A stretch of 64,000 nucleotides of DNA, from positions 5,766,001 through 5,830,000 of the forward strand of contig NZ_JAFBCM010000001.1 of NCBI RefSeq assembly GCF_016907715.1, given 5' to 3'. The number at the start of each line of letters is the position of its first letter. Position 1 is the first letter of the stretch. This DNA comes from Tenggerimyces flavus. Lineage in GTDB: Bacteria; Actinomycetota; Actinomycetes; Propionibacteriales; Actinopolymorphaceae. Shown piece after piece: positions 1-64,000 of this stretch. The notes beneath the pieces were generated by a model. That model was not told where the DNA came from, did no database searches, and saw only the letters and a list, made by a program, of their open reading frames with translations. The position numbers were made by a program, and so were the translations under genes.

Positions 1-1
1 C

Positions 2-1630
2 TCGTACTCGGACTGGATCGGCTCCGACCTGATCGTGTTCGTCGGCTCCAACCCAGCCAACAACCAGCCGGTCGCGATGAAGTACCTCTACCACGCGAAG
101 AAGGCCGGCACGAAGATCGTCAGCATCAACCCGTACCGCGAGCCCGGCATGGAGCGCTACTGGGTGCCGTCGAACGTCGAGAGCGCGGTGTTCGGTACGA
201 AGATCTCCGACCGCACGTTCCAGATCAACATCGGCGGCGACATCGGTTTCCTCAACGGGGTCGCGAAGTCGATGGTCGACAACGACTGGATCGACCGCGA
301 GTTCGTCGACGAGCACACCACCGGGTACGACAGCCTGAAGGACAGTTTGGCCAACCAGAGCTGGGAAGCTCTCGAGGCGACCGCCGGCGTCGACCGGAGC
401 GAGATGATCGAGCTCGCCCGGATGATCGGCAAGGCGAAGACAGCGATCTTCGTGTGGAGCATGGGCGTCACCCAGCACGAGGTCGGCGAGGACAACGTGC
501 GCGCGATCATCAACCTCGGCCTGACGAAGGGCTTCGTCGGCCGCCCGAACTGCGGGCTGATGCCGATCCGCGGCCACTCCGGCGTGCAGGGCGGCGCCGA
601 GATGGGCGCGTACTCCACCGCGCTGCCCGGCGGCCTGCCGATCACCGACGAGACCGCGGCCAGCTTCGCGGACCAGTGGGGGTTCGACGTTCCCACCTGG
701 ACCGGCCAGACCGCGCCGGAGATGATCGACGCCGGATACGAGGGCAAGCTCGACGTGCTGATCAGCTCGGGCGGCAACTTCCTCGAAGTGCTGCCCGACC
801 CGAAGTACTGCAAGCAGGCGTTGGAACGCATCCCGATGCGGATCCACATCGACATCTGCCTGTCCAGCCAGATGCTGCTCGACTCCACCGAGGCCGTGCT
901 GCTGCTGCCCGCGGAGACCAGGTACGAGATGGCCGGCGGCGTCACCGAGACGTCGACCGAACGCAGGATCATCTTCAGCCCGGAGATCAGCGGGCCGCGC
1001 ATCGCCGAGGCCTGGCCGGAGTATCGGATCTTCGGCGAGCTCGCGGCTCGCGTTCGCCCCGACACCGCCGAGGCCGTGCTTTACCCAAGCACGCAAGCGA
1101 TACGCGACGACATCGCCAAAGCCGTTCCGTTCTACGCCGGCATCGAGAAGCTGGCGAAGTTCGGCGACGCGGTCCAGTACGGCGGCGCGCATCTGTGCTG
1201 GGACTGGAAGTTCCCCACCGACGACGGCAAGGCCCACTTCTCCACCGTGCGGCTCCCCGAGCTGGTCCGGCCGGACGGCACGTTCGCCGTCGCGACCCGG
1301 CGCGGGAAGCAGTTCAACAGCATGGTGCACGAGCACCAGGACTCGCTCAACGGTGCGGAGCGGGAGGCGGTGCTGATGAGCACGCACGACGCCGACCGGC
1401 TCGGCCTGGCCAACGGTGACAAGGTCACGTTGACGAGCGACTTCGGTTCGATGGACGGCCACGTCTTCCGGGCTCCGCTGACCCCGGGCAACCTGCAGGT
1501 GCACTGGCCCGAGGGCGAGGTCCTCATCGGCCGGTCGCGCAGGTCGCCGCAGGCCGGGATCCCCGACTACAACGGCAACGTCCGGGTGGAGCGGACTGCT
1601 TCAGTCGGCGGGCCGGTGGTTGGCTCGTAG
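2..1630 (+). CDS. FdhF/YdeP-type molybdopterin oxidoreductase, 5' truncated by window edge
   Basis: The frame is open to the left edge, so the N-terminal part (Fe-S ligands and any active-site Cys/Sec) is missing; 542 residues remain. The visible part has the molybdopterin oxidoreductase body (IVFVGSNPANNQP, VWSMGVTQHEVGEDNVRAI, GLMPIRGHSGVQGG) and a C-terminal molybdopterin-dinucleotide-binding domain (EAVLMSTHDADRLGLANGDK). These match the FdhF/YdeP group, which resembles formate dehydrogenase alpha subunits and is cytoplasmic and often of unknown substrate. The methionine-like GTG at 35 is internal and not a start. It ends convergently to the glutamine amidotransferase at 1772. Family assignment is firm; formate as substrate is not shown. 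Confidence 0.9.
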   Translation, partial: SYSDWIGSDLIVFVGSNPANNQPVAMKYLYHAKKAGTKIVSINPYREPGMERYWVPSNVESAVFGTKISDRTFQINIGGDIGFLNGVAKSMVDNDWIDREFVDEHTTGYDSLKDSLANQSWEALEATAGVDRSEMIELARMIGKAKTAIFVWSMGVTQHEVGEDNVRAIINLGLTKGFVGRPNCGLMPIRGHSGVQGGAEMGAYSTALPGGLPITDETAASFADQWGFDVPTWTGQTAPEMIDAGYEGKLDVLISSGGNFLEVLPDPKYCKQALERIPMRIHIDICLSSQMLLDSTEAVLLLPAETRYEMAGGVTETSTERRIIFSPEISGPRIAEAWPEYRIFGELAARVRPDTAEAVLYPSTQAIRDDIAKAVPFYAGIEKLAKFGDAVQYGGAHLCWDWKFPTDDGKAHFSTVRLPELVRPDGTFAVATRRGKQFNSMVHEHQDSLNGAEREAVLMSTHDADRLGLANGDKVTLTSDFGSMDGHVFRAPLTPGNLQVHWPEGEVLIGRSRRSPQAGIPDYNGNVRVERTASVGGPVVGS

Positions 1631-1739
1631 CTGGTTCCCCCCAGGCCAGACCACCGGCGTCCGCCGACTTATCCACCACCCCCCGATGGACCCAGCAGGC
1701 AACCCAGACCAGGGTGACGCACGGTGACGTACGGGCGCA

Positions 1740-1756
1740 TGAGTAGCCGCTACTCA
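1740..1756. promoter_or_regulatory. 17-base perfect palindrome, function unknown
   Basis: TGAGTAGC-C-GCTACTCA has 8-base arms around a single central base. It lies between two convergent genes, 16 bases beyond the stop codon of the amidotransferase gene. Read as a hairpin it would be GAGTAG-CCG-CTACTC without a T tract, so it is a weak terminator at best. It could instead be a regulator-binding site. Only the symmetry is seen; function is inferred. Confidence 0.4.
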
Positions 1757-1771
1757 ACTCGGCGGGAAGGA

Positions 1772-2473
1772 CTACCTAACGGTCGCCGCGAAGGCGTCCG
1801 CGAGCCGGCGGCCGGTCGACGCGAGCGCCTCCTCGGCGGCACTGACCTCGGCGAGCCCGGCGGCGATCAGCGGCTCGAGCGACGGCCCGTCCGGCGTCGC
1901 CCGGACCTCCTCGGCCCAGGTCGCGAACACCTCGGCGCCCGCCTCCGGATGGAACTGCAGCCCCCACGCCGACGGCCCGAACCGGGCCGCCTGGACCCGC
2001 CCGGAGGAGTCCGCCGCGACGGGGACCGCGCCCGCGGGCAGCGAGGTCACGACGTCGCCGTTCCACCGTGCAGTACACGCCGGGAACGTCAACGCCCCGA
2101 GCAACGGGTCGTCGGCCGACTCCTGCGTGGACTCGAGCGTGACGACGCCGATGTACGGGCCATCCGGTGCCTTCTCGACCACCCCGCCGCACGCGACGGC
2201 GAGCAGCTGATGGCCGAGGCAGATGCCGAGCGTCGGCAGCCCGGAATCGACGCCAAACCGCAGCAGTGCCTTCGTCGCCGGAAGCCACGGACAGTCGGCG
2301 TCGTCGTACGCGCCCATCGAGCCGCCGAGCACGACGAGCCCGGCGTGATCGGCGAGCGACGACGGCAGCGCGTCGCCGCGGTACGGGTGTCGCACGTCCA
2401 GCGCGAACGGCAGCCACTCCCCGAACCAGGCCGGCGTGCAGCCGACCTCGTGCTGAACGACGAGCACGGACAC
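1772..2473 (-). CDS. Class I glutamine amidotransferase-like protein
   Basis: A 233-residue GATase-1 protein with the complete triad: nucleophile Cys near residue 85 in GICLGHQLL, then His 175 and Glu 177 in LQFHPEA. This fold hydrolyses glutamine or gamma-glutamyl compounds in the cytoplasm. The GTG start at 2473 follows the glnA2 stop (2475-2477) by one base, so the two are one translationally linked operon; a second GTG six bases on has a better GAGG spacing and may be the true start. The reading frame extends far upstream inside glnA2, but that part is a shadow. Next to a GlnA2-type ligase, a PuuD-like gamma-glutamyl hydrolase role is attractive but inferred; stand-alone GuaA-like amidotransferases look similar. 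Confidence 0.85.
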   Translation of the reverse strand: MSVLVVQHEVGCTPAWFGEWLPFALDVRHPYRGDALPSSLADHAGLVVLGGSMGAYDDADCPWLPATKALLRFGVDSGLPTLGICLGHQLLAVACGGVVEKAPDGPYIGVVTLESTQESADDPLLGALTFPACTARWNGDVVTSLPAGAVPVAADSSGRVQAARFGPSAWGLQFHPEAGAEVFATWAEEVRATPDGPSLEPLIAAGLAEVSAAEEALASTGRRLADAFAATVR

Positions 2474-2474
2474 C

Positions 2475-3809
2475 TCAGAGGACGGCAAGCATCCGCTCAC
2501 GTTCGAACGGCGTGACCTGCTGCCGGTACTCCTCCCATTCCGTCCGCTTGTTCCGCAGGAAGAAGTCGAAGACGTGCTCACCCAACGTCTCCGCCACCAG
2601 CTCCGACCGCTCCATCGCCCGCACCGCCTCGTCCAGGCTCTGCGGCAGCGGCTCGATGCCCAGCGCACGCCGTTCGCGGTCGGTCAGCGACCACACGTCG
2701 TCGTCAGCGCCCGGCGGCAGCTCGTACCCCTGCTCGATCCCCTTCAGACCCGCGGCCAGGATCACCGCGTACGCGAGGTACGGGTTGCACGCCGCGTCCA
2801 GCGAGCGGAACTCGGCCCGGGTCGACTGCACCTTCTCCGGCTTGTACATCGGCACCCGCACCAGCGCCGAGCGGTTGTTGTGCCCCCAGCAGACGTACGC
2901 CGGGGCCTCGCCGCCACCCCAGATGCGCTTGTACGAGTTCACCCACTGGTTCGTCACCGCCGTGATCTCCGCGGCGTGCCGCAGCAGCCCGGCGATAAAC
3001 GACCGCGCGACCTTGCTCTGGTGGAACTCCGCGCCGGACTCGAAGAACGCGTTCCGGTCGCCCTCGAACAGCGACAGGTGCGTGTGCATCCCGCTGCCCG
3101 GGAACTCCGTGAACGGCTTCGGCATGAACGTCGCGTAGATCCCCTGCCCGAGCGCGACCTCCTTCACCACCACGCGGAACGTCATGATGTTGTCCGCCGT
3201 GGTCAGCGCGTCCGCGTACCGCAGGTCGATCTCCTGCTGGCCCGGCCCGCCCTCGTGGTGGCTGAACTCGACCGAGATCCCCATCGCCTCGAGCATCGTG
3301 ATCGCCTCGCGGCGGAAGTCCTGGCTCCGGCCGTGCGGGGTGTGGTCGAAGTAACCGCTCTGGTCGACCGGGACCGGCTTGCGCCCGTTCGGCGAGTCCT
3401 TGAACAGGAAGAACTCGATCTCCGGGTGCGTGTAGAACGTGAAGCCGAGGTCGGCGGCCTTGCCCAGCGCGCGCTTGAGCACGTACCGCGGGTCGGCGTA
3501 CGACGGCGAGCCGTCCGGCATGAGGATGTCGCAGAACATCCGTGCCGTACTCGGGGCCTCGCCGCGCCAGGGCAGGATCTGGAACGTCGACGGGTCGGGC
3601 TTGGCCAGCATGTCCGCCTCGTACACGCGCGCGAAGCCCTCGATCGCCGAGCCGTCGAAGCCGATCCCCTCCGAAAACGCGCCCTCGAGCTCAGCCGGTG
3701 CGACCGCGACCGACTTGAGGAAGCCGAGCACGTCGGTGAACCACAACCGCACGAACCGAACGTCTCGTTCCTCGAGCGTACGGAGCACGAACTCCTGCTG
3801 CTTGTCCAT
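2475..3809 (-). CDS. glnA2: Glutamine synthetase-family ligase, GlnA2 type
   Basis: A 444-residue protein colinear with the actinobacterial GlnA2 branch (MDKQQEFVLRTLEERD start, GFDGSAIEGF, EIEFFLF, HHEGGPGQQEIDLRYADA, GSGMHTHLSLF, NNRSALVRVP). It lacks the adenylylation-loop character of GlnA1. The family makes gamma-glutamyl-amide bonds with ATP; in Streptomyces GlnA2 and GlnA3 are linked to polyamine glutamylation rather than ammonium assimilation. The start is ATG 3809 with GAGGA about ten bases upstream. It leads directly into the amidotransferase gene, which fits a ligate-then-hydrolyse pathway for amines. Substrate is inferred. Confidence 0.9.
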   Translation of the reverse strand: MDKQQEFVLRTLEERDVRFVRLWFTDVLGFLKSVAVAPAELEGAFSEGIGFDGSAIEGFARVYEADMLAKPDPSTFQILPWRGEAPSTARMFCDILMPDGSPSYADPRYVLKRALGKAADLGFTFYTHPEIEFFLFKDSPNGRKPVPVDQSGYFDHTPHGRSQDFRREAITMLEAMGISVEFSHHEGGPGQQEIDLRYADALTTADNIMTFRVVVKEVALGQGIYATFMPKPFTEFPGSGMHTHLSLFEGDRNAFFESGAEFHQSKVARSFIAGLLRHAAEITAVTNQWVNSYKRIWGGGEAPAYVCWGHNNRSALVRVPMYKPEKVQSTRAEFRSLDAACNPYLAYAVILAAGLKGIEQGYELPPGADDDVWSLTDRERRALGIEPLPQSLDEAVRAMERSELVAETLGEHVFDFFLRNKRTEWEEYRQQVTPFERERMLAVL

Positions 3810-3933
3810 AACGCCCTATCCTCGCTGGTTCCGTCTCAGGGAAGCCTCCCGGCTCCGTGTTTCCGGCGCGTTACGTACGGGCCACCTTCCCTGTAGCCTG
3901 CTGCGAAGCACTCGTCTTCCAGGGTGGATGCAG

Positions 3934-5157
3934 ATGCCGCGTCACCTCTCGCTCGTCCACTCGGCCGAGCCGGACCCCGGTCCCACGTGGCCGGTCCACC
4001 AGCATCCGATCGTCCAGGGCACGGGGACCCGGCGGCGGGTCGTCCGGCTGGAGACCGTTCGGCTGGAGTCCCATCCGGAGCTGCTGTTCCTGCGCCTCGT
4101 CACCCGCGACGGGCTGGTCGGGCTCGGCGAGGCGTACGGGACGCCGCGCGAGGTGGACGACTACCTGCACGAGGTCGCGGCGCCGATCCTGCTCGGTACG
4201 CCGCCGTCGCGGTTCGACCAGACCGCTGGCCGGTTGTTCGCCCGCCAGGCCGACGGGGGCACGGCGGCGACGAGGCGCGGCGCGTCGGCCGTCGACCTCG
4301 CGCTGTGGGACCTCGCCGCGAAGACCGCGAACCAGCCGCTGCACGAGCTACTCGGCGGCGCCTGCCGGGACGCGATCCGCGTCTACAGCAGCCTCCCGCT
4401 GGACTGGGACCGTACGGGCGCGCCGCGTGCCGCCGTGCGGCTGTTCGAGCTCGCCGAGGACCTGCTCGACCGCCGGATCACCGCGATGAAGGTCGAGCCG
4501 TTCGCGTACGTGGAAGGCAGCGACATCTCGGCGCCCGAGCTCAAACGCGCGCTCCAGCCGCTGCACGAGCTCCGCGACGTGTTCGGCATGCAGATGGAGC
4601 TGATGCTCGAGTTCCACTCCCGCTGGGATCTGAGGCCGGCCAAGCGCATCGCCCGCGCCGTCGAGGAGCTCGACCCGCTGTGGCTGGAGGAGCCGATCAA
4701 CGCCGACGACCTCGGCGCGATCGCCGCGTACGCGCGCTGGGCCCGCGTGCCGATGACGCTGCGCGAGCCGCTGCGCAGCCGGTACGCGATCAAGGACCTG
4801 TTCGACCGCCGTATCGCCGGCATCGTGATGTTCAGCCTGGGGTGGTCCGGCGGCGTCTCCGAGGCCGTACGCGTCGCCGCCCTCGCGAACGACTACCACC
4901 TGCCGCTCACCCTGTACGGCCGCGCCGGCCCGGTGCTGCTGACCGCCGCGACCCACGTCGCGGTGAGCGCGCCGAACGCGCTGATCCAGGAGACCGTGCA
5001 GGACTACTACACGAACTGGTACCAGGACGTGGTCACCGAGCTCCCGCACATGGACTTCGGCACGATCGCCCCACCGACCGGCCCCGGCATCGGCACCGCG
5101 CTCCACCCCGACCTCCTCGAGCGAGAAGGAACGACGGTCCGGGCGACGAGCGCCTAG
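3934..5157 (+). CDS. Mandelate racemase/muconate lactonizing enzyme (enolase superfamily) protein
   Basis: A 407-residue enolase-superfamily protein: N-terminal capping domain (GLVGLGEAYG) then a TIM barrel. The catalytic-lysine strand (AMKVEPF, Lys about 186) and three acidic metal-ligand strands (LEFHS Glu ~226, LEEP Glu ~252, LREP Glu ~278) are present. Members take an alpha-proton from sugar acids, typically as acid-sugar dehydratases. ATG 3934 is preferred over ATG 3928 because AGGGTGG lies six bases before it. It is convergent with the LacI gene, the two stop codons overlapping in CTAG. Beside a uronate-releasing lyase an acid-sugar dehydratase role is likely; exact substrate unknown. 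Confidence 0.85.
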   Translation: MPRHLSLVHSAEPDPGPTWPVHQHPIVQGTGTRRRVVRLETVRLESHPELLFLRLVTRDGLVGLGEAYGTPREVDDYLHEVAAPILLGTPPSRFDQTAGRLFARQADGGTAATRRGASAVDLALWDLAAKTANQPLHELLGGACRDAIRVYSSLPLDWDRTGAPRAAVRLFELAEDLLDRRITAMKVEPFAYVEGSDISAPELKRALQPLHELRDVFGMQMELMLEFHSRWDLRPAKRIARAVEELDPLWLEEPINADDLGAIAAYARWARVPMTLREPLRSRYAIKDLFDRRIAGIVMFSLGWSGGVSEAVRVAALANDYHLPLTLYGRAGPVLLTAATHVAVSAPNALIQETVQDYYTNWYQDVVTELPHMDFGTIAPPTGPGIGTALHPDLLEREGTTVRATSA

Positions 5158-6203
5158 GCCAGCTTGCGCCGGGCCGACGCAGCGGACGGTGCGACCACCG
5201 ACGATCGGACCACCAGCTCGGTCGGCAGCACCACCGGCGAGCCGAAGTCGTGGCCGGAGAACGCCAACGCGAGCGAACGCCGGCCCGCCTCCTCCAGTGG
5301 CAGCCGCACCGTGGTCAGCCCCGGCGTCACGTCCTGCGCCGACGGGACGTCGTCCACACCCGTCACCGACACGTCCTCCGGCACTCGCAGCCCTGCCTCG
5401 CGCAGGGCCGCCATCGCGCCCAGCGCCATCAGGTCGTTCGCGCAGCACACCGCGGTGAACGAGGCGCCCGAGGCGAGCAGCCGGCGCACGGCGTCCACCC
5501 CGCTCTGCCGGCTGAAGTCACCGGCCACCACCAGAGCAGGATCCAACGAGACCCCGCACTCCGACAGCGCCTTGGCGAAGACGAGCCGTCGCTGCGTCCC
5601 CGTCGTCCGGCCCTCCGGCCCCGCGACGTACGCCACCGCCGAGTGCCCCAACGACACCACGTGCGAGGCCAACGCACGAGCCCCGCCGAGATCGTCGAAC
5701 GACACCGAGGCGGCAGCGGTGTGCGGGTTCGGCGCCGGCCGCCCGCACAGCACCAGCCGGGCGCCCTGGGCCCGCAGGCCCCGGACGTGCCCCGCCATCT
5801 CCCGCCGGTAGGCGGCGTCCTCGGGCGCCGCCCCGACGAGGATGACGACTTCGGCGCGCTGTCGCCGCAACACCTCGATGTACGCGAACTCCGAGGACGA
5901 GTCCGCCGACGACGAGCACAGCACGACCAGCCGCCGCATCTCCGCCGCCGTCGCCTGGATCCCCCGCGCGATCGCCCCGAAGAACGGATCCGCGATGTCG
6001 TTGAGGATCACCCCGACCAGGCCGCTCGTCGCGTGCAGCAAAGCCCGCGCGTGCGCGTTGACGACATAGTCGAGGTCGCGAACGGCCTTCTCCACCCGCC
6101 GCCGGGTGGCGTCAGCGACGGGATAGTTGCCGTTCAGCACCCGCGACACCGTTGCCGGCGAGACCCCGGCGCGCGCCGCGACGTCGGTCAAGGTGACGGC
6201 CAT
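5154..6203 (-). CDS. LacI-family transcriptional regulator
   Basis: A 349-residue repressor with an N-terminal LacI helix-turn-helix and hinge (TLTDVAARAGVSPATVSRVL, residues ~4-23) followed by a periplasmic-binding-protein-like sugar domain (GVILNDIADPFFGAIARGI; TGVDDVPSAQDVTPGLTTVR). It binds palindromic operators and releases on a sugar or sugar-acid ligand. It is the last gene of the minus-strand operon, nine bases after the aminotransferase stop. Candidate operators in the window are at 12287-12300, in front of its own operon, and at 22063-22074, in front of the GH43 gene. Local control is inferred from this layout. Confidence 0.93.
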   Translation of the reverse strand: MAVTLTDVAARAGVSPATVSRVLNGNYPVADATRRRVEKAVRDLDYVVNAHARALLHATSGLVGVILNDIADPFFGAIARGIQATAAEMRRLVVLCSSSADSSSEFAYIEVLRRQRAEVVILVGAAPEDAAYRREMAGHVRGLRAQGARLVLCGRPAPNPHTAAASVSFDDLGGARALASHVVSLGHSAVAYVAGPEGRTTGTQRRLVFAKALSECGVSLDPALVVAGDFSRQSGVDAVRRLLASGASFTAVCCANDLMALGAMAALREAGLRVPEDVSVTGVDDVPSAQDVTPGLTTVRLPLEEAGRRSLALAFSGHDFGSPVVLPTELVVRSSVVAPSAASARRKLA

Positions 6204-6212
6204 GGCAGGAGT

Positions 6213-7493
6213 CTACGGTCGCTCGCCGTTGCCACCAGCGAAACTGGCACCAACCTTCCAGAACGCCGCCGCGATGTCGTCGACGTCGTTCTTCGTGTAG
6301 TTCTCGTTCCACGCTACGACGAGCAGCGTCTCGCCGATCAGCCGCTCGGCCACGGGGCACAGGCCCAGCTCGTACTTCCGCACTCCCTCGTACGGGAAGC
6401 CGGTGCCGCCGTAGGTCTGCCCGTCGGTCAGCACCGGGGTGTCGTAGAGCGGGCGAGGCAGGTAGCCCGCCGCGACCGGGATCCCTTCCCCGGCGAGCGC
6501 GGCGGCCCACTCGGCGTTCGTCCCGCCCGACGCCGCCGGGTCGATCAGCACCGGGAACTGCCAGAACGTCCCGCCGGCGGGCGAGGCCGAACGGATGCCG
6601 GCGATCTGTTCGAGCTCCGAAGCCAACCGCTGCCCGCCCTCGCGCCGCCGCGCCACGACGTCCGTCAGCTTGGTCAGCTGCGCGCGGCCGACCGCGGCCT
6701 GCAGCTCGGTCATGCGGTAGTTGGCGCCGAGGAACAGGTTGGTCCGCTCACCGGTCTCGCGCGGCCAGGCCTTGTCGACGAACAGCTTCATCCGCTGGCC
6801 GAGCACGTCGTCGGAGGTGATCACCATGCCGCCGTCGCCGGTCGTGATGTGCTTGGACTGCTGGAAGCTGAAGCAGCCGATGTCGCCGTACGTCCCGGCG
6901 TACTTGCCGTTCTGGTCAGGCTCGGTGAGGAACGCCTGCGCGCAGTCCTCGATCAGCTTGAGGTCGTGCTCGCGCGCGATCGCGACGAACTCCTCCATCG
7001 GGGCGGGGTTGCCGAACAGGTGCACGAGGATGATCGCGCGCGTGCGTTCGGTGATCAGCGAACGCACACTCGCCGGATCGAGGATGCCCGTGACCGGGTC
7101 CACGTCGGCGAAGACCGGGATCGCGTTCTGCCGCAGTACCGGGATCACCGTTCCGAAATCGGTCAACGGCGGAACGATGATCTCGTCTCCCGGCGCCGGG
7201 TCGACCGCGCCGACGGCGACGTGGATGGACGCCGTGCCGGACGTCGTGGAGGTCGCGTACGGAACGCCGTAGAGCGCCGCGAACTCTCGCTCGAAGGTCT
7301 TCGTCTCCGTCCCCACCACCGAGCCCAACTTGCCGGAGTCGAGGACGCGCAGCACGGCCTCGCGCTCCTCCGCGCCGATCGTGCGCCCGTCCGCGTTGTC
7401 GACGGAGGGGAACGGTGTCGTCCGCAGCTTGACGCCACCGTTGATCGCGAGCGTTTCTGGTTGCCCCGGGTCGGATTGCCCGTCGGTCGTCAT
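6213..7493 (-). CDS. DegT/DnrJ/EryC1/StrS family aminotransferase
   Basis: A 426-residue PLP enzyme of the sugar-aminotransferase family: TSTTSGTASIHVA near residues 81-93, the aspartate motif (LIEDCAQA), and the PLP lysine at about 214 in FSFQQSKHITTGDGGM. Family members transaminate keto-sugars, inositols or keto-amides using glutamate or glutamine; a few are sensory or dehydratase-like. ATG 7493 overlaps the upstream TGA as ATGA and has GGTGG before it; the reading frame extends 23 codons further upstream inside the previous gene. Its place between a solute-binding protein and a LacI regulator suggests processing or making an amino sugar, though the reaction cannot be read from the sequence. 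Confidence 0.9.
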   Translation of the reverse strand: MTTDGQSDPGQPETLAINGGVKLRTTPFPSVDNADGRTIGAEEREAVLRVLDSGKLGSVVGTETKTFEREFAALYGVPYATSTTSGTASIHVAVGAVDPAPGDEIIVPPLTDFGTVIPVLRQNAIPVFADVDPVTGILDPASVRSLITERTRAIILVHLFGNPAPMEEFVAIAREHDLKLIEDCAQAFLTEPDQNGKYAGTYGDIGCFSFQQSKHITTGDGGMVITSDDVLGQRMKLFVDKAWPRETGERTNLFLGANYRMTELQAAVGRAQLTKLTDVVARRREGGQRLASELEQIAGIRSASPAGGTFWQFPVLIDPAASGGTNAEWAAALAGEGIPVAAGYLPRPLYDTPVLTDGQTYGGTGFPYEGVRKYELGLCPVAERLIGETLLVVAWNENYTKNDVDDIAAAFWKVGASFAGGNGERP

Positions 7494-9106
7494 GTTCCAC
7501 CCTGTTTCTGCAGCTGGTCTTCGTACTCCGTGCGGATCTGATCTCCCCCGGCCTGCCGCCACGCTGCGACCGCCGAGTCCCAGTCTTGCAAGGACTTCCG
7601 TCCCTGGATCACTTCCGATTGCGTATCGGCCAACTTGCCGTCGATGGTCGGCCCCTTGCTCGCCTGGGTGTCCGAGTACGCGCCCACGACCGGGTTGAGG
7701 ATCGCCTTCGGCACCACCGCGGTCTCGTACGCGTGCTGCAGCTCGGCGTCGTGCGGTCGGCCGGGCTGGTAGATCGCCGACGGCGCCTCGGTGACGAACC
7801 GGAACGGCACGGTGGTCTGCGCCGAGCCCGCGGAGGTCAGGGTGGGGTCGCCGGACTTGCTGACCGTGTGGTGCGTGCCCTCGACGCCGTACACGCGCAG
7901 GTGGTACTCGGCGGTGCCGAACGGTGCCGCCAGCCAGTTCGCGATGCGGAGCTGCTCGCGCAGCTTCTCCTTATCGGCTTGCTTGAACGCGGTGAGCCCG
8001 TCCATGAAGCTCGGCCTTCCGGCGGCGATCCTGCCCTCGCCGCCGTCGTAGCCCGGGATGCGCATGTAGTCGAGCTCGAACGTCGGGTTGTTCACGTTGT
8101 TCTTCACGTAGTAGAACCACGACACGTACCCGTCGGGCTGGATCACGGTCGTGCCGGCGCTGAACCACTCCAGGAACGGGACGCCGGAGCCGAATGCGTC
8201 CGGGTGGACGAGCCCCTCCTTCCAGAACCGCGCCGCGACGTCGAGCGCCTTGCGCTGTTCCTCGGTCTCGTTGACGTGGGTGAGCTTGCCGCCGTCCTCA
8301 CGCCAGCCGTTCGGCGCGTTCAGCATCACCCTGGTGATCGTCAACGGGTACGAGGCGTTCGAGAACGCCCACCGCCGCTGCTTCGGATCGGTGACCGCCT
8401 TGGCCAGCTCGTGGAACTCCTCGAAGCTCTTCGGCTGCGGGCTCATCCCGGCCTTCTTCGCGATGTCCGCGCGGATGAACGGGCCGGTCCCGATCTTCGC
8501 GCGCGGCAGCGGGACGCCGTAGATCGCGCCGTTGTAGACGCAGTTCTTCCACGCCTGGGAGGGGATGTTCGCGAGGTTCGGGTACTCCTTGATCGCGTCG
8601 CCGGAGAGCAGCTCGGTGAGGTCGGCGAACTTCGCCTTGAGCAGCCTCGGCAGGTTGGGGACGCCGTACAGCAACATGAAGTCGGGCAGCTCGTTGCCGG
8701 CGAGCGTGGTCGCGAGCTTCTGCCCGTACTCCCCCGCCGGGACCATCGTCAGCTCGAGGTTGACACCGAGCTTGTCGTTGATCGCCTGCCACAGCTTGTT
8801 CTTGTCCGGGCCGGGAGGCAGCGGCTCGTAGATGTTGACCATCGCGCGATACGTACCACCGCTGCCCGGCTTCTCGGGGACGGAGTCCGGACGCTCGGAC
8901 GGATAGGTGAGGAACGCGGGCCGGATCCCGTCCGCACTCCCTGCCAAGTCCGGCGTGACACCGGCGAACGCCGCGTAGGTGGGCAGCTTGACGGCCTGGT
9001 TCGCCGTCGAGCTGTTCTTGTCCGCTTGCTTGGCGCCGCCACAGCCGGCCAAAGTCCCGGCGGCCAGCAGGGCCGCGCCGCCGAGGAACGCACGTCGCTG
9101 GATCAC
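7490..9106 (-). CDS. Extracellular solute-binding lipoprotein, ABC sugar type
   Basis: A 538-residue exported lipoprotein: n-region with IQRRAFLGG, hydrophobic core, lipobox LAGC at about residue 21, then a mature family-1-like binding protein typical of oligosaccharide uptake (length 500-560 is usual). GTG 9106 is chosen because AAGGAG lies eight bases upstream; the earlier GTG at 9115 overlaps that ribosome site. GTG 9106 overlaps the stop of the lyase gene as GTGA, and the 3' end overlaps the aminotransferase start. No permease or ATPase genes are beside it, so its transporter partners must be encoded elsewhere or it acts only as a surface binder. Confidence 0.9.
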   Translation of the reverse strand: MIQRRAFLGGAALLAAGTLAGCGGAKQADKNSSTANQAVKLPTYAAFAGVTPDLAGSADGIRPAFLTYPSERPDSVPEKPGSGGTYRAMVNIYEPLPPGPDKNKLWQAINDKLGVNLELTMVPAGEYGQKLATTLAGNELPDFMLLYGVPNLPRLLKAKFADLTELLSGDAIKEYPNLANIPSQAWKNCVYNGAIYGVPLPRAKIGTGPFIRADIAKKAGMSPQPKSFEEFHELAKAVTDPKQRRWAFSNASYPLTITRVMLNAPNGWREDGGKLTHVNETEEQRKALDVAARFWKEGLVHPDAFGSGVPFLEWFSAGTTVIQPDGYVSWFYYVKNNVNNPTFELDYMRIPGYDGGEGRIAAGRPSFMDGLTAFKQADKEKLREQLRIANWLAAPFGTAEYHLRVYGVEGTHHTVSKSGDPTLTSAGSAQTTVPFRFVTEAPSAIYQPGRPHDAELQHAYETAVVPKAILNPVVGAYSDTQASKGPTIDGKLADTQSEVIQGRKSLQDWDSAVAAWRQAGGDQIRTEYEDQLQKQGGT

Positions 9107-12100
9107 CTCGACCACTCCTTGCTCAGCGGGATCCTCAGTTGCGCGCCGACGGCGACGTCGTACTGGAAGCCCTTGCCGAAGTCGTTGTCGTCCGTGTACC
9201 GCCGGATCGTCGACGCGGTGCCGATGTCCAACACCAGTTGGCCGGACGCGTCCCGCGAGGCGCCGACGATGCGGTACGCGGCGTTGCGCACGTTGTCGTT
9301 CGCCACATAGACGTACTGGTCGACCAGCTGGTCCGGGGCGGGGACTGGCCCGCGGGTACGGACGACCAGCCGGTTCTGCTCGGACAGCTCGCGGGTGAAG
9401 TCGACGAGCTGACCGGTCACGGTCGCTGGCGGGCGGAAGCCGGCGGGTGCCGGCGCGAGCAGCGTCGCGTCGTGCACGTACGCGTACTCCAGGTCGTCCG
9501 ACCGCAACGACACCACGCCGAAGCCGCCGCGGAACGAGAACCGCCCGTCCACGCGCAGCGTCACGTCCGGTCGCAGGCTGGAGATCACGTAGTCCACGCG
9601 CCCGTCCACCAGCTCGACCCGCACCGCGGTCGCCTCGTGTGCCGCGAGACCGGCACCGAGCCCTTCGACCGGCACGGACGCGATCGAACGCACGAACCGC
9701 TGCCCCACATAGGGCTCCACCACCGACACGAACTGGGACGCCAGCGACGCACCGGCGCGATGCAACAGCACATAGCGCAGGCTCCGCGGGTTGCGCGGGT
9801 TGTTCTGCGGCGGATAGCCGTTCGCTACCGCGACATCGTCGTTCTCGTTCAACACGGTCAGGCGAACGTGCACGTCCGGGTCCGGATCGGGCAGCGTGTT
9901 CCAGGTGTCGACGACGTCCCAGTCGATGCTGAACGACGCCGGCGGCGACGCGTCGCGCGCGACCTTGTCCAACCAGTGGAAGCCCGGTGAGTCCCAGTCC
10001 GTCGGCGTCTCCCGACGCCCCGGCATCGGCACGTCGGCGCCGGCGTACGTGCCGGTCGGCTGCTCGGCCAGCGTCAGACCGTCAACGCTCACTGGGCCTT
10101 CGGCCGAGTGGAACGAGAACACGTGGTCGGTGCCGCCGACGACGCGGAACACGTCGACCAGGTAGGAGTTCGTCGCGTCGACCTTCACCATCGCGGTCAC
10201 CCGGCGGTACGTCTCGACGTCCGGGTACGCCTTCGGTGCCGCGATGTCCGCGTGCTGCACGCGCGCGCCGCTGCCGAAGCCGTGCGGAACGCCCACCCAG
10301 TTGGTCTTCTGCGGGTGCTTGTTCACGATCACGCTGTTGTGCGAGACCGTGTTCTTCGTCCACTCCTGCGAGAAGTTCGTGTAGTCCGTCGCCTCGGGAT
10401 AGCCGTGGTCGGGCATCAGGTCGAGCCCGAACGCGTACAGCCCGAGGTTCAGCTGGTCGGTCGCTCCGTGGTACGCCTCGGAGCGCCCGTAGGAGATCCA
10501 CGCCTCGCGCTTGTTCGGCAGCTCGCCGTCGCGCAGCCAGGCCAGGCCGTACCCGGTCAGGTTGTCGCTCGGCAGGTCGAGCGGTCCCTGGGTGTCGACG
10601 ACCTGCTGGATCGCTGCCTCGGTCCCGGCCGGGTCGTCGCTGAAGATGCCGGTGTTCAGACCGGCCGACTTGTTGCCGTTCAGGAGGTACGCGAGTTGGG
10701 CCGGCCGCGGGTCGCCGTACTCCGCGAATCCCTTGACGTAGTTGGCTTTAACGAGGGCGATGCCGGGCTGCCCGCACGCGCCGGAGTCGCCGATGGACGG
10801 CAGGAACTTGTTCACGCCGACCGTGCGCGGTCCGGCGGTGAACATGTTGCGGAACTTCGGATGCGTGTAGAGGTCGAGGCCCGGGTAGCCCTCGTACCCG
10901 TCGAGCGCGTCCGCCACGACCTTGAGGTTGTCGAACCAGATGTTGCTGTAGTGCGGTGCGGACTCCGCTCCCCAGCCGTCGCGGTCGATCTTGTTGACCA
11001 GCGTCGTGTAGACGCCGCCGCCCGTGACGTGCCACTCCGGGTCCGGCAGGATCCCGCCGGCGGCGAAGACGAAGTCGAACCACTCCTTCGCCTCCTCCGG
11101 CTCGTCGAGCACCACGCCGGCGAGGGAGAGCGACGCCTGGTGGGTGCCGAAGTTGCCGTAGATCTGCGCGCTCTTCACCGAGGGGAGGATCTGGCGGAGG
11201 ATGTTGTTCTCGATGTTCAGCCGGATCGCGGCGAGCGAGTCCTTGCCCTTCGTGCTGAGGAACGGCAGCACGTTCGCCGTGTCCTCGTTGGCGATCGCGG
11301 GGAAGAACGCGTCGTACGCGGTGATGATGCCGGTGGAGAAGTTCGTCTCCCAGATCGAGCCGAGGACCTTGCCCTTCTTGGTGGCGGGGTCGTTGTTGCG
11401 GTAGTCCTCGGAGTAGGCGCCCACGTCCATCGACGGGTACATGTCGGCGATCCGGTCGAGCAGGATGACGCCGGCGTGCGCGTACTTCGGGTCACCGGTG
11501 TAGACGTACGCGTCGCGCAACAGGGTGAGCCCGCCCCAGATCTGCGCGGTCGCGCCGATGCTCGAGACGCCGGTCCACCACAGGCCGTAGTGGCAGTAGT
11601 AGGCGATGAACGTCCACCGGTTGCCGTCGTCGTCGACCCAGCCGAGGCCGTCGTCGACACCCCAGGTCGGGCCCTTCTCCGGGTAGAGCTCGTTGACGAG
11701 CAGCGAGCGGTCACCTAGCTCGGGGTCGAAGACGCCGTTCTCGTCGAGCGCGCTGGCGTAGAACGCGCCGAAGTCGTTCGTCGGGAAGACGTACGGCAGG
11801 CCGCGCTGCTGGGCGAGCGGATCGGTGATCTTCCACGGCCGGTTCCACTGGTCGATGCGGAACGGGTAGAAGCCGAGCTGGTAGACGTCCTTGCCGGTGA
11901 CCGGCGAACCGAGCACGTAGTTGACGTTGATGCTGCGTGGCAGCTTCTGGCCGGGGACGAGACCCCAGAGCCACTCGTCGGTCTGCGCGGCGATCCGGTT
12001 GGCGTAGGGAAGCACGCCGTCGCGGACCTGTCTGGCCCAGGCGAAGTCGGTGATGTTGCGGCGGGCGGCCGCGACGCGGGCGGGGGTGTAGAAGGTGCTC

Positions 12101-12258
12101 GCGGTCTTCACCGGAGCGGTGGCCATCGTGGTGATGCTGGTGGTGGTGCTTGCTGCTCGCGCGGGTCGCGGTCGCAGGCTGGGCAGCAGACAAGAAGTGG
12201 CGGCCAGGCCGGCGGCACCGAGGATGGTGCGCCGGCTGGGTCCTGTCCGTTCGGGCAT
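9103..12258 (-). CDS. Heparinase II/III-family polysaccharide lyase, Tat-exported
   Basis: A 1051-residue secreted protein. The N-terminus has a twin-arginine signal (SRRTILGAAGLAAT, residues ~8-21) and an AxA-type cleavage region. An alpha/alpha-toroid follows, then the heparinase II/III C-terminal beta domain with its hallmark EAYHGATDQLNLGLYAFG and SHNSVIVNKH. Such lyases cleave uronic-acid polysaccharides (heparinoids, alginate, related glycans) by beta-elimination; substrate is not identifiable here. ATG 12258 is preceded by GAGGAGG five bases upstream, which settles the start against the longer reading frame to 12315. First gene of the operon; a LacI-type operator candidate lies 29-42 bases upstream. 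Confidence 0.87.
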   Translation of the reverse strand: MPERTGPSRRTILGAAGLAATSCLLPSLRPRPARAASTTTSITTMATAPVKTASTFYTPARVAAARRNITDFAWARQVRDGVLPYANRIAAQTDEWLWGLVPGQKLPRSINVNYVLGSPVTGKDVYQLGFYPFRIDQWNRPWKITDPLAQQRGLPYVFPTNDFGAFYASALDENGVFDPELGDRSLLVNELYPEKGPTWGVDDGLGWVDDDGNRWTFIAYYCHYGLWWTGVSSIGATAQIWGGLTLLRDAYVYTGDPKYAHAGVILLDRIADMYPSMDVGAYSEDYRNNDPATKKGKVLGSIWETNFSTGIITAYDAFFPAIANEDTANVLPFLSTKGKDSLAAIRLNIENNILRQILPSVKSAQIYGNFGTHQASLSLAGVVLDEPEEAKEWFDFVFAAGGILPDPEWHVTGGGVYTTLVNKIDRDGWGAESAPHYSNIWFDNLKVVADALDGYEGYPGLDLYTHPKFRNMFTAGPRTVGVNKFLPSIGDSGACGQPGIALVKANYVKGFAEYGDPRPAQLAYLLNGNKSAGLNTGIFSDDPAGTEAAIQQVVDTQGPLDLPSDNLTGYGLAWLRDGELPNKREAWISYGRSEAYHGATDQLNLGLYAFGLDLMPDHGYPEATDYTNFSQEWTKNTVSHNSVIVNKHPQKTNWVGVPHGFGSGARVQHADIAAPKAYPDVETYRRVTAMVKVDATNSYLVDVFRVVGGTDHVFSFHSAEGPVSVDGLTLAEQPTGTYAGADVPMPGRRETPTDWDSPGFHWLDKVARDASPPASFSIDWDVVDTWNTLPDPDPDVHVRLTVLNENDDVAVANGYPPQNNPRNPRSLRYVLLHRAGASLASQFVSVVEPYVGQRFVRSIASVPVEGLGAGLAAHEATAVRVELVDGRVDYVISSLRPDVTLRVDGRFSFRGGFGVVSLRSDDLEYAYVHDATLLAPAPAGFRPPATVTGQLVDFTRELSEQNRLVVRTRGPVPAPDQLVDQYVYVANDNVRNAAYRIVGASRDASGQLVLDIGTASTIRRYTDDNDFGKGFQYDVAVGAQLRIPLSKEWSR

Positions 12259-12286
12259 CGCGGCCTCCTCAAGAGACATTGCCCTC

Positions 12287-12300
12287 AGAAAAGCCTTTCT
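12287..12300 (-). promoter_or_regulatory. Candidate LacI-family operator before the lyase operon
   Basis: AGAAAAGCCTTTCT (plus strand) is a near-perfect 14-base palindrome centred on GC, the usual style of LacI-family operators. It lies 29-42 bases before ATG 12258. On the minus strand it overlaps a TATAGA element (12303-12298) that could be a -10 box. The regulator encoded at 5154-6203 is the obvious candidate; that link is inference. Confidence 0.5.
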
Positions 12301-12376
12301 ATATGCTGCCGTCAAGCGTCGATCCGGTGTTGCCGATTACGGTCACGGCCGTTTCACTCGCACCCTAGCGTGTGCC

Positions 12377-12405
12377 TTGACAGTGCAAAAGGGGCCACCT
12401 ACCGT
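12377..12405 (+). promoter_or_regulatory. Candidate sigma-70-type promoter for the deacetylase-like gene
   Basis: TTGACA at 12377-12382 and TACCGT at 12400-12405 are separated by 17 bases. They point rightward at ATG 12456, leaving a leader of roughly 40 bases with GAGG before the start. The 197-base gap 12259-12455 thus serves two divergent transcription units. Confidence 0.55.
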
Positions 12406-12455
12406 CGCCAGAAGACGCGGAACGCGATTCCCTTTGCCAGGATTTGAGGCGACGC

Positions 12456-14258
12456 ATGCCCACCAGTACTGACGACCACTCCCCTGCTTCGGTGGGCGTG
12501 CTGTTCGACGCCACCCGCGCGGAGCGGGACTGGGCCGCCGGTCGGAACGTGTGGTTCGGGTACGTCCGGGAGGTCCTCGGCCACCTCGCGGTCTCGTTCG
12601 ATGAGCTCGCGGCCGACGACCTCGCGATCATTTCGGACAACCGTTTGCTAGTCGTTCCGTCGGTTCCGGCGTTGTCTGCCGACCAGGTCGAGAGCCTGTC
12701 CGGCTGGGTGCGGGACGGCGGCGGCCTCGTTCTCTGCGGTGACCCCGGCCCGCTCGCCGACCTGGCCGGCTGCGCGGGTTCCAGCGCGGTCGAGGAGGGG
12801 CATGTACGCGTCGCCGCGGCCGAGCCGTGGGGCCCCGCGCCCGACGTCGCGCTGCACGCGTTCGGCGGCGTGCGGCTCTCCGGGGCGGCGACGACGTTGG
12901 CGTCCTGGACCGACGACGACGCGGCCGCGATCACGACGCGTTCGGTGGGCCGCGGCCGGGTGACCGTGTTCGGCGCGGACCTGTGGCAGAGCATCGTCCG
13001 CGTCCACCAGGGCTGGCCGGTGTCGGAGGACGGGACGCCCGCCTTCGACGGGACCGCGCCGGTCGACGACGGCATCCTCAAGTGCGACGACGGCCTCGCG
13101 CTGTCGTACGAGCTGGACCGGGCGATGGCGCCGGCGGCGGGAGCGTTCGCCGAGCCGTTCGAGTACAAGTCGCCGATCGGCGCCGCGTCGCCGACGTTCC
13201 ACCGGCCGCACGGCGACCTGTGGCGCGGACTGTTCGCCGCCGTGCTGTTCTGGACCGCCGAGGGGGCGGGCCAGCCGGTCGGTTGGCTGTCGTACTGGCC
13301 GTACGACGTGCCCGCGGTCGCGCACATGTCGCACGACAGCGACGGCAACACCGACGAGTCCGCGCGCGCCGCACTGTCGGTGTTCGCCGAGGCCGATGTC
13401 GACGTGACGTGGTGTTTCCTCCACCCGGGCGGCTACTCCGACGAGATCTACGGCGACGTCGTCGCCGCGGGACACGAGGCGGCGCTGCACTACAACGCGA
13501 TGGCGGAGTCGGACATCGCGGTCTGGGGCGAGGACTACTTCGTCGAGCAGCTCGAGTGGGTGCGTGCGAAGAGTGGTCAGCGGATCGTCTCGAACAAGAA
13601 CCACTACACGCGCTGGGAGGGCTGGCACGAGTTCTACCTGTGGTGTGAGCGGGAGGGCATCGAGCTCGATCAGACCCGCGGTCCTTCCAAGCAGGGCAAC
13701 ACGGGTTTCTCCTTCGGCAGTTGCCATCTGACGTTCCCGATAGCCGACCACACCGAGCGGAACCGGCCGATCGACGTGCTGTCGATGCCGATGCTGGCGC
13801 AGGATCTGTGGCTGACGTGCGCGGAGGCGAACCGTTCGGAGTTCCTCTCGCAGACGCTGGCGCAGCACGGGGTCGCGCACTTCCTCTTCCACGGTTGGAA
13901 CATCGGCCGGTGGCCGGAGGTGCGGCAAGCCGTCCTTGACACGGCCGCGGCGGCGCGGAAGGTGGGCATGCCCTGGTGGACCGCGGCGGAGGTCAACGCG
14001 TGGGAACGCGGCCGCCGTCAAGTCCGGATTGCTTCCGCGCTGGTCGACGGTGGGGTGTCGGTGACGGTGTTCACGCCCTCGGCGATCGCGAACGCGTCGG
14101 TGCTCGTGGCGGTGCCTGGTCTCGATCCGTCGGCCGCGGTGAAGGTGTCGTCGGACGGTCAGGCCCGCGTGGCGCAGCGGCACGGGCGGTCGTTCGTCGA
14201 ACTGGGCGTCGACCTGCCTTCTGGGGTTTCCACCTGGGAGCTGTCGTTCGGGCAGTGA
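12456..14258 (+). CDS. Polysaccharide deacetylase-like protein with N-terminal amidotransferase-like domain
   Basis: A 600-residue protein without signal peptide. Residues ~1-170 look like a flavodoxin/GATase-like domain (LLVVPSVPALSADQVESL, GGLVLCGDPGPL), as in the trimerisation domains of some glycosidases. Residues ~285-510 resemble a NodB-type deacetylase barrel, with the metal motif start HMSHDSDGN, then GHEAALHYNAM and HFLFHGWN. Family members remove acetyl or acyl groups from amino sugars or uronates. ATG 12456 has GAGG eight bases upstream; the frame from 12444 is longer but lacks support. It is divergent from the lyase operon and shares its regulatory gap. It probably acts on oligosaccharides inside the cell; substrate unknown. 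Confidence 0.7.
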   Translation: MPTSTDDHSPASVGVLFDATRAERDWAAGRNVWFGYVREVLGHLAVSFDELAADDLAIISDNRLLVVPSVPALSADQVESLSGWVRDGGGLVLCGDPGPLADLAGCAGSSAVEEGHVRVAAAEPWGPAPDVALHAFGGVRLSGAATTLASWTDDDAAAITTRSVGRGRVTVFGADLWQSIVRVHQGWPVSEDGTPAFDGTAPVDDGILKCDDGLALSYELDRAMAPAAGAFAEPFEYKSPIGAASPTFHRPHGDLWRGLFAAVLFWTAEGAGQPVGWLSYWPYDVPAVAHMSHDSDGNTDESARAALSVFAEADVDVTWCFLHPGGYSDEIYGDVVAAGHEAALHYNAMAESDIAVWGEDYFVEQLEWVRAKSGQRIVSNKNHYTRWEGWHEFYLWCEREGIELDQTRGPSKQGNTGFSFGSCHLTFPIADHTERNRPIDVLSMPMLAQDLWLTCAEANRSEFLSQTLAQHGVAHFLFHGWNIGRWPEVRQAVLDTAAAARKVGMPWWTAAEVNAWERGRRQVRIASALVDGGVSVTVFTPSAIANASVLVAVPGLDPSAAVKVSSDGQARVAQRHGRSFVELGVDLPSGVSTWELSFGQ

Positions 14259-14321
14259 TCGCTGCCCGTCTCGTTCTTTCGTTCGGCGGTGGGTTCGCCC
14301 GGCCCGCCCCCGCCCTGCCCT

Positions 14322-14357
14322 GGGGCCAATGATCATGTTTACATGGTCATTGGCCCC
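14322..14357 (+). terminator. Strong hairpin, probable intrinsic terminator
   Basis: A 16-base stem with one mismatch (arms 14322-14337 and 14342-14357, loop TTTA) is followed by TTT. It lies 64 bases after the stop of the deacetylase-like gene and would end that transcript. The rest of the gap 14259-14541 shows nothing coding. Its GATCATG core recurs in the palindromes at 23393-23468. Confidence 0.7.
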
Positions 14358-14541
14358 TTTACGTGGGGTGGACGCCAGGTAGAGCGGCCACTGGCCGCGT
14401 AAGGCGACCACGACGCTTCACCCACGGAGTGCCTTCCCGCTCAGATCACTCGAGACGTCGCCACCCCAAGTCTCCCCCGCAGGACAGGTACGTCCGGCAT
14501 TCCCAGGCCACTGTCGCCCACCAACACCTGAAATCCCGAGG

Positions 14542-15270
14542 CTAGGCCAGGTTCCACAGGGCGCGGTAGTAGCGGATGCGCTCGGCGTCCGCCTCTACGC
14601 CGTAGGACTCGAGGTAGGCGTCCTCCCAGCCGGGACCGTAGTTCCATTCGGTGCTCCAGCTCCCGACCGCGAGATCGGCCCAGCGATCGGCCACGCCCAG
14701 ATCGCCGAGGTCGACGTGGCCGGCGTAATTGCCGTGCTCGTCGATCAACGTGTTGGGCACGCAGGCGTCGCCGTGGCACACCACGAGGCGATCGATCGGT
14801 GGAGGGTCGCCAGGTCCGTGCTCGACGTGCGCTCGTTCCAGGCGCGCAACGACCGACCAGTCGTACGGGCACTCCTCCACTGGGAACGCCTCGTGGAACT
14901 CGCGCAGTGCTGCGCCGGCGACACGGACCGCTGTCGCGGGATCGGCCTTCCAGCGCTCGGTGATGGCGGACTCGCCGAGCAGCGCGGAGGTGACCAGCCA
15001 CGCTCCGCTCGCGTCCGCGCCAGACTCGAGCACCCGCGGGACCTTGGCGTACCGAGACGCCCAACGCATCCGCTCCGCCTCCGCGACCAGGTCGAGCCCC
15101 GACCCCGCGGGAACCCACTTCGCGAACCGAGTGGCCCCGACGCGAAACGTCATGCCCCCTTCGCCATTGATCCAGAGGGTTGTCACCGGATCCCCAGCCC
15201 CCAACGTCTGGACGGCCTCCGGGACAGGCGTCGAGGGGTCCACGAAGCCGCTGCCCGTCGTCTCGTTCAC
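14542..15270 (-). CDS. APH(3')-like aminoglycoside/small-molecule phosphotransferase
   Basis: A 242-residue kinase-like protein with the APH catalytic loop CHGDACVPN (catalytic Asp) and metal-binding segment HVDLGDLGVADRWADLA, in the order of APH(3') enzymes. The family phosphorylates aminoglycosides or other hydroxyl groups with ATP; many chromosomal actinomycete members are not proven resistance genes. Start is uncertain: GTG 15270 sits directly after GGGGAG with no spacing, and TTG 15288 in frame has no ribosome site; a leaderless start is possible. Divergent from the FG-GAP gene across 59 bases. Resistance is an inference only. Confidence 0.82.
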   Translation of the reverse strand: MNETTGSGFVDPSTPVPEAVQTLGAGDPVTTLWINGEGGMTFRVGATRFAKWVPAGSGLDLVAEAERMRWASRYAKVPRVLESGADASGAWLVTSALLGESAITERWKADPATAVRVAGAALREFHEAFPVEECPYDWSVVARLERAHVEHGPGDPPPIDRLVVCHGDACVPNTLIDEHGNYAGHVDLGDLGVADRWADLAVGSWSTEWNYGPGWEDAYLESYGVEADAERIRYYRALWNLA

Positions 15271-15329
15271 CTCCCCATCATCACCCAAGCGAATCCGACA
15301 TCCCGGACGTACTGGGCTAGGGTCGGGAC

Positions 15330-16808
15330 ATGAGTCACACGGGGATCGCAGTACTCGTTGCCGCCGCCGTTGCCGCGACCGGGCTCGCGCAGGCGCCCGC
15401 TAGCGCCGCGACGTACAAGAAGGCTGACTTCGACGGGGACGGCAAGGCAGACGTGGCCATCGGCGTCTCCGGCTACAACTACGCCTCCGGAGCGGTGTTC
15501 GTCGCGTACGCCAGCGGCAAGAAGCAGCACGTGAAGGCGGGGGCCAACGCGGGAGGCTTCGGCGCCAGTACGGCGAGCTGCGATCTCAACGGGGACGGGT
15601 ATGCCGACCTCGTCGTCGGCGATCCCGGACGCATCGACAACGGTGGGATCTCCGGCGGCATCACCACGTACCTCGGCTCCGCCGCCGGGCTCGGCAAGAC
15701 GGCACAGTTCAGCCAGGACACGGCGAACGTCCCCGACCAGTCCGAGAACGACGACCAGTTCGGCATCTCCGTCGCGTGCGGCGACCTCACCGGCGACGGC
15801 AAGGACGAGGTCGCGGTCGGGGCGCCCGGCGAGGACCTCCCCGACGCCGACGACGGCGCGCAGGCGACCGGTGCGGTCTTCGTCTTCAAGGGCTCCGCGA
15901 CCGGCCTGGTCACCACCGGCACGCAGCTGTTCACCCAGGACACCGCGAGCGTCCCCGACGTGTCCGAGGACGACGACGAGTTCGGCGGCGCGGTCGCGAT
16001 CGGCGACGTCACCGGAGACAAGCGCGCCGACCTCGCGGTCGGGCTGCCCGGCGAGAACGTCGGCGCCGGCGCGGTCATGCTGATCAAGGGCAGCGCCTCC
16101 GGCCTCACCGGCGCCGGCAGCACCCTCGTCGTCCCGTCCGCTCAAGGCGTCACCGGCCGCGCGGGCCACACGCTCGCGATCGCGAACGTCGACGGCGACG
16201 CGTACGCCGACGTGATCGCCGGGGCGCCGAACGACGAGGACGCCGGCAAGGAGGGCGCCGGCGTCGTGCTCGTCCTCAAGGGCGCCGCGGCCGGGATCGA
16301 CAAGGCGCGAGTCCAGGTCGTCGGGCAGTCCACCGCGAACGTGGTCGGCGACCCGATCGCGAACGACGGCTTCGGCACGACCCTCGACGCCGGCGACGTG
16401 ACCAAGGACGGCAAGGCCGAGGTGCTCGTCGGCGTTCCCGGCAAGACCGTGGGCACGCTCGCGTTCGCCGGTTCGGCCGTCGTCCTCAAGGGCTCCGCGA
16501 CCGGCCTGACCGGCGCCGGCTCCCAGGAGTGGACGCAGAACACCGTCAACGTTCCCGACACCGCCGAGGCCGGCGACTCGTTCGGCGCCGCCGTCGGGCT
16601 GCTCGACCTGTCCGGCGACAACCGGCTGGACGGGGTGGTCGGAGCCCCCGACGAGGACCTCGGCACCGCCCAGGACGCCGGCCTCGCCGCGCGCTTCAAC
16701 GGCGCGGCGACCGGCCTCGCCGCGACCACCGGCGTCTACACCGCCGGCTGGTTCGGCTTCGCCCCGAACGCCGCCGCCGACCGCCTCGGCGCCGCCGTCG
16801 GCCGGTGA
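15330..16808 (+). CDS. Secreted FG-GAP/VCBS repeat protein (integrin-alpha-like beta-propeller)
   Basis: A 492-residue exported protein with a signal peptide (hydrophobic residues ~5-25, cleavage near APASAA). It then has seven repeats each with a calcium-loop-like DxDGDG or variant and a DVAIG-type strand: FDGDGKADVAIG, LNGDGYADLVVG, LTGDGKDEVAVG, VTGDKRADLAVG, VDGDAYADVIAG, VTKDGKAEVLVG and LSGDNRLDGVVG. Seven repeats fit one closed seven-bladed propeller. Such proteins are abundant in actinomycetes as secreted scaffolds of unknown ligand. Several loops (TGDKRAD, DGDAYAD, SGDNRLD) lack one aspartate, so not every blade may bind calcium. Confidence 0.9.
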   Translation: MSHTGIAVLVAAAVAATGLAQAPASAATYKKADFDGDGKADVAIGVSGYNYASGAVFVAYASGKKQHVKAGANAGGFGASTASCDLNGDGYADLVVGDPGRIDNGGISGGITTYLGSAAGLGKTAQFSQDTANVPDQSENDDQFGISVACGDLTGDGKDEVAVGAPGEDLPDADDGAQATGAVFVFKGSATGLVTTGTQLFTQDTASVPDVSEDDDEFGGAVAIGDVTGDKRADLAVGLPGENVGAGAVMLIKGSASGLTGAGSTLVVPSAQGVTGRAGHTLAIANVDGDAYADVIAGAPNDEDAGKEGAGVVLVLKGAAAGIDKARVQVVGQSTANVVGDPIANDGFGTTLDAGDVTKDGKAEVLVGVPGKTVGTLAFAGSAVVLKGSATGLTGAGSQEWTQNTVNVPDTAEAGDSFGAAVGLLDLSGDNRLDGVVGAPDEDLGTAQDAGLAARFNGAATGLAATTGVYTAGWFGFAPNAAADRLGAAVGR

Positions 16809-16876
16809 GCCAGGACACAGCCGCGCAACCCCACCCAAACGTGGTTCCTGACCTGGGGAAGCAATAGTCTCGGGGC

Positions 16877-18694
16877 GTGCCCCAGATACGCCTCGCCCTC
16901 GCCCAGCTGAACGTCACGGTCGGCGACATCGCGGGGAACGCGGACACGATCGTGCGCTGGGTCCGCCACGCGGCCGAGCAAGGCGCGCACGTCGTCGCGT
17001 TCCCGGAGATGGCCCTGACTGGCTACCCCGTCGAGGATCTCGCGCTCCGCTCGTCCTTCGTCGAGGCCTCCCGCACCGCGATCGTCGACCTCGCCAAGCG
17101 CCTGGCCGGAGAAGGCCACGGGGACGTCGCGGTCATCGTCGGATACCTCGACAAGGCCGAGGGCGCCGTCGACCGGGTCGGCCGCCCGAAGGGGTCGCCG
17201 TACGACGCCGCCGCGGTCATCTGGGGCGGCGAGGTCGTCACCCGGTCGGCGAAGCACCACCTGCCGAACTACGGCGTGTTCGACGAGTTCCGCTACTTCG
17301 TGCCCGGCGAGACGCTGCCGGTCGTACGCATCCACGGCGTCGACATCGCGGTCGCGGTCTGCGAGGACCTCTGGCAGGACGGCGGCCCCGTCGCCGCAGC
17401 CCGCGCCGCCGGGGCCGGGCTGCTGCTGACGATCAATGCTTCGCCGTACGAGCTGAACAAGGACGACTCCCGCCTCGAGCTCGTCACTCGAAGGGCGCGC
17501 GAGGCGATGTGCCCGCTCGCGTACGTCAACCTGGTCGGCGGCCAGGACGAGCTGGTCTTCGACGGCGACTCGATCGTGGTCGACGAGCAGGGCGACGTGC
17601 TGGCCCGCGCGCCCCAGTTCAGCGAGGGCCTGCTGACACTCGACCTCGACCTCGCGTCCGGCGCGCACGGGCAGGACCACTACGCGGGGATCCGGATCGA
17701 CCGTTCGGTGATCTCCGAGACTCCTCTCGCCCGCTACGCGCCGGTGCCCGCCGGGTTGGCGCCGCGGCTGGAGGACGAGGCCGAGATCTACACGGCGATC
17801 GTCACCGGGCTGCGCGACTACGTCCACAAGAACGGCTTCTCCAGCGTCGTGATCGGCCTGTCCGGAGGCATCGACTCCGCGCTGACCGCGGCGATCGCCT
17901 GCGACGCGCTGGGGGCCGAGAACGTCAACGGGATCTCCAACCCGAGCCGGTACTCCTCCGAGCACTCCAAGGACGACGCCGCTGAGCTCGCGCGCCGGAC
18001 CGGCCTCAACTACCGCGTGATCGCGATCGAGCCGATGGTCTCGGCGTTCCTGGGCAACGTGGAGTTGACAGGGGTCGCCGAGGAGAACCTGCAGGCCCGT
18101 ATCCGCGGCATGCTCTGGATGGGTGTCGCCAACCAGGAGAACCACCTGGTGCTGGCGGCCGGCAACAAGAGCGAGCTCGCCGTCGGGTACTCGACGATGT
18201 ACGGCGACGCGGTCGGCGCCTTTGCCCCGTTGAAGGATGTGCCGAAAACGTACGTGTGGCGCCTGGCCCGCTGGCGCAACCAGGTCGCGCGCGACATGGG
18301 CGAGACGCCGCCGATCCCGGAGAGCTCGATCGTGAAGCCGCCTTCGGCGGAGCTGCGGCCGGGCCAGCTCGACACGGACTCGCTGCCGCCGTACGACCTG
18401 CTCGACGACATCCTCGACGACTACGTGGAGCAGGACGCGGGCTCGGGCGAGCTGATCGCGGCGGGCTTCGAGCCGGCGTTGGTGGAACGCGTGATCCGGA
18501 TGGTCGACGCCGCGGAGTACAAGCGGCGCCAGTACCCGCCAGGCCCGAAGATCTCGTTCAAGGCCTTCGGCCGCGACCGCCGGCTGCCGATCACGAACGG
18601 CTGGCGCGAGACCTCTCCCGCCGGCACTCCCCCGGCCGCTCAGCCGCCCGTGCCCGAGAAGGTGGCCCCACCCGGCGAAGCTCCGCGCACCTAG
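16877..18694 (+). CDS. nadE: Glutamine-dependent NAD+ synthetase
   Basis: A 605-residue two-domain enzyme making NAD+ from deamido-NAD+ with glutamine and ATP. Residues ~1-270 are a nitrilase-type glutaminase with Glu in FPEMALTGYP, Lys in SAKHHLPNYG and Cys in VAVCEDLWQ. Residues ~310-600 are the synthetase with the ATP loop GLSGGIDSALTAAI, NPSRYSSEHSKDDA, GNKSELAVGYSTMYGD and the RFxxP-like region. Length matches the glutamine-dependent bacterial group. Start GTG 16877; GGGGAAG lies rather far upstream, so the start is moderately secure. The EamA gene follows after 29 bases. Confidence 0.95.
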   Translation: MPQIRLALAQLNVTVGDIAGNADTIVRWVRHAAEQGAHVVAFPEMALTGYPVEDLALRSSFVEASRTAIVDLAKRLAGEGHGDVAVIVGYLDKAEGAVDRVGRPKGSPYDAAAVIWGGEVVTRSAKHHLPNYGVFDEFRYFVPGETLPVVRIHGVDIAVAVCEDLWQDGGPVAAARAAGAGLLLTINASPYELNKDDSRLELVTRRAREAMCPLAYVNLVGGQDELVFDGDSIVVDEQGDVLARAPQFSEGLLTLDLDLASGAHGQDHYAGIRIDRSVISETPLARYAPVPAGLAPRLEDEAEIYTAIVTGLRDYVHKNGFSSVVIGLSGGIDSALTAAIACDALGAENVNGISNPSRYSSEHSKDDAAELARRTGLNYRVIAIEPMVSAFLGNVELTGVAEENLQARIRGMLWMGVANQENHLVLAAGNKSELAVGYSTMYGDAVGAFAPLKDVPKTYVWRLARWRNQVARDMGETPPIPESSIVKPPSAELRPGQLDTDSLPPYDLLDDILDDYVEQDAGSGELIAAGFEPALVERVIRMVDAAEYKRRQYPPGPKISFKAFGRDRRLPITNGWRETSPAGTPPAAQPPVPEKVAPPGEAPRT

Positions 18695-18723
18695 GCGGAG
18701 GGGCGGGCCGGTACGTTCGACGT

Positions 18724-19599
18724 GTGAACGACCCCGCACCGCATGGGCGCGGCGAGACCCAGGCCGTCGCCCTGTTGCTCGCCGGTGCGGTGTCCCTCCA
18801 GTTCGGCGCGGCGCTGGCCGTACTGCTGATCGAGCACGTCGGCGCGATCGGCGCGACCACCCTGCGTACGGTGCTCGCCGCGATCATCGTCGTCGCGATC
18901 GTCCGGCCGAAGCTCAAGGCTCACTCGCGGCAGGACATCCTGGTCGGCCTGAGCTTCGGTGTCGCGCTCGGCGTGATGAACCTGTGCTTCTACGAGGCCG
19001 CCGCCCGCCTGCCGCTCGGCGCCGCGGTCACGTTCGAGTTCATCGGCCCACTCGGCCTCGCGGTCGTCATGTCCCGCAAGCTCCGCGACCTCGTCTGGGT
19101 CCTGCTCGCCGGCGTCGGCGTGTTCCTGCTCAGCGAGGGTGGACTCGAGCGGCTGAACGTGGTCGGCGTGCTCTTCGCTCTCGCCGCCGGCGCCTGCTGG
19201 GCCGCTTACATCCTGCTCGGATCGCAAGCCAGCAGGCGATTCCCCGGCGCCGCGGCGGTCGCTGTCGCCCTGATCGTCTCCACGATCTTCACGCTCCCGA
19301 TCGGCATCGTCGCCCGCGGCACCGACCTCCTCCACCCGACGGTGCTGGCACTCGGGCTCGCCGTCGCGATCGCCTCGTCCGCGCTTCCGTACACGCTCGA
19401 GGTCATGGCGCTGCGCAGGATTCCCCCACGGACGTTCGGCGTTCTGATGAGCCTCGAGCCCGGCGTCGCGGCACTCGCCGGCTACCTCGTGCTGCACCAG
19501 CGGCTCGCCGTCCTCCAGCTCGTCGCGATCGGCCTGGTGATCGCGGCCAGCGCTGGCGCCACCTGGTCGGCACGTTCCCAACCTCCACCTCAGGCCTAG
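18724..19599 (+). CDS. EamA/DMT-family transporter, RhtA-like exporter
   Basis: A 291-residue inner-membrane protein with about ten hydrophobic helices in two EamA halves. The RhtA-like signature FEFIGPLGLAVVMSRKLRDL and the C-terminal SSALPYTLEVMALRRIP with MSLEPGVAALAGYLVL are typical of threonine/homoserine-type exporters. Start GTG 18724 is close after nadE; the longer upstream frame lies within nadE and is a shadow. Export of amino acids or related metabolites is inferred from the family. Confidence 0.9.
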   Translation: MNDPAPHGRGETQAVALLLAGAVSLQFGAALAVLLIEHVGAIGATTLRTVLAAIIVVAIVRPKLKAHSRQDILVGLSFGVALGVMNLCFYEAAARLPLGAAVTFEFIGPLGLAVVMSRKLRDLVWVLLAGVGVFLLSEGGLERLNVVGVLFALAAGACWAAYILLGSQASRRFPGAAAVAVALIVSTIFTLPIGIVARGTDLLHPTVLALGLAVAIASSALPYTLEVMALRRIPPRTFGVLMSLEPGVAALAGYLVLHQRLAVLQLVAIGLVIAASAGATWSARSQPPPQA

Positions 19600-19613
19600 A
19601 AAGGCATACGGGC

Positions 19614-20408
19614 ATGCACATCGACCTGAACGGACGCGTCGCCGTCGTCACCGGGGCGGCGCGCGGCATCGGCCGCGACCTCGTACGCCGGTTCGCCGAG
19701 GAGGGCGTACGGACGGTCGCCCTCGACGTGAACGAGGCCAACCTCGCCGACCTCACCCAGGAGCTTTCTGGCCACGACCTCCCGTCGCTGCAGCTGATCT
19801 GCGACGTCACCTCACTCGAGGACCTCACGAAGGCCGTCGACGCGGCGCACCAGGAGTTCGGCCGCATCGACATCCTCGTCAACAACGCCGGCGTCGTCGC
19901 GACCGGCTCTGTCGACTCGCTCTCCGAGGAGTCCTGGCGCTACTGCCACGACGTCAACCTCAACGGGACGTTCCTCGCGTCCAAGGCCGTCGTCCCGCAC
20001 ATGAAGGCGCAGCGCTGGGGCCGGATCATCAACGCCTCTTCGTTCGCCGCGCTCGTGCCGACCGTCGGGCACACCGCCTACGCGTCGGCGAAGGCCGCCG
20101 TCGCCCACTTCAGCCGCGCGCTCGCGGGCGAGCTCGGCCCGTGGGGCATCACGGTGAACGCGTACGCGCCGGGCATGATCCCCACCCAGCTCAACCACTT
20201 CGCCGAGCGGTCGCCCGAGGACCAGGACAAGATGCTGGACATGCTGACCGTGCGCCGTTGGGGCACCACGGAGGACATCGCCAACCTGGTCTGCTTCCTC
20301 TGCTCCGACCAGGCCGCCTACATCACCGGCACGCTCATCGACATCAGCGGCGGCAAGCTCGCCACGCAGTCACCGCAGGCGGCGTACGCCTCTAAAACGT
20401 CCCTGTGA
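19614..20408 (+). CDS. Short-chain dehydrogenase/reductase (classical SDR)
   Basis: A 264-residue NAD(P)-dependent oxidoreductase with the cofactor motif TGAARGIG (residues ~14-21), acidic ALDVNEAN after strand 2 suggesting NAD preference, NNAG, catalytic Ser in INASSFAAL and YASAK. ATG 19614 has AAAGG nine bases upstream. It starts 15 bases after the EamA gene, so nadE-EamA-SDR may be one transcript. Its last 17 bases overlap the 3' end of the GH43 gene on the other strand. Substrate unknown. Confidence 0.92.
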   Translation: MHIDLNGRVAVVTGAARGIGRDLVRRFAEEGVRTVALDVNEANLADLTQELSGHDLPSLQLICDVTSLEDLTKAVDAAHQEFGRIDILVNNAGVVATGSVDSLSEESWRYCHDVNLNGTFLASKAVVPHMKAQRWGRIINASSFAALVPTVGHTAYASAKAAVAHFSRALAGELGPWGITVNAYAPGMIPTQLNHFAERSPEDQDKMLDMLTVRRWGTTEDIANLVCFLCSDQAAYITGTLIDISGGKLATQSPQAAYASKTSL

Positions 20409-22029
20409 CGGCCCAGTTGCGGTAGTTGGCGGCGGTGTCCTCGGTGACGAGGCCGGTCTGCCCGTTCAGCAGCACCGGGAACGCGCCGGGGAACGTGCGC
20501 TGCTGCAGCTGGACGCCGTCGAGCAGGAACCGGTACGTCGCGCCGTTCTTCACCACGCGCAGCTGGTGGAACGCCGCGGGGTCGAAGCCCGCCGGCAGTG
20601 GCGCGTTCTGCCACGCCTGCTCGACGCCCTGCACGACCGCGTGCGTCGCGAGCACGTTGAACTGCCGGTCGATGAACACCTCGACGTGGTTGTCGCGGTC
20701 CTCGTACGTGGCGTAGATCCCGTACTTGGGGAACCCCGACGTCGTCCCGGTCGCGACCCACTGCACGTCGACCGACACCGTGTACGTCTCGTAGTTGGGG
20801 TTGCTCGCGCGGAACAACCGCGTCCAGGCCGCCCCACCTGGTGCGGTGACGTTCGCGGCCGTCGGGCTTGCGATCGACCAGCTGCCGCTGCGCAGCCCGT
20901 CGTTCACGCCCTGCGCGAGGTCGCCGAACGCGTTGCCCCAGCCTTGGTCGTACGGATTCGGGCTGCCGGTCGAACCGAGCTCACCGTTCGGCGCGGTGAG
21001 CTGCACGCCGTTCGCGATCGGGTAACCCAGCAAGGGCGTTCCGTCGGTGTCCCAGTACAGCCGCTGCGCGCTCAGCACGCGGCCGGGGTCGCAGCCGGCG
21101 GTGTTGGCGTGGTAGACGAACCAGTCCTCGTTGCCGGTCACGGTCTGGATCGGCACGATCGAAGCGGACGCCTTCACGCCGTTGTTGTACTTGAAGTGCG
21201 GTCCGGTCTTCACCCAGGCCGCCGGGTTGAGCAGGTCGCCGGTGCTGTTGACCAGCAGCCCGACGGAGTAGCTGTCGGTCCAGCAACCGCTAGCGGAGTA
21301 GCTGATGTAGGTCTTGCCGTTCCGCTGGAAGCCGACCGGGCCCTCGTTCACCTGCAGGTCGACGACCTCCCACGGCCGGTCGGGCTGCGAGATCAGGACG
21401 CGCGGGCCGCTGAGGTGCAGCGGGTCGCTCATCGGCGCGATGTAGAGGTTCTGCGGACCGGGGCCGGCCGCCCAGCCCGACCACAGCGCGTACAGCTGGC
21501 CGCTGCTCGTCTGCATCACGTTGAGGTCGATCGCCCACCGGTCGGAGGCTTCGAACAGCTTGCCGTGCGGCTGCCCGGTGTTCGCCTCGGCGTACGGGCC
21601 GGTCGGGCTGCTCGTGGTCGCCTCGAGGACGAAGATCCGGTGGTTGGCGTTGTCGCCGTTGTCCGCGGCGTAGTAGATGTAGGCCTTCCCGTTCAGGACG
21701 TGGATCTCGGGTGCCCAGATCTCCGCGCAGTTGATCGCGGGGCACGCCGGGACCTGCCACACCTGGTGCCGGGTCGCCGAGCCGAGGCCGGTGATCGTGG
21801 TCGACTCCCACACGCACACCCAGCCGCCGACGCAGCCGTCGGTGCTCGTGTAGTAGTACTTGCCGGCGTGCTTGATGACGTGCGGGTCCGACCGGTTGGT
21901 CGCGATGGGATTGGTGAACGTCGGCGCGTCCGCCTCGGCTGACAGTGGGACGAACGTCGCCGCCAGCAGCGCGAAGAGCGCGCCCAGGATGGCCAGCGGA
22001 CGGAGCTTCGAGTGCGACGACAACGACAT
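20392..22029 (-). CDS. Secreted GH43-family glycoside hydrolase with C-terminal LamG-like domain
   Basis: A 545-residue exported protein: signal peptide (LAILGALFALLAATFVPLS), then a five-bladed GH43 propeller with the expected acidic positions: Asp in NRSDPHVIKH, Asp in RWAIDLNVM, Glu in VNEGPVGF. It also has WAPEIHVLNGKAYIYYAA. Residues ~390-545 resemble a concanavalin-like or DUF1080-like domain (YGIYATYEDRDNHVEVF, QTGLVTEDTAANYRNW). GH43 enzymes remove arabinose or xylose from hemicellulose and pectin side chains. ATG 22029 has GGGGAG five bases upstream; the frame to 22119 is not used. A LacI-type operator overlaps the promoter. Confidence 0.9.
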   Translation of the reverse strand: MSLSSHSKLRPLAILGALFALLAATFVPLSAEADAPTFTNPIATNRSDPHVIKHAGKYYYTSTDGCVGGWVCVWESTTITGLGSATRHQVWQVPACPAINCAEIWAPEIHVLNGKAYIYYAADNGDNANHRIFVLEATTSSPTGPYAEANTGQPHGKLFEASDRWAIDLNVMQTSSGQLYALWSGWAAGPGPQNLYIAPMSDPLHLSGPRVLISQPDRPWEVVDLQVNEGPVGFQRNGKTYISYSASGCWTDSYSVGLLVNSTGDLLNPAAWVKTGPHFKYNNGVKASASIVPIQTVTGNEDWFVYHANTAGCDPGRVLSAQRLYWDTDGTPLLGYPIANGVQLTAPNGELGSTGSPNPYDQGWGNAFGDLAQGVNDGLRSGSWSIASPTAANVTAPGGAAWTRLFRASNPNYETYTVSVDVQWVATGTTSGFPKYGIYATYEDRDNHVEVFIDRQFNVLATHAVVQGVEQAWQNAPLPAGFDPAAFHQLRVVKNGATYRFLLDGVQLQQRTFPGAFPVLLNGQTGLVTEDTAANYRNWAVTGTF

Positions 22030-22062
22030 GACCGCTCCCCTTGTGTGCGGACACCGGGCGGC

Positions 22063-22104
22063 TACAACGTTGAAAACGTAAGCCGGGCTCGTCGCGCGTG
22101 GCAA
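22063..22104 (-). promoter_or_regulatory. Promoter with overlapping LacI-type operator for the GH43 gene
   Basis: On the minus strand TTGCCA (22104-22099) and TACGTT (22080-22075) are separated by 18 bases. Directly downstream lies TACAACGTTGAA (22063-22074 plus strand), a 10-of-12 palindrome with a central CG as in many LacI-family operators. A bound repressor would block transcription start. The site is 34-45 bases before ATG 22029. Confidence 0.6.
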
Positions 22105-22126
22105 GGCTCGCGGCAGCAAGTGGCCG

Positions 22127-23092
22127 CTAGTGAACGAGCTCCAGAATCCGGTCAGGAGTGAACGATCCGGGCGGGGTGCCCGCGCGTGCGGCCTGGTTGG
22201 CGAGCCTTCTCGCGAGCTCGTTGACTGGGGTTTCTACGCCATGTAGCCGGCCGAGGAGGACGATCTCGCCGTTCAGGTAGTCGGCCTCGATCGAGCCGGT
22301 GCCCCTGGCGAGGCTCTGCCAGGAGGAGCCGCCGGACCGCTGCTGCCCGTTGATCGGCTTGACCTGAAGGAGGTCGCCGCGGCGTTCCCGATCGGTCTCC
22401 CAGGGGGTGAACGTGATGCCAGCCGCGGCGAGTGCGGCCTCGCCTTCTTCGCGGATCCTCGCGAGGACGTCGCTCCGGTCCTCGTCGCGTCCGCAGAGGG
22501 CGTCGATGGAGTTGCCGAGGTTCATCAGCAGCTTGGTGTACTTCCAGCGCATGATGTCCGGGCGCGGAACGGACTCGAACGTGGCGTCCCTGAGCGCCGC
22601 GGCAATGGCCTCCGCGGTGTCGTCGACACCCTCGGGGTAGCGGCCGAGGTCGAGCAGGCCGGTGATGGGCTCAGACTGGGCCTGGACGACGCCGGGCTCG
22701 AGGTGCGTGGCGGGGAACATGACGCAGACGCCGTACACGTTGGCGAACATGCGAAGAGCGGCCCGCTCGTTCGCGACGCCGTTCTGGACGCAGACGATCG
22801 GGGTCTCGGGCGGAGCGACGGCAGCGAGCTCGCGGAGGGCAGCCTCGGTGTCCATGCCCTTCATCGCGAGGAGGGCGACGTCGCCCTGTGTCCACTCGAT
22901 CTCAGCAGGGTGGGCGGCGGCCTTGATGGGATGGACGGTCCGGCCGCTCGGAGCCTCGACCGTGAGTCCGTCGCGTCGGATGGCCTCGAGATGCGCACCG
23001 CGGGCGATGAGTACGACGTCCTTGCCAGCACCAGCAAGCCGAGCACCAAGAACGCCGCCGATGGCACCAGCACCGTAAACAATGAATCGCAT
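22127..23092 (-). CDS. Ketopantoate reductase family oxidoreductase (ApbA/PanE)
   Basis: A 321-residue protein with an N-terminal NADP-binding fold (FIVYGAGAIGGVLGARL) and a C-terminal ApbA domain (the KYTKLLMNLGNSIDALCG segment has the family Lys and Asn; later SSWQSLARGTGSIEADYLNGE). The reference enzyme reduces 2-dehydropantoate to pantoate for coenzyme A, and panB is present at 31.8 kb. Actinomycetes carry several paralogs and this one is longer than strict PanE. So pantothenate synthesis is possible but not proven. It is alone on the minus strand with the GH43 promoter downstream. Confidence 0.85.
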   Translation of the reverse strand: MRFIVYGAGAIGGVLGARLAGAGKDVVLIARGAHLEAIRRDGLTVEAPSGRTVHPIKAAAHPAEIEWTQGDVALLAMKGMDTEAALRELAAVAPPETPIVCVQNGVANERAALRMFANVYGVCVMFPATHLEPGVVQAQSEPITGLLDLGRYPEGVDDTAEAIAAALRDATFESVPRPDIMRWKYTKLLMNLGNSIDALCGRDEDRSDVLARIREEGEAALAAAGITFTPWETDRERRGDLLQVKPINGQQRSGGSSWQSLARGTGSIEADYLNGEIVLLGRLHGVETPVNELARRLANQAARAGTPPGSFTPDRILELVH

Positions 23093-23360
23093 ATCACCAA
23101 CCTACCGACCGAAAGCCCGGCTTCATCTCAGCAACAAGAGACCAGGGGTCCACAACCGGCCGCAACCTGGCAGCAGACCCAGCAAGAAGGAACCTCCCCC
23201 GGGACACCTGTTCCGGGGGGAGGGGCGGCGCGTGAAAAACAGGTGGCCACCATCGACCGCCGCCACAGACCCCGAGAGCACCAACTCCCGGACAGCTCTC
23301 ATCTGGCACCGCACCAAGACAGCGTCACAAACCAGGGAGCTTCGCCCGCCACGACTGCCG

Positions 23361-23385
23361 TTGGATGAAGGGCACCTTCATCCAA
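23361..23385. repeat. Perfect 11-base-stem hairpin
   Basis: Arms 23361-23371 and 23375-23385 are exact complements (TTGGATGAAGG and CCTTCATCCAA) with loop GCA. No T tract follows. The GATGAAGG/CCTTCATC core is related to the ends of the next inverted repeat. Confidence 0.75.
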
Positions 23386-23392
23386 CCCGCCC

Positions 23393-23468
23393 GTGATCAT
23401 GAACGTGATCATGAAGCCAAATCGGTCGTATACGGCGGGTTCGCCTTCATGATCACGCTCATGATCAC
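23393..23468. repeat. Long inverted repeat, 24-base arms
   Basis: Arms 23393-23416 and 23445-23468 are complementary except for one G-T type mismatch; each arm contains GTGATCATGA followed by a second GTGATCATGAAG. The spacer is 28 bases. No coding function. It could be a palindromic intergenic element or a footprint of a mobile element. Confidence 0.8.
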
Positions 23469-23973
23469 GACAGCTGGCCGACTTTGCCCATGAGGAGGGC
23501 GTTCCGAGGGTGCTCGAAGGAGCTGGGAACGCCCCCTTGGTGGGTAAAGTCACGATGCGGGATGGTCCGAGCGCAGAGATCCGCACAGACTCGCGAGCTG
23601 TTCGAGAGGTCTCGCCTTCTCGACCGAGATCCGTAGAACAAGTCTCCAGCCCAGCCGCAGCTGAGGGCGCACGGCAGAGGTCGGCCTCGTCGTCCACAGC
23701 TAGCGCCACTTCCCTTAGCAGAACGGGGTTTCGGGGCACCCTGCCACGTTGCAAACCCCATTCGGGCTAGGGAAGTCGCAACCCCAATGGCGAGGCGGCG
23801 CTGCGCGCACGGTGGCCAGGGCGGCGCTACGCGGGTGACGCAGCAGATGGCGGCGCTGGCGATGGGCGAGCTGGCCGCACAGGAATGCAACCCAAACCAC
23901 ACCCCAGTAACGAGGCCATTGGTCTAAAGCTGTTGAGTGCCAGCCAAGGTGATCATGACTAGCGTGGTGAGTC

Positions 23974-25986
23974 ATGACCGGCCTTCTGTTCTGCTGCGAC
24001 GCGGACAACGACCTCTACCGTGCCCTCGCGTCGGAGCCACCGCGCTACGACGACCCGGCCGAAGCGATCGCAGCGGCTGAGCCAGGGGACGCGGTCCTCG
24101 TCCTGGCGGACGGCTACCCCGATCGACGAACCGACTTCCCGCCAGAGCTGGTCAAAGCCGCCACAGACAAGGACCTCTCCGTCCTCGTCGAGTTCCCCCA
24201 GCACCCAGCGAACGCAGAGCCGGCGACGGCGGTCCTGGAACGCGTCGTCATCGAGGACCCAAGGCTCGGCCCGAAGCACAGCCTCCTAGCCGTCCACGCC
24301 TGCCACTACCTCCCCACCAGCCAGCCCGACACCCTGCTCTGGCTGGCCCACGTAGCCGGCTTCGACACCGCCGTCTTCGGCCTCCCAGACTCAGCGAACT
24401 CACTGCTCTACAAGCTCCCCGACACGAAGATCCTCGTCGCCACCACCCAGCTGAGCAGGTTCGTGCGGGCAAGGTACGAGCCGTACCAAGGCTGGATCGC
24501 CCTATGGCAAGGGATCCTCAGCGTCTTGAACGCCGACGTGACCCTGAGCGGCACGGCGGTAGTGACGCCACGTTACGACCGCGACGAGCCGTTGGCAGAG
24601 AACGCGGAGACGCAAGCGGTCGCCGACTACCAGCGGTGGCTGCGCCAGTCGAGAATGCTCCTCACAGAAGACCAGGAACGCGCCGTACGAGAGCTGATGC
24701 ACACCGGCGAAGCAGCCGACATCGAGCACCTACCGGCCGGAGAAGGTGGCGGCAGCTGGGGAGTCGCCGAGGGCTACGAGTCCACCATCCAGGCCGACGG
24801 AACGCAACGAGCAAGGATGGCGCTGCGGGCCGACTGCGTGGCCGAGACCGCGATGGCGTTCGCCCTCGACGGCACCCCAGCCGACCACGAGACAGCAAGG
24901 AACCTGATCGAATACCTGCGCGGCAGATCGGGCCTGTGTGGCAAAGAAAGAGCCGACCCAAACCATCCGGCGTACGGCCTGATCGGCTGGGGTACCGGCC
25001 TCCCCGCCTGGGAGATCGCGAACTACGGCGACGACAACGCCCGGGTGATCCTGGCCTGGCTGCTCACCCGATCCGCACTAGGCCAAACCGACTGGGACGA
25101 GCAGCTGATCACCGCGATCACCGCGAACTTCCGCACCACCGGAAGGAAGGGCCACCGCGGCGACCGCATCGACATGCCGCAGCTGGAAGCGAACGGCTGG
25201 CAGCACTACTTCGACGGCGACGTGATCAACCAGAGCGCGCACTTCGAGGCCTACCTCTGGGCCTGCTACCAGTGGGCGTACCAGGCGACCGGCTACGAGC
25301 CGTTCAAAGAACAGGCCCGCAACGGACTGAGCACGATGATGGAAGCGTTCCCAGGCGGCTGGCGCCGCAACGACGTCACCGAGCTGGCCCGAGTGATGCT
25401 GCCGCTGGCCTGGCAGCTGCGCATCGACCCGAACGACCAGGTCCGCGGCTGGCTGGCAGCAGTCGTCGACGCACTGCTCAGCCACCAGGACAGCAGCGGC
25501 GGGATCGCGGAGATCGAGGCCGGCGGGATCGCGCTGTTCAAGGTCGCCGAGACGAACGAGGAGTACGGCACCACCGAGGAGCCGATCATCTTCCAGACCG
25601 GCGACTCGGCCTCGGACCAGCTCTACACGACCGGGTTCGCACTCCTCGGCCTGCACGAGGCCGCCGCGGTACTCAACGACACCAAGGCAAGCGAAGGCGC
25701 CGACAGACTCGCCGACTACCTCATCAGGATCCAGACCAAGAGCGACCGGCAAGAGCTGAACGGCGGCTGGTTCCGCTCGTTCGACTTCGACCGATGGGCG
25801 TACTGGGGCAGCTCCGGCGACGCCGGCTGGGGCGCCTGGTGCCTCGAGCTCGGCTGGGCCCCCGCCTGGTGCGCCACCGCCCTGTCCCTGCGCGAACGCA
25901 AGACCACCCTCTGGCAGGAGCTCGCCAAGGTCACCCCCGACCCGAAACGAGCCAACGACGTGATCGCGAGGATGATCCCCAACTGA
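23974..25986 (+). CDS. Large protein of unknown function with alpha-toroid-like C-terminal half
   Basis: A 670-residue protein not confidently recognised and without signal peptide. Residues ~1-215 resemble a flavodoxin/GATase-like domain (GDAVLVLADGYPDRR, LLYKLPDTKILVATTQLSRF). Residues ~280-660 contain regularly spaced helical Trp/Tyr-rich segments (VLAWLLTRSALGQTDWD, YLWACYQWAYQATGYEPF, GGWFRSFDFDRWAYWGSSGD, WCLELGWAPAW) like an (alpha/alpha)6 toroid of glycosidases and lyases. A carbohydrate role is therefore an inference. ATG 23974 has only GGTGA close before it. Transcribed with the DUF1707 gene 24 bases downstream. Confidence 0.6.
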   Translation: MTGLLFCCDADNDLYRALASEPPRYDDPAEAIAAAEPGDAVLVLADGYPDRRTDFPPELVKAATDKDLSVLVEFPQHPANAEPATAVLERVVIEDPRLGPKHSLLAVHACHYLPTSQPDTLLWLAHVAGFDTAVFGLPDSANSLLYKLPDTKILVATTQLSRFVRARYEPYQGWIALWQGILSVLNADVTLSGTAVVTPRYDRDEPLAENAETQAVADYQRWLRQSRMLLTEDQERAVRELMHTGEAADIEHLPAGEGGGSWGVAEGYESTIQADGTQRARMALRADCVAETAMAFALDGTPADHETARNLIEYLRGRSGLCGKERADPNHPAYGLIGWGTGLPAWEIANYGDDNARVILAWLLTRSALGQTDWDEQLITAITANFRTTGRKGHRGDRIDMPQLEANGWQHYFDGDVINQSAHFEAYLWACYQWAYQATGYEPFKEQARNGLSTMMEAFPGGWRRNDVTELARVMLPLAWQLRIDPNDQVRGWLAAVVDALLSHQDSSGGIAEIEAGGIALFKVAETNEEYGTTEEPIIFQTGDSASDQLYTTGFALLGLHEAAAVLNDTKASEGADRLADYLIRIQTKSDRQELNGGWFRSFDFDRWAYWGSSGDAGWGAWCLELGWAPAWCATALSLRERKTTLWQELAKVTPDPKRANDVIARMIPN

Positions 25987-26010
25987 CGGTCTATCCTGCG
26001 GCAGGTGACC

Positions 26011-26565
26011 ATGCAGCCTGCTGAATCGCCCGACCTGCGCGCGTCGGACGAGGACCGTGACCGCGTCGCCGACACCCTGCGCGAAGCCCTCGCGACCGGA
26101 CGGTTGAGCCCCACCGAGCACGAGGAACGACTTGGTGCCGTCTTCGCCGCCAAGACCGTCGGCGAGCTCGCCCCGATCACCCGCGACCTCCCCGCCACGA
26201 GGCCGGCCGCCGGCGCGATCGAGGTGGCGCCGGACGAACGGGCGAGGGCCCTGTTCAGCAAGGTGCGCCGCGTCGGACAGTGGGAGGTGCCGCCCCGCTT
26301 CGAGGCGCGCGCCACGTTCGGCGCGATCGTCCTCGACCTCCGCCACGCGCAGATCCCCCACGGCGGCGTCACGATCGTCGCCAACTCCGCGTTCGGCAAG
26401 GTCGAGATCCGCATCCCCGACAATGCGCGGCTGGTGGGGAACGGCGGCAGCGCGACGTTCGGCAAACGCACGCTGCCGGAGTCCCCCGCGTCCAGCGACG
26501 ACGGCCCCGTCATCCGCATCACCGGCCACTCGACGTTCGGCCACATCCGCGTCACCCGCGGTTAG
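26011..26565 (+). CDS. DUF1707 domain protein with LiaF-like C-terminal part
   Basis: A 184-residue cytosolic or membrane-associated protein. It has a DUF1707 SHOCT-like motif at the N-terminus (DLRASDEDRDRVADTLREAL, GRLSPTEHEERLGAVFAAKT) and a beta-rich segment like the cell-wall-stress LiaF domain (ARATFGAIVLDLRHAQI). No transmembrane helix is present. ATG 26011 is preferred over GTG 26005 because GGCAGG stands five bases before it. Its stop overlaps the flavin reductase stop on the other strand by three to four bases. Function unknown. Confidence 0.85.
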   Translation: MQPAESPDLRASDEDRDRVADTLREALATGRLSPTEHEERLGAVFAAKTVGELAPITRDLPATRPAAGAIEVAPDERARALFSKVRRVGQWEVPPRFEARATFGAIVLDLRHAQIPHGGVTIVANSAFGKVEIRIPDNARLVGNGGSATFGKRTLPESPASSDDGPVIRITGHSTFGHIRVTRG

Positions 26566-27059
26566 GCAACAGTGCGGTAACCCCCCTCGTGGTAGACCAG
26601 CGGCGGGTGGTCGGCCAGCGTCGCGTGCGTGATCTCCGCGACCACCAGGTGGTGGTCACCCACTGGATAGCGGTGCCGTACGGAGCCGTGCAGGAAGCCG
26701 ACCGCCTCGTCCAGCACCGGCTCCCCCGACGGCAGCCGCGACCACAACGTCGGTGCCGCGAAGCGGTCGATCCCGCTCGTCGCGAACCGACCCGCCAACC
26801 CATGCTGGCCCGCCGCCAGGAAGTTCACCACCACCGTCGAGGCGGCCGCGATGGTCGGCCAACTCGACGCCCCCGTGGACAAGGCGAACGACACCAGCGG
26901 CGGGTCCAGCGAAATGGAAGCCAGCGACGTCGCTGTGAACCCCGCCGGCCCCAGTCCTGCGTCGGCGGTCACCACCACGACGCCAGCCGCGTACCGGCGA
27001 AAGACCGCGCGGTACCGCTCGGCGTCGATCGCCGTACCCAGGTCAGCCGAGATCGTCAC
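26562..27059 (-). CDS. Flavin reductase-domain protein (monooxygenase partner)
   Basis: A 165-residue flavin reductase-like (HpaC/SnaC type) protein: YAAGVVVVTADAG, GFTATSLASISLDPPLVSFAL and VVAEITHATLADHPPLVYHEG. It reduces FMN or FAD with NAD(P)H and hands it to a two-component monooxygenase. GTG 27059 overlaps the stop of the monooxygenase gene as GTGA; the longer upstream frame is a shadow. Last gene of the sulfur operon, where it would supply FMNH2 to the enzyme encoded just upstream. Confidence 0.9.
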   Translation of the reverse strand: MTISADLGTAIDAERYRAVFRRYAAGVVVVTADAGLGPAGFTATSLASISLDPPLVSFALSTGASSWPTIAAASTVVVNFLAAGQHGLAGRFATSGIDRFAAPTLWSRLPSGEPVLDEAVGFLHGSVRHRYPVGDHHLVVAEITHATLADHPPLVYHEGGYRTVA

Positions 27060-28399
27060 GACGCCACCTCCTGCAGAACGCGCTCGTACTGGCTCGACGG
27101 CCGCGACAGGCCGTAGTGCTCGCGCAGCGTCTGCCCCGTGTACTCGGTCCGGAACAACTCGCGCTGCCGCAGGATCGGGATCACGTGCTCGACGAAGTCC
27201 TCCAAACCCGACGGCAACACCGCCGGCATCACGTTGAACCCGTCGGCCGCACCCTGCGACGCCCACGACTCCAGCGCGTCGGCCACCTGCTCCGGCGTGC
27301 CGCTGAACGTCCGGTGCCCGCGGCCGCCACCCAGCCGCCCGATCAGCTGCCGTACGGTCAGCCGCTCACGACGCGCCAACGTGACGATCAACGTGTACCG
27401 GCTCTTCGCGCCCTCGATCTCGTCCTCGTCGGGCAGGTCGGCCGGCAGCTCGCGGTCGAACGCCAGCTCCGACGGCGCGACGCGCAACGTCTTCGCGAGC
27501 TGGATCCGTGCGTACTCCGGCACGATCAGCCGATCCAGCTCCTCCTCCCGTTCGCGTGCCTCGGCCTCCGTGGCGCCGAGCACCGGAACGATCCCGGGCA
27601 GGATCTTCACGCTGTCCGGGTCCCGCCCCAACCCGGCCGCCCGCCGTTTCAGGTCCGTATAGAACGCCTGCGCGTCGGCGAGCGTCTGCTGCGCGGTGAA
27701 CACCGCCTCTGCGTACGTCGCCGCGAACTGCTTCCCGTCCTCCGACGAACCAGCCTGGACGAGCAGCGGATGCCCTTGCGGCGAACGCGGAACGTTGAGC
27801 GGCCCACGCACCTTGAAGTACTTGCCGACATGCTCGATCGGATGCACCCGCGAGGAGTCCGCCCACACGCCGGACGCCTTGTCCGCGAGCGTCGCGTCGT
27901 CCTCCCACGAGTCCCACAGTTTGCGTGACACGTCAACGAACTCGGTCGCACGTTCGTACCGATCGGCATGCAGCGGCTGATCGTCGAGGCCGAAGTTCTT
28001 CGCGGCGTCCGGCGACGCGGTCGTGACGATGTTCCAGCCCGCACGGCCGCCGCTCACGTGATCGACCGAGGCGAATCGCCTTGCCAGGTTGAACGGATCG
28101 TTGTACGTCGTCGAAGCCGTCGCGATCAGCCCGATCCGTTCGGTCGCCGCCGCGATCGCGGTGAGCAGCACGGTCGGCTCGATCGAACCCGAGGGCCGGC
28201 GACCGACCTCGGCGAACAACGCGGGCGCGTCGGCGAAGAACACCGAGTCGAACTTTCCGCGCTCGGCGATCCGGGCGAGGTTCAGGTAGTGGTCGATGTC
28301 GGTGTTCGCGTACGGGTTGCTCTCCGGCAGCCGCCACGACGCCTCGTGGTGACCGGTGCTCATCAGGAACGCGTTCAGATGCAACAGTTTCTTCGTCAT
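27056..28399 (-). CDS. LLM-class flavin-dependent monooxygenase, NtaA/SnaA/DszA type
   Basis: A 447-residue bacterial-luciferase-fold monooxygenase (KKLLHLNAFLMSTGHHEASW start; GGRAGWNIVTTASPDAAKNFG; HPLLVQAGSSEDGKQFAA; GTPEQVADALESWAS). This subgroup uses FMNH2 and O2 and includes nitrilotriacetate, pristinamycin and dibenzothiophene-sulfone monooxygenases. Several members desulfurise organic sulfur compounds. ATG 28399 overlaps the ATPase stop as ATGA. In an operon with sulfonate-type transport genes and a flavin reductase, cleavage of an organosulfur compound is the likely role; the substrate is unknown. Confidence 0.92.
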   Translation of the reverse strand: MTKKLLHLNAFLMSTGHHEASWRLPESNPYANTDIDHYLNLARIAERGKFDSVFFADAPALFAEVGRRPSGSIEPTVLLTAIAAATERIGLIATASTTYNDPFNLARRFASVDHVSGGRAGWNIVTTASPDAAKNFGLDDQPLHADRYERATEFVDVSRKLWDSWEDDATLADKASGVWADSSRVHPIEHVGKYFKVRGPLNVPRSPQGHPLLVQAGSSEDGKQFAATYAEAVFTAQQTLADAQAFYTDLKRRAAGLGRDPDSVKILPGIVPVLGATEAEAREREEELDRLIVPEYARIQLAKTLRVAPSELAFDRELPADLPDEDEIEGAKSRYTLIVTLARRERLTVRQLIGRLGGGRGHRTFSGTPEQVADALESWASQGAADGFNVMPAVLPSGLEDFVEHVIPILRQRELFRTEYTGQTLREHYGLSRPSSQYERVLQEVAS

Positions 28400-29130
28400 G
28401 GTTGCTCTTTCTCGATGCCCAGCTGGGACAACAAGGAGGTACGCAGCTCGGCGAACCGTGGGTCCGCGGGATCGCGCGGCTTCGGGATCTCGACCTGCAG
28501 CTCGGCGCCGATCCGCCCGTTGTCCAACACCAGCACGCGATCGGCGAGCACGATCGCCTCGTCGACGTCGTGGGTGACGAGCAGGACTGCCGGGCGATGC
28601 CGTTCGCAGAGCTGCCGGAGCAGATCGTGCATGCGGATCCGGGTCAGCGCGTCGAGGCTGCCGAACGGTTCGTCCGCCAGCAGCAGCTCGGGTTCGCGGA
28701 CGAGCGAACGGGCGAGCGCGACCCGCTGCTGCTCACCGCCCGAAAGCTCATTGGGCCAAGCTCGTTCCCTCCCCGCGAGTCCCACCTCGGCAAGGCTCGC
28801 GCGGCCACGCTCGGTGACCTCGGGCCCGTCGAGGCCGAGCACGACGTTGTCAAGGACGCGTTGCCAGGGCAGCAGCCGCGAGTCCTGGAAGACCACCGAG
28901 ACCTTCGCAGGCACCTCGACCGCGCCCGATCCGGTGACCGATTCGTCGAGTCCCGCGAGTGCCCGGAGCAACGTGCTCTTGCCCGAGCCGCTCCGACCGA
29001 GCAGCGCGACGAACTCCCCCGGCGCGATGTCCAGGTCGAGCCCGTTCAACACGGCACGGTCGCCGAAGCCGCGCACCAGCTCGTGCACGCGCGTCCGGGT
29101 CGCGGTCAGTCCGCCAGCGTGCGTCGCCAT
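28396..29130 (-). CDS. ABC transporter ATP-binding protein, SsuB/TauB type
   Basis: A 244-residue ATPase with Walker A GRSGSGKST, Q-loop VFQDSRLLPW, signature LSGGEQQRVALARSL, Walker B LLLADEPF and H-loop VTHDVDEA. The VFQDSRLLPWQRV style is that of nitrate/sulfonate/taurine importers. ATG 29130 has AGGAGG eight bases upstream and lies 25 bases inside the permease gene. The frame remains open far upstream in the permease, which is a shadow. It powers uptake through the permease at 29106-29948. Confidence 0.93.
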   Translation of the reverse strand: MATHAGGLTATRTRVHELVRGFGDRAVLNGLDLDIAPGEFVALLGRSGSGKSTLLRALAGLDESVTGSGAVEVPAKVSVVFQDSRLLPWQRVLDNVVLGLDGPEVTERGRASLAEVGLAGRERAWPNELSGGEQQRVALARSLVREPELLLADEPFGSLDALTRIRMHDLLRQLCERHRPAVLLVTHDVDEAIVLADRVLVLDNGRIGAELQVEIPKPRDPADPRFAELRTSLLSQLGIEKEQP

Positions 29131-29948
29131 GACAGCGCCCTCCTCTGCACGAGTCGGACGATGCCGTCGGATGCCAGGCCGAGCACGCCGTACAGCACGA
29201 GGCCGACGATGATGATCTCGGTCTGGCCGTACGTGCGGGCGAGCTCCATCATGTAGCCGATGCCGCTGGTCGCGTTGATCTGTTCGACCACGACGAGCGA
29301 CAGCCACGCGCCGACGACCGCGAACCGCAAGCCCAGCAGGAAACCCGGCAGCGCACCGGGCAGCACCACGCGCCGGATGAACGCGCCGTACCGAAGCCCG
29401 ACCGTCTGCGCGAGCTCGACGTACCGCGCGTCGATGCTGCGCAGTCCGTTGTGGGTATGGATGTAGACCGGCACGAACACCCCGAGCACGATCGTCGTGA
29501 CCTTCATCGTCTCGCCGATCCCGAACCACAGAATCAGCAACGGCAGCAGGGCAAGCGACGGGATCGCCCGCTTGATCTGGATCGGCCCGTCGAGCACGGC
29601 CTCGCCCCACCGGCTCAACCCGGAGATCAGCGCGAGCACGGTGCCGGCGACGATCCCGATCCCCAGGCCGAGAAACGCCCGCTGGGTGGAGATCGCGAGG
29701 TTGGACTGCAGTCGTCCGTCGGCGATGAGCTCGCCCGCGGTCGTGACGACCGTCCACGGCGCGGACAGGATGCGCTGGTCGATCAGCCCGGTGGCCGAGC
29801 CCGCCGACCAGATCGCGAGCAGCAGTAGCGGGCCGACGACGGGGCCGAACGGGATCGCCGTTCCCAGCGCCAGTCGTCGGCGGCGCCGCGGCGTCGAGAA
29901 CGGCGTGGCCTCGACCGCACGAGTGGAGGTGGAGATGGTCGCGGTCAC
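29106..29948 (-). CDS. ABC transporter permease, SsuC/TauC type
   Basis: A 280-residue inner-membrane protein with about six helices and the BPD-transp-1 coupling loop (ELAQTVGLRYGAFIRRVVLPGALPGFLLGLR). It has the SsuC-like AIPSLALLPLLILWFGIGE segment. GTG 29948 has GGGGG nearby and overlaps the binding-protein stop as GTGA. Part of the sulfonate-type import operon. Confidence 0.93.
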   Translation of the reverse strand: MTATISTSTRAVEATPFSTPRRRRRLALGTAIPFGPVVGPLLLLAIWSAGSATGLIDQRILSAPWTVVTTAGELIADGRLQSNLAISTQRAFLGLGIGIVAGTVLALISGLSRWGEAVLDGPIQIKRAIPSLALLPLLILWFGIGETMKVTTIVLGVFVPVYIHTHNGLRSIDARYVELAQTVGLRYGAFIRRVVLPGALPGFLLGLRFAVVGAWLSLVVVEQINATSGIGYMMELARTYGQTEIIIVGLVLYGVLGLASDGIVRLVQRRALSWRRTLAD

Positions 29949-30994
29949 GTTCCCCCACCTGCCTCGAGCGCCTCGGCGGCGACCTTCTCGTAGCGGCGGT
30001 CGTAGAGGTCTTCGGCCTTGATCAAGGGGTTCCCGGTCTCCTTCGCGAGCAGGTCGATGGTCTGCTGATGGCGAGCGATCACGTCGTCCCAGCTGGCGGG
30101 GAGGTCGAGAGCGCCGGCCGCGTCGACGAGGTACTGACCGTCCTCGACTGTGAGGCCCTGGTCCTTGACGTAATAGCCCTCGATCCATTCCTTGGGGTGT
30201 GCACGGATCCAGACCTGAGCGCGTGCCCAGGCCTTGACGTACTCCTTGATCGCCGCGGCCTTCGCGGGGTCGGCGAGGGTCGAGGTCTGTGCGTACAGGT
30301 GGCCGGGATCGTCACGAAGGCCGTGCTTGATCGCGGACGCGCCGTCCTTGCCGTACTTGGCGAGATAGCGCTTCAGGTTGGTCCCGCCGATGGGCGCGAC
30401 GTCGACCTGGCCGCTGGACAGGGAGTTCGGGTAGACGTCGCCGGTGCTCGGCAGTTCGATGAGCTCGACGTCGGTCTTCGTCAGGCCCGCTTTCTGCAGC
30501 ACACGCAGGACCAATGCGCCCTGAGCCTGCCCGGGGCTGTAGGCGATCCGCTTGTCCTTCAGGTCAGCGAGCGTCTTGACGGTCACGCCCGGCGCGATGC
30601 CGAACTGGTAGATCGGGTGGTTGACCGGATCCTGGCGGAACTGCGCCGCGACGATGCGGACGTCCAGTCCGGTCCAGGTGGCGTGGATGGGCGGGATGTC
30701 CGCGACCGAGCCGAGGTCGAGCGCGTTGGCGCGGAACGCTTCGGTGGTCTGCGGACCGCCGGAGATGTTCGCGTACTCGACCTCGAAGCTGAACTTGTCG
30801 AGTCCGGCGAGCTTCAACGCCACCTTGGTCTGTGGGTCGCCGACGATGAGCTTGGTGCCCGCGGGAACGGTGTCGGCGAGCGGTGTGTCCAGTTTCGCCG
30901 TACTGGCTGGTGAATCGGCCTCTGTCCTGGCGCAGGCGCTCGCGATCGCCAGCACCGCGAGCAGCGCGAGGAGGGCAGCAGGTCGTGCACGCAT
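29945..30994 (-). CDS. ABC transporter substrate-binding lipoprotein, SsuA-like
   Basis: A 349-residue lipoprotein: signal peptide with lipobox ASAC at residue ~21, then an NMT1/SsuA-type binding fold (LIVGDPQTKVALKLAG, DLGSVADIPPIHATW, DLKDKRIAYSPGQAQGALVLRVL, SLSSGQVDVAPIGG). This family binds sulfonates, taurine, nitrate or pyrimidine precursors; neighbours point to organosulfur. ATG 30994 has AGGAAG about eleven bases upstream. It starts 81 bases after the leader peptide stop, a gap where attenuation could act. Confidence 0.92.
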   Translation of the reverse strand: MRARPAALLALLAVLAIASACARTEADSPASTAKLDTPLADTVPAGTKLIVGDPQTKVALKLAGLDKFSFEVEYANISGGPQTTEAFRANALDLGSVADIPPIHATWTGLDVRIVAAQFRQDPVNHPIYQFGIAPGVTVKTLADLKDKRIAYSPGQAQGALVLRVLQKAGLTKTDVELIELPSTGDVYPNSLSSGQVDVAPIGGTNLKRYLAKYGKDGASAIKHGLRDDPGHLYAQTSTLADPAKAAAIKEYVKAWARAQVWIRAHPKEWIEGYYVKDQGLTVEDGQYLVDAAGALDLPASWDDVIARHQQTIDLLAKETGNPLIKAEDLYDRRYEKVAAEALEAGGGT

Positions 30995-31075
30995 TGGGGA
31001 AGTCGCTTCCTGTGGCGTGTGAATGTGGCGTGGATGCGGTGGGAAGGTGGTGCGGGTACGAGAGGACGTGTGGTG

Positions 31076-31150
31076 TCAGCGACACACTGCGCTGGCGACG
31101 CGCATCTGATCGATCTCGCGCCGCTGCGTGAGGAGAACCACCTGCGACAT
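31076..31150 (-). CDS. Cysteine-terminated leader peptide of the sulfur operon
   Basis: A 24-residue ORF whose core reads QRREIDQMRVASAVCR followed by TGA. Actinobacterial sulfur-assimilation operons are often preceded by short peptides of the form RRxIDxxRVxxxxCR. The single Cys codon sits next to last, so a ribosome starved for cysteine would stall at the end of this ORF. ATG 31150 is close to the expected transcript start; it may be leaderless. The peptide is too short to be found by ordinary gene callers. Family resemblance is clear; an attenuation mechanism is inferred. Confidence 0.85.
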   Translation of the reverse strand: MSQVVLLTQRREIDQMRVASAVCR

Positions 31151-31163
31151 GCCATCGAGATTA

Positions 31164-31180
31164 CCCACTAAATCAGTAGG
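31164..31180. promoter_or_regulatory. Candidate operator in the divergent sulfur-gene promoter region
   Basis: CCCACTAAATCAGTAGG is an imperfect inverted repeat (ACT-N5-AGT with matching flanks in 5 of 6 pairs). It lies between the leader peptide and the divergent FMN reductase gene, in an AT-rich stretch. It is placed where one regulator could control both sides. Regulator unknown. Confidence 0.45.
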
Positions 31181-31223
31181 ATTACTAGGGAAGACCGTCT
31201 ACTGAGATGGCATTGGAGTTTCC

Positions 31224-31754
31224 GTGAGCACACCGACCCCCCACGTTCACGACGAAAACGGGCACCGCGTCGTCGTTCTCGTTGGCAATCCCCGACCCGC
31301 TTCACGTACGCGCGCGGCGGCCGAAGCGCTGGCCGCAGGGCTGGGCGCGACGCCCTTCGTCATCGACCTGGCCGAATTCGGCGGTGCCGTACTCGACGGC
31401 TCCCCGGAGGTGGACGCCGCGCTGGAGACCGTACGCACCGCGTCGGTGCTGATCGTCGCGACGCCGGTCTACAAGGCCAGCTACACCGGGCTGCTGAAGG
31501 CGTTCCTGGACCGCTACGACAACCGGGCACTCGAAGGTGTCGTCGCCATCCCGTTCACGGTCGCGGCCGCACCGATCCACCGCCTGACCGCCGACGTGCA
31601 CCTGCGCCCGCTGCTGGTCGAGCTCGGCGCGAGCACGCCGACGCGTGCGTTCGCGATCGAGGAGTCGGCGCTGCCGAACCTCGACGCGGTCGTGACGACG
31701 TGGGTGTCGACGGAGCTGTCCCTGCTACCGCTGGCGGGCCTGACACGGGTCTGA
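31224..31754 (+). CDS. NADPH-dependent FMN reductase, SsuE/MsuE-like
   Basis: A 176-residue flavodoxin-fold reductase (VVVLVGNPRPASRTRAAAEAL, VLIVATPVYKASYTGLLKAFLDRYD, TVAAAPIHRLTADVHLRPLL) matching the SsuE/MsuE group that supplies FMNH2 for alkanesulfonate monooxygenases. GTG 31224 is divergent from the sulfur operon across 73 bases, so it is probably co-regulated with it. The operon thus has two flavin reductases of different folds. panB follows after 18 bases. Confidence 0.9.
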   Translation: MSTPTPHVHDENGHRVVVLVGNPRPASRTRAAAEALAAGLGATPFVIDLAEFGGAVLDGSPEVDAALETVRTASVLIVATPVYKASYTGLLKAFLDRYDNRALEGVVAIPFTVAAAPIHRLTADVHLRPLLVELGASTPTRAFAIEESALPNLDAVVTTWVSTELSLLPLAGLTRV

Positions 31755-31772
31755 GGTGCCAGGATGGGGGGC

Positions 31773-32624
31773 ATGAGCGAGACTCCCGCCCCGTACGGCA
31801 GCGGTGCCGGTGGTGCGGCTCCGGCTCCCCGGCGGGTGCGGATCCCCCACCTGATGGAGCTGAAGGAGCGCGGCGAGCGGTGGGCGATGCTGACCGCGTA
31901 CGAGCAGTACGCGGCCGAGATCTTCGACCGTGCCGGCATCCCGGTGCTGCTCGTCGGCGACTCGGCGTCGAACAACGTGTACGGCAACGCGACCTCGCTG
32001 CCGGTCACGGTCGACGAGCTGATCCCGCTCGCCCGCGCGGTCGTCCGTTCGGCGCGGCGAGCCCTCGTCGTCGCGGATCTGCCGTTCGGCTCGTACCAGG
32101 CGTCGCCGGAGCAGGCGTTCCTCACCTCGGCGCGGTTCATGAAGGAGGCCGGAGCGCACGCGGTGAAGCTCGAGGGCGGCCGCCCCGTGCTGCCGGCGAT
32201 CGCGAAGCTGGTCGAGTCCGGCGTACCCGTGATGGGGCACCTGGGCTTCACACCGCAGAGCGAGCACGCGCTCGGCGGCTATCGCGTGCAGGGACGGGAG
32301 TCCGACGCGGCGAAGCGGCTCGTCGAGGACGCCCTCGCGGTGCAGGACGCCGGTGCGTTCGCCGTCGTGCTGGAGATGGTGCCGGCGGCGGTCGCGCAGG
32401 AGGTCACGGCGACGTTGCGCGTACCGACGATCGGCATCGGCGCCGGTCCGCACTGCGACGCCCAGGTGCTGGTGTGGCAGGACTTCGCCGGACTGCGAAC
32501 CGGGCCGATGCCGCGCTTCGTCAAGCAGTACGCGAACCTCGCCTCAGTCCTCGACGAGGCCGCGCAGGCGTTCGCGCGCGACGTTGTCGAGGGTACGTTT
32601 CCGGGCGACGAGCACTCCTTTTAG
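31773..32624 (+). CDS. panB: 3-methyl-2-oxobutanoate hydroxymethyltransferase
   Basis: A 283-residue PanB making ketopantoate from alpha-ketoisovalerate and methylene-tetrahydrofolate, the first step of pantothenate synthesis. Conserved segments: [76 protein letters not shown] 31773 is chosen; ATG 31764 is an in-frame alternative with little room for a ribosome site. The last four bases overlap the stop of the small membrane protein on the other strand. Confidence 0.95.
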
Positions 32625-32881
32625 GCGGTCCAGTCGAAGATCGCCGCACCGGTCAGCCAGAACGCCAGCCAGAACGCGAAGCCGGCGAATGGCAACGCCA
32701 GCACGACGAGGGGCTTGCGCCGGAAGAGGTAGAGGGCGAGAACGACCAACGCCACCCAGACGAACACGAAGAAGATGACGGCCCAGCTGGGCATCACCAG
32801 ACCGCTGACCAGGAACGGGATCAGCAACGGCAGCAACAGCACGATGCCGATCCACGGACCGACGCGTCGCAGAGCATCCAC
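32621..32881 (-). CDS. Small membrane protein of unknown function
   Basis: An 86-residue protein with three hydrophobic segments ([59 protein letters not shown]). GTG 32881 has AGGA eight bases upstream; GTG 32887 is an alternative. The frame further upstream runs into repeat DNA and is not used. No family recognised beyond small actinobacterial membrane proteins. Confidence 0.75.
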
Positions 32882-32961
32882 GGCCACATCCTGGCAGCTC
32901 AGCCGACCCGCAACCGCCATTCGCCGCGACACGGTGCCCGATCGGGAACCCGCCGCCGCCA

Positions 32962-33100
32962 TTGGGTCGGGGGCACCCTCGTCCGAACCTATGGGACCAG
33001 GGCGCCCCTCACCCAACCACTCACCCCGCCACCCCACTCCGCCGCCGTTGGGTCGGGGGCACCCTCGTCCGAACCTATGGGACCAGGGTGCCCCCGACCC
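32962..33100. repeat. Two direct copies of a palindromic intergenic element
   Basis: A unit of about 45 bases beginning TTGGGTCGGGGGCACCCTCG occurs at 32962-33007 and 33048-33094, nearly identical. In the second copy the ends form an exact 16-base stem (33050-33065 with 33085-33100) around a 19-base loop with an inner GTCC/GGAC pair. In the first copy the right arm is degenerate. The 342-base gap 32882-33223 contains only these repeats and the hairpin at 33157-33221. Confidence 0.8.
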
Positions 33101-33156
33101 AGCCAGACCTCGCCACACCAGCGCCGCTGGGCCACTGCGACAACAGCCACCGCGGT

Positions 33157-33221
33157 ACGTTTCGAATGAGGGCGTCCCTGTAGCGATCTATTCGCTACAG
33201 GGACGCCCTCATTCGAAACGT
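33157..33221 (-). terminator. Perfect 30-base-stem hairpin directly after fgd
   Basis: Arms 33157-33186 and 33192-33221 are exact complements with a five-base loop. On the minus strand it begins two bases after the fgd stop codon, so it would end or stabilise that mRNA. It has no T tract, and 30 paired bases without mismatch is far longer than a usual terminator. It may be an inserted palindromic element acting as 3' end. Confidence 0.7.
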
Positions 33222-33223
33222 CG

Positions 33224-34219
33224 CTAGGACCAGCGGTCGCGGAGCTTGGGGAGGACGTCCTTCGCGAACGCCTCGAGGAAGCGCGGCTGGTCGTTGCCCG
33301 GGCCGTGGAACACGAGCTCGGTGAAGCCCAGGTCGACGTAGCGCTGGATCCGCTCGACGACCTCGTCCGGATCGTTCGACACGATGAACCGCTTCTGCGC
33401 GATCGACGGGTCCTCGTCGGCCAGCCGCTCCATCTCGACCGGGTCCTCGACGCCCTGCTTCTGCTCCGGCGTCAGTCCGAGCGCGGCCCACCAGTACGTG
33501 GCTTCCTTCGCGAACTCGAGGTCCTTGTCGTACGACACCTTGATCTCGATCTGGTGCGGCAGCTTCGCGGCGTCCTTGCCGACCTTCTCCGCACCCTCGC
33601 GCACCTTGCCGAGCACCGCTTCGTACAGCTCCGACGCCTTGCCGCTCGTCGCGATGAACCCGTCACCGATGCGGCCCGCCAACGAGCCCGCCAACGGACC
33701 CGACGCGGCGACGTAGATCGGCGCCGGCACCTCGCTGCGCTCGTAGATCGTCGCCTTTTCGGTGCGGTAGTACTGACCCTCGAACGTCACGCGCTCCTCG
33801 GTCCAGAGCTTGCGGATCAGCTCGACGGCCTCGGTCAGCCGCGCCCGGCGTTCCTTGCCGCTCGGCCACTCCGCACCCGTCGCCGGCACCTCGTTCATCG
33901 CCTCGCCGGTGCCGACGCCGAGGAAGATGCGGCCGGGAGCGAACTGCTCCAGCGTCGAGAATCCCTGCGCGACCACCGACGGGTGATAACGCAGGATCGG
34001 CGTCAGCACGCTCGTGCCCATCGTGATGCGTTGCGACGCGTACGCGAGCGCGCCGAGCCAGCTGAACACGAGCGGCGCCTGCCCGGTCGTGTGGCGCCAC
34101 GGTTGGAAGTGGTCCGACACCGAGACGATGTCGTAGCCGAGTTGCTCGGCGTGCAAGCTGTAGTCGAGCAAGTCCCGCGTACCGAACTGTTCCGCGGAAG
34201 CCTTGTATCCGTACTTCAC
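33224..34219 (-). CDS. fgd: F420-dependent glucose-6-phosphate dehydrogenase
   Basis: A 331-residue LLM-fold enzyme closely following the Fgd1 pattern: KYGYKASAEQF start, SVSDHFQPWRH with the catalytic-region His, LGTSVLTPILRYHP, FLGVGTGEAMNE, DGFIATSGK, HQIEIKVSYD, VFHGPGNDQPRFLE. It oxidises glucose-6-phosphate and reduces coenzyme F420 in the cytoplasm. GTG 34219 is chosen because GAAGG lies eight bases upstream and the protein then begins like other Fgd proteins; TTG 34243 is an alternative. It implies the organism makes F420. Divergent from the gene at 34352. Confidence 0.92.
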   Translation of the reverse strand: MKYGYKASAEQFGTRDLLDYSLHAEQLGYDIVSVSDHFQPWRHTTGQAPLVFSWLGALAYASQRITMGTSVLTPILRYHPSVVAQGFSTLEQFAPGRIFLGVGTGEAMNEVPATGAEWPSGKERRARLTEAVELIRKLWTEERVTFEGQYYRTEKATIYERSEVPAPIYVAASGPLAGSLAGRIGDGFIATSGKASELYEAVLGKVREGAEKVGKDAAKLPHQIEIKVSYDKDLEFAKEATYWWAALGLTPEQKQGVEDPVEMERLADEDPSIAQKRFIVSNDPDEVVERIQRYVDLGFTELVFHGPGNDQPRFLEAFAKDVLPKLRDRWS

Positions 34220-34351
34220 CCTCGCGCCCTTCTTCCCGGCCAACGATTCCGCTCCAGCCTACGGCGTCTTCCATGGACCTCCAGACTCGCGATCGACGCG
34301 CGAGGAATCGGTCCCTGTCGTGCGCGTGGTGCGGTGTGGCACCGTAGCTCT

Positions 34352-34936
34352 ATGGACGTACGTCAGGCAGAGCTGCTCCGCGACGTGCTCGCGGGGTCCG
34401 GATGGGTGGAACGCACGGTCGAGTTCGCACGCGCGATGCGCGTCAACACGCGAACACCCGGCGGTCTGCTGCTCTTCGGTACGCCCACCGACGAACCGTG
34501 GCATCTCACCGCACATCTCGACGACGAGTCGCGCTTGAACGACATCCCTGAGCTCAAGCCGACGTTGGTGCGGTGGAACCCACCGCCGGACGCCGCACCG
34601 CATCTCGCGATCGGTCTCGATCGACTCGTCGAAACGCGACGCGGCGAATCCCTCGTGGTGGTTGCCGAATCGGCGTCGGTTCCGTTGCTCGAACGGGTCG
34701 ACGACGTACGTCGCAAGGGTGCGAGTGTGTTCGCGCTCGACACCGGCGATCGCGAGCTCGCGTCGCTCGCGAACGAGGTGTTGGAAGTACCAACGGACGA
34801 CGACGCGTTGCTCACGTTCGATGGTGCGCAACACCTCGTGAGCCTCGCCGCGGGGCAACCGATCGCGTCCGGTCGGCAAAGTTTTCGTGCACGACTCGGA
34901 CGTCTCCTCGACCACATCTCGGGCCCTTCGCGTTGA
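34352..34936 (+). CDS. Conserved hypothetical protein
   Basis: A 194-residue soluble protein of unknown function (MDVRQAELLRDVLAGSGWVE; GGLLLFGTPTDEPWHLTAHL; LEVPTDDDALLTFDGAQHLV). Hydrophobic strands alternate with charged helices as in an alpha/beta domain; no motif was recognised. ATG 34352 lies 132 bases from the divergent fgd start. The longer frame from 33305 is antisense to fgd and is not used. The last part has lower codon bias than neighbours, leading into the AT-rich region after it. Confidence 0.75.
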   Translation: MDVRQAELLRDVLAGSGWVERTVEFARAMRVNTRTPGGLLLFGTPTDEPWHLTAHLDDESRLNDIPELKPTLVRWNPPPDAAPHLAIGLDRLVETRRGESLVVVAESASVPLLERVDDVRRKGASVFALDTGDRELASLANEVLEVPTDDDALLTFDGAQHLVSLAAGQPIASGRQSFRARLGRLLDHISGPSR

Positions 34937-35207
34937 CGCAATGCACATCTTGAGTGATTGAGTTTCCCCTTGTTTTCTTAGTGAATTTCGCATTGTCGTA
35001 CTGTCAACCCAGCCTTCCGCACGCACTCTGACGAGGTCGTTCGCGCAGGTCACGTCGACAACACGCGACAAACAAGTTTGCGTTTTGCTATTTACGTGAC
35101 GCGCCGATGTTGCAAAGATCCACAGATACAACATGGTGAGGTGACTATCCTCGTCATAGCAGAACACCGACGAAAAGTCGGTTGTCCCTTCTGAGGGAGG
35201 CAGTGCG
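34937..35207 (+). promoter_or_regulatory. AT-rich upstream region of the histone-like gene
   Basis: The stretch is clearly richer in A and T than its surroundings, with TTTCCCCTTGTTTTCTTAG and TTTGCGTTTTGCTATTTACG. No gene is present. A small hairpin ACCGAC-GAAAA-GTCGGT (35166-35182) lies in the presumed 5' leader, just before GGGAGG and the GTG start. The DNA may bend and drive strong transcription of the nucleoid protein gene. The promoter boxes could not be fixed with certainty. Confidence 0.5.
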
Positions 35208-35750
35208 GTGCCAGCACGGAAAACGGCAACCAAGGCCGCGGCTAAGAAGTCGCCGGCCAAGCGGACCGTGGCGAAGAAGGCTGCAGCGAAGAAGACTGCG
35301 GTGAAGCGTTCGGCAGCCACGACCGCTACCAAGAAGACCGCGACCGCGAAGAGACCCGCGGCGCGTAAGGCGGCACCGGCCAAGAAGGCCACCGCCAGGA
35401 AGGCAACTGCGAAGAAGACGACAGCGAAGAAGACTGCTGCCAAGAAGGCTCCCGCCCGCAAGACCGTAGCGAAGAAGGCTCCGGCCAAGAAGACTGCGGC
35501 GCGGAAGACCACGGCACGCAAGACGACCGCCAAGAAGGCGACCGCCGCGAAGCGGACCACCGCGGCCAAGAAGACCACCGCGGCGAAGAAGACGACCGCC
35601 AAGCGGACGACTACCGCACGCAAGACCGTTGCGAAGAAGGCTCCGGCCAAGCGCGCACCGGCTAAGCGGACGACCGCGAAGCGAGCGACCACGTCCCGCG
35701 CCGCGTCCGCCACCAAGCGGACAACCACGGCAAGGGCCCGCAAGGCCTGA
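35208..35750 (+). CDS. Histone H1-like Lys/Ala-rich nucleoid protein
   Basis: A 180-residue, very basic protein made almost wholly of Ala, Lys, Thr, Arg and Pro in AAKKT/APAKK/TARKT-type repeats, as in eukaryotic H1 tails and bacterial H1-like proteins. It lacks a folded HU domain, so it is a free tail-like protein rather than an HU-H1 fusion. It should bind DNA nonspecifically and compact the nucleoid. GTG 35208 has GGGAGG seven bases upstream. A terminator follows at 35764-35800. The repeat-rich DNA may vary in length between strains. Confidence 0.9.
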
Positions 35751-35763
35751 CGTCGCACAGATC

Positions 35764-35800
35764 AGGGTGTCGCCACGCGAGGCAGGTGTGGCGACACCCT
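35764..35800. terminator. Bidirectional hairpin terminator
   Basis: An exact 13-base stem (35764-35776 with 35788-35800, AGGGTGTCGCCAC arm) with an 11-base loop sits between the convergent histone-like gene and the small gene at 35811. It can serve both. Confidence 0.75.
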
Positions 35801-35810
35801 CGTCGCGTGT

Positions 35811-36023
35811 CTACTGCTGTTGCTGTCGCGGTGGTTCGACGTCGTCGTTCCACTGCGGGTCGGTGTCCCAGTTCTCGTTACGTTCGGCGACCTTCTCCAG
35901 CGCGCGTTCGGCCTCTTCGCGTGTGCGGTACGGGCCCAGCCGGTCGGCGGCCTTGCACCCATCCAACGGTTCGACCGTGTGGTGCACCAGGCAGAAGTAC
36001 CACTGCTCGGTCTCATTGCTCAT
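35811..36023 (-). CDS. Small conserved protein, SPOR-like fragment
   Basis: A 70-residue protein: [25 protein letters not shown], then a [20 protein letters not shown] helix and an acidic/Gln-rich tail. Similar short proteins are encoded next to methionine aminopeptidase in actinomycetes and are sometimes labelled SPOR-domain proteins. Two Cys and two His could bind a metal. ATG 36023 has AGGAGG eight bases upstream. Divergent from map across 60 bases. Function unknown. Confidence 0.8.
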
Positions 36024-36083
36024 GTGCTCAGCCTCCTGCACGTGAGGGTTCCCAGCAAGGGCTCACGTACACTCGCAGTCATC

Positions 36084-36935
36084 ATGGCTGCCGCACTCTC
36101 CCCCGCCGCGATCTCGCCGCGACGTAAGGTTCCCGCGCACATCCCGCGCCCGGAGTACGTCGACAAGCCAGCCCCCGCACCGTTCAACGGTACGGAGGCG
36201 AAGGACGCCGACACGATCGCACGCATGCGCATCGCCTGTCGGCTCGCCGCGCAGGCGCTGGAGGAGGTCGGGCGCGCCATCAAGCCGGGCGTGACCACCG
36301 ACGAGCTCGACCAGGTGGGGCACGACTTCCTGCTCGCGCACGACGCGTACCCGTCGACACTCGGCTACCGCGGCTTTCCGAAGTCGTTGTGTACGTCGGT
36401 CAACGAGGTCATCTGTCACGGCATCCCCGACGCGCGGCCGCTCGAAGACGGCGACATCGTGAACATCGACATCACCGCATTCATCGGCGGCGTGCACGGG
36501 GACACGAATGCGACGTTCTTCGTCGGTTCTGTCGACGAGGAAAACAGCCTTCTGGTCGAACGCACCAAAGAAGCCACGTTGCGGGGCATCAAGGCCATTC
36601 GGCCCGGGCGTCAGGTCAACATCGTCGGCCGGGTCATCGAGTCCTTTGCGAAGCGCTTCGGCTATGGCGTGGTCCGCGAGTTCACCGGGCACGGGATCGG
36701 TACGTCTTTCCACTCGGGGCTGATCATTCCGCATTACGACGAGCCCCGGTTCGACACCGTGATCGAGGCCGGCATGACGTTCACCGTGGAGCCGATGTTG
36801 ACGCTCGGCACGCACGAGTGGGACATGTGGGACGACGGTTGGACGGTGACGACGAAGGACCGCAGCCGGACGGCTCAGTTCGAGCACACGGTGTTGGTGA
36901 CGGAGTCCGGGCCGGAGCTGCTGACCGTTGCTTAG
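36084..36935 (+). CDS. map: Type I methionine aminopeptidase
   Basis: A 283-residue MetAP (peptidase M24A) removing N-terminal Met from nascent proteins. All five metal ligands are seen: Asp in IVNIDITAF, Asp in GDTNATFF, His in GHGIGTSFH, Glu in TVEPMLTL and Glu in FEHTVLVT. The ~40-residue N-terminal extension with HIPRPEYV is the proline-rich linker typical of actinobacterial MetAPs. ATG 36084 chosen; the longer upstream frame is antisense to the small gene. Its end overlaps the GT39-like gene stop by four bases. Confidence 0.96.
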
Positions 36936-38242
36936 GGGCGCTTCCAGAGCGTGACGCGGAGGCCTTCGACTGTGGTCTCCTGGACGAGGTCGAGGCCTTG
37001 GCTGCCGGAGGGTGCGCCGTTCTCCCACGTCGGTTGCAGGATCCAGAGCCTGTTGATGTCGTTGGGCAGCGGGCCGGTGAGGTCTGCCGGGCGGCACTTC
37101 GCGTCGCGTAGGTAGTACGGGATCGTCTGGATCGTGGTGACCGTGCGCTGGATGCCGTCGCCTGGTTGGCAGCCCTGCTCGATCGTGTGCGCGGCTTGGC
37201 GTACGTCGGGGCCGTGGCCGTCTACCTCGCGCATCGCTTGCAGCTGTGAGGCTGCGAGCGCGGCTGCGAGGCCGACGGGGACGACCGCGGTCCAGGACGG
37301 GAGCTTGGCTATGGCCGCACCGGCGAGGAGCGCGAGTGCCGGTACGCAGACAACGAGGTAGCGGCCGAGGAAGAGCGGGGTCAGCAGTCCGATGCCCGCA
37401 AGGATGAGCGGTGGTGCGGCGAACCAGACGGCTGTCCCGACGGTCTGGGTGCTTGCGGACATCGCGAGGGCGAGGACGGCTGTTGCCGCGAGGGCGGCGA
37501 GCAGCCAGGGTCCGCCGGCGAGCTCCGCGTACGCCTCGGCCAGGCTGGCGAACGTCGGCTTCGGGATCCAGGCGACGGTGTCGCGTTGTCCGAACGTGAA
37601 GACGGCGAGGATCGCTGGCGCTATCAGCGCCGCCGCGGTCGCTCGCACCCAGGGACGGAGTTCGTCGCGGGCTCTTACCAGGTGCGCGACGAGGATCAGC
37701 AGACCGAGCAGCTGGACGACGCCGAGGCACGCGACGACGATGGTGTACCCGATCCACCAGCGCCTGCCGCCGTCCTCGAGCGCGCGATGGAGCAGCCACC
37801 AGGCGACCACGGCGAGCGCGATGGCGAGCGCGTACGGGCGCGCCTCCTGGGCGTACCTGCTCGCTATGGGAGCGAGCGCGAAGACCAGGCCGGCGACGTA
37901 CGCCGCACGGGTCCCCCAGCTGCGTCTGGCGACATCGGCGACGAACGCGGTGGCGACGGTCATCGCGAGCACCGAGGGCAGGCGCAGCCACCACTCGGCG
38001 CTCCCGAGCAGCGTCCAGACGTGCATGCCGACGTAGTAGGCGCCGAGGCCGAGGTCGCGTTCGGTGAGGAACGCGAGCAGGTCACCCAGCGGCCGGCCGG
38101 CGTCCTGCGCCGTGGCGGCCTCGTCCAGCCACAGCGCTGGAGTGCCGAGCCGCCAGCAGAACAGCGCGCACGCGAGGACCGCTGGGACCAGCACAGGCCA
38201 CGCCGTGTCCCCGCGGATCCGCACCTGGGGAGCTTCCCACAC
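36932..38242 (-). CDS. Glycosyltransferase family 39-like integral membrane protein
   Basis: A 436-residue protein with about ten transmembrane segments and the GT-C signature: first loop [11 protein letters not shown] with the catalytic-type acidic pair, then [19 protein letters not shown] and [20 protein letters not shown]. The family moves sugars from lipid-linked donors at the outer face of the membrane. The C-terminal ~130 residues form an extracytoplasmic domain. GTG 38242 has GGGGAGG very close before it, so the start is not certain. Acceptor unknown. Confidence 0.85.
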
Positions 38243-38282
38243 CTCCCCGGCAGGCCCGCTCAGGTGGCGCGGCGTGCCCGAC

Positions 38283-38429
38283 TCACTCTTCGCGGCTGTT
38301 GAGCTCCGCGGCGATCTGCTCGGCGTCCTGCTGGGTCATCTCCAGGCGCGGGATCCACCAGCGATTCTCGCTCAGGTCCCAGATGCCGAAGCCGTACTCC
38401 GTTTCGCGCACCGCGTACCGATCCGTCAC
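38283..38429 (-). CDS. Small hypothetical protein
   Basis: A 48-residue ORF (YAVRETEYGFGIWDLSENRW; QQDAEQIAAELNSREE) with GGAGG eight bases before GTG 38429. Longer frames to ATG 38573 or 38471 exist but that part is low-complexity basic sequence without support. It resembles short actinobacterial proteins with a WDL..NRW motif; function unknown. Stop is 41 bases upstream of the glycosyltransferase start on the same strand. Confidence 0.6.
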   Translation of the reverse strand: MTDRYAVRETEYGFGIWDLSENRWWIPRLEMTQQDAEQIAAELNSREE

Positions 38430-38917
38430 CACTCCGCCCTCCGGATGACCGGAGGACAGCTTATCGAACATACGTTCGATTCGCCATGGCGCTTCGGCAG
38501 GCCGTCGACGCTTGAGCGTCCGACGGCGCGTGACGCGCGCCCATGGCGCGGAAACGATCTTGTTCACGTTCATGACCGCCCACCCCCGCGGTTAGACCGG
38601 ACCTGACGCTGTGGATCTCTTGCGGCTTTCATGTGTGCCCCCTGGTGACTCCCCAGACACGTGTTGGCCGAACTCCCCCGTCCCTCGATTGCCGCCGAGA
38701 ACTAGGGGGGCCCGACAGCAGACCGTGATGAGGCCTGCGCCGAGCGTGGCACAGATTCAACCCGGTCGCTGGCGAACTGTGAAGACGTGGCGACAGACTG
38801 TGGACAAGTTTCTTGGTTCGGTGCCCGGGCTTGTCCGATTCCGTCCCGATTCTTCGCGGGCTCAATTCGGGGCAGTGATGTCAGCATCCGGCCGAATGGT
38901 GAGACAAGCGACGTACC
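38430..38917. other. 488-base region without a convincing gene
   Basis: Frames on both strands lack ribosome sites and protein-like composition. The DNA is less GC-biased than the neighbours around 38,620-38,920. No terminator, tRNA or strong repeat was found. It may hold the promoter of the small gene at 38283 and the end of the next transcript. Confidence 0.5.
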
Positions 38918-39604
38918 TCACGCCTCTCCGTCACCGCTGCCACGGTCGTCGAGGAAGAGGCTCGCGGCCTTGCCGACCCGGTAGACGAGGTGGGTGACGT
39001 CCTGTGTGTGGACCACTCGTTCGGGGGTGAGCTCTCTGCCGTGACCCGTGCTGACGCCGAGGTTGTCCAGGAGGCGTTGGCCTTCGCCGAGCAGGACGGG
39101 CGCGATGTGGAGGACGAGCTCGTCGACCTGTCCGGCGGCGATGGCCTGCTGGACCGTGGTGCCGCCGCCGGAGATCAGCACGTTCTTGCCGTTCGCCGCC
39201 TCTCTGGCCTGGGCGATCGCGCTCTCGAGGCCGTCGGTGACGTAGGTGAAGCTCGTTCCGCCCTGGCAGTGCCTCGTCTCGCGCTCGCGGTGGGTGACGA
39301 CGAAGACGGGACCGTGGAACGGCGGCTCCTCGCCCCACGGCCCCTCGCCGCCGTCGGCCATGCGCCTGCCCATGACGTACGCCCCGTTCCGTGCGGTGAG
39401 CTCGGCGGCGAGGTCGGAGTTGACGCTCTGCTCACCCCCGGCGTACCCCATTCGCTCGCGCCACGACTGGGCGTTGACGACCCAGCGGGTTATGCGGAAG
39501 AACCCCAACGCCTCCGGGCTCTTCGTCCAGTCCGTCTCGTCGCTCCTGGGTCCGGCGAAGTAGCCGTCGAGGGAGATCGACATCTCTGCGGTGACCAGCG
39601 TCAT
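38918..39604 (-). CDS. Dihydrofolate reductase/RibD-family reductase
   Basis: A 228-residue RibD C-terminal-like reductase: AEMSISLDGYFAGP, GAYVMGRRMADGG, KNVLISGGGTTVQQAIAAG, VDELVLHIAPVLLGEG. These stand-alone NAD(P)H proteins are common in actinomycetes; natural substrates are mostly unknown. ATG 39604 has GGAGGAG upstream; the frame to 40006 runs into the AraC gene and is a shadow. It is divergent from the AraC regulator, which probably controls it. Confidence 0.85.
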   Translation of the reverse strand: MTLVTAEMSISLDGYFAGPRSDETDWTKSPEALGFFRITRWVVNAQSWRERMGYAGGEQSVNSDLAAELTARNGAYVMGRRMADGGEGPWGEEPPFHGPVFVVTHRERETRHCQGGTSFTYVTDGLESAIAQAREAANGKNVLISGGGTTVQQAIAAGQVDELVLHIAPVLLGEGQRLLDNLGVSTGHGRELTPERVVHTQDVTHLVYRVGKAASLFLDDRGSGDGEA

Positions 39605-39733
39605 TCTGGATCGCTCCTCCAGCTCCTGGCGCCCCTCGGTCAGAGCGCCTGTCACCTCGTGGTCGGAGCGGGTCACGGGACTTCTACATCCGTCAGCCGA
39701 GGTTCTTGATCTCGCCAAGGCGTCGGCGATGAT

Positions 39734-40579
39734 GTGGACGTGGAGTACGTGTCCAGAGTGCCGCGATCGCCGCTGGACGGGCTGATCGACGACCTCTACT
39801 ACCTGGAGGGTTCGCCGCCGTACGCCCGGCTGACGTTGCCGCCGGCGCCGGGGGCGCTGCTCATCGTCAACCTGGGGGCGCCGTTCCACGTCCGCGGTGG
39901 TGCCGACACCGAGACGGCCGAGTTCGCCGACGGCTGCGTGGTCACCACGCCCACCCGCGCGTGGGACTTCGGCTACCCACTCCGGACCCGGTCCGTCGGC
40001 GTGCACTTCAAGTCGTGGGGGTTAGCGCCGTTCCTGCCGATGCCCGCGGCGGAGCTGTGTGACCGGCCGGTGACGGTCGAGCAGGTGTGGGGCCGGCCCG
40101 CCACTGCCGAGCTGCAAGACCGGCTGGCCACGGCGGACGAACCGTACGAGATGCTGGCTCTGCTCGAGGATGAGCTGATGCGACGGCTTGGCGAGACTCC
40201 CGGCATGGGGCTGGTCCGCCACACGAGCAGTGTCATCGCGGCGACCAGCGGGGCGGTGGCGATCGGCGACCTGAGGGTGGCAGCCGGTGTCAGCAGTACT
40301 CAGCTGACTTTGCGGTTCAAGGAGCTCGTCGGCGTCACCCCGAAACGGCTGGCCCGCGCCCACCGCTTCGCCGCCACCATGCTCACGATCGACCCCGCCG
40401 AACCGGTCGACTGGGGCGACCTCGCCGCTCGTGCGGGCTACTTCGACCAGGCGCATTTCGGCCACGAGTTCCGCGAGTTCACCGGGCTCACGCCCACTCA
40501 GTACCTCGAAGTCCGGCGGCGGTTCCTGCGCGAGCACCCCGGCCACACACTGGACAGCTGGCCTCTGCCAGCCGATTGA
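39734..40579 (+). CDS. AraC-family transcriptional regulator
   Basis: A 281-residue regulator. The N-terminal half has a DUF6597-like sensory domain (PRSPLDGLIDDLYYLEGSPP; GCVVTTPTRAWDFGYPLRT). The C-terminal half has two AraC helix-turn-helix units (IGDLRVAAGVSSTQLTLRF; WGDLAARAGYFDQAHFGHEF, FTGLTPTQYL). It is flanked by two DHFR/RibD-like genes, one divergent and one downstream on the same strand, 64 bases away. Control of both is likely by position. Start GTG 39734 is the first in frame. Confidence 0.92.
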   Translation: MDVEYVSRVPRSPLDGLIDDLYYLEGSPPYARLTLPPAPGALLIVNLGAPFHVRGGADTETAEFADGCVVTTPTRAWDFGYPLRTRSVGVHFKSWGLAPFLPMPAAELCDRPVTVEQVWGRPATAELQDRLATADEPYEMLALLEDELMRRLGETPGMGLVRHTSSVIAATSGAVAIGDLRVAAGVSSTQLTLRFKELVGVTPKRLARAHRFAATMLTIDPAEPVDWGDLAARAGYFDQAHFGHEFREFTGLTPTQYLEVRRRFLREHPGHTLDSWPLPAD

Positions 40580-40643
40580 TTCCTTACAAGACCGACAGCC
40601 CCGACACGCTTAGTTTGGGCACTCCCAAGCAAAGGAGAGCCCC

Positions 40644-41219
40644 ATGAGCAAAGTAGTCATGTACGCCTCGGTGTCGGTGGACGGCTTCGTCGCGGACGAG
40701 AAGGACCAGCCCGGGCCGCTGTTCGACTGGCTGACCAGCGGTGACGTCCCGTTGGACGAGAGTGGCGTGTTGAAGGTGTCGCAGGTGTCGTACGACTATG
40801 TCCGGGCGTACTGGGACCAGATCGGGGTGACCATCGCCGGCCGCCACGTCTTCGACCTGACCGACGGCTGGGACGGGAAGCCTCCGGCCGGGATCGACCA
40901 CGTGGTCGTCGTGACGCACCGGCCGGCGCCCGAGGGCTGGAACTCTGAGGCGTTTCACTTCGTCGACGGCATCGAGGCAGCCGTGGCCAAGGCGCAGGAG
41001 CTCGCGGGTGACCGCCTCGTCGAGGTCGCCGCTGGCGACGTCGGTGGCCAGCTGCTCGCCGCGGGCCTCGTCGACGAGGTGCGCATGGACGTCGTACCCG
41101 TCGTGTTGGGGTCAGGCAAGCGCTTCTTCGGATCGGTCGACGCGCAGCACCTGTTGGAGGATCCTGACGTGATTCAGGGCAACCGGGTGCTTCACCTGCG
41201 CTATCAGGTGCGACGTTGA
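40644..41219 (+). CDS. Dihydrofolate reductase/RibD-family reductase
   Basis: A 191-residue RibD C-terminal-like protein (MYASVSVDGFVAD; GVTIAGRHVFDLTDGWDGKP; EVAAGDVGGQLLAAGLVDE; VVPVVLGSGKRFFG). AAAGGAGA is eight bases upstream of ATG 40644. A distant relative of the 38918-39604 product with the same fold. It is the last chromosomal gene before the prophage; a strong hairpin 16 bases after its stop would end the transcript. Confidence 0.9.
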   Translation: MSKVVMYASVSVDGFVADEKDQPGPLFDWLTSGDVPLDESGVLKVSQVSYDYVRAYWDQIGVTIAGRHVFDLTDGWDGKPPAGIDHVVVVTHRPAPEGWNSEAFHFVDGIEAAVAKAQELAGDRLVEVAAGDVGGQLLAAGLVDEVRMDVVPVVLGSGKRFFGSVDAQHLLEDPDVIQGNRVLHLRYQVRR

Positions 41220-41235
41220 CCCATCAATCTGCTGT

Positions 41236-41265
41236 AACCCCGGGCGGCACCTGCCGCCCGGGGTT
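41236..41265. terminator. GC-rich hairpin at the chromosome/prophage boundary
   Basis: An exact 14-base stem (41236-41249 with 41252-41265, AACCCCGGGCGGCA arm). It can end transcription from the reductase gene on the left. On the minus strand it follows three bases after the RNase P RNA 3'-end-like sequence, exactly where an rnpB terminator belongs. Confidence 0.8.
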
Positions 41266-41268
41266 GAT

Positions 41269-41293
41269 GGACGAGCCGGCCTGTAAGCCGGAT
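41269..41293 (-). other. Candidate attachment site: fragment of the rnpB 3' end
   Basis: On the minus strand the bases ATCCGGCTTACAGGCCGGCT and CGTCC that follow match the 3'-terminal segment of actinobacterial RNase P RNA (form ACAGAAYCCGGCTTACAGGCCGGCTCGTC). Upstream of it the match stops abruptly and none of the catalytic core (for example GAGGAAAGTCC) is present. With the terminator beside it this is what remains when an element inserts into the 3' end of rnpB. The intact gene should then lie at the right end of the prophage. Confidence 0.6.
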
Positions 41294-41366
41294 ACAGCCC
41301 AACCGCTGGCGTCCGTAGCCCCCTGACCTGCAGAGGAGCAGTCCGGAGCGCGGGCACAACGTGGCC

Positions 41367-41388
41367 CTGTTCCGTTCCTGTTCCGTTC
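41367..41388. repeat. Tandem 11-base duplication before the cargo operon
   Basis: CTGTTCCGTTC occurs twice without spacer (41367-41377, 41378-41388), immediately before the GGGAGGGG ribosome site of the gene at 41404. It may be a regulator-binding direct repeat or a simple duplication. Confidence 0.6.
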
Positions 41389-41403
41389 CAGGGAGGGGAC
41401 ACC

Positions 41404-41745
41404 ATGAGCACCACCGCCGCACGCGAAGTCGAGACCGTCTGGTGTGAGAACGCCGCCCACGACCTCGAGCACTTCATCCGAGACGACTGCGAGCACCCGC
41501 ACTTCACCGACCAGCAGACGCGCGCCCTGATGAACCGCGGCGCCCGGACCGCGCATGTCGCCGAGCTCGAAGACGTCGCGGCTCGTGCGATCGCCGCACA
41601 CCAGGCCGTGGCGGACGCTGCGGACCGCCTCGCCGAGCTGCAAGCCCGGCTACCCAACGCGTCCCACTACGACACCGCGGTACAAGCCCAGTACGTCCGC
41701 GAGGCGCTCGACCGCGCGATCGCCGCGTTCCGGGGCGACGCGTGA
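41404..41745 (+). CDS. Prophage protein of unknown function, first gene of the rightward operon
   Basis: A 113-residue mostly helical acidic protein. Residues ~14-40 contain Cys and His residues (WCENAAHDLEHFIRDDCEHP) that might bind a metal. The rest is an Ala-rich helix (AIAAHQAVADAADRLAELQA). GGGAGGGG is five bases before ATG 41404. Its stop overlaps the next start as GTGA, so it is translated with the beta-helix protein. Not recognised. Confidence 0.8.
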   Translation: MSTTAAREVETVWCENAAHDLEHFIRDDCEHPHFTDQQTRALMNRGARTAHVAELEDVAARAIAAHQAVADAADRLAELQARLPNASHYDTAVQAQYVREALDRAIAAFRGDA

Positions 41746-42908
41746 GCCTCTCGCGCCGCGGACTGCTGGCCACCCTGACCGGTGGTTCGCTCGTGGCTGC
41801 GGGTGCCCAGCTCGCCGGGGCGAAGGCGCAACCGCGCGCTGCACGAGCCGGCGTGACGGGGCTGGATGTGTCGTCGTACGGCGCCGTGGGCGACGGCGTG
41901 ACCGACGACACTGCGGCGATCCAGGCCGCGCTCGATGACGCGTCGGCCGGCACGTACCCGCGCCGGGTCAGCCTTCCGGCCGGCGTCTACCTCACGACCG
42001 CCACGCTAGTCGGATCCAGCTCGATCGAGCTGGCCGGGGAGGGCCCGGAGCGGACGGTCATCATCCCGCCGACGGCGACCACGGGTGTCCGGCTGGGCAG
42101 CCTGACGCAGAGCCAGCCGCACGGCCTGGTCGTGCGGGACTTCACGTTCCGTGGGGACGCCGCGAGCACCGCGTACCCGTTGCTGGACGTCCAGCAGTAC
42201 GGGCGGAAGTGGGTGGTCGAGCGCGTCCACTTCGACAACAACTTCGGTGACCGGCCCGGCATCCGCGTCTGGTCGAGCTGGGTCGGCACGATCCGCGACT
42301 GCAACTTCTGGCGGCTCGGCGTCGAGGGCGTGGCGTCCAACCGGGCTGCGATCATCGTCAAGCCGCAGGCGCTGCCGAACGGGAACGGCCCGATCAACAA
42401 CCTGGTCATCGACGGCTGCGCGTTCGAACGCGTCCAGACCGGGATCGACCTGCACGACCCGACCGAGTACGGCCAGTCGACCGCGATCTACAGCGTGGAG
42501 ATCCGTAACCCGCGGTTCAAGAACACCGCCACCGACGGGCACGTCGCGAACTCGGTCGGCATCCGCAGCAACAGCAACAACGTGTTCAACGTGGTCGTGA
42601 CGTCGCCCTTCTTCGAGGACTTCGCCGTGGGCATCAAGGCGCGCGGCTGGGGATGGGTCATCGACGCCCCGTTCGGCCAGTCCGCCGACAAGATCATTCA
42701 CCTGGTCTCCGGTGGCGGGCACTCGATCCGCGGGCTGATCATGCAGGGCGCGGAGAACAACGAGATCGCGACCGGCGTGCACTGCGGTGCGGGCATCGCA
42801 GGTGTCTGCAGGCTCGACCAGTGGAAGTCGGTCGGCGCGGCGGGCTACCTGACGACGGCCCCGTGGGTGGACGACACGGACGGCAAGCTCGTGGCGGTGG
42901 CGGCGTGA
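41742..42908 (+). CDS. Tat-exported pectate-lyase-superfamily (right-handed beta-helix) protein
   Basis: A 388-residue protein. Residues ~1-33 are a signal with twin arginines (SRRGLLATLTGGSLVAAGA) and an Ala-rich cleavage region. It then has the Pectate_lyase_3 start (LDVSSYGAVGDGVTDDTAAIQAALDDA) seen in phage tail spikes and polysaccharide-degrading enzymes, followed by beta-helix coils (NNLVIDGCAFERVQTGIDLH, SVEIRNPRFKNTATDGH). A virion spike needs no signal peptide. The signal and the orientation opposite to all tail genes suggest a lysogen-secreted surface or enzyme protein. GTG 41742 overlaps the previous stop. Activity is inferred from fold only. Confidence 0.85.
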   Translation: MSLSRRGLLATLTGGSLVAAGAQLAGAKAQPRAARAGVTGLDVSSYGAVGDGVTDDTAAIQAALDDASAGTYPRRVSLPAGVYLTTATLVGSSSIELAGEGPERTVIIPPTATTGVRLGSLTQSQPHGLVVRDFTFRGDAASTAYPLLDVQQYGRKWVVERVHFDNNFGDRPGIRVWSSWVGTIRDCNFWRLGVEGVASNRAAIIVKPQALPNGNGPINNLVIDGCAFERVQTGIDLHDPTEYGQSTAIYSVEIRNPRFKNTATDGHVANSVGIRSNSNNVFNVVVTSPFFEDFAVGIKARGWGWVIDAPFGQSADKIIHLVSGGGHSIRGLIMQGAENNEIATGVHCGAGIAGVCRLDQWKSVGAAGYLTTAPWVDDTDGKLVAVAA

Positions 42909-43075
42909 TCCTCGACCTGATCCTGAACCTGATCGACCGCGAGTCCCGGCACCGTGTGCGCGCCCGCCGCGCCGAGCGTCGCGAGGACCGCCGTCGCCGT
43001 CGCGAGTTGCGCCGCGAGCTCCGCCGCTGGATCCGAAGCAACCGCCCAACCTTAGACCGAGGAGACCCAAGATGA
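42905..43075 (+). CDS. Small arginine-rich protein with hydrophobic N-terminus
   Basis: A 56-residue protein: a short hydrophobic start (LDLILNLID) then an extreme Arg/Glu-rich helix (RVRARRAERREDRRRRRELR). GTG 42905 overlaps the beta-helix stop as GTGA, and its stop overlaps the next ATG as ATGA. It could sit at the membrane or bind nucleic acid. No family recognised. Confidence 0.75.
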   Translation: MILDLILNLIDRESRHRVRARRAERREDRRRRRELRRELRRWIRSNRPTLDRGDPR

Positions 43076-43221
43076 CCGCCACCGACCGCTTCGTCGAGCT
43101 GGTCGCCACCGTACCCTGGCCGATGGCACGCGTGCTCGCGCTCCTCGCGGTCGCCGTCGCCGTGGGCGCCATGGTGCTGGTGTGGAACTACACCAGGTCC
43201 GAGATTCGGAGCCAGTCATGA
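43072..43221 (+). CDS. Single-pass small membrane protein
   Basis: A 49-residue protein with one membrane segment (VLALLAVAVAVGAMVLVWNY) and a short charged tail (TRSEIRSQS). ATG 43072 and stop 43221 overlap both neighbours (ATGA on each side). Too short for standard gene calling, but the double coupling supports it. Holin-like size, but distant from the lysin. Confidence 0.75.
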   Translation: MTATDRFVELVATVPWPMARVLALLAVAVAVGAMVLVWNYTRSEIRSQS

Positions 43222-43685
43222 CGAGCAGGCATCTGGCGGTTTCGCCCGCGCGATGGCCACTGGCGTGGGATCCTACGGCCATGCGACACGCCGCCATTCC
43301 TGCCGCGCTCACCGTTGTCTCGGGGGTCGCGATCTTCGCGGGCTCCCTGTTGCCGTGGGCCACGATCGGTGAGTTCGGCGGCATGTCGGGCGTCGGCGGG
43401 TACGGGACGATCACGCTCGCCCTCGGCGCGGCCGTCGTGGCATGCGCGGTCGGTGTCTTCCTCGGATACCCCGTGCTCCGCTGGGTGGCCCTGGGATGCG
43501 CTGTACTCGCCGGCCTGGTGGCGCTCGTCACGCTGTTCCAGGTGGTGTCTGTCGCGCTCGCCGGCATCGGAGCGCCAGGCATCGGCCTGTTCGTCGTGAT
43601 CGGCGGTGCCATCCTCGGAACCGTCGGGGCGGCCACCGTCCGGACGAGCGCACCTAACCTCGGCCAGCACGGTACAGCTGGTTGA
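43218..43685 (+). CDS. Prophage membrane protein with about four helices
   Basis: A 155-residue integral membrane protein (hydrophobic segments near residues 24-45, 60-82, 88-112, 118-142; Gly/Ala rich). ATG 43218 overlaps the previous stop as ATGA. Last gene of the rightward chain. Its 3' end overlaps the HTH gene on the other strand by 32 bases. Not recognised; resembles many actinobacterial four-helix membrane proteins. Confidence 0.8.
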   Translation: MTSRHLAVSPARWPLAWDPTAMRHAAIPAALTVVSGVAIFAGSLLPWATIGEFGGMSGVGGYGTITLALGAAVVACAVGVFLGYPVLRWVALGCAVLAGLVALVTLFQVVSVALAGIGAPGIGLFVVIGGAILGTVGAATVRTSAPNLGQHGTAG

Positions 43686-43938
43686 CCCGTCGTCGGCTGA
43701 CGCCGAGCGCGACCGCGACCTCTTCCCGCGTGAGGTGGCCGGCGTCGATGATCGCCACGACCAGGCGCGCGCGGAAGTCGGTCGTGTCGAAGTAGGCCTC
43801 GCGCATACCCTCCGCGAGCGCGTGCGCCGCGAGGACGGCGGCCGCTCGGTCGCGGTCGTCGCCGATCTCGCGGACCGCGGCCTCGACTGCCTTACGAACA
43901 GCAGCGCGCGCTCGTGCGGCCGCCCCGGATGCGGTCAC
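43654..43938 (-). CDS. Small helix-turn-helix protein of the prophage
   Basis: A 94-residue protein with an Ala/Arg-rich helical N-terminal part (ARARAAVRKAVEAAVREIGD) and a C-terminal HTH (LTREEVAVALGVSRRRVNQL, residues ~70-89). It probably binds DNA. GTG 43938 has no ribosome site, so a leaderless start is possible. Two operator-like repeats lie in the gap to the divergent gene at 44133, suggesting autoregulation. Confidence 0.75.
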   Translation of the reverse strand: MTASGAAARARAAVRKAVEAAVREIGDDRDRAAAVLAAHALAEGMREAYFDTTDFRARLVVAIIDAGHLTREEVAVALGVSRRRVNQLYRAGRG

Positions 43939-43964
43939 GCTCAGTAAACGTAGTCACGGTGCGA

Positions 43965-44023
43965 GAAGGACCCCTTCCCTTCCGAGACCGGCCACGCTAG
44001 GTTTCCTCGGGAAGTACCCCTTC
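43965..44023. promoter_or_regulatory. Two near-palindromic operator candidates
   Basis: GAAGGACCCCTTC (43965-43977) and GAAGTACCCCTTC (44011-44023) are 13-base near-palindromes differing at one base, 46 bases apart. They lie in the divergent promoter region between the HTH gene and the gene at 44133. The arrangement is that of a repressor with two operators; which protein binds is not known. Confidence 0.55.
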
Positions 44024-44132
44024 TCACTAGACGGGGCCGGGGCTCGTTGGCGTCGGCTCCCGGCCCTGGATCGCGCGCCCCGCGACCACCCGGAGGGCCG
44101 GGGGCCGGCACCAAACCCGCCAGGAAGGCGTC

Positions 44133-44378
44133 ATGGACCACCCCCAGAAGTCTCGCGACCCGCTGGTCGAGCTCGTGGAGAAGCGTCTGGCGAACGGCGC
44201 TGACGCGCAGAAGATCGTGGTGGAGGTGCTGCGTTCGCTCGCCGAGCAGCTGCCGGTGCACTACGGCCCAGAGGCTCAGCCGACGTACCGCCGGTTCCTG
44301 CGTCGCCGCGCCGAGCTCGTCGAGGAGGGCGCGCCTTGGGTGAAGCCGTTCCTCGCCGAGTCCTGGCAGTGGCAATAG
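44133..44378 (+). CDS. Small prophage protein of unknown function
   Basis: An 81-residue, mostly helical protein (SRDPLVELVEKRLANGADAQ; KIVVEVLRSLAEQLPVHYGP) ending in FLAESWQWQ. AGGAAGG is four bases before ATG 44133. It stands alone on the plus strand and is followed by the terminator at 44448-44486. No family recognised. Confidence 0.75.
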   Translation: MDHPQKSRDPLVELVEKRLANGADAQKIVVEVLRSLAEQLPVHYGPEAQPTYRRFLRRRAELVEEGAPWVKPFLAESWQWQ

Positions 44379-44447
44379 GCGTCGTGCTCCGGTACCTCCC
44401 ATACCCGGCGCCCACCCCCTAACGCCGGTCGCTTCGCCGGAGCACGA

Positions 44448-44486
44448 CGAAAGACCCCCATCCCGCCTGGGGATGGGGGTCTTTCG
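44448..44486. terminator. Strong bidirectional terminator between phage transcripts
   Basis: An exact 17-base stem (44448-44464 with 44470-44486) with loop GCCTG and A-rich/T-rich stem ends (CGAAAGACCCCC). It stands between the gene at 44133 and the 3' end of the leftward lysis/structural transcript at 44555. Confidence 0.88.
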
Positions 44487-44554
44487 TGCCAGCCGACCTC
44501 CCGACGACAGCGCGTGGCGGCCAGCGTGGTCCGGCTGGTGACCGGACGCTTCAG

Positions 44555-44749
44555 CTACTCGGTGGGGACCTGCTTGTTCGGCACGCGCCACACGCCGTAG
44601 ATCGTGACGCCGGCAGCGACCACTACGGAGATGACGTGACCGAGCTCGTCGACACCCAGCACGTTGTCCGCGAACGCTGCGGTAAGCGCCGTCACGACGG
44701 TGCCGACCGCGCCGACAACCGCCTTCCACTTGTCGCTGATCTTCAACAT
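44555..44749 (-). CDS. Putative holin
   Basis: A 64-residue protein with two hydrophobic helices (VVGAVGTVVTALTAAFADNV, VISVVVAAGVTIYGVWRV) and charged ends, with the size and plan of class II holins of actinophages. AGGAGGAA is two to three bases before ATG 44749. It follows the lysin gene by eight bases and ends the leftward transcript. Would form the membrane lesion that releases the lysin. Confidence 0.75.
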   Translation of the reverse strand: MLKISDKWKAVVGAVGTVVTALTAAFADNVLGVDELGHVISVVVAAGVTIYGVWRVPNKQVPTE

Positions 44750-44757
44750 GGTTCCTC

Positions 44758-45429
44758 CTAGGAAGGGGGGATGATCTCGTTGAGCCTCTTGTGGATGAGG
44801 TTCAGCGAGGCCGCCACCTGACCGAGCAGTTCACGCATCTCGGTCTGGTCGGCGGCGTCCTGAGCGTCGTCGCCCTTGTCGCGCTGCTTCTCGGCGTCGA
44901 GCTTCACGCCCGCGCCGACGATGTACTCGCCGAGGCTGACGCCCGCGACGCCGCCGTACGGCTTGGCGTCGAGGTCGGCAACAGCCTTGGCGATCTCCTG
45001 CACGGTGGGCATGTCGTCCTCCGGTGGCTGGTAGGTGTGCTCGGTCTTGAAGCTGAGGTGGACGTGGTCCACGTGCGGGTTGCTGCCGTCGTACTCGCGC
45101 CACGACCACGGCGGGTTCGACAGCGGCGAGGCGATCCGCTCGAACCAGATGACGTAAGTGAGGCCGAGCCGCTCGTGGTCGGCGAGGGCGCGTGCGGCAA
45201 TCCAGTCGCCGACGAACTTCCGCAGCGGGCCAGGGTCGTTGACGGTGCCGCCGTCGTGCACCGTGAGGTCGACGGCCAAGCCGACGGCATGGTCGCCAGT
45301 GCCGCGGCCGGGCGCTCCCCACCAGAACCAGACCTGCCACGGGCAGTCCGTCACCAGCTCATCTGCGGCCGAACGCGCCCACGGCTTCACCGAGCCGAGG
45401 CTCGTCTTCACCAGGTCGATGCTGCCCAT
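44758..45429 (-). CDS. Endolysin, M15-like peptidase (ARB_07466/VldE-like) domain
   Basis: A 223-residue protein. Residues ~20-145 form a zinc-peptidase-like cell-wall domain with GDHAVGLAVDLTVHDGG and NPHVDHVHLSF (the His/Asp and HxxH zinc pattern). A linker and C-terminal helical part (AKAVADLDAKPYGGVAGVSL ... LGQVAASLNLIHKRLNEI) probably binds wall or multimerises. ATG 45429 has GGAGG six bases upstream and shares one base with the previous stop (TGATG). The longer frame to 45657 is a shadow. Probably cleaves peptidoglycan cross-links at lysis. Confidence 0.85.
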   Translation of the reverse strand: MGSIDLVKTSLGSVKPWARSAADELVTDCPWQVWFWWGAPGRGTGDHAVGLAVDLTVHDGGTVNDPGPLRKFVGDWIAARALADHERLGLTYVIWFERIASPLSNPPWSWREYDGSNPHVDHVHLSFKTEHTYQPPEDDMPTVQEIAKAVADLDAKPYGGVAGVSLGEYIVGAGVKLDAEKQRDKGDDAQDAADQTEMRELLGQVAASLNLIHKRLNEIIPPS

Positions 45430-45638
45430 CACGGACCTCCAACTAGGGAGATGAGGGAGATGCCGCCGGATCCGACGGCGACCGCCGACGCGCCAACGGC
45501 GATCCAGCGGAGCGCGTTGAGCGAAGCGACCGCCTTCTCGAGTGCGACGAGGCGCGCGTCGTGCTGGCCGATGACGATGTCGAGCTTCGTCTCTACCCTC
45601 ACCAGCCGGTCTCGCATCTCGGCGTCCACATCGGGCAT
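45429..45638 (-). CDS. Small membrane protein, second holin-like/XhlA-like
   Basis: A 69-residue protein with an N-terminal coiled-coil helix (DRLVRVETKLDIVIGQHDAR, LVALEKAVASLNALRW) and a C-terminal membrane segment (IAVGASAVAVGSGGISLISL), the XhlA-type layout. GAGGAGAGGAAG lies before ATG 45638. It is directly upstream of the lysin, so it is probably a lysis accessory protein. Confidence 0.75.
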   Translation of the reverse strand: MPDVDAEMRDRLVRVETKLDIVIGQHDARLVALEKAVASLNALRWIAVGASAVAVGSGGISLISLVGGP

Positions 45639-45653
45639 AGGGACTTCCTCTCC

Positions 45654-46193
45654 TCACATTCCGATGACGACGATCATGCGTTCGCCGAACGTGCCAGTGT
45701 TGGCGGTGACCCGGTACTTCATGCGGAACGTGTTTGAGCCGGCAGTGAGCCCGGTCTCTAGGTACATCGTCGAAGCGCGGATGGCGCCGCCCGTGCTGGA
45801 TGCGGTGATGAACACGGCCCGCGGGTCGTCGGCGGCGATCGTGGTGGCACCCGACACGTTGTAGGAGGCGTAGGAGTTCTGCCCGACGGTGTCGTTCTTG
45901 ATGATGGACGTCACCGTCACGATCGCCTGGGTGCCGGTGGTGACCGTAACGTCCGGCCCCTGTGTGGCGAGGTCGGTGTACGTGGTGCTGGTGGTGGTCT
46001 GGTTGGTGGCGACGATCCCCCGAAAGACGGAGCGCCGGACCACCTGGTTGACGCCGCTGGTGACGATGAAGCCGGACGTGGCCACGTCCGCCTTGGCTGG
46101 CGCCGTCTCGTTCAGGTCGCCGGACAGAATGTTCTGTTGCGCCGCGGTCAGGACATTGTTAGCCGTGAAGGTCGGCGGTGTCGCCCAAGCCAT
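45654..46193 (-). CDS. Phage minor structural protein (collar-fibre/tail-tip type)
   Basis: A 179-residue beta-rich protein whose N-terminus (MAWATPPTFTANNVLTAAQQ, NILSGDLNET) is a motif found in many actinophage virion proteins. The remainder has Thr/Val-rich strands (TGTQAIVTVTSII, GSNTFRMKYRVT). Translational TGATG junction with the previous gene. Probably a tail-tip or host-contact component. Confidence 0.75.
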   Translation of the reverse strand: MAWATPPTFTANNVLTAAQQNILSGDLNETAPAKADVATSGFIVTSGVNQVVRRSVFRGIVATNQTTTSTTYTDLATQGPDVTVTTGTQAIVTVTSIIKNDTVGQNSYASYNVSGATTIAADDPRAVFITASSTGGAIRASTMYLETGLTAGSNTFRMKYRVTANTGTFGERMIVVIGM

Positions 46194-46657
46194 CAGCGGT
46201 CCTCGATCTCGGCGGCCGCGTAAGACTCCGCGTTCCGGGCAGCGAGCTCGGCGTCGGTCAGCTCGTAATCCGGTGCGGGCTCGACGCTACGGAACAGCAG
46301 GCCGGCGGGCATGGACCTCAGCTCCTCCAGCGTCCACGGCAGGATCCCGTGCTCGACGTTCTCCATCTGCAGCCGCAGCACGGTCTCGCCTGGCAGCCAG
46401 TTCCGGGTCTCCGGCACGGGACGGTCCATCAGTACGCGCGCGATCTCCTGAGCGTTCGCCGGCCACTCGGCGCGAGCCTCGACTCCGCAACGGGAGCAGA
46501 GGAACTCCTCGTCGGTGAGGCCGCCAGGTCGGCCACCGACCGCGTGGACTCCGTAGTGCTCGGCGTTCCTGCATGGGCCACCCAGCCACTCCGGCCGCGG
46601 ACAGCGGGCCACCCAGCGGCCGTGATTCGCATACACGGTCGCGACGATCTCGCTCAT
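46193..46657 (-). CDS. Phage protein with zinc-finger-like cysteines
   Basis: A 154-residue protein; residues ~15-65 contain CPRPEWLGGPCRNAEHYG and FLCSRCGVEARAEWP, a four-Cys (with His) metal-binding arrangement. The C-terminal half is helical and acidic. ATG 46657 immediately follows the minor tail protein stop. Similar proteins occur in actinophage tail regions; role unknown. Confidence 0.75.
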   Translation of the reverse strand: MSEIVATVYANHGRWVARCPRPEWLGGPCRNAEHYGVHAVGGRPGGLTDEEFLCSRCGVEARAEWPANAQEIARVLMDRPVPETRNWLPGETVLRLQMENVEHGILPWTLEELRSMPAGLLFRSVEPAPDYELTDAELAARNAESYAAAEIEDR

Positions 46658-49600
46658 TCAGTGCCCCAGCCTGTTCGTGTCCAGTACGCCGTTCGTGGTC
46701 GAGTCGAGGACGAACACCTCTGACGGCTCGTCGAGCGGTTCGGGAGGGATCAACTCGCACGCCAGCTCCACCTCGTGCTGCAAGCCGACCTGGTGGATGG
46801 TGTGCTGGATCTGCTCGACGAAGAAGTGCCCGTCGACAGCGGACTCGGTGTCCAGGATCCGCACCTTGTCCGACAGGTCGCGTTGAATCGCCGGGTAGAA
46901 CCGTTCCGGCTGTGTCGTCGGCGACGCCAGCACTCGGACGGTCACGGTGGGAAGGCGTTGCTTGCGCTGGTTGATCACGAGCTGGCCGATCGCCTCGGCG
47001 TCGTACTGGTTGACGAACGGAGCATCCCGGTCGTACTTGCGGGGGCCGTGCTCGTCGCGCGACGTGACGTCTTCGAGCTCCACCTTGACGGTCCGCGCCA
47101 CCGGCACCGACCGAGCCCGCAGCCGCAGCCCCGATACGACCGCGTCGGCGCCACCGCCGGTGTTCGACAGGATGATCTCGATCGACTGCCCGGACGTGCG
47201 CGTCAACGAGCCATTGACGGTGACGCCGTTGAGCACCTCGAAGTCGGTGCCGGACACTGGCGCTACCGCACTATCCACAGGGTCGTCCATGACAGCGGTG
47301 AAGACGCGCTGCTGGCTACCGCCAGACGGGACGGTGAACGTCTCCTCGGTCTCCCACACCACGCCGACACCGCCCAATGGGCGTCGCTCCTCGACGTCGA
47401 ACGCCACCTGGTTGACGACCTCGCCGAACCCGGCGTTGTAGCCGAACGGTGCGGAGTGCTTCGGCTCCGACGCGCCGGTGATCGCGGCCGGCGGATGGAC
47501 TGTCCACAGCCGGCCGGCGCCGTCAGTGAACGCCGTAGTTCCGGCGACGTGTGCCGCGAAGAACGGCGACGCCACCGCGGTCCCGTTGATGCCTGCGCGG
47601 ATCTCCGCGTAGTGCACGTTGCCGATGAACAGCTCGGTGTTGTCACCGCGCGCACCGACCTCGACAGGTGTGGTGCTGGCGAAGATCGACGTGACGCCGG
47701 CCTGCACGACCTGCGTACCGAGCGTCACCCAGTTGACGCCGTTCTCGCTTGTGTAGAAGGTGATCGTCCGGCCGCTCGCGCCGTTGTTCACGTCGAGCGC
47801 CGCACGCACCCAGTGCAGCGAGCCGTCAGCGAAGCCGGTCGGGCGGGTCGCCTGCGCCGACAGAACGGCCGTTCCGTCCGCCGACCACAGAATCTGCATG
47901 CGACCGTCGAAGTTGGACAGCCGGAACTCGTAGGAGAACTGTCCGCCGCCGGCCGCCTTGCCGACGAACGCCTGGTTCGCGGCCGGTGTCCAGTCGTCGG
48001 CGGCGACCCGCACCCGGATATCAAGGTCGGCCACGATGTCGAGCGCGGCGTTGTCCGGGGTCGAGGCGCGGCTGTTGGCGTTGCCGGTGACGCGCAGTCC
48101 GTCGGAACCGTCAACGTCGCGGAACGTCGTCTGTGACGCGATCGATGCCGCGTCGAGCAGCCGGTGGTGCCGGTCGCGGAACACCAGCCGCCCGACTGAG
48201 TCGACGGTGACGAGTGCGGGCGGCCCCTCGGCGTTGACCAATCGTTCGAGCGCGGCGTACGCGTCGGTGCCCTCTTCCCACCACCAGGGCAGGATGCTGG
48301 CACCGGCGTCGATGTCGCGCTTGTTGGCGTCCCAGCCGATGGCGTCGAGCACCTTGTGCACGGCGTCGCCGGTGCGCAGCCCGGAGAACAGCGCGGTCGA
48401 CACGTCCGCCTCGCGCAGCTTCGCCAGTGGGTCGAGCGCGCCGAGCGTCACCGAGCGGTTGTTGATGTCCGGGTTGAGCTCGAAGTCCTCGAGGTGGCCA
48501 CGGAACAGGACGGTCCCGATGATCGACGCCGAACCGTGGGCGGTGGTGCGCCAGAACGCGCCCGTCGAGGCGCCGTCGAAGTAGGTGCCGAGGATGGCGC
48601 CCTCCTCGACCATGACGCCGTCGATGTTCCACGAGTCGTTCAGCGCCGCGTCACTGGTGGAGTAGGCGATCGTCACCTGAGCCTTGGCGGCATCCGCCGG
48701 TGCGGTGTCAGTCTTCGACCGGCGGACGTAACCAGCAGTGTCCGCCTGTGACGTGAACACGGTGCTCGGGTTGAGCGTGATGCTGCCGTTCGCCCGAAGG
48801 AAGATCATCTTGAGGCCGGCGGTTCGCGTGCCCACGGTGTTGAGCCGCAGGTACGCGGAGACGGTGTACGCCTTGCCCGGCTTGACGGGGAACTGCAGGG
48901 TGTCGACGGTCGGCGTGCCGGCGATGTTGTTGACCACCGACTGGCAGGCCTGCCCGCCGACGAACGGGTTGTTCGCCGTCGCGGTCAGCGTCGTCCGAGT
49001 CGACGACCAACCCGTCGTGTTCAGCTCGAACGACGGGTTCGGGACCAGGTTCATCCGGTCGTTGTACGACACCCACAGCGGCCGGCCCGGCTTCACATTC
49101 CCGGCGATCGGCGACAGCGCGTTGTCCGGCGTGTAGTCGCGGGATGTGTTCAACAGCTCGAGTCCGGACATTCGGCCCGACGTCGTCGGCGTCAGCGACC
49201 GTGCCTGGTCCCGGCCGTACACCATCTGCGGCACCGCACGCTGGCCGAGCTCCCGGTCGGTGACGTCGTCGCCGGGATCCTCGAAGTAGCCGTCGTTGTC
49301 CCAGTCGATGCGGAAGTCGTAGCGGCCGACCGGTGCCACCCAAGGGCCGGGGAACGTGCCGTCGTCGTTGACGAGGATCGAGTCCATCGCGAACGTCGGC
49401 ACCGTCGGCGAGCTTGTGGTCGGTCCGGGCTTGATGACGCCGACGGGACCGAACGCGCCGGCACGGGTCATCGTCTCGGTCGGGTTGACGTCGTCGCCGA
49501 GGAAGATCCGAACCTCGGCGTTCGTCGCACTGATCGACCATTCGAGCCGGTACCGTGTGCCGGCGACGAACGTGATCGTGGACTCCGCACCGACCTGCGC

Positions 49601-49960
49601 GTTGGCGTTGTCCCGGATCCGCAGCCGGCCTGGCCCGCTGGAGTCGATGCGCCAGCCGAACCCACCCAGGGTGGGCGCCGCGAGCATGACCGTCCACGAC
49701 AGCGACGCCACGCCTGGGTGGGTCACCTCGACGCGGCCACCGCAGATGCCCGTCGCGATGTCCGAGCCGAGGATCCACTCCCCGTTCGCGGGCTCGCCTG
49801 CCTGCTGCTGGATCGACATGTACGAACCGTGCGGGCCATCCTCCGCGACGAGCACGTTACCGAGAACGTTGTCGAACGGGGTATCGCCCGGACCGCCCGT
49901 GCCTGGGCCCATCGGCCCGGACCCGACACCGGTCAGGTCCATCCGGAGGATGTCGCTCAT
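46658..49960 (-). CDS. Large minor tail protein with carbohydrate-binding-type domains
   Basis: An 1100-residue virion protein. Near the N-terminus lies a concanavalin-like domain (residues ~45-200). Then comes a conserved phage tail part (YDFRIDWDNDGYFEDPGDDV, ~215-330), a CBM-like jelly roll (NLVPNPSFELNTTGWSSTRT, ~315-480), a baseplate-hub-like region (~490-640) and a second LamG-type module (SYEFRLSNFDGRMQIL, ~650-800). The C-terminal part ends with VFVLDSTTNGVLDTNRLG. The domains fit host-surface binding at the tail tip. Four-base overlap with the tape measure gene. Confidence 0.82.
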   Translation of the reverse strand: MSDILRMDLTGVGSGPMGPGTGGPGDTPFDNVLGNVLVAEDGPHGSYMSIQQQAGEPANGEWILGSDIATGICGGRVEVTHPGVASLSWTVMLAAPTLGGFGWRIDSSGPGRLRIRDNANAQVGAESTITFVAGTRYRLEWSISATNAEVRIFLGDDVNPTETMTRAGAFGPVGVIKPGPTTSSPTVPTFAMDSILVNDDGTFPGPWVAPVGRYDFRIDWDNDGYFEDPGDDVTDRELGQRAVPQMVYGRDQARSLTPTTSGRMSGLELLNTSRDYTPDNALSPIAGNVKPGRPLWVSYNDRMNLVPNPSFELNTTGWSSTRTTLTATANNPFVGGQACQSVVNNIAGTPTVDTLQFPVKPGKAYTVSAYLRLNTVGTRTAGLKMIFLRANGSITLNPSTVFTSQADTAGYVRRSKTDTAPADAAKAQVTIAYSTSDAALNDSWNIDGVMVEEGAILGTYFDGASTGAFWRTTAHGSASIIGTVLFRGHLEDFELNPDINNRSVTLGALDPLAKLREADVSTALFSGLRTGDAVHKVLDAIGWDANKRDIDAGASILPWWWEEGTDAYAALERLVNAEGPPALVTVDSVGRLVFRDRHHRLLDAASIASQTTFRDVDGSDGLRVTGNANSRASTPDNAALDIVADLDIRVRVAADDWTPAANQAFVGKAAGGGQFSYEFRLSNFDGRMQILWSADGTAVLSAQATRPTGFADGSLHWVRAALDVNNGASGRTITFYTSENGVNWVTLGTQVVQAGVTSIFASTTPVEVGARGDNTELFIGNVHYAEIRAGINGTAVASPFFAAHVAGTTAFTDGAGRLWTVHPPAAITGASEPKHSAPFGYNAGFGEVVNQVAFDVEERRPLGGVGVVWETEETFTVPSGGSQQRVFTAVMDDPVDSAVAPVSGTDFEVLNGVTVNGSLTRTSGQSIEIILSNTGGGADAVVSGLRLRARSVPVARTVKVELEDVTSRDEHGPRKYDRDAPFVNQYDAEAIGQLVINQRKQRLPTVTVRVLASPTTQPERFYPAIQRDLSDKVRILDTESAVDGHFFVEQIQHTIHQVGLQHEVELACELIPPEPLDEPSEVFVLDSTTNGVLDTNRLGH

Positions 49961-51588
49961 GCGAGCCTGCCCTGCTTGCGCAGGCTGTTAAGCGCCGCAG
50001 TGAGCCAGTTCAGCAGCTCGATCTTCGAGCCGATGACGCCGTGGTTCGCAAGCTGCACGATGACCGGAGCGGGTTGGACCGGTGCGGCCATCGCCATGCC
50101 CTGCCCACCGAGACGCAGCCGTCCACCGTTCGGCACGATGAGGCCGTCCTGATCGGGGACGAACGTCTCAGGTCCACGCTCACCAACGGTGTAGGCGACC
50201 CCGGCGTCGACCGGGCCACCGTGAGCGCGGGCACGGTCAATGATCCGCTTGTTCGCGCCCGAGATCGACACGCCTACCGTGATGTTGACGCGCTCGTCGG
50301 GGATGCTGTTCAGCTGCCGCTTGGCCGAGCGGACCTGCGCGGTCAGTTGGGCGATGTTGGCCTTGATCGCCGCGCGTCGGTCCTTCGTTAGGCTCTTGTC
50401 GTTCAGCTGCTTCTTCGCGGATGCGAGCTTCTGTTCCAGGTCGGAGATCTTCGCCTTGAGCTCGACCTTGTCCTTCATGTTGCGGACGGCGCTGTTCCAG
50501 CGTGCGATGTCGTTCGACGCGCCCTCCAGCGTTACGGCGACGTCCTGCCCGAACGACTCGACCGAGCCAGCCGCTTCGAACAGCTTCCCGGCGAGACCCT
50601 TCTTCCCCATCGCGAACGCGAGCATTCCGGCCTGCGTCAACGCGCCCGCGGTGAAGCTGGTCAGTCCGCGTGCCATCCTGGCCACCGACGCCAAAGCGTC
50701 ACCGGCGAAGGCGAGGAACGACTCGGCCATGCCGAGCGCGGCCGCCGCGACCTGGAACTTACCCGGGCCGGACAGCCAGGCGACGAACTTCTCCAGCGCC
50801 GGCAGCACCTTCTTCTGTGCGATGTCTGCCAGTGAGACCAGTGCCGGGGTCGCGGTGACGAGCAGGGTGTCGCCCATCTCCTTGAGTCGCGCCTTCGACT
50901 CGGTGACCTTCCGAGCCAGTGAGCCGGCGCCTTGGGCGTAGGCGTTCTGCGCATCGGTCGACTTCTGCATGACCAGGTCAAGGGTGGCCTGCGCGGAAGC
51001 CTGCTCCTCGGTGGCGAACGTAAGACCCTTCTTCTTGTTCGCCAGTATCTGCGCGTCAACCTGCGCTTGACTGATGCCGATGCCCAACCCCTGAAGGGCG
51101 TCACGCTCACCGAGCAGTGCCGCCTGCAGGATCTCCGACACCTCGGCCGTAGTGCGGGTACCGCCGGACCACTCCGACAGCGCGCCGGACAGATTCTGAA
51201 TCTGCAGCGTCATGTCGGTAGCCGTCTTGCGGGTGAAGCCCATCGGCACCAGGAGGTCGGCCATACCGGCCGCGAGGCCGACGGCCTCTCTCTTCGTCAA
51301 CCCCATGGCGTGGGCGTTGGCCTCGGCCCAGTCTTTCACTCGACCGATCTGGTCGCCGAAGACGATCTTCGACTTGTTCTCCATCAGCTGGATCTTCGCG
51401 GCCGCGTCGAGCAGCTGCGGGCCGAGCGCCACCACGCCCACGCCGACAGCTGCGAGGCCGAGTGCGCCCGCTTTACCGACAGAGGCCAGCCCTTTGCCGA
51501 GACCGGACGCGGCCTTGCCGATGCCGTGGAACGTCTTCGACGCGGCGTCCTTGGCGAGGATGGTGAAGGAGAGCGTGCCGTCAGCCAC
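49957..51588 (-). CDS. Tail tape measure protein
   Basis: A 543-residue protein, directly after the tail chaperones: Gly/Ala-rich hydrophobic stretch near residues 25-60, a TMP central domain (FTRKTATDMTLQIQNLSGAL; LLGERDALQGLGIGISQAQV), a hydrophobic middle, and a coiled coil (DLEQKLASAKKQLNDKS ~375-425). At the end is the common RAHGGPVDAGVAYTVGERGP motif. It sets tail length; 543 residues is short for actino-siphoviruses and predicts a short tail of roughly 80 nm. GTG 51588 lies within the chaperone extension frame. Confidence 0.92.
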   Translation of the reverse strand: MADGTLSFTILAKDAASKTFHGIGKAASGLGKGLASVGKAGALGLAAVGVGVVALGPQLLDAAAKIQLMENKSKIVFGDQIGRVKDWAEANAHAMGLTKREAVGLAAGMADLLVPMGFTRKTATDMTLQIQNLSGALSEWSGGTRTTAEVSEILQAALLGERDALQGLGIGISQAQVDAQILANKKKGLTFATEEQASAQATLDLVMQKSTDAQNAYAQGAGSLARKVTESKARLKEMGDTLLVTATPALVSLADIAQKKVLPALEKFVAWLSGPGKFQVAAAALGMAESFLAFAGDALASVARMARGLTSFTAGALTQAGMLAFAMGKKGLAGKLFEAAGSVESFGQDVAVTLEGASNDIARWNSAVRNMKDKVELKAKISDLEQKLASAKKQLNDKSLTKDRRAAIKANIAQLTAQVRSAKRQLNSIPDERVNITVGVSISGANKRIIDRARAHGGPVDAGVAYTVGERGPETFVPDQDGLIVPNGGRLRLGGQGMAMAAPVQPAPVIVQLANHGVIGSKIELLNWLTAALNSLRKQGRLA

Positions 51589-52014
51589 TGCCCGCCTCCT
51601 TCTTTCTCAACTCGTCAAGGGCTTTCAGTACGTCCCAGTAGGTGGCGATGATCCGCGGCGACTCGCGCGCGAGCGAGCCGTACGGCAGGCTGGTCAGAAC
51701 GCTCAGCTCGACGAGCTCCCGGACGTAGCTGGCGGCTGGGTAGGGTCCGGCGTCACGACCTCAAGGACAGGCCTGTCCTCAGCGAGCTCCACGCTGTCGA
51801 CCATGTCGAGGAAGTCCTCGAAGCTGCGGCCGCGTTCCTTCTTGGCCGCGCCGAGCGCGAGCCACACGCCGTAGTAGGTGTGCTCCCGGCGGGTGCACTC
51901 CTCCAGTGAGAGCTCGAACTTCCGCTCGATCTCTACCTCGAGCTTGGCGGTCAGCTGGACTGTCTCCTCGCGGCCGTCGGAGAACGTGACCTTCATCGGG
52001 GTCCGGCTGTTCAT
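51581..52014 (-). CDS. Tail assembly chaperone GT fusion made by -1 frameshift
   Basis: In the -1 frame relative to the chaperone at 51703-52014, an open extension begins after a stop upstream and reads SYVRELVELSVLTSLPYGSL, then ARESPRIIATYWDVLKALDE and on to a stop at 51581-51583. It has no ATG/GTG start of its own. This is the standard G/GT arrangement of siphoviruses: same position, -1 direction, ~55-residue extension. The shift must occur between about 51760 and 51715; CCCTACCC near 51735-51750 is a possible slip region but no classical heptamer was found. Confidence 0.72.
51703..52014 (-). CDS. Tail assembly chaperone (G protein equivalent)
   Basis: A 103-residue acidic protein (MKVTFSDGREETVQLTAKLE; EDFLDMVDSVELAED) ending TSGSSSS. 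Placed between the gp10-like and tape measure genes, as for phage lambda G. ATG 52014 overlaps the previous stop as ATGA; the longer frame to 52146 is not used. It binds the tape measure during tail assembly and is also the N-terminal part of the frameshift product. Confidence 0.85.
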   Translation of the reverse strand: MNSRTPMKVTFSDGREETVQLTAKLEVEIERKFELSLEECTRREHTYYGVWLALGAAKKERGRSFEDFLDMVDSVELAEDRPVLEVVTPDPTQPPATSGSSSS

Positions 52015-52466
52015 GCTGCTGCCCTCGCGATCTTCCGGGAGATCTGACGCATCGCCTTGACGAGTTCGCGCCGCACCTTCGGGGCGCCCTTCTCCATCGG
52101 CCGGGTGAACCACTTCGACTTCACTCGCTGCAGCACCCACAGCCACATGCGCCCGAACACCGGGTGCCGCAGGCTGCCCTTGTCCATGGCGCGGATGTCG
52201 ACGCCGCCCTTGGCGACGATCGTGATCGACGCGTTCTGGCCGCCGCGGCGCTTCGTGGTGAACTTAGACCCGGCCACCTTGCCGGCCAGCCCGCCGCGGC
52301 GCGGCAGGGTCACGAGCGCGGACGCCTTCGCGTCCCTCTTCAGGGGAGCCGTGACGCTGTTGAGTGCGCGGTACCCCTCGCGCTGGATCTCCTTCGGCGC
52401 GGTACGCAACGCCTTCGAGAACTGCTCGAGCTGCTTCGCGCCCTTGATGGTGATACGCGCGACCAT
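52011..52466 (-). CDS. HK97 gp10-like head-tail/tail completion protein
   Basis: A 151-residue basic protein of the HK97-gp10 family (ITIKGAKQLEQFSKALRTAP; YRALNSVTAPLKRDAKASAL; LRHPVFGRMWLWVLQRVKSK). The family acts at the head-tail joint or tail terminus. ATG 52466 shares one base with the previous stop (TGATG); the long frame to 53456 is a shadow. Its position after the tail tube genes is slightly unusual, as it is often before them. Confidence 0.82.
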   Translation of the reverse strand: MVARITIKGAKQLEQFSKALRTAPKEIQREGYRALNSVTAPLKRDAKASALVTLPRRGGLAGKVAGSKFTTKRRGGQNASITIVAKGGVDIRAMDKGSLRHPVFGRMWLWVLQRVKSKWFTRPMEKGAPKVRRELVKAMRQISRKIARAAA

Positions 52467-52870
52467 CAGGACGTCGCGCGCGTGACGACGCCGCTCGTCG
52501 GCAGCGTCAGCGACTTCATCGCCATCTCGTTGAGCGAACCGCCGACGTTGTGCTGCTGGATGAAGACGGAACCGGTGTAGTTCGGGTTCGTCGTCGACAC
52601 CACACCCGCGTCGGGCCGGACGATGAACGTAACCACGGTGCCGAAGATCGGCCACAGCGTGGCGTCGATGCTCGACAGCGCGAAGTCGTCGAGGAACTCG
52701 ATCGTCAGCGTGCCCGCCTTCAGGCCACTGGTGACCTCGTTCCAGTTGTCGCCCATCGCCGTGGAGTCGAGCGCCGTCGCCTCGACCGCGAGCGCGGCTT
52801 GGCGAACATGGTCGGACAGGTTGACCGAGTTGAGCGTGAGATGCTCGTTGAGCAGTGACAAGACAGCCAT
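52466..52870 (-). CDS. Phage tail tube-like protein (short form)
   Basis: A 134-residue beta-rich protein (NLSDHVRQAALAVEATALDS; TAMGDNWNEVTSGLKAGTLT; FALSSIDATLWPIFGT; NPNYTGSVFIQ) of the tail-tube fold common in actinophages. Its core aligns by eye with the 242-residue protein encoded upstream, so the phage has two tube-like proteins. It may be the main tube protein or a tube cap. Confidence 0.8.
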   Translation of the reverse strand: MAVLSLLNEHLTLNSVNLSDHVRQAALAVEATALDSTAMGDNWNEVTSGLKAGTLTIEFLDDFALSSIDATLWPIFGTVVTFIVRPDAGVVSTTNPNYTGSVFIQQHNVGGSLNEMAMKSLTLPTSGVVTRATS

Positions 52871-52885
52871 GACGGCGGACCTTTC

Positions 52886-53614
52886 TTACTGGATTCCGAT
52901 GGCGCCGGCAACGGTGAACGAGCCGGTGATCGCGGAGACGTTGAGCCGCCACCACGTGTCCGTGATGCCGGTGGAGTCGACGCGCACGAGCCATGACGCG
53001 CCGCGGGCGGTGATCGCGGGGAACGTGGCGACGGTGGTCGGCGTCGGGAAGTTGGACGCGGTGTCCGACTGGACTTGGATCGTCACCGTCGTACCGGCCA
53101 AGAACGTGTGCACCGTCGCGTACAGGAACTTTCCCGCCGCGCCGGCACCGAGGTTCAGCGCCGACCCGACCTGCCCGGCCGCCGACACAACCCCGCGCGC
53201 CTTCGCCAGCTGGCCGCGGATCACGCCCTGCCCGCTGGTTCCCTGCGATGCGAGCGTGAACGGGGCGAGCTCGCCGAGCTGGCCGAGCAGCTGGTAGTTG
53301 AACTTGCCGCCCTGCGCGAAGTACGCGACCTGAGCCTCGGTCTCCACCGGGCCCAGCGTGAACACCTGCCCGGTCGAACCAAGCCCGTTGAAGATCTCCG
53401 GGTCGACGGCGTCGGATGTGTCGGACTGCCAGAAGCCCTTCAGTGCGAGCGTCCACGACTTCAGGCCGCCGTGCAGCTCAGTCCAGCCGGCAGAACCGAA
53501 CGTCGTCTTGTCCAACGGTGCGGTCTCGGTCGCGAGCTGCCCGCTGTTCGAGTCCGTCGTGAAGTCGTGGCCATGGACGTGGATGAAGCAGTCCAGCAGC
53601 GCGATGACGCCCAT
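52886..53614 (-). CDS. Major tail tube-like protein (long form)
   Basis: A 242-residue protein. Residues ~1-130 are a tail-tube fold (DFTTDSNSGQLATETAPLDK; LHGGLKSWTLALKGFWQ; TGQVFTLGPVETEAQVAYFA). Residues ~150-242 form a beta-sandwich add-on (TVHTFLAGTTVTIQVQSD; TWWRLNVSAITGSFTVAGAI), possibly an Ig-like or surface domain. ATG 53614 shares a base with the previous stop. Upstream frame to 53905 not used. Confidence 0.82.
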   Translation of the reverse strand: MGVIALLDCFIHVHGHDFTTDSNSGQLATETAPLDKTTFGSAGWTELHGGLKSWTLALKGFWQSDTSDAVDPEIFNGLGSTGQVFTLGPVETEAQVAYFAQGGKFNYQLLGQLGELAPFTLASQGTSGQGVIRGQLAKARGVVSAAGQVGSALNLGAGAAGKFLYATVHTFLAGTTVTIQVQSDTASNFPTPTTVATFPAITARGASWLVRVDSTGITDTWWRLNVSAITGSFTVAGAIGIQ

Positions 53615-53793
53615 CAGTCGCCCTTCGGTGCCTTGGCTGCCGCCTGCTCGGCCGGCTTGATCAGGCCTGCCTGCAGCAGCGCGTCGATGTTCGCGCCCGC
53701 TACCTCCAACGCCGCATGCTCGACGACGCCGCCGGGCGCCACCTCGAGCACGGGGAACGCGCCGCACACCTCGTACCGCATGTTCGCGACCAT
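53614..53793 (-). CDS. Small phage protein before the tail tube gene
   Basis: A 59-residue protein (MRYEVCGAFPVLEVAPGGVV; NIDALLQAGLIKPAEQAA) with AAAGGGAG seven bases before ATG 53793. Similar small proteins with a PGG...LLxxGxI pattern are found in tail regions of actinophages; role unknown. Confidence 0.75.
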   Translation of the reverse strand: MVANMRYEVCGAFPVLEVAPGGVVEHAALEVAGANIDALLQAGLIKPAEQAAAKAPKGD

Positions 53794-53795
53794 GA

Positions 53796-54215
53796 TCAGA
53801 CTCCCTTTGCCACAGTTCGTAGATCGAAGACGCCGCCGTAGTAGCCGATCTGTCCGACCTCCTCCAGACCCAGCGGACGGAAGGACAACACCCAGCACTC
53901 GTCAACGACGCCGCCGAGGGTGCGATCCGCCTCGATCGCCGCAGGGATGGACGATGCGCCGGTCACGTTGGCGTACGAGGCGAGCTTCAGCTGGCCCCGC
54001 TTGTCGAGGACGGCAGAGACGAGGACCGTGATCGTCGGTTCAAGGGTGAAGACGCCGCGACCGAACGTCGTCCGGTACTCGGGGATCGCCGGTACGCCGA
54101 CGATGGCGTGCGGCGGGTTGATCTGGTCGGGCGTGTACTCGGTCGTCCGCAGACCGGTGATCGTCGCGAGCCGGCTCTCGATGGCGACCATGACCTGCTC
54201 AATCGTGGGAGCCAC
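53796..54215 (-). CDS. Tail completion/terminator-like protein
   Basis: A 139-residue alpha/beta protein (APTIEQVMVAIESRLATITG; NPPHAIVGVPAIPEYRTTFG; TVLVSAVLDKRGQLKLASYA) with the pattern of phage tail terminator/minor tail U-like proteins. GTG 54215 follows the connector stop after one base. Position between connector and tail tube supports the call. Confidence 0.75.
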   Translation of the reverse strand: MAPTIEQVMVAIESRLATITGLRTTEYTPDQINPPHAIVGVPAIPEYRTTFGRGVFTLEPTITVLVSAVLDKRGQLKLASYANVTGASSIPAAIEADRTLGGVVDECWVLSFRPLGLEEVGQIGYYGGVFDLRTVAKGV

Positions 54216-54216
54216 G

Positions 54217-54822
54217 TCAGGCCACCAGCGGAGCGTTGCGCCGGTACGGGATCAGCTTCTCCGCGGCGGCCGGATTCTGCCGAACCCGCACGACACCCCA
54301 GTCGCCATAGCCCGCAACACCGAACGGGGTGTCCTTCAGCTTGAACACATCCACCGCGAGGATCAGGCAGGCTTCCTTCACCGCCGCCGGTACCGCGTTC
54401 CAGCCCCACTGTGCCGTCACCTGAAGCGTTGCCCGCGCGGCGCACGTGAATGCCTGGGAATCGACAGCCCGGATGATCCAGTACGGCCAGCCTTCCTCGC
54501 CGTGCCGCATCTGGTTCAACGGCTCGAGCTGGTAGTCCGCCGCTGCCCACGTGGTACCGAAGGTTCCGTCGTCGCCCGTCGCGATGACGAGTCCCGTCGT
54601 GGTGTGGAAGTCGTGGACGAACGCCAGCCCGGCGCGGGTAGGCCGGAATACCCGCGCCGTAGCCGACGTGGTCTTGTTGAACTGGCGGCGACAGAACGCG
54701 TCGATACCACGCGACGCCGTCGCGAGCGCGTTGTTCAGCGCCGCATCGTCGTCGGTGTCAGCGATCCCACCGAGCCGAGTCTTCAGCTCGGCCAGGATCG
54801 CGTACGGGTCGCCGATCGCCAT
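54217..54822 (-). CDS. Head-tail connector protein (gp6-like)
   Basis: A 201-residue helical protein (YAILAELKTRLGGIADTDDD; ASRGIDAFCRRQFNKTT; AVKEACLILAVDVFKLKDTP) of the HK97 gp6-like DNA-packaging/adaptor family that joins portal and tail. Last start ATG 54822. Sits three to four bases after the preceding gene. Confidence 0.85.
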   Translation of the reverse strand: MAIGDPYAILAELKTRLGGIADTDDDAALNNALATASRGIDAFCRRQFNKTTSATARVFRPTRAGLAFVHDFHTTTGLVIATGDDGTFGTTWAAADYQLEPLNQMRHGEEGWPYWIIRAVDSQAFTCAARATLQVTAQWGWNAVPAAVKEACLILAVDVFKLKDTPFGVAGYGDWGVVRVRQNPAAAEKLIPYRRNAPLVA

Positions 54823-54825
54823 CGT

Positions 54826-55227
54826 CTATCCGGTGTAGCCGTAGACGCCGGCCGAGAAGTTGTCGCCAACCTGCAGGTTCTCGGTGATGGTGCGCACCCG
54901 GAACCCGGTCGGCAGCAGCAGCCGCGGCAGCCTAGTGACGACCTCTAGTCCCGTCTCGGTTGCATTGTCGACGTCGCGCGCGAACGTGTAGTTGTACGTG
55001 AGCGAAGCGATCTGCGTCGACAGCACCGCGAACCTCGCGAGGATGTTTGTGCCGTCGTCGAACACTAGGTGCACACGCCGGGTCGCCGCGGTAGCCGACG
55101 TGACGAGAGCGAAGCGGAGAGTCTGCAACTCCCACACCTGCCCAGCCGGCACGGTGAACACCGTCATCTCGACACCGGCCGCCGGGTCCACCGTGCCGGC
55201 GACCGTGACGGATCCACTGAACGGCAT
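54826..55227 (-). CDS. Phage beta-rich structural protein, unknown role
   Basis: A 133-residue Val/Thr-rich beta protein (GVEMTVFTVPAGQVWELQTL; RFALVTSATAATRRVHLVFD) of jelly-roll look, similar to proteins decorating heads or fibres. ATG 55227 is next to the stop of the preceding small gene. The longer frame to 55413 is a shadow. It may be a head decoration protein. Confidence 0.7.
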   Translation of the reverse strand: MPFSGSVTVAGTVDPAAGVEMTVFTVPAGQVWELQTLRFALVTSATAATRRVHLVFDDGTNILARFAVLSTQIASLTYNYTFARDVDNATETGLEVVTRLPRLLLPTGFRVRTITENLQVGDNFSAGVYGYTG

Positions 55228-55229
55228 GA

Positions 55230-55433
55230 CTACTTGTCCTCGCTCTTCGCGGCTTGCTTGTTCGCGGCTGGGCGGCGGGACTTTGGCGCGTCGTCGACGA
55301 GTAGGCCGAGCTCGCGGGCACGGTCGTCGCCCATCTCCGTCCCGGCAGGGAACTCCAGGAACGCGGCGTCGGGGTGACCGTGTGGAACGAGGCGACCGTC
55401 GACCGTCTTCCACACGTGCTCGGTGATCTTCAT
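55230..55433 (-). CDS. Small phage protein
   Basis: A 67-residue protein (KITEHVWKTVDGRLVPHGHP; PDAAFLEFPAGTEMGDDRA) with a basic tail. Overlaps the upstream stop as ATGA. Proteins with a VPHGxPxAAxL start are frequent between capsid and connector genes in actinophages; role unknown. Confidence 0.75.
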   Translation of the reverse strand: MKITEHVWKTVDGRLVPHGHPDAAFLEFPAGTEMGDDRARELGLLVDDAPKSRRPAANKQAAKSEDK

Positions 55434-55639
55434 GTGTCGATCCGCGTCCAGACAGCGGTCCGCCGCTCGTACACGAACCCGGTAAGGACGTTCTCGGCGA
55501 GCGTCAGGTCCGGGGGCGTCCCTTCGAACCCGATGTTCGTGTCCGTCGGGACACCTTCTGCACGGTAGACACGGTTCTTGACGAGGGCCTGTCCTGGGTT
55601 GTTCCCACCGATGACCTTGCCGCCAGTGATGACAGTCAT
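55430..55639 (-). CDS. Small phage protein after the capsid gene
   Basis: A 69-residue beta-rich protein (VITGGKVIGGNNPGQALVKN; NIGFEGTPPDLTLAENVLTG). GAAGGGAGCAG lies just before ATG 55639. It begins right after the capsid terminator, so it depends on read-through or its own promoter. Possibly a decoration protein. Confidence 0.7.
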   Translation of the reverse strand: MTVITGGKVIGGNNPGQALVKNRVYRAEGVPTDTNIGFEGTPPDLTLAENVLTGFVYERRTAVWTRIDT

Positions 55640-55657
55640 TACTGCTCCCTTCGAGCA

Positions 55658-55691
55658 AAGCAGGGGCCACGTAGTGACGCGGCCCCTGCTT
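55658..55691 (-). terminator. Hairpin just downstream of the capsid gene
   Basis: An exact 11-base stem (55658-55668 with 55681-55691, AAGCAGGGGCC arm) with a 12-base loop begins eight bases after the capsid stop on the minus strand. No long T tract, so it is probably a partial terminator that lets more capsid than tail mRNA be made, or an mRNA-stabilising hairpin. Confidence 0.7.
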
Positions 55692-55698
55692 GTACGAC

Positions 55699-56955
55699 CT
55701 AGATGCCAGTGACCGTGCAGAACGCGGCCGGCCGGTACACGGGCAGCGCGACCCGCATGTCGGCGCGCATCGCCTGCTTGCCCTCGATGAAGAACGAGCC
55801 GTGGCTGTTCGACACCTGCACGTCGATGCCGCGACGGACGGCGAGCTCGATGAAGTTCGCGAAGTCGCCGACGAGGCCGGTGTTCTCCGTGATCGCGTCG
55901 GACTCGACCACGTTCAGGCCCCAGATCCGCAAAGGGCCAGCGTCCGAAGGGTTGCCCCAGATGTAGATGCCGTCAGCGGTGCGCAGCAGCCGGATGTCCT
56001 GCCAGTCGTTCGGGTGCATGACGACCGCGTTCGGCAACGCGCGCCCGGTCACCCGGACCTTGACGATCCCCTTGTACACCGCGTCAGGCGTCGTGTCGGT
56101 GCCCTTCGCCTGGGTCTGGATGCCCGCGACGTTCAGGACGCCGGTCAGCTGCGGCGCGACGCCGCTGCCAACAAGGATCTGCGAGTCGAGCCGCTGCCGG
56201 ATCATGAACGGCAAACGGTTGTCGACGTAGCCGCGGGCCTGCGGCACGTCCTCGAGCTGCTCGTCGGTGACAGGCAGGAACACTGCGATCTTCCGAACGA
56301 TGGACGAACGCTCGGTCAACGCGAGCGCGGCCTCCGGGTAGGTGCCCGCCGCGGCCGTCGTCGACTCCGCCACCTCCGCCGCGGCGTTGGTGAAGGTCGT
56401 CTCCTCCATGTACTGCACAGCAGCCTGAGAAGTGGTCGTCTGCGGGACCAGGTCGGTGATCTGGATCGGGCGAGTCGCGAAATCCACGACGCGACCGGTG
56501 CGGATCTCCTCCGGGTCCCAACCGATCGTCGCGCCGTAGAGGCCGGTCTGGAACAGCGTCTTCAGCTCGATGTCCAGAGTCGCCTCGGGACCGTTCGCGC
56601 CGGACTTGTCCTTGAACGCCTTCGACTCCACGAACAGCTGGCCGAGCGACTTCGTCTGACGCTGGCCGTTCGGCCGCGAGCCTGGCTCGCTGCCGGACTC
56701 GCTGCGGGTGTCGGGCGCGGTGCGCGCACGCTCCGCGGCCTTCTGTACCGCCTGCAGGTCGGCGACCTCCGACGCAATGTCGGCCATCTCGTCGTTCAGC
56801 TTGCGGACGTGTGCGGAGATCTCGCGCGAGGTGCCCGTGACCGACTTCACCTTCGTGAAGTCCAGGTCCTCACCGGCCTCAGTGAAGATAGCGCCGAGCT
56901 CGTCTTGCTTGGCCTTGAGCTTGCCCTCGGCTTCCTTCAAAGCGGGAAACGTCAT
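55699..56955 (-). CDS. Major capsid protein, HK97 family
   Basis: A 418-residue capsid protein. Residues ~1-100 are a charged helical delta (scaffolding) domain (EISAHVRKLNDEMADIASEV), which the protease removes. The HK97 fold follows (KSLGQLFVESKAFKD; QYMEETTFTNAAAEVAESTT; IAVFLPVTDEQLEDVP; GSGVAPQLTGVLNVAG; ALPNAVVMHPNDWQDIRLLR; NFIELAVRRGIDVQVSNSHG). ATG 56955 overlaps the protease stop as ATGA. Confidence 0.95.
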   Translation of the reverse strand: MTFPALKEAEGKLKAKQDELGAIFTEAGEDLDFTKVKSVTGTSREISAHVRKLNDEMADIASEVADLQAVQKAAERARTAPDTRSESGSEPGSRPNGQRQTKSLGQLFVESKAFKDKSGANGPEATLDIELKTLFQTGLYGATIGWDPEEIRTGRVVDFATRPIQITDLVPQTTTSQAAVQYMEETTFTNAAAEVAESTTAAAGTYPEAALALTERSSIVRKIAVFLPVTDEQLEDVPQARGYVDNRLPFMIRQRLDSQILVGSGVAPQLTGVLNVAGIQTQAKGTDTTPDAVYKGIVKVRVTGRALPNAVVMHPNDWQDIRLLRTADGIYIWGNPSDAGPLRIWGLNVVESDAITENTGLVGDFANFIELAVRRGIDVQVSNSHGSFFIEGKQAMRADMRVALPVYRPAAFCTVTGI

Positions 56956-58034
56956 GATGCTCTCCTGAGCTGGGACTGGACGAACCGCACGTACTCACGC
57001 GCGAGTTCCTCATCGGGGGTGTCCAGCAGGGACTTCAAGCGCTGCAGTTCGTCGCCGAGCCATTCGAAGAGGTCAGCGGAACCTGCAGACAGAGGAGTCC
57101 TGCCCTTGGCGGAGCGGAGAGCTATGACTTCCGTCGCCCGATCAATGAACGCGGAGACGTCGGCTATGACCGAGATCCCCTCGTCGTTGAACTTCATGGT
57201 AGATGTCGGAGCGGCCAACAGCTCCGGAGGCTCGCTGTCGTTGTCGCGGAGGTGGCCGGCCAGGTGTTCGTACACCGCCTGCCGGTCCTCGGCCGGGATA
57301 CCGGCGCCCTTGACGCTGTTGAGCTGCGCGATACCGAGCAGGCAGGCCCGGACGTTGGCCGGACCGACCGCGTTCTCGTGGTGCGGGAACCGGTAGGACG
57401 CCTTCTGCTCCGGGTCACCGTCCACCCATGCGTACACGTGCCGCAGTCCGCCGACCGCGGCGCTCTCGTGGACTTCGACACCGTGCCACGCCTTCGCGGC
57501 GACCGGGGTCTCGTGCGGGCGGATGGCGCGCTTGTACGCCGACATGGTCGTCTCCTGCTGCCGTTGCTGGCCTTGGGCGGACTTCGCCGCCAGAGTTCGG
57601 GTGTTCACGCCGGCACCGATCAGCACCGGCGACACCTCGGTCACGTTGAGCTGCTTCAGGAACTGGACATCGGTGCCGCCGAACTTGCCCGGCGCGGCGT
57701 CGAGGATGTCGTAGCCGTACGACCACTCCTGTCGAGCGCCCACATTCTTGATCACGTTGAACGTGTTCCGGCCGTCGTCGGTGTCGAGGAAGAACTTGCC
57801 GTCGAGGATCGCCTCGGAATCGGTCTGCCGGATGATCCCCTTGCCGACTGGCAGCGCACCTTCCCAGACCTTGTGTCCGTACGCCGAGATCAGTACCTCT
57901 TGCCCGTCGGTGAACGCGCCGGGGATGGTGACGTCGCCGTCCTTGTCGACCACGTTAAACGTGGAGAAGACGGCCGTTACCTCACCCTTGCTGGCGTTCT
58001 TGATCTCGAACTGGCCAAGGTGCTTGATGCTCAT
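56952..58034 (-). CDS. HK97-family prohead protease with C-terminal extension
   Basis: A 360-residue protein. Residues ~1-165 are the U35-type prohead protease (GEVTAVFSTFNVVDKDGDVT; catalytic-type His in SAYGHKVW; Ser in EWSYGYDI; LNVTEVSPVLIGAG). Residues ~185-265 form a second domain (RACLLGIAQLNSVKGAGIPA, EDRQAVYEHLAGHLRDND) seen in other actinophage proteases. It is longer than the ~200-residue minimal enzyme. The C-terminal helix may be scaffold-like. It cuts the capsid delta domain. Confidence 0.92.
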   Translation of the reverse strand: MSIKHLGQFEIKNASKGEVTAVFSTFNVVDKDGDVTIPGAFTDGQEVLISAYGHKVWEGALPVGKGIIRQTDSEAILDGKFFLDTDDGRNTFNVIKNVGARQEWSYGYDILDAAPGKFGGTDVQFLKQLNVTEVSPVLIGAGVNTRTLAAKSAQGQQRQQETTMSAYKRAIRPHETPVAAKAWHGVEVHESAAVGGLRHVYAWVDGDPEQKASYRFPHHENAVGPANVRACLLGIAQLNSVKGAGIPAEDRQAVYEHLAGHLRDNDSEPPELLAAPTSTMKFNDEGISVIADVSAFIDRATEVIALRSAKGRTPLSAGSADLFEWLGDELQRLKSLLDTPDEELAREYVRFVQSQLRRAS

Positions 58035-59431
58035 GCGGTTTCCTCCTCGGCCGGCGGTTCGGCTGGGGTCGCGGGTGTCGCGGTTCCGGGTGGCTGCAGC
58101 TGGACAGAGAACAAGCCGGAATGCTTGAGGCGTGTCCAGTCGCCAGTGGTCACGGCTTCGACGACCGAGTCGGCCAGGTATCCGGCGTCGAGAAGGGTCC
58201 GGATCGATCGGGACTCCAAGCCCTGGATGTTGGCGGAGTCGGCGGCGTCCTCACGGAGGAACGCCACGCCGCGCAGATCCGGGACGAGCTGGGTAGCGGA
58301 CGACGGTGGAGTCAGAAGCGTCTGCAGGCTGGCCGCGGCCACGTCCCACAGGGGGCGCATCGTCTTGTCGGCCACGAGTCGGCGCGCGGCGCCGAAGTTG
58401 CCTTGGTTCAGGCTCGACCCCTGCAGGCCCTCGGTCATGCCGACGATCACGGGGTGCATGCCGAGCGCCATCGCGATGCGGGATTCGCCGGCACCCTGGG
58501 TCTGTTTGAAGTCCAGCTGCCGCAGATCCGCCGTCACTGTGGTGACGTCGGCGCCACCCATCAGGAACAGCGTCTTGTACGCGTTCGCCGCGCCCTGGTG
58601 CGAGGCGTTGAACTTCTCGACGAACTCGTCGAAGCCATCCTCGTCGATGTCCTTCATGCCGATGATCGTCGACAGCTGCGCGCCGTTGGAGAAGAACCGC
58701 TCCTTGTGCAGCGTCGAAGCCTTGTCGGCCTGGATCTCGCGCAGGATCGGCGTCAGTGGGGACATGCCGCGGAACCTCGCGGCCGGGTCCGGTGTCGGCG
58801 AGTAGTGACACACCTCGGTCGGCAGCAACGTCACCGGCTCAGGGCGGGACACGCTCGTGCTGCGCGGCCAGTACTCGTAGGCGATGATCTTCGCGTCCGG
58901 TGCCCACAGGTCGTCTGACGCCGTGCCGATGACGATCGTCACCCAGTCCGGCCGCAGATACACGATCCGTCGGCCCGGACCCGTTGCGGCGCGCCCCAGC
59001 CGGCCAGCGTCGTCAGCGGTGGTCGCGTAGTAGTTCCCAGCCAGACACGCCGTGACATCCATCCGGGACAGCAGTTCGCCCGTCGTCTGCCCGGGCGCCG
59101 GCTGCTGGATCAGCGCCAGCTCGGCATTCGTGAACAGGTCGCCGCCACGGCCGTTCGTGAACGTCTGCCACGCGAACTTGGTCTGACTGAAGATGGCCTG
59201 ACGCGCCGCGATCGTCGAGAACACGATGCCGCTGCCCTTGTAGGCAGCACCGATGTACGCCTCGAAGTCGTTCTCGATCTGCTCCTTATCGCCCGTCAGC
59301 GAGAACGCCTGCAGGAACGGGAGCCGCGCCGCATCCGTCTGCCAGAACGGCGGCTCAGACCACGCCTTACGTGTGGCCGTCCGGACCGACGGCCCACGTG
59401 CTGCCGCGATCTTGTCGAGCAGGCTGGCCAT
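58031..59431 (-). CDS. Portal protein, HK97 family
   Basis: A 466-residue portal (AAYKGSGIVFSTIAARQAIF; VTACLAGNYYATTADDAGRL; RGMSPLTPILREIQADKAST; FFSNGAQLSTIIGMKDIDED; MALGMHPVIVGMTEGLQGSS; NQGNFGAARRLVADKTMRPL). Twelve copies form the DNA entry channel at a capsid vertex. Its ATG 59431 overlaps the stop of the small membrane protein gene (TGATG), and its stop overlaps the protease start. Confidence 0.94.
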   Translation of the reverse strand: MASLLDKIAAARGPSVRTATRKAWSEPPFWQTDAARLPFLQAFSLTGDKEQIENDFEAYIGAAYKGSGIVFSTIAARQAIFSQTKFAWQTFTNGRGGDLFTNAELALIQQPAPGQTTGELLSRMDVTACLAGNYYATTADDAGRLGRAATGPGRRIVYLRPDWVTIVIGTASDDLWAPDAKIIAYEYWPRSTSVSRPEPVTLLPTEVCHYSPTPDPAARFRGMSPLTPILREIQADKASTLHKERFFSNGAQLSTIIGMKDIDEDGFDEFVEKFNASHQGAANAYKTLFLMGGADVTTVTADLRQLDFKQTQGAGESRIAMALGMHPVIVGMTEGLQGSSLNQGNFGAARRLVADKTMRPLWDVAAASLQTLLTPPSSATQLVPDLRGVAFLREDAADSANIQGLESRSIRTLLDAGYLADSVVEAVTTGDWTRLKHSGLFSVQLQPPGTATPATPAEPPAEEETA

Positions 59432-59646
59432 CAGCCGCTACCGACACCCTGCTCGCGGCGACGCCCCTCGAGGTAGCCGACCTTGATCGCCGTCCCACAC
59501 CACGCCAGCGCCAACACGAAGGCGCCGACCAGCCAGCCCAAACCGAACAACAGCGCTGCGAGCACCGTCAGCACGACACGGCCGACGTTGACCTGCTTGG
59601 CCTGCTCGGTGATCGCGTCGACAGGCACGCGGTCGAGGACGGTCAT
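59431..59646 (-). CDS. Small membrane protein between terminase and portal
   Basis: A 71-residue protein with one long hydrophobic region (VVLTVLAALLFGLGWLVGAF, VLALAWCGTAI) and a basic tail (EGRRREQG). AGGAG is four bases before ATG 59646. It overlaps the terminase 3' end region closely (ends of both within 16 bases). Common in actinophages at this place; function unknown. Confidence 0.78.
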   Translation of the reverse strand: MTVLDRVPVDAITEQAKQVNVGRVVLTVLAALLFGLGWLVGAFVLALAWCGTAIKVGYLEGRRREQGVGSG

Positions 59647-59657
59647 CGGTCTCCTGT

Positions 59658-61118
59658 TCATCCGAACGCGAACTTTGGCTTGCGCTTGGGCTTCTCGGCG
59701 GCTCCGTAGGTGGCGAAGCCGTACGCGGCCTCGGTCACCGCGACAAGCGGACTGATGTCGACCGAGCTGTCCTTGCGGGACCACGCGGCCGCATCCGCAA
59801 GGGGTCGTGTCTTGGCACCGGCCAGCGCCTTGTTCAGCTCGAGCCGGTCGCGGTGCCGCAGCCGGTTGTTGTTGGCCAGGTCGACGAACGCGCCGTGCGC
59901 CTGCGCGGCCTCGCGAGCGCCGAGTATGTGCAGCTGCCGCTGACGTTTCCGCTTGTCGGGCTCGGTGACGAAACCGCGCTTGTTGAACTCTTTGATGAAC
60001 GAGCCCGCCGGGCCGGTCGGGTCGAGCACGACCGCGCAGGCATCCAGCTCGGTAGCGCGTTTGACAGCCTCATCGACGACCCAGCCCGTACCGGCTCGGT
60101 GCTCCAGTACGTCGACGTGCATGCGACCGTCCCTGGCGACGCCACCGGTGCCGATCGCCGAGAACGCCCGATCGGGGGTGGTGTCGACGGCGACCGCCGG
60201 ACCGGCCGGACGCGCTGTCTTCAGGTCGACCAGCGTCTTCCACAGCTCGAGGTCGATCGCCCTGACCACCTGCTCCTCGTCGAGCTCGACGACGCCGAGC
60301 CGCTCCCGAGCGAAGTCGTCCGGGTCCATCGAGCCAAGCTCGCGGACGATCGACTCCTCCGAGATCCGGATGCCGTAACCGGGGTTCGCGTCCACCCACG
60401 CCTGACGGTCGTCGAGCGACGCTTCCTTGTCGGCGGCCCACTCGAGGTAGGTCAGCCCGGCACCGCCGGAGCGGCCGCGCTTGCAGATGCGACGCAGGAC
60501 CAGGGACATCACGAGCGGGTGTGACGAGGCGTACCAGATCTGCGGGTTCGGTTGCGCCGAGGTCGACGGCATCTGTGCGGCGACCTGGTCGTCGGTGAGG
60601 GCGTACGCCTCATCCCAGAGCAGCTCTTCGGGGCTGAAGCCGCGGCCGGATCCGCCGGACCGTGCGACGAAGTTCAGCCGCGAGCCGTCGCGCAGCTCGA
60701 CGCCTTCCTCGCCGTGCGAGGTGCGGATCGTCTTGACGCGGCGGGACAGGTCAGCGCAGCCGTCGATGGTCTCGCGGACGCGGAGGAACATCTCGCGGAC
60801 GGTCTTGAACTCGTGCGCCGACCAGAGGATCAGCTTGACCGGGGTCAGGTACAGCGAGTGCAACGCCTTGCCGAGCAGGATGTCGCCCTTGCCGTTCTGC
60901 CGCGCGACGACGAGACCGACCTCGGACGACGCCCACCGACCGTCTTCGCGTTCGGCGAGCGCGTCGACGAGAGCGTCGGCTTGCCAGTCGTCAGGTGGTC
61001 GGCCCGCTGACTTCAGGAGATCGACGGCTTCCTCTCCGGCGCTGCTCACCGCTGGCGGCACGCTTCGGTACCGCGGCGCTCTTGCGCCGAGCAGAGCGGC
61101 GGGCGGCGAGATCGTCAA
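59658..61118 (-). CDS. Terminase large subunit
   Basis: A 486-residue packaging motor. Walker A-like VVARQNGKGDI (residues ~70-80), Walker B LLWDEAYAL, and an RNase-H-like nuclease in the C-terminal half (AVAVDTTPDRAFSAIGTGGV; ACAVVLDPTGPAGSF; LADAAAWSRKDSSVDISPLV). The N-terminal PPAVSSAGEEAVDLLKSAGR fits other actinophage TerL starts, so ATG 61118 is accepted although it lies 128 bases inside the small-subunit-like gene. It cuts and translocates phage DNA. Confidence 0.93.
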   Translation of the reverse strand: MTISPPAALLGARAPRYRSVPPAVSSAGEEAVDLLKSAGRPPDDWQADALVDALAEREDGRWASSEVGLVVARQNGKGDILLGKALHSLYLTPVKLILWSAHEFKTVREMFLRVRETIDGCADLSRRVKTIRTSHGEEGVELRDGSRLNFVARSGGSGRGFSPEELLWDEAYALTDDQVAAQMPSTSAQPNPQIWYASSHPLVMSLVLRRICKRGRSGGAGLTYLEWAADKEASLDDRQAWVDANPGYGIRISEESIVRELGSMDPDDFARERLGVVELDEEQVVRAIDLELWKTLVDLKTARPAGPAVAVDTTPDRAFSAIGTGGVARDGRMHVDVLEHRAGTGWVVDEAVKRATELDACAVVLDPTGPAGSFIKEFNKRGFVTEPDKRKRQRQLHILGAREAAQAHGAFVDLANNNRLRHRDRLELNKALAGAKTRPLADAAAWSRKDSSVDISPLVAVTEAAYGFATYGAAEKPKRKPKFAFG

Positions 61119-61308
61119 CGGCGGACTCCTGCTTCGGGGGATTCAGCTGGTCGAGCTCGCGCATCACGTCCTCGAGCCGCTTCGCGATCGGCGCGATCGT
61201 GCGGTCATCTAGACCGGGGCGTTCGAGTGTCTTCGCTAGGTAATCGCGCAGACGTTCGAGTGATGCGACTCGGTTACCTGTCAACACGGACTTGACAAGA
61301 TCGCTCAC
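60991..61308 (-). CDS. Terminase small subunit-like protein
   Basis: A 105-residue protein directly before TerL, with a helical N-terminal half (NRVASLERLRDYLAKTLERP; IAPIAKRLEDVMRELDQLNP) and a basic C-terminal half (ARRSARRKSAAVPKRA). The N-terminal half fits small actinophage TerS proteins. GTG 61308 has GGGG upstream. The basic half is encoded in the 128-base overlap with TerL. Confidence 0.72.
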   Translation of the reverse strand: MSDLVKSVLTGNRVASLERLRDYLAKTLERPGLDDRTIAPIAKRLEDVMRELDQLNPPKQESAVDDLAARRSARRKSAAVPKRAASGEQRRRGSRRSPEVSGPTT

Positions 61309-61460
61309 GGCGAGCCCCCTAGAACGTGTGGGGAGAGAAACGGGCAGGTAGCTAGGGGTCACCCAGTGTTTGTGACTCTGCGTGTTCGGGGTGCCCCCCT
61401 ACCCCTCCCACCGAGCAGCGATGATCAACTCGAACGTTGAAATCGTTTTCGTTCTCGCGT

Positions 61461-61748
61461 TCACCAGGTGCGGGACGTGGGGGTGGGCGGCCTACCCAGC
61501 CGGTCGCCTTGCAGGCTGTTGCATCGTCGATGCGCAGCAACCAGATTGCTTCGGTCGTGCGCCAGCCACGGAGCTACCGCGAGCGGGACCTTGTGGTGCA
61601 CGGTGAAGGACCACACATGGTTGGGCGGCAGGGTGTAGTCGATGGGGTCACCGCACAGCCAGCACGGAGAAAAGCTAGCCCGGACCTCTGCCGCTTTCCG
61701 TCGCCACGGCCGGCCTGTTCGACCGTGCCCCTTGATCTTGCTAGGCAT
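61461..61748 (-). CDS. HNH endonuclease
   Basis: A 95-residue HNH nuclease: CWLCG zinc pair, VHHKVPLA (first His), NLVAAHRRCN (Asn and last His, second Cys). Basic N-terminus (KIKGHGRTGRPWRRKAAEVR) for DNA contact. Phage HNH proteins next to terminase assist cos cleavage and packaging. ATG 61748. The gap 61309-61460 before the next gene holds nothing seen. Confidence 0.92.
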   Translation of the reverse strand: MPSKIKGHGRTGRPWRRKAAEVRASFSPCWLCGDPIDYTLPPNHVWSFTVHHKVPLAVAPWLAHDRSNLVAAHRRCNSLQGDRLGRPPTPTSRTW

Positions 61749-61806
61749 ACGCCCTGCTCACACCGAGGGGGTGGGGTAGGTAGAGGTGCCCCCCTGAAAA
61801 ATGAAC

Positions 61807-61824
61807 AGCCCCAGACCTGGGGCT
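61807..61824 (-). terminator. Intrinsic terminator between early genes and packaging genes
   Basis: On the minus strand AGCCCCAG-GT-CTGGGGCT is followed shortly by CATTTTT. It separates the small early genes (61878 and upstream) from HNH and terminase, which probably start from a promoter between here and 61748. Confidence 0.78.
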
Positions 61825-61877
61825 AGAGACACCTACGGTGCCGGCATCAGTATGCCACACATAGCCGCAGGTCAACG

Positions 61878-62624
61878 CTAGACCGTGGCGTGTCCGTGCG
61901 GACAGGCGTACGCCCACTGCAGCCCCAACCCTTCCTGTCGCTGCCGCAGAACGTTCGGGGTGTGGCAGGTCGGGCAGGTTCCGTACACGGCCACGAGCGG
62001 CGCGCGTGTGGGCTTCTCAGCGTCGTTCTCCGCGCGGATGTGGTCGGCAAGCAGGCCGACTGTCTCGGTGTCCCACGTTTCCCAGCAGCCGATGCATACC
62101 GCCGAGCGCTTGTCGAGCCGTACGCGCAGGATGCCCCGTACGCCGCACAGTGGGCACGTGTTGTCGGGTCGCCAGGCCGGCGAGTCCCAGCCGGTGAGGA
62201 CGCGCGCCCACGTCCACCAGCGGCGTACGTCACGGGCGATCTCGGTGTTGCGTAGGTGCGGACCGAGCTGGCGGACGCAGGCGATCGTGTCGCCGGGGTC
62301 GTCCTTGCCGAGCGCGCGCAGCCAGGCCGCGGCCTCGCGGTCGATGCGCAGGGCGGCGTCGATCGCGTCGAGTCGGGCTGCCGCGGCTGACCCGTACGGC
62401 CGCGCGATGCCGGTGCCTTCCTCGGCCGAACGCGATGGGTCGACCGCGCCAAGCAGTTGCTCGAGCAGGGATGGGTGCTCGGTCTCGTGGTAGCGGCTCG
62501 TTCGCCGCCAGCGGCCGCGCTTGGACGTCGCCTCGAGGGTGTAGCGCTCCCGGTGCACGATCCGCTCGGTGAGCTCGTGCACGCAGTCGAGCGGATCCAT
62601 CTCTGCGCGAGCAGGGGCGTTCAT
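61878..62624 (-). CDS. Phage zinc-ribbon protein (DUF7341-like)
   Basis: A 248-residue protein. The N-terminal VHELTERIVHRERYTLE and ETEHPSLLEQLLGA segment is common in actinophage early proteins (DUF7340/7341 type). The middle is helical (ALRIDREAAAWLRALGKDDP). The C-terminal part has two Cys pairs each twice (CPLCG, CIGC, then CPTCH, CPHGH), giving zinc ribbons. GGGAGG is four bases before ATG 62624. Probably DNA- or RNA-binding, early function unknown. Confidence 0.82.
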   Translation of the reverse strand: MNAPARAEMDPLDCVHELTERIVHRERYTLEATSKRGRWRRTSRYHETEHPSLLEQLLGAVDPSRSAEEGTGIARPYGSAAAARLDAIDAALRIDREAAAWLRALGKDDPGDTIACVRQLGPHLRNTEIARDVRRWWTWARVLTGWDSPAWRPDNTCPLCGVRGILRVRLDKRSAVCIGCWETWDTETVGLLADHIRAENDAEKPTRAPLVAVYGTCPTCHTPNVLRQRQEGLGLQWAYACPHGHATV

Positions 62625-62837
62625 CGGACCTCCCGGAAGTACGCGCTACCCGTCTCTGGGTTGCAGTCATGAGCGAACCGTTCGGCTAGCTGCTGCTGGA
62701 TGTACGGCTCGATGACGGCGGCGTACTCAGGGCGTCTCGCCGGGCCTCGCTTGGCTCTGATCGCGGGCCTTGACCATGGGCTCTTGGCAGCACGGGCAGA
62801 TGAGCTTGCCGTCCACGACGCGCACCGGGACCCTCAT
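62621..62837 (-). CDS. Possible 71-residue product of +1 frameshift at CCC-TGA
   Basis: The small zinc-ribbon gene ends ACG-CCC-TGA at 62735-62727. In the +1 frame the sequence goes on as EYAAVIEPYIQQQLAERFAH, then DCNPETGSAYFREVR and a stop at 62623-62621 that overlaps the next ATG (TGATG). The extension has no start codon of its own. CCC-TGA allows tRNA-Pro to slip onto CCT while the stop is read slowly, as known for antizyme-type sites. A one-base sequence error or mutation would give the same picture. Confidence 0.5.
62727..62837 (-). CDS. Mini zinc-ribbon peptide of the prophage
   Basis: A 36-residue ORF (VPVRVVDGKLICPCCQEPMV, then KARDQSQARPGETP) with one CxCC cluster. ATG 62837 overlaps the upstream stop as ATGA. 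Only two or three Cys are present, so a full zinc site would need the frameshift extension (which adds Cys and His) or dimerisation. Confidence 0.6.
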   Translation of the reverse strand: MRVPVRVVDGKLICPCCQEPMVKARDQSQARPGETP

Positions 62838-63064
62838 GCGTAGCTCTCGGTGAGTGGCGGCAGCGGTGGTAGGGGGCGCACGTAGTCGCAGCGTGGGCAG
62901 GCTTGCCATCCGGTGTAGGTCCGGATCTTGCGTTGCGCGATCTCGTTGGTGACGCAGAGGTCGCAGAAGTCACCGACCTGCAGTGCGCCGGCCTGCTCCC
63001 ACATCGTCGGTCGGCGTTCGGGCTTGGGCTCAGGTGCCGGCTCGGGGCTGACGACGCTGCTCAC
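62834..63064 (-). CDS. Small zinc-ribbon phage protein
   Basis: A 76-residue protein with a Pro/Glu-rich start and the pairs CDLC and CPRC (FCDLCVTNEIAQRKIRTYTG; WQACPRCDYVRPLPPLPP), a one-zinc ribbon. GTG 63064 overlaps the previous stop as GTGA. Typical early actinophage small protein; function unknown. Confidence 0.78.
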   Translation of the reverse strand: MSSVVSPEPAPEPKPERRPTMWEQAGALQVGDFCDLCVTNEIAQRKIRTYTGWQACPRCDYVRPLPPLPPLTESYA

Positions 63065-63333
63065 GCGTACCGCCTCTCGTTCAGCTCCAGCAGACTCTCG
63101 TCAAGGGCGGCTTGCTCGTTCCACTCGACGCCTCGGTCGTCAACCCACGCGGAGCGCGCGGTCACTGCGTGGACGATGAACACGCGGTCGAAGGTGGGTT
63201 GTTGGAGCTCGACGTAGTTGCGGTACGCCTCTGCCGCACCGCGGTCGATGATCGGCTCGTCGTGCTGGTTGGGGATCGGCCATTGACGTCCATCGCGCTC
63301 GGCGACGACTCGGAACTCGGTGCGGGCGATCAT
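63061..63333 (-). CDS. Small phage protein of unknown function
   Basis: A 90-residue protein (FRVVAERDGRQWPIPNQHDE; YRNYVELQQPTFDRVFIVHA; WNEQAALDESLLELNERRY). Mixed alpha/beta. Overlaps both neighbours by four bases. Not recognised. Confidence 0.75.
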   Translation of the reverse strand: MIARTEFRVVAERDGRQWPIPNQHDEPIIDRGAAEAYRNYVELQQPTFDRVFIVHAVTARSAWVDDRGVEWNEQAALDESLLELNERRYA

Positions 63334-63596
63334 GCGGGGTCTCCGAGCGTCTTGCCGAGGCTGTTGGGCGGCGTCCAGCCGAGGCTGACGAGCAGGTCGG
63401 CGGTGTCGGGCGGGACGTGGAACCTCGCGCGGTCGGTGTCGACGTCGAGCTCGACGATCAGCGGTTCGATGAGGACCATCGCTTGCTGACCGCCTTGCAG
63501 GTCGACGGTCATGCTGCGGAGGCGGTGTGTGACGTCGTCGCCGTCGAGCGTGGCGGAGTGCTTGCCGTCGGCGCTGTGGATGGTCAGGCGACTCAT
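63330..63596 (-). CDS. Small phage protein of unknown function
   Basis: An 88-residue beta-rich protein (LTIHSADGKHSATLDGDDVT; GGQQAMVLIEPLIVELDVDT; FHVPPDTADLLVSLGWTPP). Starts at ATG 63596, overlapping the upstream gene. The frame to 63911 is a shadow. Not recognised. Confidence 0.75.
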   Translation of the reverse strand: MSRLTIHSADGKHSATLDGDDVTHRLRSMTVDLQGGQQAMVLIEPLIVELDVDTDRARFHVPPDTADLLVSLGWTPPNSLGKTLGDPA

Positions 63597-64000
63597 GGCG
63601 TCTCGCTCTCGTCGTCGGTGGTCGGTGCTACGGGTGCGCCGATCGCGGCCCTGGCCTTGGTGAGCCCGCGCTCGTAGGCGCCGACCCGCTTGAACTCCTG
63701 CCGTGGCCGGTATTCGTGCGTGCCGTTGGATCGCTGCTCGCATTGGCGTCGTGTCCGCCCGCAGAGGTCGCAGGGCTCGGTCGGTGGCACGTACGTCTGC
63801 GCGCTGGGGTGGCGCTCGGCCTCGCTGGTCGTGGTGAGCGACGCGCCCCACCACGGGCCGTTCTCGAGGACGCGGCCGGGGGTCTGCGTCGCGGGGTCGG
63901 TGGCGACCCACACCATGGCGACGGCGGCGTCGTGCAGGGTGCGCTTGGCGAGGTGCTTGGCGAACAACGTCTGCAGCGAGCTGCGTGGCCAGTCGGGTCG
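63593..64000 (-). CDS. Phage protein with zinc motif, 5' end outside window
   Basis: The frame is open to the right edge (visible residues begin RPDWPRSSLQTLFAKHLAKR). It continues HDAAVAMVWVATDPATQTPG, then CDLCGRTRRQCEQRSNGTHE, a Cys4-like site, and ends DDESETP. The TTG at 63967 is probably internal. Resembles actinophage early proteins of unknown function. Incomplete, at least 135 residues. Confidence 0.72.
   Translation of the reverse strand, partial: RPDWPRSSLQTLFAKHLAKRTLHDAAVAMVWVATDPATQTPGRVLENGPWWGASLTTTSEAERHPSAQTYVPPTEPCDLCGRTRRQCEQRSNGTHEYRPRQEFKRVGAYERGLTKARAAIGAPVAPTTDDESETP

Follow-up and report, generated by a model that had tools for sequence, protein, structure and literature searches.

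A 38.6-kb prophage of Tenggerimyces flavus carries, at one end and on the strand opposite to its virion genes, a chain of five overlapping genes (ORFs 1-5), the second of which encodes a right-handed beta-helix protein with a Tat-type signal. In our preferred reading, to which we assign a probability of roughly 40%, these genes are lysogeny-side cargo, and ORF 2 is exported and acts on a surface or matrix polysaccharide, most likely in superinfection exclusion. Positions refer to the window, i.e., the whole stretch of 64,000 nucleotides that was analysed.

Results

The prophage is bounded by a 26-bp direct repeat, exact at both ends, whose far copy lies at the 3' end of rnpB (RF00010, 292.5 bits, L004:15821-16208, minus strand), the sole rnpB match in the genome. 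The same 26-bp core occurs at the rnpB 3' end in two of three related genomes, and 25 of its 26 bp are found in the third. The repeat and the rnpB match rule out a location of the gene set outside the prophage; a tRNA as attachment site was rejected, with no tRNA found in the window or in L004. Under an empty-site test by gene order, the RibD-like gene did not adjoin rnpB in the compared genomes (e.g., G005), and the exoribonuclease side alone of the rnpB neighbourhood was matched, in two of the three related genomes; the test thus added no information to that of the core. ORFs 1-5 start 110 bp from the attachment-site core, at the prophage end opposite the integrase (Table 1), and occupy a moron-like position inside the prophage, near the attachment site, and outside the late operon. 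The repeat, the rnpB match, and the strand therefore agree with the original prediction of a prophage cargo set apart from the late operon. Rfam matches in the region (COG2908, mir-2058, and P15) are far below cut-off and were dismissed as chance; the alignment of the mir-2058 match (22.4 bits against a cut-off of 90) exposes a real hairpin.

Table 1. Coordinates of the gene set and of flanking features at the prophage end.
Feature	Position	Strand	Description
Perfect 14-bp inverted repeat	41236-41265	+	Between host RibD-like gene and prophage end; without T run; possible terminator
Attachment-site core	41268-41293	.	26 bp; identical to L004:15821-15846 (G000 5845821-5845846), 3' end of complete rnpB
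Tandem CCTGTTCCGTT repeats	41366-41387	.	Similar TGTTCCG repeats near other prophage end (L004:15682-15725); both possible integrase arm sites
ORF 1	41404-41745	+	113 aa; hydrophobic segment absent; family matches all below cut-off
ORF 2	41742-42908	+	388 aa; right-handed beta-helix; Tat-type signal, residues ~1-29
ORF 3	42905-43075	+	56 aa; Arg-rich peptide; candidate ORF
ORF 4	43072-43221	+	49 aa; single hydrophobic 19-residue window
ORF 5	43218-43685	+	155 aa; four hydrophobic windows; membrane topology predicted
Small HTH-like protein	43654-43938	-	Convergent with ORF 5, 32-bp overlap; Pfam matches below cut-offs
Long hairpin	44435-44497	-	3' of lysis genes; complementary stem in RNA alignment; terminator-like site 44461-44478 (+); perhaps end of late transcript

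The genes for the major head protein, protease, portal, terminase, and tail lie on the minus strand, and ORFs 1-5 run against them, joined by four successive 4-bp overlaps (GTGA, GTGA, ATGA, and ATGA, read from the sequence), which confirms the predicted chain of five genes opposing the virion genes. Because a scan covering promoters of the sigma-70-like type found none (0 against 0.1 expected by chance), a result that counts against the cargo reading, we call the set an operon solely on account of these overlaps. In ORFs 1, 2, 4, and 5 the annotated frame is supported by codon usage, with a narrow margin in ORF 4 (0.33 versus 0.27 bits per codon), and ORF 3 is left without independent coding support (-0.04 bits per codon versus 0.07 for an antisense frame). 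As to the small proteins predicted downstream of ORF 2, the single-pass and the four-helix membrane protein find their counterparts in the hydrophobic windows of ORFs 4 and 5, and the Arg-rich peptide is the part that codon usage does not support.

By profile match, ORF 2 belongs to PF12708, a pectate-lyase-like family (65.1 bits, cut-off 27; E 1e-17), and its Tat-type signal reads MSLSRRGLLATLTGGSLVAAGAQLAGAKA; both the fold and the twin-arginine signal had been predicted. Our home-made Tat criterion, which combines an RR motif, an uncharged hydrophobic stretch, and an A-x-A-type site, selects 27 of the 2287 start codons in the window that are followed by 60 stop-free codons, ORF 2 included. 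Several of these 27 resemble real signals. In the AlphaFold model (pLDDT 71.8, pTM 0.76; low confidence at the C-terminal end), residues 1-34 have a pLDDT below 50 and the beta-helix domain begins at about residue 38, directly past the signal; no N-terminal virion-anchor domain was found before it in the predicted structure. The closest fold to the model is GVE2 ORF18 (VIA Z 33.1, 3.0 A over 320), and the adhesin PfbA (Z 32.1), alginate epimerases (Z 29.8-30.7), and phage tailspikes and depolymerases (Z 26.6-28.7) also align, so the modelled fold is closest to polysaccharide-acting or surface-binding beta-helices. It is common to the secreted or surface proteins of PF12708 type, namely AlgE epimerases, polygalacturonases, and PfbA. 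The C-terminal 240 residues had no match among solved sequences up to E 10. The catalytic residues of AlgE, which we take to be Tyr149, Asp152, and His154 in the motif YGFDPH, correspond to Pro172, Arg175, and Trp177 of ORF 2 in one low-identity profile alignment that is gapped beside the motif, and this failure to recognise the motif there counts against the cargo reading. A sequence resembling the AlgE motif, GIDLHD, lies at residues 234-239 and is conserved in six aligned rows up to 238-239.

Relatives of ORF 2 have a narrow distribution in the genomes sampled. Four of the seven other genomes of the bacterial family contain chromosomal relatives (58-60% identity, Tat-like N-terminus), and the same genome holds a leaderless chromosomal paralogue (68-69% identity), which may already supply the same activity and so weighs against the cargo reading. 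Chromosomal relatives adjoin methyltransferase-like genes (on both sides in three, on one side in L171) and also lie near cytochrome bd-like genes, these neighbours being named from sequence reading; near the close chromosomal relatives, no phage genes were recognised. No match turned up among 285 genomes sampled from the order outside the family (E 1e-10), among 393 from the class (E 1e-20), or, with a C-terminal profile, among 395 from the phylum (E 1e-5), where the three samples overlap and scoring was limited to the best candidates per genome. By a Tat criterion, none of 80 more distant viral relatives has a signal, versus 14 of 79 genome relatives (best 80 listed of each), and an export signal is thus something that ORF 2 has in common with many bacterial relatives. 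These chromosomal copies, their neighbourhoods, and their restriction to the family in the genomes sampled argue for ORF 2 as a captured host gene, namely a secreted enzyme of the family that acts on polysaccharide, which would serve host polymer use or the matrix and not phage exclusion; relatives with no recognised phage genes nearby fit a plain host enzyme equally well. We consider this alternative rather unlikely, however, in view of the closest viral relative found, L187 (69% identical), which is leaderless, lies in a tail operon, and overlaps a minor tail gene, and beyond which no other close viral relative was found. The paralogue in the same genome is leaderless too, and the tree of ORF 2 relatives, with its long outgroup branches, favours neither direction of transfer.

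In related phages, the interval between the minor tail gene and the endolysin encodes sialidase-like, deacetylase, esterase, and beta-helix proteins, some of which carry Tat- or Sec-type signals. In a small, post hoc test, Tat signals were found in 3 of 63 ORFs at this tail-lysis junction versus 1 of 455 elsewhere. Leadered PIG-L deacetylases (L253 and L285), which also have leaderless kin, and a leadered GDSL esterase lie at or near the junction, mostly oriented as their neighbours; the sialidase-like proteins are leaderless, and junction proteins of L252 and L215 combine a signal-like start with weak or partial matches to tail-protein families. Such recurrence of leadered surface-type enzymes favours the cargo reading. 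The leadered deacetylases and esterase in their neighbours' orientation, together with the leaderless sialidase-like proteins at the same place, also fit a late receptor-destroying enzyme that is exported before or at lysis and strips receptors, allowing progeny to escape trapping, in the manner of a viral neuraminidase. In the window, however, ORF 2 runs against the late genes, past both the lysis cassette and a strong hairpin, which makes a late function improbable.

The original prediction had further held that a signal peptide makes no sense for a tail spike. For the copy in the window this argument stands, since ORF 2 carries a signal and lies on the opposite strand, beyond the lysis genes and outside the virion gene module; for the family it fails, as L187 lies within such a module. 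The domain is thus of the tail-module type, and the window copy is not part of the tail module. Its fold is common to tail spikes and related proteins (Sf6, HK620, GVE2 ORF18, and phi29 gp12; Z 26.6-33.1), from which ORF 2 differs in its Tat-type signal, the lack of a virion anchor, and its position outside the late operon. An in-frame GTG at 41853, just past the signal, aligns with the start codon of L187, and ORF 2 could accordingly be a virion protein, either a tail spike or a tail-associated depolymerase, whose signal was misread or whose translation begins at this internal GTG. The match of tail-spike PHROGs to its N-terminal part and the tail-family matches of the L252 and L215 proteins agree with a virion role, which is nevertheless quite improbable given the separate strand and operon, the missing anchor domain, and the rarity of such a signal by chance (the 27 start codons given above).

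A search with ORF 1 among 196 genomes returned itself and one weak 42-residue match, and viral contigs and 50,697 phage records returned none. With ORF 5, a search of 8 genomes returned the protein itself together with weak, partial hits, viral contigs yielded the same prophage only, and phages yielded nothing; its AlphaFold model, built on this one sequence, is of poor quality (pLDDT 58). Across the compared loci, Pfam, PHROGs, and PADLOC, ORF 4 matched its own copies only, and the weak Arg-rich matches obtained with ORF 3 are regarded here as a composition effect. No relative of the five-gene set emerged from the genome, viral-contig, phage, and PADLOC searches, in keeping with the earlier statement that no described system of this composition was recognised. 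The accessible parts of the literature on signal peptides in tail spikes, Tat substrates of phages, exclusion by depolymerases, and attachment sites in rnpB did not describe the arrangement, and no paper combining Actinopolymorpha and prophage was found.

According to the accessible text on Sbash, Butters, and CarolAnn (via Butters), these phages have lysogenically expressed defence genes, one for a soluble protein and one for a four-pass membrane protein, which lie, as in the window, near lysis and immunity/integration genes. These precedents suggest a Rex-like abortive-infection pair, in which soluble ORF 1 and predicted four-pass ORF 5, encoded between the lysis and integration genes, would be useful and the beta-helix a passenger. 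That text mentions no exported beta-helix such as the one predicted for the window set. A pair of this kind would call for neighbouring genes and for a DUF4747-like region in the cytoplasmic partner; ORF 1 and ORF 5 are not adjacent, and neither matches DUF4747 (up to E 1) or PADLOC (up to E 0.1), leaving the Rex-like pair the least probable alternative.

Discussion

An export signal on a protein otherwise resembling those of tail regions means that ORF 2 probably acts outside the host cell. In the preferred cargo reading, the five genes would be carried for expression in the lysogen by a temperate actinobacteriophage that has inserted itself at the rnpB 3' end, and ORF 2 would leave the lysogen via Tat and bind or cleave a polysaccharide of its surface or matrix. 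Phages using that polymer would then adsorb less, through receptor removal or masking, the benefit that we rank as most likely, and the small membrane proteins may retain ORF 2 or assist at the membrane. In favour of this reading speak the location inside the prophage, the signal motif and its contrast between viral and genome relatives, the modelled fold, and L187 with its place in a tail operon; against it stand, in addition to the points named above, the unmatched C-terminal residues, the low model confidence at that end, and the small, post hoc nature of the junction test. A comparable case is Ltp of Streptococcus thermophilus phage TP-J34, described in the accessible part of its report as a surface-exposed prophage superinfection-exclusion lipoprotein (PMC3952083). 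Both are prophage-encoded, and ORF 2 would likewise be located outside the membrane, whereas Ltp is a lipoprotein and ORF 2 a Tat-type beta-helix protein.

The phage comparisons suggest that surface enzymes with a Tat or Sec leader form a recurrent class at or near the actinobacteriophage tail-lysis junction, for which the accessible literature yielded no earlier description. On a wider and distinctly more doubtful proposal, some actinobacteriophages would bank surface-polymer enzymes at this junction and alternate between two forms of them: one without a leader, produced along with the tail and either used by the virion or released with it, and one exported by Tat or Sec and acting on the infected or lysogenic cell; here the signal joins the beta-helix at the position of the relative's start codon, and the lysogeny-side gene would remove or mask the receptor of the tail form. 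If this were true, gain of a signal peptide would let a temperate phage make an exported agent of a tail-type domain that recognises polymers (or the reverse), and the gene pool of the tail module would be linked to superinfection exclusion.

Prophage ends and the five-gene set

An exact 26-bp repeat has one copy in the window and one in L004, a stretch of the same 8.52-Mb single-contig genome (window, bases 5766001-5830000). A complete RNase P RNA gene (RF00010, 292.5 bits), the genome's single RF00010 match, has the L004 copy as its 3' end, and the integrase gene stops about 90 bp from this copy. In three related genomes, the rnpB 3' end is identical at all 26 bases (two genomes) or at 25 of 26 (the third). 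From the repeat, the rnpB 3' end, the integrase and the related rnpB ends, we therefore place the prophage at contig positions 5807268-5845846. ORF 1 starts 110 bp inside the end opposite to the integrase end; once the phage is circular, ORF 1 would follow downstream of the integrase gene and share its direction. Repeats resembling CCTGTTCCGTT occur close to both ends and are possible integrase arm sites. In IMG/VR, the prophage record (IMGVR_UViG_2893660585_000001) opens with base 1 of ORF 5, its predicted boundary thus splitting the five-gene set, and neither ORF 1 nor the beta-helix protein was matched in it. The early region of the prophage holds a second beta-helix-like ORF (PF12708 from inner start 11046, E 0.0018, below the cut-off).

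Features of the prophage in the window and in L004
Feature	Position	Strand	Match
26-bp repeat, window copy	41268-41293		
Five-gene set (ORFs 1-5)	41404-43685	+	
Small HTH-like protein	43654-43938	-	
81-aa ORF	44133-44378	+	no PHROG match
Endolysin	44758-45657	-	
Minor tail protein	45654-46193	-	
Tail protein	46658-49960	-	
Tape-measure-like gene	49957-51588	-	
Head-tail adaptor	54217-54822	-	
Major head protein	55699-56955	-	
Protease	56952-58034	-	
Portal	58031-59431	-	
Terminase	59658-61118	-	
Second beta-helix-like ORF	L004:10045-11214 (contig 5840045-5841214)	-	PF12708
Integrase	L004:14271-15731		phrog_1, E 2.4e-45
26-bp repeat, far copy (3' end of rnpB)	L004:15821-15846		RF00010

The original prediction of a fully overlapping five-gene set running against the virion genes was borne out: an exact 4-base overlap, read from the sequence and found four times in succession, chains the five ORFs. 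These overlaps join the genes into one putative set; ORFs 3 and 4 were compared within the loci of this analysis. Codon usage backs ORFs 1, 2, 4 and 5, ORF 4 by a narrow margin only, and gives no clear preference for the frame of ORF 3, a candidate gene. Searches of the sampled genomes, viral contigs and phages turned up no relative worth the name for ORF 1 or ORF 5, and a PADLOC search of all five ORFs gave zero matches. The small HTH-like protein and the 81-aa ORF lie between the lysis genes and the set.

Signal and fold of ORF 2

Signals were called by simple rules. Residues 1-29 of ORF 2 form a predicted Tat-type signal; the criterion selects 27 of 2287 window start codons with 60 stop-free codons, among them ORF 2 and several that are evidently genuine. 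Past the signal, the protein is a right-handed beta-helix by PF12708 profile match and AlphaFold model (pLDDT 71.8, pTM 0.76; below pLDDT 50 at residues 1-34, 262-269, 335-344 and 361-388), so that profile, fold and signal criterion uphold the predicted pectate-lyase-fold protein with a twin-arginine signal. The model compares with Geobacillus virus E2 ORF18 (VIA Z 33.1), PfbA (32.1), alginate epimerases (29.8-30.7) and Sf6, HK620, K5A and Klebsiella phage proteins (26.6-28.7). The presumed AlgE catalytic positions fall on Pro172, Arg175 and Trp177 in a single alignment of low identity; ORF 2 has GIDLHD at 234-239, similar to AlgE GFDPHE but at a different place from the aligned position. The C-terminal 240 residues matched nothing among solved sequences up to E 10. 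We favor, with a probability of about 0.42, a reading of the sequence in which the Tat-exported protein binds or cleaves lysogen polysaccharide and so would lower adsorption of phages needing that polymer.

Bacterial relatives

The same genome carries a second copy of the family (68-69% identity), and full-length relatives occur in four of seven other genomes of the bacterial family (58-60%). Beyond these, none was found in 293 genomes of the order, family included (E 1e-10), in a class-level sample of 394 (E 1e-20) or, with a C-terminal profile at E 1e-5, in a phylum-level sample of 396, these samples overlapping and being scored on the best candidates per genome only. ORF 2 matched none of 50,697 phage records (E 1e-3), and its own-genome paralogue none of 72,556 plasmids (E 1e-5). 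Within the genomes sampled, the full-length family is narrow in distribution. All four related genomes carry the gene in the chromosome, next to putative methyltransferase-like genes (on one side in L171, on both in the other three) and close to putative cytochrome bd-like genes, named by sequence reading; its product has a Tat-like N-terminus, LSRRGFIGLGAGATAALL, with no A-x-A site visible by eye. The own-genome copy has no leader and begins AAGGGGGACATAGTG; adjoining it is a putative FAD-oxidoreductase-like gene with, by sequence reading, a Tat-type signal (L003:10936-12747). That ORF 2 is a captured host enzyme serving polymer use is a rather unlikely alternative.

Predicted export signals at the tail-lysis junction

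The place that the ORF 2 relative occupies in L187, downstream of the minor tail gene and before the endolysin, was surveyed in related phages; two leadered examples (L196, L191) had been met by chance beforehand. The best 80 of 127 matches to the minor tail proteins fall in 79 loci, one being the window prophage; L215 and L253 are the L191 and L196 contigs, and L187, a viral contig discussed below, lies outside these loci. Dropping 11 of the other 78 for having less than 1500 bp downstream left 67, of which 56 have an ORF of at least 150 aa downstream and four a leadered protein: a GDSL esterase (L215; PF13472, also tail-protein phrog_15881, E 3e-10), a Sec-type protein without Pfam match (L240), a Tat-type protein without Pfam match (L252; phrog_5207, function not known, E 2e-10; minor tail phrog_6614, E 3e-4) and a Tat-type PIG-L deacetylase (L253; PF02585). 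Leaderless proteins in this position include BNR sialidase-like (L213), PIG-L (L266) and beta-helix (L208, L187). Leaderless BNR sialidase-like proteins, domain-matched for L213 and putative elsewhere, directly follow the minor tail gene in L209-L211, L213, L214, L221, L228 and L242. Near the junction of L193, an antisense protein (9066-10202, minus strand) starts in a lipoprotein- or Sec-like manner and weakly matches a phage receptor-binding propeller (E 0.003, below the cut-off).

Among the 518 plus-strand ORFs of the 78 loci that have at least 150 aa and a coding-like composition, Tat signals were called in 3 of 63 at the junction versus 1 of 455 elsewhere (Fisher p 0.006, post hoc, on small numbers and a home-made criterion), the latter a minor tail gene with an over-long start. 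Among more distant beta-helix relatives (best 80 of each), Tat signals were called in 0/80 viral versus 14/79 genome proteins. The L253 deacetylase, used as a query, found 11 viral loci (L280-L290, L280 being the L253 contig); with the best in-frame start chosen, five are Tat-type, one (L283) Tat without A-x-A, three Sec-type and two leaderless, i.e., 9/11 carry signals with L283 counted. Several of these genes lie between putative tail-type and endolysin-type genes, named by sequence reading; only L280 was matched to a minor tail gene, and the L281 gene is antisense to its listed neighbors. That ORF 2 is a late receptor-destroying enzyme is quite improbable.

A leaderless relative in a tail operon

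One viral contig (L187, IMGVR_UViG_3300046715_000047) was found with a close relative of ORF 2, leaderless, 348 aa and 69% identical over the domain. Its gene shares a 4-bp overlap with a minor tail gene (phrog_7565; protein 37% identical to the window's), comes after a tape-measure gene and a gene related to that of the window tail protein, and precedes a collagen-like fiber, endolysin and holin. The start GTGACCGGCCTCGACGTA (MTGLDV) aligns with GTGACGGGGCTGGATGTG at window 41853, immediately past the signal region; what sets the two forms apart is thus an N-terminal signal attached at this point. Because the tree leaves the window, the own paralogue, L187 and the related-genome group in no settled branching order, gain and loss of the signal are indistinguishable. 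A virion-anchor domain is absent from the L187 protein, as from ORF 2; the L187 protein may be virion-bound or set free on lysis. A role for ORF 2 as a virion protein is very unlikely. Just past the lysis genes, a 1466-aa ORF (L187:13498-17898) is presumably conjugative relaxase-like; this contig could represent a phage-plasmid or adjoin a conjugative element.

Proposed function

The phages Butters and Sbash defend their lysogens with a soluble protein and a four-pass membrane protein, both encoded in the region between lysis and integration genes (PMC7542560, PMC6426596). A Rex-like pair with the beta-helix protein as passenger is the most doubtful alternative. In the preferred polysaccharide reading, the Tat pathway would export the beta-helix protein out of the lysogen, where it would bind or cleave surface or matrix polysaccharide, and phages dependent on that polymer would then adsorb less.
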